Virus record (IMG/VR): IMGVR_UViG_3300034093_004605
Coordinates: 1-22,854 of that record
From: a virus
Reading direction: 5' to 3' (one strand)
DNA length: 22,854 bases
Notes under the pieces: generated by a model
What the model saw: only the letters and a program-made list of their open reading frames with translations
The model's database searches: none
What the model was told of the DNA's origin: nothing
Shown here: one piece after another, positions 1-22,854 of the stretch
Layout: each line of letters begins with the position of its first letter
Position numbering within the stretch: the first letter of the stretch is position 1
Position numbers and translations under genes: made by a program

Positions 1-284
1 GAAACTTAGAATCCTTAGGTTTTCTGATAGGGTTCAGATATGCTTACAACTACGATTGTCTTCAACGTTTACATCTCTTTTTTTTATTTTCTTTTTTTAT
101 CTAAAGTGTTAGTTTTAAAACTACTTAGGTTGTAATTAAAAAATAAAAAAAATAATAAAACAGACTATAAGCTTGCATTTCAAGTTACTTAGACTTATAC
201 TTCCTTAAACTTTTAGGTGTTTACATACCTTAGATATACTATATCTTTAAGGCCTGAGGTGTGTCCAATCTGAACGATTGAACC
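1..284. repeat. Long direct repeat, copy 1 (about 284 bp)
   Basis: Bases 1-284 recur at 411-695 with a few substitutions and one inserted base in an A-rich run. The copies start 410 bp apart. The window begins inside or at the edge of this copy, so the array may extend to the left. The repeat is AT-rich, carries five CTTAG pentamers, a T-rich tract near 80-102, an A-rich tract near 137-160 and two hairpins near its right end. No credible gene lies in it. Its function is unknown; a replication origin, a structured noncoding RNA or a recombination hotspot are possibilities, all inferred. Confidence 0.9.
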
Positions 285-410
285 ATTTTAAGCTTTTCTA
301 CGAGATTTTTTCGAAGATTTTAGGTCAAAATAAAATTATTTTCATATCGAATGTAACCTTTTGCCTTTTCAAACGTCATATAGTATATAGGGTGTTGTTA
401 CTTAACCTAG

Positions 411-695
411 GAAACTTAGAATCCTTAGGTTTTCTGATAGGGTTCAGATATGCTTACAACTACGATTGTCTTCAACGTTTACATCTCTTTTTTTTATTTT
501 CTTTTTTTATCTAAAGTGTTAGCTTTAAAACTACTTAGGTTGTAATTAAAAAATAAAAAAAATTAATAAAACAAACTTAAAGTTTTCATTTCAAGTTGCT
601 TAGATTTATACTTCCTTAAACTTTTACGTGTTTGCATACCTTAGATATACTATATCTTTAAGGCCTGAGGTGTGTTCAATCTAAACGATTGAACC
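411..695. repeat. Long direct repeat, copy 2 (about 285 bp)
   Basis: This is the second copy of the repeat at 1-284. Similarity fades after the shared GATTGAACC at about 695, though the next 35 bases still resemble the flank of copy 1 (short runs of T, then AAGATTT), which suggests a longer ancestral unit. The left edge forms a possible hairpin with DNA just outside the copy: AACCTAGG at 404-411 pairs with CC(T)TAGGTT at 423-431, with one bulged T. Confidence 0.9.
639..663. other. Imperfect palindrome CCTTA-GATATA...TATATC-TT-TAAGG
   Basis: CCTTA and GATATA pair with TATATC and TAAGG, with two unpaired T bases on the right arm and almost no loop. The same palindrome is present unchanged in copy 1 at 228-252. 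Its exact conservation between copies that differ at other sites suggests a protein-binding site or a structural element. Confidence 0.55.
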
Positions 696-804
696 TTTTT
701 ACGATTTTTTTTGTAAGATTTGTATCTTACGCAAATTCTATTCCAAAAATGAAATATATAGGGGTAATGGCTTTATAGCCTTCAACATACTACGGAACCG
801 CTCT

Positions 805-1215
805 ATGAGCTATAATCTTTTTTTAGATAATGAAAAGACACCTAAAGAAATTTGGAATATATCTAAAAGCCCTGAATATGCAGTTTATAACTGGATCATT
901 ATTACTGACTATGATTATTTTATTCAAACTATTAATGAAAAGGGAATTCCTATTAGAATATCTTTATGTCATGATTTAAGTGAAGAACATACAAATTTTA
1001 AATCTAATAAATATATACCATATGAATCATTTACTAAGAAAACTGGTTATGATTGTATATTATGGTTAATAGAATACTGTATAGATTATGAGTTAGCTTT
1101 TCCAAAATGGAAAGTACATTCAGAAAAAAGTACAGGGAAGAAAAATATAGAAGATTTATTAGATAATTTTGATAAGTATCAAAAGAATATTTTAACAAAT
1201 AAAAAAACTAAATAA
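805..1215 (+). CDS. cREC-like receiver-fold protein (cyclic-phosphate processing type)
   Basis: A 136-residue protein that reads like the small receiver-like domain annotated as cyclic-phosphate processing receiver (cREC), common in phages and bacteria. Visible landmarks are LFLDNEKTP (residues 5-13), a W-I-I-I-T-D-Y-D-Y-F strand and helix (30-39), G-I-P-I-R-I-S-L (47-54), CHDL (55-58), TGYDC (80-84) and a K-V-H-S turn (103-106). In the family as I know it, the first motif is LFLDDxRxP and the third is (D)HDL. Here the second Asp of the first is Asn9 and the residue before HDL is Cys55, so part of the acidic pocket may be changed. The start has no Shine-Dalgarno and is the first ATG after the repeat tract. 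It is followed 1 base later by the next gene. The family call is fairly firm; the biochemical role is not. Confidence 0.72.
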   Translation: MSYNLFLDNEKTPKEIWNISKSPEYAVYNWIIITDYDYFIQTINEKGIPIRISLCHDLSEEHTNFKSNKYIPYESFTKKTGYDCILWLIEYCIDYELAFPKWKVHSEKSTGKKNIEDLLDNFDKYQKNILTNKKTK

Positions 1216-1216
1216 T

Positions 1217-1702
1217 ATGAACAGAGCTGAAAAGATCCAACACAATTTGGATGTATTAAAAAGACTAGAAAAATGTCATACTGATGTTATATCTATTACC
1301 AATGCTAATAATCCATTTGCTTCATTATTAGGTAATAATTCGACTGATATTTTAGAAATTATCCTTTTATATAGAAATTTTGATAAATTAAGAAATGGAC
1401 TTAAGGAAAGAGATGAAGAAAAAACACAACATGATTTTGAATCATATCTTGAACACACTGAAGACACAATCATAAAAGTAAGAGATTCAGCAAAAACACT
1501 TGCTGAAACTGGATTACGTTTTAGGTCGATTGAAGAATCACATAATAGTGAATTTGGTGAAATGATAAAAAAACAAGTTATCAAATTCAAAAATTGGCTG
1601 ACTAGTAAAGTAAATCATTTATCTGAACTAAAAGAAATTATTAAGAATGATTTATCATATATAGAAAAAGAAATCCAAAAAGAATTTTCTAAAATTAGGT
1701 AA
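1217..1702 (+). CDS. Unrecognised helical protein, 161 aa
   Basis: I do not recognise this protein. It is highly charged and almost entirely helical in character, with heptad-like spacing around residues 65-110 (acidic and lysine-rich) and again near 120-160, so a coiled coil is likely. There is no signal peptide, membrane segment or cysteine motif. It starts 1 base after the preceding stop (TAATATG) and ends 4 bases before the next ATG, so it is almost certainly cotranscribed with its neighbours in the 805-3388 run. It is probably a real gene, because the frame is open with phage-like codon use and gene-to-gene spacing is tight. Confidence 0.75.
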   Translation: MNRAEKIQHNLDVLKRLEKCHTDVISITNANNPFASLLGNNSTDILEIILLYRNFDKLRNGLKERDEEKTQHDFESYLEHTEDTIIKVRDSAKTLAETGLRFRSIEESHNSEFGEMIKKQVIKFKNWLTSKVNHLSELKEIIKNDLSYIEKEIQKEFSKIR

Positions 1703-1706
1703 TACA

Positions 1707-2315
1707 ATGAAACAATTAAAAAATATAGATACTTTTAATTATATGCAAGAATATAATTATGTTATCGATTGGAATTTATATGAAGGAGAAATTGAATATG
1801 ATGTACTCAATGAAGAAATAAAAGTTATATTTAGTGAACATGGTGGTAAAAACTTTAGAATGGAAGATTTTAAAATTGAACCATGGGAAATAGAAGAATT
1901 AGTACACAAAGCATCTGAAAAGCTTATTAGAGAATATAATGCTGATTTAACAAAAAAAAGACAGCATTTTCTTTTACGAGATAGATCAAAAGAAATCCCA
2001 TATGAAATAATAATGGTTGTCGATAAAGGTAGAGAATTTCCAACTGAAAAAACTCATATTGCAGTCGTTGGCGAATTGTATAGTAAAGCAAAAATAGATA
2101 GATTAAAAAGAGAATTTAAAAGCTATCGATTAGGGTCTGGAGATCCTGATATTCCTTTTATTAATTATCTTCAAAAAACTGGAACGGAAATTCAAAATGG
2201 AGATTATGCATTTCAAGTAATTACAACAAGAAGAAAAGAAGACTTTAGAGTTGATAGTAAACAATTTGTCATTTTAGAAATACATCCAGATCAAACTATT
2301 CGAGTTGCAGAATAA
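1707..2315 (+). CDS. Unrecognised protein, 202 aa
   Basis: No family recognised. The N-terminus is acidic and tyrosine-rich (MKQLKNIDTFNYMQEYNY). The middle has a strand-rich stretch with E-I-I-M-V-V-D-K-G (about residues 100-108) and I-A-V-V-G-E-L (117-123). The C-terminal 40 residues look like a compact beta-rich domain (A-F-Q-V-I-T-T, then F-V-I-L-E-I-H-P). There is no membrane segment. It lies in the tight 805-3388 run with a 4-base gap upstream and 15 bases downstream. The start ATG is preceded by AGGTAATACA, where AGG is weak and spans the previous stop, so translation probably relies on an unstructured A-rich leader. Confidence 0.75.
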   Translation: MKQLKNIDTFNYMQEYNYVIDWNLYEGEIEYDVLNEEIKVIFSEHGGKNFRMEDFKIEPWEIEELVHKASEKLIREYNADLTKKRQHFLLRDRSKEIPYEIIMVVDKGREFPTEKTHIAVVGELYSKAKIDRLKREFKSYRLGSGDPDIPFINYLQKTGTEIQNGDYAFQVITTRRKEDFRVDSKQFVILEIHPDQTIRVAE

Positions 2316-2330
2316 AATAAAAAATAAAGT

Positions 2331-2768
2331 ATGAAAGAATTTAAAGAATATCTATCTGAATCTATAGAAGTTATGGGAGATTCATTTGAATATATTCAAG
2401 AGATACTTAAAGAAAAAAATATATTTTCTAGATTAATGAAATTTGAAAGGGACTCAGTAGGGGATTTAACATGTATATCTTTTGATGTAAATGATTTATC
2501 TCCATCAAAGAGAGAAAATATTATTGCATCCTTACATAAATATGGGTTTAAAAATGCAAATATTGAGTTTCACGATTGGAATAAAGTATGGTTAATTAGT
2601 ATAGATAGAATTAGAATTCAAAGAAAAAGTAGTGCAAATGCACTTATCAATTCTTTTTATTTTGGTTTAACAGAATCTTCTTCAAGCAAACCTACAACAA
2701 CCGAAGAAAAGAAACAATCGATGTTAGAAAGAATATTAGGGAAAAAAATAGAGAAAAATAATGAATAA
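2331..2768 (+). CDS. Unrecognised protein with capsid-targeting-like N-terminus, 145 aa
   Basis: No family recognised. The N-terminus MKEFKEYLSESIE resembles the capsid-targeting sequence of T4 internal head proteins (known form MKTYQEFIAE), where a short amphipathic leader brings the protein into the prohead and is later cut by the head protease. That parallel is an inference from about ten residues. The rest is a mixed alpha/beta protein with S-F-D-V-N-D-L (about 49-55), a W-L-I-S-I-D-R-I strand near 86-93 and a lysine-rich low-complexity tail (KKQSMLERILGKKIEKNNE). It overlaps the next gene by 8 bases. Confidence 0.72.
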   Translation: MKEFKEYLSESIEVMGDSFEYIQEILKEKNIFSRLMKFERDSVGDLTCISFDVNDLSPSKRENIIASLHKYGFKNANIEFHDWNKVWLISIDRIRIQRKSSANALINSFYFGLTESSSSKPTTTEEKKQSMLERILGKKIEKNNE

Positions 2769-2961
2769 AACATCTAAAAATATAGATTTAAAATTACATG
2801 CTGAACATTGTATAGATGTATTAAATAATGTAAAATTATCTCTGATGGATTCATTTAAAGAATATGAATGTTTAGATAAACAGAAAGATTGTTTAAATAA
2901 ACTAAACATATTTAATCAGAGTTCAGATATATTAAAAGATGTTTTTAAAATTGAAAAGTAA
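2761..2961 (+). CDS. Small unrecognised protein, 66 aa
   Basis: A short, probably helical protein with three cysteines (HCIDV, YECLD, KDCLN) that do not form an evident metal site. It overlaps the preceding gene by 8 bases and ends 4 bases before the ATG of the next. Placement within a run of overlapping same-strand genes is the main support for it being real. No function can be offered. Confidence 0.6.
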   Translation: MNKTSKNIDLKLHAEHCIDVLNNVKLSLMDSFKEYECLDKQKDCLNKLNIFNQSSDILKDVFKIEK

Positions 2962-2965
2962 ATAT

Positions 2966-3388
2966 ATGCGTCATATAAAATTATATGAAGAATTTAAAAG
3001 AAATATTACAATAAATTCTAACAAAGAAGTGGAAATGACAGTTCGGTTTCTGTTGAAAAAAAATATAAAATCAGAGTTACTACAAAGAAAAATTAGAGAA
3101 AAATTTATTGAAAAATTAAAGCCACCCTTTAATTTCAATGATTTAACTTTTTATTCATTTGATATAGATTTTATATCTAATGTTCCATATAAAGGCAAAT
3201 TAATTGCTTCAGAGTATGCTATAAAATCAAAAGTAGCATTTAGTTCAGATGCTCCAACAAACAAAAAAGACTTAGATAACTTAATCAAAGAAGGAATATA
3301 TCAATTCTTAAGATTAGAAGAAGATACATATTTTTCAGATGAAGTAGAATTAACATCCGTTGTAGCATTTGAGTTTAAAAACTCTTGA
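2966..3388 (+). CDS. Unrecognised protein with MRHIKLYEEF N-terminus, 140 aa
   Basis: An earlier in-frame ATG at 2939 exists, but I chose 2966 because it gives the N-terminus MRHIKLYEEFKRN. That matches the MKYIKLFENY start of the gene at 5994 and a pattern common in large phages. It also removes a 23-base overlap with the previous gene. The body has a basic central part (residues about 30-58) and a strand-rich C-terminal half ending V-E-L-T-S-V-V-A-F-E-F. No family recognised. Its stop lies 3 bases from the stop of the oppositely oriented terminase gene, with no terminator between them. Confidence 0.72.
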   Translation: MRHIKLYEEFKRNITINSNKEVEMTVRFLLKKNIKSELLQRKIREKFIEKLKPPFNFNDLTFYSFDIDFISNVPYKGKLIASEYAIKSKVAFSSDAPTNKKDLDNLIKEGIYQFLRLEEDTYFSDEVELTSVVAFEFKNS

Positions 3389-3391
3389 TAT

Positions 3392-5170
3392 TTATGACAT
3401 CATTCTATAAATGTCTGCCATATTTTTAATACCATATGTATTATCAGGTGCCATGTTTTCTAATTTTTTATTTATTTCTTTTTTATATCTATCTTGAACC
3501 CCTTCATTCCAAATTTCACTAATACAGTCTGGAAATACATTAGATTTAAAGAAAGCCATAAGATTGACTGTACTCATAGCTAAATCATCATGTCCCCTTT
3601 CATTTGAATATGTCCCTGCTTCATTGACTCCAAAAGTTGTAAATTCAGATATTGTTAAATCATGTGTAAGAATAATTCGTCTTGATTTAAAAGTAGGTCT
3701 AAAATCTTCACAATATATTCTTTTTAATTGATTATTTAATTTGATACCAGGTTTAAATACCTTATCATCTGATTTATGTTTTGTAGTAACAAAAAGCTCA
3801 GAAAAGAATTCTTCATGTTGAGACATAAGTTCTACAAAATAATTACCATTGTAATTCATTTCAAGAACTATTTTAACTCTTTCTTCTCCGAGTATATCAT
3901 AAACTACAGCATTTACAATTTTTACAAAATCAGCTATTGACGCAGTATTCGATCTAAAAACTCCAATTTGTTTTAAACCAAAAAAATCAACTTCACCTGA
4001 ATATAATTTATGTCTTCTTATAGCACCCATACTTAAAGGTACTAATTGAAATATATTTAATATAGTGTAATCTCTATTTGCACCTTCAGCTAAATCAATT
4101 GAAATAACAAAATAACGTTTTCCTAATCTAAATTTTCCATTACTATTTTTATAATCAAATTCAAAATTTTTACTCCATACTAAATCTTTATATTGTATAT
4201 CTTGATCATGAAGTGAATCAATTTCTCTAAATTCATAGGATTGCTCACATCGCTTTGAAAAAGAAATAGATTGTGTATCTAGTAAAAAAGAAGAGCTAGC
4301 AATAAATTGATTTCCAAATTCTTGATTAAATGCTTCTTCGCTTCCCAAATCATTTATCCATTTTTGTTTCCATGCTTCATCCCTACCAGGAACTTGCCAC
4401 CAATCAACCCTTAAATCTTTGAAGTCACTTTTTCTTTTGAGAGCAGAATCATATATTTCATAAAAAAGATTTAAACCATTTGCAGTAGATGTTATCAACA
4501 TCTTAGAATCTTTCACAGCAGATAATGTAGGTAAAATTGATTTATAAAAAGACCTAGCAATTTTTTCAGGTATGTATGCAAACTCATCGGCAAAAATAAC
4601 ATCGAATGTAAAACCAATAGCTGGTGATTCAGTACACGCTTCAGCAAATATTCTACATCCATTATCAAATGCCATTTTTCCCATATTATTAACAATAGAC
4701 CCAGGTTTCATAAAAAATGGTAAATGACGAATTATAGTTTTCGTTTTATCTAAAATTTCTTCGGATGTAGCTCTTCTGTTAGCAATAACTAACACATTTT
4801 TATCCATATGAAAACATACGTACCATGCCAAAAATATACAAGTAGTAATTGTTTTTCCAATCTGTCTAGATGCTAATAATACCACACGATCATTATCAGC
4901 ATAAGACTTAATAACCTTTTCTTGATAATCCCTTAGTTTTATTCTTTGAACGCCATTATCTGTTTTTGCAAAACAATAATTATTAGCAAAGTAAATAATA
5001 TCTCTTTGACATTTAATAATCTCTTCTAATTCTTCTTGAGTATACTCAAAAGCAATTTTAGCAGCTCTCCAATCTGTATCCCCATCTGCAAATGGGTTTT
5101 GTCTAGGGATAGCTTCTCCATGTGTTATTCTATCGAATAAATCATGTACACTTTCTGTACTCCAAGCCAT
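3392..5170 (-). CDS. terL: Terminase large subunit (T4 gp17 type)
   Basis: The DNA-packaging motor ATPase and nuclease of tailed phages. It docks on the portal, pumps DNA into the prohead and cuts concatemers. At 592 residues it has the usual length. Visible motifs: Walker A-like SRQIGKT (101-107), Walker B V-I-F-A-D-E (191-196; D195, E196), coupling motif T-S-T (227-229) followed by ANGLN, and the RNase H-fold nuclease with S-I-D-L-A-E-G (D359), V-L-E-M-N-Y-N-G (E437) and G-H-D-D-L (D528/D529). These correspond to T4 gp17 residues D401, E458 and D542. All key residues are present, so it should be active. It is the only leftward gene in the window, tail-to-tail with the gene ending at 3388 and head-to-head with the gene at 5230. 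No small terminase, portal or capsid gene is nearby. Confidence 0.97.
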   Translation of the reverse strand: MAWSTESVHDLFDRITHGEAIPRQNPFADGDTDWRAAKIAFEYTQEELEEIIKCQRDIIYFANNYCFAKTDNGVQRIKLRDYQEKVIKSYADNDRVVLLASRQIGKTITTCIFLAWYVCFHMDKNVLVIANRRATSEEILDKTKTIIRHLPFFMKPGSIVNNMGKMAFDNGCRIFAEACTESPAIGFTFDVIFADEFAYIPEKIARSFYKSILPTLSAVKDSKMLITSTANGLNLFYEIYDSALKRKSDFKDLRVDWWQVPGRDEAWKQKWINDLGSEEAFNQEFGNQFIASSSFLLDTQSISFSKRCEQSYEFREIDSLHDQDIQYKDLVWSKNFEFDYKNSNGKFRLGKRYFVISIDLAEGANRDYTILNIFQLVPLSMGAIRRHKLYSGEVDFFGLKQIGVFRSNTASIADFVKIVNAVVYDILGEERVKIVLEMNYNGNYFVELMSQHEEFFSELFVTTKHKSDDKVFKPGIKLNNQLKRIYCEDFRPTFKSRRIILTHDLTISEFTTFGVNEAGTYSNERGHDDLAMSTVNLMAFFKSNVFPDCISEIWNEGVQDRYKKEINKKLENMAPDNTYGIKNMADIYRMMS

Positions 5171-5198
5171 AAAAATAGGTTAATTTTATCTATATAGT

Positions 5199-5207
5199 GA
5201 TATATAC
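5199..5207 (+). promoter_or_regulatory. GATATATAC element, candidate late promoter
   Basis: GATATATAC lies 22 bases upstream of the ATG at 5230, in the 59 bp divergent gap between terL and that gene. The same GATATATA(C/G) string occurs in three other intergenic gaps (14274, 18178, 19812). It resembles the T4 late promoter TATAAATA in size and composition. An overlapping TATATAG just upstream (5191-5197) could serve the leftward terL gene. The role is inferred. Confidence 0.45.
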
Positions 5208-5229
5208 TTCATAAACAAAAAAAAGCAGA

Positions 5230-5994
5230 ATGAGAAAACATATAAAACCATTTCTACCTGAAATTTATACAATCAAAGAAGATTCATACATAGATCTTGA
5301 AAATGATACATATAAACAAAACAAAGAAGAAGTATTACTGAATACAGATAAATTGAAACAATTAAAAAATACACATAAAGATTTATTTGTTAAAAACATT
5401 GAATTGAACCTTAAACATGCCTTAGAAATGTATTGGAAAACCAAAAAAGAAAACGAAAACATTATCTTAGAGGCAAAAGAAAGACTAGATATGAATTTTA
5501 AAAATATGCTTTATGAATTCGAAAATGCTATTCAAAAAATGGATAAATTAGGTATAGATATCAAAAACAATGAAGTAGAATTAGAAGAATTAACTTTAGT
5601 GCTTAGAATTGAAGAAAAAATGTATGAATTGACAGATAAAGATAAGATTGAATTATATGACATCTTTGTAAGTCTTAATAAAGCACATGCCGACGCATGT
5701 AAAGATTTAGCAAAAAGTATGAATGCTATAAGTGAGGTAATTAAATACACAGAGTTTGGAGTATACTACAAAAAACCTGAGGGAGCTAAGCGACATAAAG
5801 AAGCGTATTTTAGAAGTGAAATAACAACTCCAGTAAAAGAATCAAATAACATTAATGAGTCATTTGTATCAAATATATTTGACTTCTTTAAATCGGTTGG
5901 AGAAAAAATAAAAAATTATGTTTTTAGTATAGAAACTAGTTTAGATGTATTTGATGATCTTATGTTAAGAGCCAAAAATATAGTAAAATCATAA
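5230..5994 (+). CDS. Unrecognised coiled-coil protein, 254 aa
   Basis: No family recognised. Residues about 30-170 are strongly helical and charged, with long heptad-like stretches that suggest an extended coiled coil. This is followed by a loop with Y-Y-K-K-P-E-G-A and then an amphipathic C-terminal helix, I-F-D-F-F-K-S-V-G-E-K-I-K-N-Y (about residues 217-231). There is no signal peptide or clear membrane span. A GATATATAC element 22 bases upstream suggests late expression and so perhaps a virion or assembly role. The stop overlaps the ATG of the next gene by one base (TAATG), pointing to translational coupling. Confidence 0.75.
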   Translation: MRKHIKPFLPEIYTIKEDSYIDLENDTYKQNKEEVLLNTDKLKQLKNTHKDLFVKNIELNLKHALEMYWKTKKENENIILEAKERLDMNFKNMLYEFENAIQKMDKLGIDIKNNEVELEELTLVLRIEEKMYELTDKDKIELYDIFVSLNKAHADACKDLAKSMNAISEVIKYTEFGVYYKKPEGAKRHKEAYFRSEITTPVKESNNINESFVSNIFDFFKSVGEKIKNYVFSIETSLDVFDDLMLRAKNIVKS

Positions 5995-6722
5995 TGAAGT
6001 ATATTAAGCTTTTTGAAAATTACAATTCTGGATTAGAAAATTTCTTAATTTATAAGTATAAATTACACTGGGTAGCTAAGGTTAAAAGAAATATTTTTGC
6101 TAGTAGTGTAGAACAAGAAAATATAGAGAAGGCTTTATCAGAGTGGAAATACACAAACAATTGTGTAGTAACTGAAGATGCTGTATGTGAGTTATGCGGT
6201 CAAACAAATTTATATTATCATTTTCAAATTAAAAACTCTATAAAAGATAATGAACTTTGGATTGGTAGTGAATGTATAAAAAGATTTAGTGCAGAAGATA
6301 CTAAATCTATTCAGTTTTTTGATAATTATGGAAATAGAATAACAGATGAAAGAGTCATTATAAAGATTGTAAATAAAGAAATGGTTAGCTTGAAAAAAGA
6401 TAAAAAAATTCAAGAAGTATTAGAATTACTTTCAAATCTAATTAACAAAACTCAAGAATCAAATTTAAATCATCTGTTTGATGAATATTCAAATAAAGAG
6501 TATTTTAGTCCACTACAAATGCTTTGGCTAGATAACTATTTTTTAGAGAATAATATAGAAGTGAATTATCATATATTTAATGTCAATATAAGTAATAGAT
6601 TTTATTTGGATCAAATATTTACAAGAAGTTCAGATTCAATAAATAGACTAGAAAAATATTTAACAAGAGATCAGAAAGAAATTGTACAGTATAATCTGCA
6701 AAGAAAAAAAAGATTAGAATAA
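5994..6722 (+). CDS. CELCG / GSEC cysteine-motif protein, possibly zinc-binding, 242 aa
   Basis: The N-terminus is MKYIKLFENY, the same type as the gene at 2966. Residues 65-97 read C-E-L-C-G (C65, C68), then W-I-G-S-E-C-I-K-R-F (C94). I recognise this pattern from uncharacterised phage and bacterial proteins in which a CxxC knuckle and a later GSEC pair frame a short beta hairpin, probably as a small zinc ribbon. A fourth ligand is not clear: C57 or H76 are candidates. The C-terminal 130 residues are helical with no recognised motif. It is coupled by a TAATG overlap to the coiled-coil gene upstream and followed 3 bases later by the ankyrin gene. Confidence 0.72.
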   Translation: MKYIKLFENYNSGLENFLIYKYKLHWVAKVKRNIFASSVEQENIEKALSEWKYTNNCVVTEDAVCELCGQTNLYYHFQIKNSIKDNELWIGSECIKRFSAEDTKSIQFFDNYGNRITDERVIIKIVNKEMVSLKKDKKIQEVLELLSNLINKTQESNLNHLFDEYSNKEYFSPLQMLWLDNYFLENNIEVNYHIFNVNISNRFYLDQIFTRSSDSINRLEKYLTRDQKEIVQYNLQRKKRLE

Positions 6723-6725
6723 ATA

Positions 6726-7160
6726 ATGAAATCACTTATAAAATATGATTTTTTTTCTAGATATTTTAAAGGGAATGAATCAAAGAAATATATACTGTTA
6801 AAAGGTCTTATTGAATCCAACGATGTAAATACTTTAAAATTTCTTCTTGATAAAAAAGACGAAATAGAGTTTATTTCAAAATTTGCAGGTGATACTTTGC
6901 TTCATCATGCTTGTTATGTAGGCTACATAGAAATGGTACAACTATTATTAAACTACAATGTAGTAGATATAAATGAATTAGATTACGTATTAAGAACTCC
7001 TTTGCATACGGCAATTAAATTTGGTCATACAAATATAACAGATTACTTAATAAGTAAAGGAGCAGACACATCAATTCGAGACATCAAATCAACTATACCT
7101 TTAAAATCTGCAATAGAAAGAAGATCAGGAAAAATAATTGAACTTTTAGTAAAAAAATGA
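6726..7160 (+). CDS. Ankyrin-repeat protein, 144 aa
   Basis: Ankyrin repeats are protein-binding helix-turn-helix modules. Here residues 54-84 (G-D-T-L-L-H-H-A-C-Y-V-G-Y-I-E-M-V-Q-L-L-L) and 88-119 (R-T-P-L-H-T-A-I-K-F-G-H, then L-I-S-K-G-A-D) are clear repeats. Residues about 22-50 and 120-144 look like degenerate capping repeats. There is no membrane or signal segment and no fused effector domain. The N-terminus (MKSLIKYDFFSRYF) is basic and aromatic and distantly like the MKxIKLFE starts of nearby genes. The target is unknown; phage ankyrin proteins are few, and binding of a host protein is an inference. It is the third gene of the cluster starting at 5230. Confidence 0.85.
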   Translation: MKSLIKYDFFSRYFKGNESKKYILLKGLIESNDVNTLKFLLDKKDEIEFISKFAGDTLLHHACYVGYIEMVQLLLNYNVVDINELDYVLRTPLHTAIKFGHTNITDYLISKGADTSIRDIKSTIPLKSAIERRSGKIIELLVKK

Positions 7161-7213
7161 TATATTAGTAAATAAACCTTTTAATTTTAATTATTAAAAC
7201 TATATGGAGTTAA

Positions 7214-7501
7214 ATGATGGGTAATGTAGAACATAAAGTATGGCATGAAATAACTGAGCCATTGAGTGCTGTTCAGAATTTAATTAACGGTTGTTTACTT
7301 GGACAATCAAAAGGATCTTATTCTTTTGAAGAATCAAGTCTTATTTGGGAATCTATAAAGTATCTTGTTACCTTGCAAGTTCAGATAAGAGAGAATGAAG
7401 AAGATCCAAATGACTTTTTAATGAAAGAATTAGCCAAAACAGAAAAAAATGAAATTGTAGAAAACATTGAACATGACATAAAAGAAAAAGAAACAGCATA
7501 A
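7214..7501 (+). CDS. Small acidic protein, 95 aa, unrecognised
   Basis: Helical and strongly acidic toward the C-terminus (ENEEDPNDF, then a K/E-rich tail). No family recognised. Two ATG codons lie in tandem at 7214 and 7217. A GGAG at 7206-7209 is 4 bases from the first and 7 from the second, so 7217 may be the true start. A Shine-Dalgarno-like leader is uncommon in this window. A clear intrinsic terminator follows directly after the stop, so this gene ends its transcription unit. The 53 bp gap upstream includes GATATATTAG near 7149-7158, a relative of the GATATATA(C/G) element. Confidence 0.72.
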   Translation: MMGNVEHKVWHEITEPLSAVQNLINGCLLGQSKGSYSFEESSLIWESIKYLVTLQVQIRENEEDPNDFLMKELAKTEKNEIVENIEHDIKEKETA

Positions 7502-7503
7502 AG

Positions 7504-7531
7504 AAAAGCCCACATAATTGTGGGTTTTTTT
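7504..7531 (+). terminator. Intrinsic terminator after the small acidic gene
   Basis: CCCACA (7509-7514) pairs with TGTGGG (7519-7524) around a TAAT loop. The stem extends through AAAAG/TTTTT and runs into a seven-T tract (7525-7531). It ends the 5230-7501 cluster and isolates it from the polymerase transcript. Confidence 0.88.
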
Positions 7532-7559
7532 GTTTTTATCTAAATTTTTATTATCTTTG
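7529..7559 (+). promoter_or_regulatory. Bacteroidetes-type housekeeping promoter TTTG-N19-TATCTTTG
   Basis: TTTG (7529-7532) and TATCTTTG (7552-7559) are separated by 19 bases. This fits the -33 TTTG / -7 TAnnTTTG consensus recognised by the primary sigma factor of Bacteroides and Flavobacterium (established knowledge). Transcription would start near 7566, about 20 bases before the polymerase ATG at 7588. The TTTG overlaps the terminator T tract. The element suggests early, host-polymerase transcription of the polymerase-GT pair. Confidence 0.72.
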
Positions 7560-7587
7560 CATATTATAATTATTAAGTATTACATTT

Positions 7588-9015
7588 ATGATAAATATAG
7601 AACAAAAGGCAAATAAAGTTACAATTAGCAATTTTAATGAAAAGGGTATGGTTGAATTATATGAATTTCAATTACATCGAAATGATATATTCGTTTGGGA
7701 ATATTATTCAAGTCGAAAAAAAGAAGAACATTTTAAAAGTTGGGATGATAGAGCAGTTCAAAAAAATACAGCTCCCAGTTATAAAAGACTGAATAGATTT
7801 CGTTTAATAGAATGGATGGAAAGTCTTACGGAAGAAGAAAAATCAAAGATTTATACATTTAATCAACCCAAAAAATTCTTTTGCGATATAGAAGTTGAAA
7901 TTCAAGATGAGTTTCCTGACCCTGCTGAAGCTAAAACTCCTGTCGTTACTATAGCATTATCCGATCAAGATAATATAATAACAGTTTTAGGAATTAAAGA
8001 AGTATCTTTAAATGATATCAAAAAAACAGAATTAAAGCTTCAAGAATATTTTAAAGATTATACACCAAATATAAAGTTTAAATATATCTATTTCAATTCA
8101 GAATATGATATGTTATATACATTTTTTATTAAATTTTTACCAAGAATTCCTTTCTTAACAGGCTGGTATTTCTTAGATTTTGATTGGAAATATTTAATAA
8201 ATAGAGCAAGAAAATTTAATATTCCAGTAGAAAAGTCATCTCCTACAAATAAACTAATAGGTTTACATGAAACACCAATGCATAAAGTTATTGTTGATTA
8301 TAAGGAGATTTATGAAAAGTGGGATAAATCACTTAAAGAAAACTTAACTTTAGATTGGACTGCAAAGTATAGGCTAGGTTTAACAAAAGTAAAGTATCCA
8401 GGAAGTCTTAAAGATTTATATTTAAATGATTATTTATTATTTGTATTCTACAATGCTGTTGATACTCATCTTGTTAACTTATTAGACAAAAAAACATCAG
8501 TTGCAGACATATTCTTTAAACTAGGAACTCTAACAAAATCAGAATATCAAAAAGCATTTTCACCAGTTCATATGACTGAAAATGTTCTTTGTAGAGGGCT
8601 ATTAGAAAAAAACCTCGTTATGATCCCAAATGAAATTAAAAATACAAAGGATTCTAAATATAAAGGAGCACACGTACATAAACCTAAAGTAGGTATTTAT
8701 GAATATGTTTGTGCTTTTGATTTTGCAAGTTTGTATCCATCAGTTATGCGACAATTCAATATTTCTCCAGAATCATACTTGGGAAAACTTGGAGAAGAAG
8801 AAGATCAAAGTATATTTAAAGTACAAAAGAAAAAAATAGAAAATATAGAAGAAAAAATAGTTTGTGCAAATGGAGCTATATTTGATACGAATGAAAGTGT
8901 ATTAAGGAAGGTACTTGATTATTTCTACGATAAAAGAAAAAAAGCTAAATTAGAGTCCTATGAAATTGAAAAAGAAATAGATGTATTAAAAAAGATTCTA
9001 GAAACAAAAAAATGA
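7588..9015 (+). CDS. 43: Family-B DNA polymerase, N-terminal half only (T4 gp43 type)
   Basis: The replicative polymerase of T4-type phages: an N-terminal domain, a 3'-5' proofreading exonuclease, then palm, fingers and thumb. Seen here: exonuclease motif I C-D-I-E (D100, E102), followed by a T4-like FPDP; exo II T-G-W-Y-F-L-D-F-D (D199); exo III Y-N-A-V-D (Y288, D292); and polymerase motif A F-D-F-A-S-L-Y-P-S (D378). The protein then continues only to residue 475, inside the fingers. Motif B (KxxxNSxYG), motif C (DTDS) and the thumb are absent here and in the following 15 kb on either strand. T4 gp43 is 898 residues. The stop sits in an ATGA overlap with the next gene. This is either one half of a split polymerase, as known in some T4 relatives, or a retained exonuclease fragment. 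Confidence 0.93.
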   Translation: MINIEQKANKVTISNFNEKGMVELYEFQLHRNDIFVWEYYSSRKKEEHFKSWDDRAVQKNTAPSYKRLNRFRLIEWMESLTEEEKSKIYTFNQPKKFFCDIEVEIQDEFPDPAEAKTPVVTIALSDQDNIITVLGIKEVSLNDIKKTELKLQEYFKDYTPNIKFKYIYFNSEYDMLYTFFIKFLPRIPFLTGWYFLDFDWKYLINRARKFNIPVEKSSPTNKLIGLHETPMHKVIVDYKEIYEKWDKSLKENLTLDWTAKYRLGLTKVKYPGSLKDLYLNDYLLFVFYNAVDTHLVNLLDKKTSVADIFFKLGTLTKSEYQKAFSPVHMTENVLCRGLLEKNLVMIPNEIKNTKDSKYKGAHVHKPKVGIYEYVCAFDFASLYPSVMRQFNISPESYLGKLGEEEDQSIFKVQKKKIENIEEKIVCANGAIFDTNESVLRKVLDYFYDKRKKAKLESYEIEKEIDVLKKILETKK

Positions 9016-9701
9016 AAAAAAACTGTGTTATACTTACAACTACATCTAAGGGTGAAGGTTTAAATAATTACACATGTTCAGGTTACGATTTTGATTTATT
9101 TATAATAGATTATACTTCTTCCCCAAAACAGAGTCCATTAGTAAATAGTAATGCAAAATTTGTTTTTGAATCTGAGGGTGGATATAAATATCATAATATA
9201 AAGAGATTATTAAATACAACTACTATATTAGACGATTATGACTATGTCTGGCTTCCAGATTGGGACTTATCTTTCAATTGTTTAGATCTACATACACTTT
9301 TTACAATAGCTGAGCAATATGATTTAGATTTATGTCAGCCATCACTAAGCTCGGATTCCTATATTTCCTGGACTATAACTCAACATAATCCAGAATTAAC
9401 CTTAAGAATCACGAATTTTGTAGAAGTAATGTGTCCACTATTCAAAAGTTCCTTTTTAAAAGAATTACTTTGGACCTTTGATTTGAATTTTTCTAGTTGG
9501 GGACTTGACTTTTTATGGTCTTCTCTTCTAAAAGAACATACATTTGGAATTATTGATGCAATGATTATAAAACATGAAAGGCCTATACAATCTCATGAAT
9601 GGTTATTGCCAAATAATAAGACTGCTCATCAAGAACTAGAAGAGATGAAGAAAAAACATAATTTAGTTTTTAATCCTATTGTGTTTAAAGCATTGAAATA
9701 A
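9012..9701 (+). CDS. DUF707-like putative glycosyltransferase, 229 aa
   Basis: The central region matches my recollection of the DUF707 family (GT-A-like fold, mostly uncharacterised). D-Y-V-W-L-P-D-W-D-L-S (residues about 77-87) supplies a DxD-type metal motif. L-C-Q-P-S-L-S-S-D-S-Y-I-S-W follows near 112-125, then F-V-E-V-M-C-P-L-F near 139-147 and W-G-L-D-F-L-W near 172-178. The expected role is transfer of a sugar to an unknown acceptor; phage glycosyltransferases often modify DNA bases, virion proteins or host surface glycans. The start overlaps the polymerase stop (ATGA), so the two are translationally coupled, which is odd for unrelated functions. No signal or membrane segment is present. 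The family call is moderately sure; the substrate is unknown. Confidence 0.75.
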   Translation: MKKNCVILTTTSKGEGLNNYTCSGYDFDLFIIDYTSSPKQSPLVNSNAKFVFESEGGYKYHNIKRLLNTTTILDDYDYVWLPDWDLSFNCLDLHTLFTIAEQYDLDLCQPSLSSDSYISWTITQHNPELTLRITNFVEVMCPLFKSSFLKELLWTFDLNFSSWGLDFLWSSLLKEHTFGIIDAMIIKHERPIQSHEWLLPNNKTAHQELEEMKKKHNLVFNPIVFKALK

Positions 9702-9879
9702 AGCTACTTATAAAAGCAAAAAAATGATTAAAAAAAATTAATCAAAAAAATAACATTTATTAGTTTTTTAGTAAACAAAAATTATCTATATAGCTATAAC
9801 AAATATTCACAAGTATTGAGTTTAGACTATAAAACTAGTATTTAATCTCCATTTATTATAAAATTAAACAGTATTTATT
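9702..9879. promoter_or_regulatory. Intergenic leader of nrdJ, 178 bp, very AT-rich
   Basis: This gap probably carries the nrdJ promoter. It holds a GATTAA/TTAATC inverted repeat (9726-9743), and a perfect 10 bp palindrome TATAGCTATA (9789-9798) that overlaps CTATATAG and could be an operator. I see no TAnnTTTG -7 box, no Shine-Dalgarno before the ATG and no cobalamin riboswitch. The palindrome is real; any regulatory role is inferred. Confidence 0.4.
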
Positions 9880-12060
9880 ATGGCAAAAAGTCGTGATCTC
9901 TCAATTGAGATTTTATCAGAATTAACAGCATTTTCTAAATATGCACGTTTTAATGAGAAACTAGGAAGAAGAGAAACATGGGAAGAAAATGTATATCGAG
10001 TTGAAGATATGCATGTGAGAAAATTTCCTGAACTAAAAGATGATATCAATAGAGCATTTGATTATGTAAGACGTAAAGAAGTTGTACCTTCCATGCGTTC
10101 AATGCAATTCGGAGGAGAAGCTATTGAAAAAATGAATATAAGAATTTTTAACTGCTCATTTATTGCTATAGAACGACCAGCCATATTTTCAGAAATTATG
10201 GTTTTGTTGATGGCAGGAACAGGAGTTGGTTATTCTGTCCAATATAGACATATTAATAAGTTACCTGAAATTAAAACTCCTAAAAGAAGTAAGAAGTATG
10301 TTATTGAAGATACGATTGAGGGATGGGCTAATTCTTTAAAGGCTCTTATTAAATCTTATTTTTATGGTACACAATTACCAATATTTGATTATTCTCAAAT
10401 CAGAGCTAAAGGAACTTCTTTAAAGACATCAGGTGGAAAAGCACCTGGTCCTGAACCGTTAAGAAAATGTTTAGACGAAATTCAATCTATATTTACATGC
10501 AAGAATGTTGGAGAGAAGTTAAAACCTATAGAAGTACATGATATTGTTTGCCATATAGCAGATTGTATTTTAGCTGGTGGAATTCGTAGATCAGCTACTA
10601 TAGCATTATTCGATTCATTTGATGATGAGATGCTTAACTGTAAAGGATATGTATCAGCACAAATTGAATCTGATTTTATTTATAATAAACAAACAAAACA
10701 ATTTGTTGGGGATGCAGCACACCAAGGTAAAATTGTTCAAGTATATTTATCAAAACAAGAATTTGATAAATTTGAAAAAGAGGGTGTATTAGCATGGTAT
10801 TGGTTTCATCCGCAAAGAGCAAGAGCAAATAACTCTGCGGTCTTTATCCGTAAAATATTTTTAGATAAAGAAACAACAGAAGAAAAAATAATCGCAAAAC
10901 TTAAAAAAGAATTTGGTATAAATGATTATTCACAAGAATCATTAGTAAATACATTCACAAACTTTGTAAGTGAATATTTATCAGCACATTCAGTTGAAGG
11001 TAAATATTATGAAGATATTGTAGAAGCAACAACGCAAGAAGATTTTATGAAAGTTTGGAAAGCTTGTGAAGCTTCAGGTTCAGGAGAACCTGGTGTTTTT
11101 TGGACAAATGATCCTGATTATGGAACAAATCCATGTGGAGAAATATCACTTAAATCAGCTCAAACTTGTAATCTTTCTTCTATAAATGTAAGTACATTAA
11201 GAGATCAATCTGATTTAGAACAAAGAGTATGGGCTGCTACATTGATTGGTACTCTCCAAGCAACATATGATAGTTTTGAGTATATTTCAGAAAATTGGCA
11301 AGAAAACCAGCAAGATGAAAGATTACTTGGAGTTTCATTAACAGGTATATGCGATATAGACTATACTAAGTTTGATTGGGAAAAGGCTTCTTTATTTACA
11401 GCTGAAGTGAATAGTACATATGCACAGATACTAGGTATTAATGAAGCTGCTAGAATTACTTGTATAAAGCCAGAAGGTACAGCATCTTGCGTTATGGGTA
11501 CAGCATCAGGTATTCATGCAAGACATGCTCAACATTATATTAGAAGAGTTCGTTATAATAAGCAAGAACCTATAGCTAGATATCTTATGGAAAACCATCC
11601 AGAGTTAGTAGAAGAAGAGGAATTCAATCCATTGAACATTGTAGTAGCACTTCCTCAAAAGTCTCCTTCAGAGTCCGTAACAAGAGAAAATGAAACTGCT
11701 ATTGACACATTAGAAAGAGTAAAATTTTTTAATGAACATTGGGTTTCACCAGGTCATAGATATGGTCCAAATCAGCATAATGTATCTTGTACTATTTCAG
11801 TTCGTAATAACGAATGGAATAAAGTAGGAAAATGGATGTGGGAAAATAGAGAGGTATATTCAGGTATTGCGGTTCTACCTTATTCAGATGCTAATTATAA
11901 ACAAGCTCCTTTTGAGGAATGTGATGAAGAAACTTATGATTCAATGATGAAAAATCTAAAATCAATTGATTTAACAAAAGTATTAGAATTAGAAGATAAT
12001 ACAAATCTCTTAGGAGAACTTGCATGTGCTGGTGGTGCATGTGAAGTTACTTTCGGATAA
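9880..12060 (+). CDS. nrdJ: Class II (adenosylcobalamin-dependent) ribonucleotide reductase
   Basis: Reduces ribonucleotides to deoxyribonucleotides using a cysteinyl radical generated from coenzyme B12, so it needs no oxygen and no second subunit. At 726 residues it matches the monomeric triphosphate reductase type (Lactobacillus leichmannii). Seen: N-C-S-F (C92, first redox Cys), M-A-G-T-G-V-G-Y-S-V (111-120), G-G-I-R-R-S-A-T (233-240), N-P-C-G-E-I (N417, C419 thiyl, E421), Q-T-C-N-L (C430, second redox Cys, 11 residues from C419 as in the reference enzyme), P-E-G-T (531-534) and a C-terminal C-x4-C (C716/C721) for re-reduction. All catalytic residues are present. Residues about 327-386 seem to be extra relative to the family core. 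The gene stands alone with its own terminator. T4 itself uses class I NrdAB. Confidence 0.95.
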   Translation: MAKSRDLSIEILSELTAFSKYARFNEKLGRRETWEENVYRVEDMHVRKFPELKDDINRAFDYVRRKEVVPSMRSMQFGGEAIEKMNIRIFNCSFIAIERPAIFSEIMVLLMAGTGVGYSVQYRHINKLPEIKTPKRSKKYVIEDTIEGWANSLKALIKSYFYGTQLPIFDYSQIRAKGTSLKTSGGKAPGPEPLRKCLDEIQSIFTCKNVGEKLKPIEVHDIVCHIADCILAGGIRRSATIALFDSFDDEMLNCKGYVSAQIESDFIYNKQTKQFVGDAAHQGKIVQVYLSKQEFDKFEKEGVLAWYWFHPQRARANNSAVFIRKIFLDKETTEEKIIAKLKKEFGINDYSQESLVNTFTNFVSEYLSAHSVEGKYYEDIVEATTQEDFMKVWKACEASGSGEPGVFWTNDPDYGTNPCGEISLKSAQTCNLSSINVSTLRDQSDLEQRVWAATLIGTLQATYDSFEYISENWQENQQDERLLGVSLTGICDIDYTKFDWEKASLFTAEVNSTYAQILGINEAARITCIKPEGTASCVMGTASGIHARHAQHYIRRVRYNKQEPIARYLMENHPELVEEEEFNPLNIVVALPQKSPSESVTRENETAIDTLERVKFFNEHWVSPGHRYGPNQHNVSCTISVRNNEWNKVGKWMWENREVYSGIAVLPYSDANYKQAPFEECDEETYDSMMKNLKSIDLTKVLELEDNTNLLGELACAGGACEVTFG

Positions 12061-12077
12061 ATAATAAACTTTATTGT

Positions 12078-12114
12078 AAAGGATATCTATAAAGAGTGTA
12101 GATATCCTTTTTTA
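12078..12114 (+). terminator. Intrinsic terminator after nrdJ
   Basis: GGATATCTA (12081-12089) pairs with TAGATATCC (12099-12107) around a 9-base loop, extended by AAA/TTT and followed by TTTTTT (12108-12113). It makes nrdJ a single-gene unit and directly precedes the Shine-Dalgarno of the next gene. That leaves almost no room for a promoter, so read-through may feed the clamp-loader genes. Confidence 0.85.
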
Positions 12115-12127
12115 TTTGAGGTGAAAT

Positions 12128-12562
12128 ATGGAACTTTTTGATGTTGTCAATTCGATCTTTTCAAAAACAGAGTGGAAAAAAGTTTCCAGATATGATAAAG
12201 ATCGAAATTTCTTTATGATAAATAGATTTATGTCAATTGGTCTCCCTAAACAAGCTTCAATGTTTAATAAGAAACATATACCCAAAGAGCATGTTTTAGA
12301 TTATTGGAATAGAACGGCTTCGAGATTATATAGTACCATCCCATCTTGGATATTTACAAAAGGACAAGTTGCATCTCAAAAAGAGAAAGATGTAATGGAA
12401 GTAGATATAGAGCTAAAAAAAATATTTTGTGAATATAATAAATGTAGTTTCAAAGATTTTGATTTATTATGTAATATAACACCAATAGAGATTGAAGAAG
12501 AATTAAAAATGTATAGAAAAATATTACAATCACGAAAACCATCTACATTATCACAATATTAG
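12128..12562 (+). CDS. 62: Clamp-loader small subunit (T4 gp62-like)
   Basis: The small non-ATPase subunit that joins the gp44 ATPase ring to load the sliding clamp. The 144-residue protein resembles the short gp62 homologues of cyanophage-type T4 relatives: M-E-L-F-D-V-V-N-S-I at the start, then F-F-M-I-N-R-F-M-S-I (residues about 28-37) and a C-terminal helix pair with I-E-E-E-L-K-M-Y-R-K-I-L. Its place directly before the gp44 gene supports the call. The start has the best Shine-Dalgarno of the window, GAGGTGA at 12118-12124, about 3 bases from the ATG. The identity rests on a weak motif plus context; T4 gp62 itself is longer and diverged. Confidence 0.68.
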   Translation: MELFDVVNSIFSKTEWKKVSRYDKDRNFFMINRFMSIGLPKQASMFNKKHIPKEHVLDYWNRTASRLYSTIPSWIFTKGQVASQKEKDVMEVDIELKKIFCEYNKCSFKDFDLLCNITPIEIEEELKMYRKILQSRKPSTLSQY

Positions 12563-12573
12563 AGGATTATAAA

Positions 12574-13542
12574 ATGTCAAAAATACTTGAACAATTATTT
12601 ACAGAAAAGTTTAGACCCAAAAAAATAGAAGATATAATTCTTGCACCAAGAATAAAAAGTGCTATAGGCCAAGGAGTTATACAACAACATCTTTTATTAG
12701 TAGGTTCGCAAGGAATGGGTAAAACTTCTACAGCAAAGGCAATAGCAAGTAAATTTCCAAATATGTATATAAATGTATCTGATGAATCATCAGTAGATGT
12801 TATCCGTGAAAAAATAAAAGGGTACTGCGAAAGAATATCTGTATTAGATGGTGAGGATTCAATTAAGATTGTTATACTAGATGAAATAGATGGTGCTTCA
12901 GATCAATTCTATAAAGCTCTAAGAGGAGTTATGGAAGATGTGCGTTATGTATCAAAGGTACGATTTATAGGTACTGCAAATTATATTAACAAAATCCCAG
13001 ATCCAGTACGTTCACGTTTTTTTATTTTAGATTTTAACCCTGCAACAAAAGAAGAAGAACTAGGATTGATGAAAGATCAAGCCAAAAGAATAGCATTTCT
13101 TTTAAAAAGTTTAAACATAGAATTTGAAAATGATGCATTAAAGGAATTTATTAAAAGAAATTTCCCTGATATGAGAGCAATGATAAATAAAATTCAAAAC
13201 TGGCAAACATCAGGAAAAAACAAAATCACTCTAAATGAAATAAAAGATTTAAATTATTCTTTTAATGATTTATTTGAGTTGCTAACTATTAAAGATACAA
13301 ATCCTATACAAAATTATAAATATATTGTTAAAAATTGTTCAAATAAAGTAGATGAAGTTCTTATGAGCTTGCATTCTGACTTTCCTCTATGGATTTCAGA
13401 AAACAAACCTGATATGATAAACAAAATACCAATGGTACTTGTTTTAGTGGGTAAATGGCAAGCAGATAAACACGCATGTATTGATCCGATAGTAGCTTTA
13501 ACTGGTTGTTTTTTTGAAATACATATGCATATGAAATCATAA
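12574..13542 (+). CDS. 44: Clamp-loader ATPase subunit (T4 gp44-like)
   Basis: The AAA+ ATPase that opens the sliding clamp and loads it on primed DNA. Seen: E-K-F-R-P-K-K-I-E-D-I at the N-terminus (residues 11-21, the usual start of clamp-loader and RFC proteins), Walker A G-S-Q-G-M-G-K-T (44-51), Walker B I-L-D-E-I-D (101-106), sensor I G-T-A-N (133-136), S-R-F with the arginine finger (R148), and a C-terminal collar-like region to 322. Length matches T4 gp44 (319). AGAGG (12561-12565) lies 8 bases before the ATG. It follows the gp62-like gene by 11 bases and its stop overlaps the next ATG (TAATG). The clamp (gp45) and the polymerase C-terminal half are not in the window. Confidence 0.95.
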   Translation: MSKILEQLFTEKFRPKKIEDIILAPRIKSAIGQGVIQQHLLLVGSQGMGKTSTAKAIASKFPNMYINVSDESSVDVIREKIKGYCERISVLDGEDSIKIVILDEIDGASDQFYKALRGVMEDVRYVSKVRFIGTANYINKIPDPVRSRFFILDFNPATKEEELGLMKDQAKRIAFLLKSLNIEFENDALKEFIKRNFPDMRAMINKIQNWQTSGKNKITLNEIKDLNYSFNDLFELLTIKDTNPIQNYKYIVKNCSNKVDEVLMSLHSDFPLWISENKPDMINKIPMVLVLVGKWQADKHACIDPIVALTGCFFEIHMHMKS

Positions 13543-14270
13543 TGGTATCAATTAAATTATTGAATCAAGAAGTCAAATCTGTGTCTGATTTATTACTATT
13601 CAAATATATTGTAATAGATGAATCAAATGCTGTTATAGATGTATTGAAAAGATTTGAGATAGGTCCTGAACATAGGATAACAGGTTTATGTGAACCGATG
13701 TCTTACATATCACAAAACTTTATAGAATTGACCCAATATAAATCTCTAGGTTCAAAGAACAATATAGGTAGATTATCAGCCATTACAGTATTAGAAGAAC
13801 AAATAATAAAAGAGTTTTGTTTAAAAGGAATACATGCTTTAGATTTAGCCATAAAATTAGATGCGTTAGCTGTCTTTCATGCTTTACTAGATTATGGTCA
13901 TAAGGATATTAAAAGTCAGGCTGTTCATTTAGCAGTAAAATACATAAGAGTAGATATGTTGAACCGTTTAGCCGAAGAAGGATATGATTTATGGTTTGTA
14001 CATCCAGATTGGGAATCTAGACCTATTGATACTTTATTTACTATGCTTTCATTTCAAGAGGAATTACCTTTTATAAAAGGAATGAATGTAAACGAAGAAT
14101 TAGCAGAATGTTTAGATATAATAATTAAAAATAGTGAAATACATAGATTTATTTCAACAACTGGTGATGATTATAGAATATATAATGGAAATCCAATTAT
14201 AAGGAAACGTAAAGGTCTTGCACCAGAAATAGAAGAAATTTTCTTTAAAGTCATACATGGCTTATTATAA
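13542..14270 (+). CDS. Unrecognised protein with degenerate ankyrin-like repeats, 242 aa
   Basis: Residues about 97-150 read like two weak ankyrin repeats: I-H-A-L-D-L-A-I-K-L-D-A-L-A-V-F-H-A-L-L-D-Y-G, then A-V-H-L-A-V-K-Y-I-R-V-D-M-L-N-R-L-A-E-E-G. The flanking parts show no known domain. A basic patch (R-K-R-K-G) lies near residue 221. It is coupled to gp44 by a TAATG overlap, so it is made with the clamp loader, yet no replication role is evident. It is not obviously a paralogue of the ankyrin protein at 6726. The repeat call is moderate, the function unknown. Confidence 0.62.
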   Translation: MVSIKLLNQEVKSVSDLLLFKYIVIDESNAVIDVLKRFEIGPEHRITGLCEPMSYISQNFIELTQYKSLGSKNNIGRLSAITVLEEQIIKEFCLKGIHALDLAIKLDALAVFHALLDYGHKDIKSQAVHLAVKYIRVDMLNRLAEEGYDLWFVHPDWESRPIDTLFTMLSFQEELPFIKGMNVNEELAECLDIIIKNSEIHRFISTTGDDYRIYNGNPIIRKRKGLAPEIEEIFFKVIHGLL

Positions 14271-14273
14271 TTT

Positions 14274-14282
14274 GATATATAC
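14274..14282 (+). promoter_or_regulatory. GATATATAC element, candidate late promoter
   Basis: An exact copy of the nonamer at 5199. It begins 3 bases after the stop of the preceding gene and ends 27 bases before the ATG at 14310. The gap is only 39 bp, so the element fills much of it. The role is inferred from recurrence. Confidence 0.45.
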
Positions 14283-14309
14283 CTACTAAAGTAAAAAATC
14301 TCTAAAACT

Positions 14310-15908
14310 ATGCGTAATACTCAAGCTATTGTTGAAGCCATATGTAATCATACATCTTTCAAACCTGAAATTAAAACAGGATTGGTTTTTTTAAAAGAAT
14401 CAAATGTAGATATAGTACATTGGAATGCACTGAATGAGCAAGAAGAAAGAATGATATCTGATAATCCTGCGGTTATAGGTGCATTTAACAGATTTTCCTC
14501 TTCAGTTATTGGACCAGTTGTTAAATCAACACAACCAAAGTCAAATGCAGATTGGATTAAAACCACTCCCTTAACTAATCCAGACATTTTTAAAGAAAAC
14601 ACAAAAAAACAATCTGAAATTGTAAAAGATAAAGTGTATAAAGATGCACACCAGTGGGAACAAACAGGTGATCTTCAAGATACATTTAGAAACATTGAAA
14701 AACATCAAATGACTGATGCAGAAAAACTTGAGGATGAACGTAATTCAGTTGATAATACATATTTAGATATTTTGGCTCAAACAGAGAAGAAAGTTGGGAA
14801 AGAAAATATCAAGACATATATGGAGAAGATTTCTGATGATGTACAGACTTTTGTTACATTAGTAACATTACTTACAGAACAAATTGTAAAAGAAGCTTGG
14901 GTAAATTCACCTTTAACAATACAAAAAGTATTTGGAAATCGTTTATACTTCTTAGAAAATCCTGCATTAGATATAAGAACTAAAAATGTAAATGCATTTG
15001 TCAAAGAAGCTTCGACTGTTTTAAAATTAGCTTTTGATGTTAGTAGTTATTTTGTTTTACAGAATGCAAATGAAGATATACAAAAATCTGTTACAGAAAT
15101 ATGGCAAGATGCAAAAACAGAAACAAGAAAGAAGTTAGATGCAACTCCAATTCCTAAACCAGTTAAGACTATGTTTGCTTTTAATGAAGAAGTTTCTGAC
15201 AATTTTATTACTGAATTAACGAATGCAGTTTGGGAATCTATACCATCTTTGATTGAAACACACGGAGATGATTTCTTTTTAATCATAGAATCACAAACTA
15301 TCCTACCTATTAATGATGCTTTTAATAGTTCAAGATTCCAAAGTTACCATCCATTATTTGAATCTATGTACTATCAATTACAAAGTAAAAAGCCTTTTAA
15401 TTGGTTTTTAGAACTTGAAAAAGTTTTAGTTGATGATAAAGAAATAGAAAAAAATCTTACATATTGTGCAACCGAATTAGTGAAACAGCAATTGGCTAAT
15501 AATGCTGACTATCTGTTTCCAACAGTTGGAAAAGTAGCAGGATTCACCGCACATAAGTTATTACTAGATGCTCAAAACACTGAAGATGGTCTGAGTGAAC
15601 TTTTAGGAGTAAAAGACTCATTATGGATAACATCAGGATATGTACCAGGTACTTTAGGCTTAATTTTATTATTATTTAATGTTGCATCAGCTATGTTATT
15701 TGTAGCATATGCAGAAGACATTGTAGGATTCGATTTAGACAAAGCAAATCCTGAATTAGCAGAACTTCCAATTTGGCAAGCATTTAAAGAAAGTGCATTT
15801 GATTTAAAAGTTGAATATGAAAATAAAAGAACTCAACTTACTCAGCAACAAAAAATCGAAACAACTTCACCAAGAAGTGCAGTACAAACAGGTATAAAAA
15901 TTAAGTAA
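14310..15908 (+). CDS. Unrecognised large protein with one membrane-like segment, 532 aa
   Basis: No family recognised. The N-terminal 150 residues are polar and Asn/Gln/Lys-rich with helical stretches. The middle is mostly helical. Near the C-terminus, residues 449-468 form an unbroken hydrophobic stretch (L-G-L-I-L-L-L-F-N-V-A-S-A-M-L-F-V-A-Y-A) flanked by charged residues, which could be a membrane span or a buried helix. The tail is Gln/Thr/Lys-rich and probably disordered. A candidate late promoter lies directly upstream and baseplate genes follow 3.5 kb later. A virion or injection role is therefore possible but unproven. Codon use matches the neighbours. Confidence 0.78.
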   Translation: MRNTQAIVEAICNHTSFKPEIKTGLVFLKESNVDIVHWNALNEQEERMISDNPAVIGAFNRFSSSVIGPVVKSTQPKSNADWIKTTPLTNPDIFKENTKKQSEIVKDKVYKDAHQWEQTGDLQDTFRNIEKHQMTDAEKLEDERNSVDNTYLDILAQTEKKVGKENIKTYMEKISDDVQTFVTLVTLLTEQIVKEAWVNSPLTIQKVFGNRLYFLENPALDIRTKNVNAFVKEASTVLKLAFDVSSYFVLQNANEDIQKSVTEIWQDAKTETRKKLDATPIPKPVKTMFAFNEEVSDNFITELTNAVWESIPSLIETHGDDFFLIIESQTILPINDAFNSSRFQSYHPLFESMYYQLQSKKPFNWFLELEKVLVDDKEIEKNLTYCATELVKQQLANNADYLFPTVGKVAGFTAHKLLLDAQNTEDGLSELLGVKDSLWITSGYVPGTLGLILLLFNVASAMLFVAYAEDIVGFDLDKANPELAELPIWQAFKESAFDLKVEYENKRTQLTQQQKIETTSPRSAVQTGIKIK

Positions 15909-15912
15909 AATA

Positions 15913-16497
15913 ATGTCTAAACAAAATATTATACTTAGTGAGGGTAAAGTTAATGAGCCACATACAAAAGAAGCCCCAATTGTACTACAATCTATAAATT
16001 GTAAAGCTTTATTTAATAACACAAATAAAACAATAACAATAGAAGTACCTAATGGAGATATATTTGTATCTTCTGCCTCTGCATTTAAATGGGTAGAAGG
16101 TTATCCTAAAAGTATAGGTCTATCACATAAAAGATGTGAGACGGCACTTAATCACTTGATGAATGATAATTTTATTGATGCATATAAAGAGATTTATAAG
16201 TTGCCATATGCTCCTTTTTTTGTATATTTGTTTGAAACAGATAGACCAATGTTGAAAAACTTATCGTATATTACTGATAAAACAAATGAAACTAATAAAG
16301 AAAAAGTTGAAATTTTTATTAAAACGATGATAGAAGAAAAAGAGGAATCTACTAATTTAAAAAAGTCTGATCCAGAAACATATAATTTTATAAAAAAAAC
16401 ATTAGAAAATCAGATATTATATCTAAAAGCTAAATGCGAGGTATTTTACTGGTTTTATCAAGGTCTTCCACAACTTTCTCAATTTGGAATATGGTAA
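15913..16497 (+). CDS. Unrecognised protein, 194 aa
   Basis: No family recognised. A strand-rich N-terminal part (C-K-A-L-F-N-N-T-N-K-T-I-T-I-E-V-P-N-G-D-I-F-V-S) is followed by helices rich in Lys and Glu and an aromatic C-terminus (V-F-Y-W-F-Y-Q-G-L-P-Q). There is no signal or membrane segment. It starts 4 bases after the large unknown gene and ends 1 base before the next ATG, so it probably belongs to the same transcript that starts near 14282. Confidence 0.74.
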   Translation: MSKQNIILSEGKVNEPHTKEAPIVLQSINCKALFNNTNKTITIEVPNGDIFVSSASAFKWVEGYPKSIGLSHKRCETALNHLMNDNFIDAYKEIYKLPYAPFFVYLFETDRPMLKNLSYITDKTNETNKEKVEIFIKTMIEEKEESTNLKKSDPETYNFIKKTLENQILYLKAKCEVFYWFYQGLPQLSQFGIW

Positions 16498-16498
16498 T

Positions 16499-16798
16499 AT
16501 GAGTCAAATACGAAGTTTTGTACTGGGAACTCCAGTAAAAATGTCATGCAAAAAAGATGTAAATAAAACTAACCAAATATTTGCTAAGGTTTTATGTTCA
16601 AATTTAAAAGATGAACATTATTATAGTTGTATTACACCACATGGATCGATTTTCAAAACTCATTTTTCTAATTTACACGAGTTAATAGATGAGTCTGAAC
16701 TTTCAATTTTGAAAGAGTTAGAGAATAACTCAAAAGATTTACAAAACACTATTTATAATAATATATTTACTACCTATTACAATTCTGGAAATCATTAA
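16499..16798 (+). CDS. Small unrecognised protein, 99 aa
   Basis: The start is the ATG at 16499, one base after the preceding stop. An in-frame TTG at 16484 would overlap that gene and is less likely. The protein has a strand-rich N-terminal half (S-F-V-L-G-T-P-V-K-M, then I-F-A-K-V-L-C) that could be a small beta barrel, and a helical acidic C-terminus. It abuts the nuclease gene (TAAATG). No family recognised. Confidence 0.66.
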   Translation: MSQIRSFVLGTPVKMSCKKDVNKTNQIFAKVLCSNLKDEHYYSCITPHGSIFKTHFSNLHELIDESELSILKELENNSKDLQNTIYNNIFTTYYNSGNH

Positions 16799-17920
16799 AT
16801 GTTATATGTTCTTGTTGATGCAAATAATTTCTTCATAAAAAATCTCTTTGCATATAAAAGTGGTATGCGTAAGACAGATAAATTATTTGAAAAAGAAGAA
16901 CAAATAATAGAATATTCTCACATATTAAGCAATTCCATATTTCATTTATTAGAAAAGTTTGAAGGTAAAGTAGGATTTATACTTTGTTTTGATAACAAAA
17001 CATGGCGCAAGTCCTATTATAATTTATACAAAGCACATAGAGAATATGATGATGCTGTAAATTGGGAAGCATATTTTAACTTTGTAGAAGATTATTGTGG
17101 AAAAATTACGAACCTGCATAACATCAATGTATCCAAAATTGAAGGTGGTGAAGCTGATGATTTATTGTATTTATGGTCAAAAAAGCTTAATAGCTCAGGA
17201 TTTGATTGTGTGATAGTTAGTGAAGATAAAGATCTTTTACAGTTAGTTAGAAATACTTCAAAAAATAATTTTACAATAGTTTATAATAACTCATTTAAAA
17301 ATCCTAAAGTATATAAACATCCAGATACTAATTTAAAAGAAGATAATATAAAGTTTGATATATTTAATGCGTCAGATTCTCTATTAAATTCTAGAGTTCT
17401 TGTAAAATGGATTATTCAAGAAGCTGAAGCATTAGAAGACATCGATTTAGAGTATTATTTACTCAAAAAGATACTTATTGGAGATGATGGAGATAATGTA
17501 CCTTCAGTTTGGACATGGGAAATTAAGCCAGGTAAAAAAAAGAGAGTTACTCCATCTATTGCAGATAAAATAATAACAAATTATTTAACAATTAATGAAA
17601 AACCAATTTATTATCTTTTAAATGATTTTGAATTTTTTAAAACATCTCTAGCGGATTCTATTAAATTTATTTTAGGAATACAAATAGATGTAGAGGAATT
17701 AAAAAACAGTATAGAACGGAATTGTAATCTAATGTGTTTACATCATAATTTCATGCCTAAATCTCTTTTAAAAGAATTTCAAAAAAATTACGATGAAACT
17801 ATTGTAGGTAAACTTGAACGTGATACTTTTCTTAAAGGTACTAAATATTTTCAAGATACTAGAGCCAAAGTAGGAAAAATGGACAAACTTGATTCATTTT
17901 TTAATTCATTTGGTGGTTGA
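16799..17920 (+). CDS. rnh: RNase H / 5'-3' flap nuclease (T4 rnh-like)
   Basis: A FEN-family nuclease that removes RNA primers and 5' flaps from lagging-strand fragments. Seen: L-V-D-A-N-N (D7), L-C-F-D-N-K-T-W-R-K (D65), G-G-E-A-D-D-L (E118, D120, D121), S-E-D-K-D-L-L-Q-L (D143, D145) and I-G-D-D-G-D-N-V-P-S-V (D229, D232), the same order and spacing as T4 rnh. All metal-binding acids are present. At 373 residues it is longer than T4 rnh (305). The extra length includes residues about 155-215 between the fourth and fifth motifs. Some T4-type phages place rnh away from the polymerase, as here. It overlaps the next gene by one base (TGATG). Confidence 0.93.
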   Translation: MLYVLVDANNFFIKNLFAYKSGMRKTDKLFEKEEQIIEYSHILSNSIFHLLEKFEGKVGFILCFDNKTWRKSYYNLYKAHREYDDAVNWEAYFNFVEDYCGKITNLHNINVSKIEGGEADDLLYLWSKKLNSSGFDCVIVSEDKDLLQLVRNTSKNNFTIVYNNSFKNPKVYKHPDTNLKEDNIKFDIFNASDSLLNSRVLVKWIIQEAEALEDIDLEYYLLKKILIGDDGDNVPSVWTWEIKPGKKKRVTPSIADKIITNYLTINEKPIYYLLNDFEFFKTSLADSIKFILGIQIDVEELKNSIERNCNLMCLHHNFMPKSLLKEFQKNYDETIVGKLERDTFLKGTKYFQDTRAKVGKMDKLDSFFNSFGG

Positions 17921-18144
17921 TGAAAAGGTTTTCAGTATATGTAAAAATAAAAGGTAAATATACCGAAATATTATTAGCAGAAGGTGTTCAATTTAATAAT
18001 GAAAATATAGCTATTCATGAATTTTTAACATCTACAATTTTAATATTAGACAATATAGATTCAGTATATAGTCATTATTCTATTATTGGAACTATAAGAA
18101 TTAATTGGTTAGATGTAAACATCTATGACAAAAAAATAAATTAA
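17920..18144 (+). CDS. Small unrecognised protein, 74 aa
   Basis: Starts at the ATG overlapping the nuclease stop by one base (TGATG). The sequence is mostly beta strand with alternating hydrophobics (F-S-V-Y-V-K-I-K-G-K-Y, I-L-I-L-D-N-I, I-I-G-T-I-R-I-N-W-L-D-V-N-I-Y), as in a small OB-like or beta-sandwich fold. No cysteine motif, signal or family is recognised. It closes the 14310-18144 cluster. Confidence 0.65.
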   Translation: MKRFSVYVKIKGKYTEILLAEGVQFNNENIAIHEFLTSTILILDNIDSVYSHYSIIGTIRINWLDVNIYDKKIN

Positions 18145-18177
18145 TTCTAAAAATTTTAAAAAAATAATTTTCATTGC

Positions 18178-18186
18178 GATATATAG
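18178..18186 (+). promoter_or_regulatory. GATATATAG element, candidate late promoter
   Basis: This is the one member of the GATATATA(C/G) set ending in G. It lies 44 bases upstream of the ATG at 18231, in an 86 bp gap between an upstream replication-type gene and the S1-like/gp25 pair. A weak Shine-Dalgarno (AAGGA, 18219-18223) sits 7 bases before that ATG. Confidence 0.45.
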
Positions 18187-18230
18187 TGAAGTTATAAAAT
18201 TAATTATTTCTCACTTGCAAGGAAAACAAT

Positions 18231-19385
18231 ATGACGAACAAAATCGTCTCAGATCTTCTTTTAGGTAATTTTGATGATGATCTGCTAGTTATGAGCGATG
18301 AAGCTTATTTAACTAAAATTCTCGAAAATCCTATAATTACTAAAGATCTTCAAACTGGAGCAGTTTACAAAGTTTCTGAAATATTACCTTTTGGAAAAGA
18401 TAGAATAACAATTGTTACTGAAGATTACTGTGAGATAGCCGTCCAATTACGTAAAGAAAAAGAATTCCTAAAACTCATAAATTGTTCAGTAGAACATTTT
18501 ATAGAATCACTCAACAAACCGAACTCTGACATTCAATTGCCTACCCATGTTATGACTGTTAAATATGGTAATGAACTTGAAGGTACATTAATGGGCGCTC
18601 ATATCTATTCTTTAAAACAAGAGCTCTATTCAGAAATTAAAAAACCTGAAAAGATATATATGGCTCAAGTTTTAGAAAGAAACAAAGGTGGATTTTTAGT
18701 AAACGTAAATGGTTTATATGGATTTTTACCTGGATCTCTTGCAGCAGCTAATAGAATCTTAGATTTTGATTTATATTTGAATACTCAAATTCCAGTAATG
18801 GTAGAAGACTTTCTACAAGACTCGGATATGTTTATATTTTCTAATAAGAAATATATCAAAAACATGATTCCTTTAGAAATAGAGAAATTATCAAAAACTG
18901 AAAAGTACAAAGGATCTGTTACTGGTACTTCAAAATTTGGAATATTTATTGAATTCAACACCATTTTGACTGGACTTATTCATACAAGTGAAATGGATAG
19001 AGAACAAATCGAAAATTTCAAAAACGGTACATGGAAAGCAGGGGATGAAATAGAATTTTGGATTAAAGAAATAAAGAATGATAATAGAATAATATTAACA
19101 TTTGTAGATCAAAATTCTATGAATCAAAAGTATGAATCTTTAGCAACTTACGAAGCTGAAATGGAACAGACAGGAAAAAAACCTATTTATTTAGGTCATA
19201 TTGTTTCAGTAAAGCCTAATGTAGTATTAGTAAAAATTGAAGACAATCTCATAGGTGCTTTGGCAGATAAAGATTTTAAAAAATTTAAAATTGCACCTTT
19301 AAAAGTTACTGATGAACTAAGAGTAAAGATTGAAAAAATCGACATCAGTAAACGAAGAATGACATTAAATGTAGTAACGGCATAA
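18231..19385 (+). CDS. Ribosomal protein S1-like protein with several S1 (OB-fold) domains, 384 aa
   Basis: S1 domains bind single-stranded RNA; bacterial bS1 holds mRNA on the 30S subunit. Residues 141-206 (A-Q-V-L-E-R-N-K-G-G-F-L-V-N-V, then G-F-L-P-G-S) match the bS1 module with its hallmark GFLPGS. Residues 225-292 form a canonical S1 repeat (Y-K-G-S-V-T-G, F-G-I-F-I-E-F, G-L-I-H-T-S-E-M, G-D-E-I-E-F-W-I-K-E-I). Residues 319-381 are a third, diverged one. Residues about 40-75 may be a degenerate fourth. Host bS1 usually has four to six domains. It is one base from gp25 and shares its terminator, behind a candidate late promoter, so it appears to be made late. It may redirect translation to phage mRNAs or have been recruited to another RNA or structural role; both are inferred. 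Confidence 0.88.
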   Translation: MTNKIVSDLLLGNFDDDLLVMSDEAYLTKILENPIITKDLQTGAVYKVSEILPFGKDRITIVTEDYCEIAVQLRKEKEFLKLINCSVEHFIESLNKPNSDIQLPTHVMTVKYGNELEGTLMGAHIYSLKQELYSEIKKPEKIYMAQVLERNKGGFLVNVNGLYGFLPGSLAAANRILDFDLYLNTQIPVMVEDFLQDSDMFIFSNKKYIKNMIPLEIEKLSKTEKYKGSVTGTSKFGIFIEFNTILTGLIHTSEMDREQIENFKNGTWKAGDEIEFWIKEIKNDNRIILTFVDQNSMNQKYESLATYEAEMEQTGKKPIYLGHIVSVKPNVVLVKIEDNLIGALADKDFKKFKIAPLKVTDELRVKIEKIDISKRRMTLNVVTA

Positions 19386-19386
19386 T

Positions 19387-19749
19387 ATGGCTATAAGTGA
19401 AATATATTGTAAATTGTCTACAGATCCTTTCTTTGAATCAGATAGGTTAGAAGTAACTAATGATATTGAAGCATTAATCGAAAAAATTAGAATGATTATG
19501 TTTACAAGAAAGGGAGATATTTTAGGAGAACCTGAATTCGGAGTAGATTTGGAAAGATATATTTTTGAAACGTTTTTTGATAGAGGAGCGATTAACTCTG
19601 AACTTAATAATCAACTTGCAAGATATATTCCAGAGTACAATACATTTAATGTTAGTACAAGCGTTAATATTTCAAAGGGAGAATACAGAGATAATATAAT
19701 CATAGATATATTTATAAATCAAGACAAAGTACTTGGTTTTGTAATTTAA
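19387..19749 (+). CDS. 25: Baseplate wedge protein gp25 (GPW/gp25 family)
   Basis: A small lysozyme-fold-derived wedge component that anchors the sheath and baseplate in contractile tails. At 120 residues it has the family length. Seen: an N-terminal region leading to I-E-A-L-I-E-K-I-R-M-I-M-F-T-R-K-G-D with the conserved T-R-x-G-(E/D), then G-E-P-E-F-G-V-D-L (residues about 46-54) and L-E-R-Y-I-F, the hallmark E-P-x-F-G motif. It begins 1 base after the S1-like gene and is followed by a strong terminator, then gp6. Adjacency of gp25 and gp6 is common in T4-type phages outside the coliphages. Confidence 0.93.
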   Translation: MAISEIYCKLSTDPFFESDRLEVTNDIEALIEKIRMIMFTRKGDILGEPEFGVDLERYIFETFFDRGAINSELNNQLARYIPEYNTFNVSTSVNISKGEYRDNIIIDIFINQDKVLGFVI

Positions 19750-19777
19750 CAAAGGGGTCGGTTTCGACCCCTTTTTT
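19750..19777 (+). terminator. Strong intrinsic terminator between gp25 and gp6
   Basis: AAAGGGGTCG (19751-19760) pairs with CGACCCCTTT around a GTTT loop and runs into TTTTTT (19772-19777). The GC-rich core makes it the strongest terminator in the window. It separates two baseplate genes that must be made in fixed ratio, so gp6 needs its own promoter, and the element at 19812 is the candidate. Confidence 0.93.
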
Positions 19778-19811
19778 GTTTTAGATATTTCTGGTAATAC
19801 TTTTAATAATA

Positions 19812-19820
19812 GATATATAC
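19812..19820 (+). promoter_or_regulatory. GATATATAC element, candidate late promoter for gp6
   Basis: The fourth copy of the GATATATA(C/G) element. It ends 15 bases before the gp6 ATG and 34 bases after a strong terminator, so something in this short gap must start transcription. This is the best contextual support for the element being a promoter. Confidence 0.55.
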
Positions 19821-19835
19821 AATATCTTCAAAATT

Positions 19836-21569
19836 ATGTCATATATGAAGCAATTTTTCAAATTAAATAGAATTACATTCCAACGTTTATATGAAGACGC
19901 ACAAACTTGGTTTCAGTCGGTTTATAATTTAAGTAAAGATCAATTTACGCCTGCTTCTCCTTGGGGTCAATTACTAGGGACTTTATTAAATTTAGCTCAG
20001 ATGATAATTTATTATATCGAGGATAGTATTACTGAATTAAATATTAATACAGCCTCAAGAAGGCAATCTATAATTGGGATTGCAGCAATGAATGGGCATT
20101 CTGCAACACGTGCTATAGCAGCAAGAGGTGATATTAATATACAATACTCTGGTCAAAATGTAGATATGTATGGTCAAAGTATAATAATACCTAATTATAC
20201 TAAAATACTTTGTTTAAATAATGGACAAAGCTATATTCTGGATTTAAATCAAGAAGATTTAAGAGTAAATATAACCAATAGTGAAAACATTAAAGTTAAA
20301 ATTATTCAAGGTATTTGGGAAAATCAAACATTTACGGGTACTGGTCAAATATTACAATCATTTGAAGTTAATGTCAGAGGTAGAAAAGAAATAGATAATA
20401 ATTATGTAAAAGTATATGTAAATGGAGAAATATTTCCTAAATATGAATCATTATACGATATACCTAATAATAAACCAGGATGTATTATAAGAACAGGTAT
20501 AACTAGTGGTGTTGACATATTTTTTGGGACAGAAGTTAATGGTAAACTACCCCCAACGGGTTCTACAATACGTGTTGAGTATCTTGTAACAAATGGTTCT
20601 TTCGGTAATATACTTACAAATTTAACTGATATATCACTAAAGTGGGATGAGACAGGTTATGATGTAACAGGTAAGGAAATAGATCTAAATTCAGCTTTAA
20701 ATACAAGTTTAGTTAGTCCTTTGGTCTTTGGATCTGACCATGAACCTATTGAACTAACAAGACTTATAGCTCCCAAAACAAGTAGATCATATGTATTAGC
20801 AAATGCGGAAAATTATTCAATATTTTTACAAAAGATGAATTATTTTAGTGTTGTAGATTGCTTTTCAACATTTGATGATAATGTAGAAGAAGATGATAAT
20901 GTAATTTATATCTTTGCTATTCCAGAAATATTAAATAGAGTAAGAAATAATGAGGACTATTTTACAATACCTCAAGAACAATTTGTCTTGACAGAAAGTG
21001 AAAAAAACTCTATTTATAGAGTATTACAAGAATCTGGACAAATGATAGTTACTACTGCGGTCAAAGTATTAGATCCAGTTATAACAAGATATGTTTTAAA
21101 TATATCAATTATTGTATATGAACGATATGATATTGAAACTATACGAGAAAAGATTGTCGAGAGAATTGCTCAATATTTCTTAAAAAATAAAAGAACTGAT
21201 AGAATTCCAAAATCAGATTTAATTGCTATTATAGAAGCTATTGATGGTATAGATTCAGTCGATTTGTATTTTATAAGTGAATCTAATGAACTTAAAAAAT
21301 ATAATTGGATAGAAGACTTAAAAAGAAATCCAACAGCAACTGAACCAGATGATATAGGTTTAGATGAACATGGTAATATATTAATTGGTAAAAGTGAATT
21401 ACCTATATTACGAGGTGGATGGTCAGATAGAAATCAAATATCTTTTCAAGATAATGCAGACTTAAATGTAACTAGTTCTGTTAATATAGATGTAGCTAAA
21501 ATTACCCCGAAAACAGTAAATCTAGAATTACACTCTTCAGGACTAAAGAATCTAAAAGGATTAAAATAA
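19836..21569 (+). CDS. 6: Baseplate wedge protein gp6 (baseplate J-like)
   Basis: The core wedge protein that forms the inner iris of the contractile baseplate. The N-terminus carries the gp6/baseplate-J signature: S-P-W-G-Q-L-L-G-T-L-L-N-L-A-Q-M-I-I-Y-Y-I-E-D, then I-N-T-A-S-R-R-Q-S-I-I-G-I-A-A-M-N-G-H (residues about 41-88), the segment that packs wedge dimers. The C-terminal part has K-V-L-D-P-V-I-T-R-Y-V-L-N-I-S-I-I-V-Y and a helix leading to G-I-D-S-V-D-L-Y-F-I-S-E (about 412-490), as in T4 gp6. At 577 residues it is slightly shorter than T4 gp6 (660). There is no Shine-Dalgarno before the ATG. The collagen-like gene begins 12 bases after its stop with no terminator between, so they probably share a transcript. 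Confidence 0.9.
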   Translation: MSYMKQFFKLNRITFQRLYEDAQTWFQSVYNLSKDQFTPASPWGQLLGTLLNLAQMIIYYIEDSITELNINTASRRQSIIGIAAMNGHSATRAIAARGDINIQYSGQNVDMYGQSIIIPNYTKILCLNNGQSYILDLNQEDLRVNITNSENIKVKIIQGIWENQTFTGTGQILQSFEVNVRGRKEIDNNYVKVYVNGEIFPKYESLYDIPNNKPGCIIRTGITSGVDIFFGTEVNGKLPPTGSTIRVEYLVTNGSFGNILTNLTDISLKWDETGYDVTGKEIDLNSALNTSLVSPLVFGSDHEPIELTRLIAPKTSRSYVLANAENYSIFLQKMNYFSVVDCFSTFDDNVEEDDNVIYIFAIPEILNRVRNNEDYFTIPQEQFVLTESEKNSIYRVLQESGQMIVTTAVKVLDPVITRYVLNISIIVYERYDIETIREKIVERIAQYFLKNKRTDRIPKSDLIAIIEAIDGIDSVDLYFISESNELKKYNWIEDLKRNPTATEPDDIGLDEHGNILIGKSELPILRGGWSDRNQISFQDNADLNVTSSVNIDVAKITPKTVNLELHSSGLKNLKGLK

Positions 21570-21581
21570 TTATTTTAAGTT

Positions 21582-22854
21582 GTGGCTGATAACTCTAATT
21601 TCACTTATACATGCTGCGGTACAGAAGAATTAGTTTTTTGGGTAAACCAAAACCAAAATATTATACCAAGTTCTGGTTCTCAGAGTTTTGGTACTCAAGG
21701 ACCTCAAGGACCACCTTGTGAAGTAAATGGTACTCAAGGAAATCAAGGTCGTCAAGGAAACCAAGGAAACCAAGGAAATCAAGGTCGTCAAGGGAAAAAA
21801 GGAGACGAAGGTTATGGTAACCAAGGAAACCAAGGAAACCAAGGAAGACAAGGAAATCAAGGAAATCAGGGAAGACAAGGCAACCAAGGTAACCAGGGTA
21901 ACCAAGGTAATCAAGGCCGTCAAGGTACTCAAGGCAACCAAGGTAATCAGGGTAACCAAGGTAATGATGGAACAGGTGCTCAAGGTAATCAAGGAACACA
22001 AGGTACCCAAGGAAATCAAGGCAACCAAGGAACTCAAGGAAATCAGGGTAACCAAGGTAATCAAGGAACACAAGGTACCCAAGGCAATCAAGGCACCCAA
22101 GGTAACCAGGGTAATCAAGGTAACCAAGGCAATCAGGGCAATCAAGGTAATCAGGGTAACCAAGGTAACCAAGGTAATCAAGGTAACCAAGGCAATCAGG
22201 GTAACCAAGGCAATCCAGGTACTCAAGGTCCTTCGGGAGCAGTTACTGCTGCTGGTGATTATGTAATGCAGGCAATACTTACAAATAATCAATTATATAC
22301 TAGTGGTACAGGGGATATAACAATTCAATTAAGTGATCAATACGATCCTCAAAATTGGTTTAATATTTCTACTTATAGATTTCAACCTAACATTGAAGGA
22401 TATTATTGGATTGCTTTTGGTGTTTGGTGGGATGTAGGAACTAGTGCTGGTGGAGATCAAATAAATACTCAATTAAATAAAGGTGGTACTTCTGTATTAG
22501 TAACGCAAGAAATAGTTCCAACAGGAATAGCAGGAAGGTCTTTAACTGGTTCCAAACTAGTTTATTTAAATGGAACTACAGATTATATTTATTTAACAGG
22601 TTTTAGTTCATCTTCAACTAATCAAAATATCCTAGCAGGTGGAGGAGACGAAGGAACATGGTTATCAGCAACTTTAGTAACACAAGGATTACTAGGTCCA
22701 CAGGGAAATCAAGGTAATCAAGGAACCCAAGGTACACAAGGTAATCAAGGAAATCAAGGAACCCAAGGTAATCAAGGCAATGATGGAACTCAAGGTAACC
22801 AGGGTAACCAAGGAACCCAAGGTACGCAAGGAAATCAGGGTAACCAAGGAACCC
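21582..22854 (+). CDS. Collagen-like / C1q-like virion protein, N-terminal part (runs off the window)
   Basis: The frame stays open from a GTG at 21582 to the window end (424 codons, no stop). It is the real gene here; two other open frames over the same DNA are shadows of a stop-free 9 bp repeat. The GTG is forced by an in-frame TAA six bases upstream. Residues 1-36 form an N-terminal head with two adjacent cysteines (C11, C12), perhaps for baseplate attachment. Residues 37 to about 219 are Gly-X-Y repeats, mostly GNQ and GTQ, with short breaks (around C46, GYG and GTG). Residues about 220-371 are a non-repetitive beta-rich domain with F-Q-P-N-I-E-G-Y-Y-W-I and Y-I-Y-L-T-G-F, like phage C1q/TNF jelly-rolls. 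A second Gly-X-Y block starts at residue 372. A trimeric fibre or whisker is the likely form. Confidence 0.85.
   Translation, partial: MADNSNFTYTCCGTEELVFWVNQNQNIIPSSGSQSFGTQGPQGPPCEVNGTQGNQGRQGNQGNQGNQGRQGKKGDEGYGNQGNQGNQGRQGNQGNQGRQGNQGNQGNQGNQGRQGTQGNQGNQGNQGNDGTGAQGNQGTQGTQGNQGNQGTQGNQGNQGNQGTQGTQGNQGTQGNQGNQGNQGNQGNQGNQGNQGNQGNQGNQGNQGNQGNPGTQGPSGAVTAAGDYVMQAILTNNQLYTSGTGDITIQLSDQYDPQNWFNISTYRFQPNIEGYYWIAFGVWWDVGTSAGGDQINTQLNKGGTSVLVTQEIVPTGIAGRSLTGSKLVYLNGTTDYIYLTGFSSSSTNQNILAGGGDEGTWLSATLVTQGLLGPQGNQGNQGTQGTQGNQGNQGTQGNQGNDGTQGNQGNQGTQGTQGNQGNQGT
21690..22238 (+). repeat. In-frame 9 bp tandem repeat encoding Gly-X-Gln, block 1
   Basis: About 60 tandem copies of a GGN-AAY/ACN-CAR unit encode G-N-Q or G-T-Q. 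Synonymous bases vary widely (GGT, GGA, GGC; AAC, AAT; CAA, CAG), which keeps the protein repeat strict while breaking up exact DNA repeats. A second block of the same unit starts at 22695 and continues past the window end. Confidence 0.92.
22695..22854 (+). repeat. In-frame Gly-X-Gln tandem repeat, block 2 (partial)
   Basis: The same 9 bp unit as the block at 21690 resumes after the C1q-like domain with G-P-Q and continues to the window end. It has one GND substitution near the middle. Assembly of this part should be read with care because the two blocks share long near-identical stretches. Confidence 0.88.

Follow-up and report, generated by a model that had tools for sequence, protein, structure and literature searches.

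The locus described here raises the question of whether a phage DNA polymerase gene that stops in the middle of the fingers domain encodes a broken enzyme or one part of a working one. The window, that is the whole stretch of DNA analysed (22,854 nucleotides, IMG/VR record IMGVR_UViG_3300034093_004605), corresponds to the entire record and is a 22.9-kb metagenomic fragment; on its + strand an ORF of 475 aa extends from position 7588 to 9015, with a TGA stop at 9013-9015. According to the original prediction, the exonuclease and motif A of this polymerase are intact, the frame ends at residue 475 in the fingers region, and the catalytic half is missing.

The comparison with protein families and alignments agrees with the first part of this description. 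On the basis of its sequence, the ORF can be assigned to the N-terminal (gp43A-like) part of a T4-type family B DNA polymerase, and the 475-aa protein comprises the N-domain, an intact 3'-5' exonuclease, the palm motif A, and the first fingers helix. Indeed, Pfam recognizes the exonuclease (PF03104) at residues 98-213, and PF00136, whose sole match in the window is this ORF, is covered only at profile positions 17-137 of 453, that is over the first third of the domain. The protein fits phrog_2062 nearly from end to end (6-499 of 502, E 3.2e-75), and a profile of 37 N halves aligns onto RB69 gp43 at about residues 97-504. The catalytic residues are invariant or nearly so across the N halves; they include the exonuclease motif I, D100-I-E102 (7885-7893, invariant in the sets of 11 and 37 aligned N halves, with the residues checked), the exonuclease acids D199 (8182-8184) and D292 (8461-8463), and the polymerase motif A, DFASLYPS (residues 378-385, with D378; 8719-8742), all of them on the + strand. 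The gene is constrained at the protein level, with dN of about 0.12-0.16 versus a saturated dS.

For the N half AlphaFold2 gave a good model (pLDDT 85, pTM 0.80), and the structures that match it best are RB69 gp43 chains. The last long helix (residues 438-474; 8899-9009, + strand) is read as the first fingers helix from the modelled secondary structure and from the RB69 alignment, which reaches about residue 504, and the protein would terminate at the tip of this helix. Around motif A (residues 351-379 and 405-412) the confidence of the model falls, which would make sense if this region of the palm depended on the other half. Thus, exonuclease and motif A are present in a gene that ends within the fingers domain, which is the anatomy of the first gene of a split T4-type polymerase. 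Motifs B and C had been reported as absent from the window on either strand, and a six-frame scan for NSxYG/KxxxxSxYG and DTDS likewise gave no match in it.

Before any biological meaning is given to this end, it must be asked whether it is real. A stop at 9015 might arise in a full-length polymerase gene through a chimeric assembly or a frameshift in sequencing; the end was seen in a single fragment, and a run of seven A (9004-9012) lies immediately before the stop. The original prediction had itself named an error at about position 9000 as a possible refutation. Such an error is excluded, and the explanation already refuted, by an independent contig, L006/G005, recovered from another sample: it matches window positions 3274-22054 (18.8 kb), stop included, with 99.97% identity. 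In addition, four more contigs, 77-81% identical in the N-half protein, have their stop at the homologous codon, in each of them the same gene follows with the same ATGA overlap, and motifs B and C are absent from every frame of the window. Of all the explanations considered here, an artefact is therefore the one to which we give the least credit, at the very margin of what is conceivable. As for the A run, a -1 slip on it would enter the frame of the next ORF. We rejected a frameshift joining the N half to that ORF, since the run occurs in L004 and L005 and is absent from L002 and L003; it is probably a matter of chance in DNA of 28% GC.

The next gene is a DUF707 (glycosyltransferase-like) ORF (9012-9701, + strand; PF05212, E 4e-11), whose start overlaps the polymerase stop (ATGA) and which occupies the same place in G001-G004. 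It had been suggested that this gene replaces the second half of the polymerase; it is instead a neighbour, and in the outgroups examined ribonucleotide reductase genes follow the N half, with the C half coming later. In the window a ribonucleotide reductase large-chain gene with a match to the B12-dependent (class II) insertion domain lies downstream of the polymerase half (9880-12060). Further on, a gp44-like clamp-loader gene, belonging to the same replisome, is found at 12574-13542 (+ strand; phrog_168, E 6e-54), and the fragment ends within a gene of collagen-like (NQG) repeats (21582-22853, + strand) whose ORF runs off the end. The same repeats are present at the end of G001 and at the start of G023. 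The contigs of this clade break at these repeats, and this is why the polymerase halves lie on separate records.

Where, then, is the second half? In the closest outgroups, with N halves 41-45% identical, a C half is found further along the same strand, in most of them 11-14 kb downstream; in those with readable flanks the order is clamp, polC, RecA/UvsX-like (clamp and RecA being named from sequence and context). Among the near relatives, contig G003 extends 31.5 kb past its N half and breaks off inside a clamp gene; this clamp fragment led to contig L222, which carries the sliding clamp (3833-4618), a C half of 411 aa with KIFINSVYG and GDTDS (4608-5843), and RecA (5850-7133). The overlap between L222 and G003 is 99.88% identical over 4,162 bp; therefore, the two halves belong to one phage and lie on the same strand at a distance of about 32.3 kb. 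The proposed search for a protein with a KxxxNSxYG-type motif and DTDS was successful in L222 and negative in the window; what had been described as the missing catalytic half is encoded, in near relatives, between the clamp and RecA genes some 32 kb downstream.

Samples in which N halves of the clade occur yielded three further C halves, sharing 76-85% identity with the one in L222; this gives the same-sample pairs G004/G022, G001/G023, and L007/L228. On the G003 map the contig ends of G004 and G022 are about 31 bp apart, G001 and G023 meet in the collagen-like repeats, and the N-to-C distance is near 32 kb for both pairs. Since the window ends in the same collagen-like repeats, we infer that its own C half should lie roughly 19 kb past the end of the fragment. 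The AlphaFold2 model of the C half alone was weak (pLDDT 73, pTM 0.46), and structural claims based on it were dropped.

One might argue that the C half has disappeared from this lineage, leaving the N half as a stand-alone exonuclease, while another polymerase copies the genome. Indeed, no C half is present in the window, nor was one detected by PF00136 and single-sequence searches in the 200-kb contig G001, the largest of the relatives. A real loss in G001 was dropped as an explanation once the clamp and RecA genes, neighbours of the C half elsewhere, proved to be missing there too; the contig is incomplete, which would explain the absence of its C half. Against a loss in the lineage, clade C halves occur in three samples that also hold clade N halves, one C half is tied to its N half by the 99.88% overlap, and motif A and the fingers helix, which an exonuclease alone would not need, are kept under selection. 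A loss is thus largely refuted, and we regard it as very improbable.

Based on this evidence, we are highly confident that the ORF at 7588-9015 is a complete gp43A-like subunit and that a gp43B-like partner, with which it most likely forms one polymerase, is encoded about 32 kb downstream. This partner would have about 411 aa and contribute the second fingers helix with motif B, as well as motif C and the thumb; its gene, past the end of the fragment, would lie between those of the sliding clamp and RecA/UvsX, on the same strand. The two proteins would be translated separately and most likely assemble noncovalently at the tip of the fingers to give one working polymerase-exonuclease; we propose this two-chain assembly because of the precedent of phages 25 and 44RR. 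Three points count against this explanation, namely that the partner was seen in relatives whose N halves are 77-81% identical and not in the window's own species, that the 200-kb contig G001 is without it, and that the C half by itself is predicted to fold poorly. A partner at the equivalent place in the window phage is to be taken as a strong expectation from its relatives, and the joint work of the halves as likely.

The split is by no means restricted to this clade. Profile searches over the collected loci revealed 114 ORFs with the N half only and 120 with the C half; a single gene, that of Flavobacterium phage MaF61, was full-length. The same break is common to more than 100 environmental loci. 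Where both halves are present, the C half is on the same strand and 1.8-9.2 kb downstream in 69 of 69 loci (some contigs having been fetched twice), and the relatives examined have ribonucleotide reductase-like ORFs, recognized from sequence, between the two. The pairwise distance matrices of N and C halves correlate (r 0.95-0.96), as expected of a jointly inherited pair, although shared phylogeny contributes to this value, which alone is no proof of contact. Both halves are under strong purifying selection, with dN of about 0.08-0.17 versus dS above 1.2, the latter being near saturation. A different arrangement was observed in the huge-phage records LR756504, LR756502, and LR745206, where the halves are more than 100 kb apart and on opposite strands, which is not so in the window clade.

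A further way of making one enzyme from two genes is protein splicing. In LR756500, Prevotella phage Lak-B2, L108, and G020 an apparent split intein breaks the second half in two at YxDTD|S. The pieces lie at L026:284-1225 and 2914-3684 in LR756500, with a homing-endonuclease gene between them, and at L027:2073-3047 and 5025-5837 in Lak-B2; the Pfam family Intein_splicing passes the cut-off on both N-side pieces, and the C-side match of Lak-B2 is below it. In these two phages the polymerase would therefore come from three genes. The C halves at L127:9986-11635 and L219:1501-3237 are longer single ORFs (549 and 579 aa), in which a contiguous intein probably occupies this DTD|S site. In LR756500, moreover, the gene directly after the polymerase N half (L013:6413-8356, ATGA overlap) shares its matches to the DUF7487/MTES_1575 nuclease-like families with the homing endonuclease found within the second half.

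These observations might suggest that in the window clade, too, the halves are joined after translation into one chain by a split intein placed between N and C. However, the relatives have their intein at another joint, and L222, whose C half begins directly with polymerase sequence, has none; the fingers helix is the last element of the window's N half, no intein sequence comes after it, and Pfam gave no intein match on this protein. With neither of the facing ends carrying intein sequence, we rejected a splicing of N to C, which appears even less probable than the loss of the C half, if a little less remote than an artefact. Coming back to the noncovalent two-chain enzyme, we moderately favour a broader picture, in which a large and mostly uncultivated group of T4-related and huge phages would depend on an obligate multi-chain replicative polymerase, with genes that have drifted to distances of 3 kb to more than 100 kb and in some cases onto opposite strands; in some members three genes would be involved, the fingers-tip joint being noncovalent and the DTD|S joint sealed by a split intein.

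The "missing" half is thus an effect of the fragment boundary, and the arrangement is an ordinary one, not that of a defective enzyme. Known from work on a few Aeromonas phages, the replicative polymerase in two genes is common in environmental phages; therefore, a phage fragment from which one half has been recovered can look polymerase-deficient. How a split replicative polymerase assembles could also be studied with the help of the conserved break and of the natural separation of the genes over a long distance.

Concerning known systems, the gp43 of RB69 and T4 has the same fold and catalytic motifs but is a single polypeptide. Rhodothermus phage RM378 also has a family B polymerase in two genes, the cut separating the exonuclease from the polymerase domain. 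The split Pol III subunits described in jumbo phages (PMC7824862) were rejected as a parallel, this being a different enzyme. Another case is Chryseobacterium phage MA9V-2 (about 29-30% identity in the N half), in which the N half is followed by a few genes, including one of the TnpB family, and then by a C half annotated as DNA polymerase family B, the halves being 3.5 kb apart. The original comparison with the split gene 43 of T4-type phages holds: in the Aeromonas phages 44RR2.8t and 25, as in the window clade, a T4-type family B polymerase is encoded in two genes (43A/43B). In 44RR the N fragment has 498 aa and 43B 391 aa, the N part ending at RB69 residue 511 and the C part beginning at about 514-519; here the N halves reach about residue 504 by profile, plus a few more residues, and the C halves align from about 531, so that the break falls at the fingers tip in both, within a few residues in RB69 coordinates, and the domain content of each half is the same. 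The two differ in that the genes are adjacent in 44RR and about 32 kb apart here, and the identity between the 44RR N part and the window protein is low (about 23%). The polymerase halves of phage 25 reportedly co-purify and polymerise DNA (PMC2988022), so that function has been demonstrated for that phage. Both halves correspond to families already held in PHROGs, phrog_2062 for the N half and phrog_1918 for the C half; the C halves of the relatives match the latter, and the window protein fits the former with no difference found. The two-gene polymerase is therefore of an already known kind, to which the window phage adds a member.
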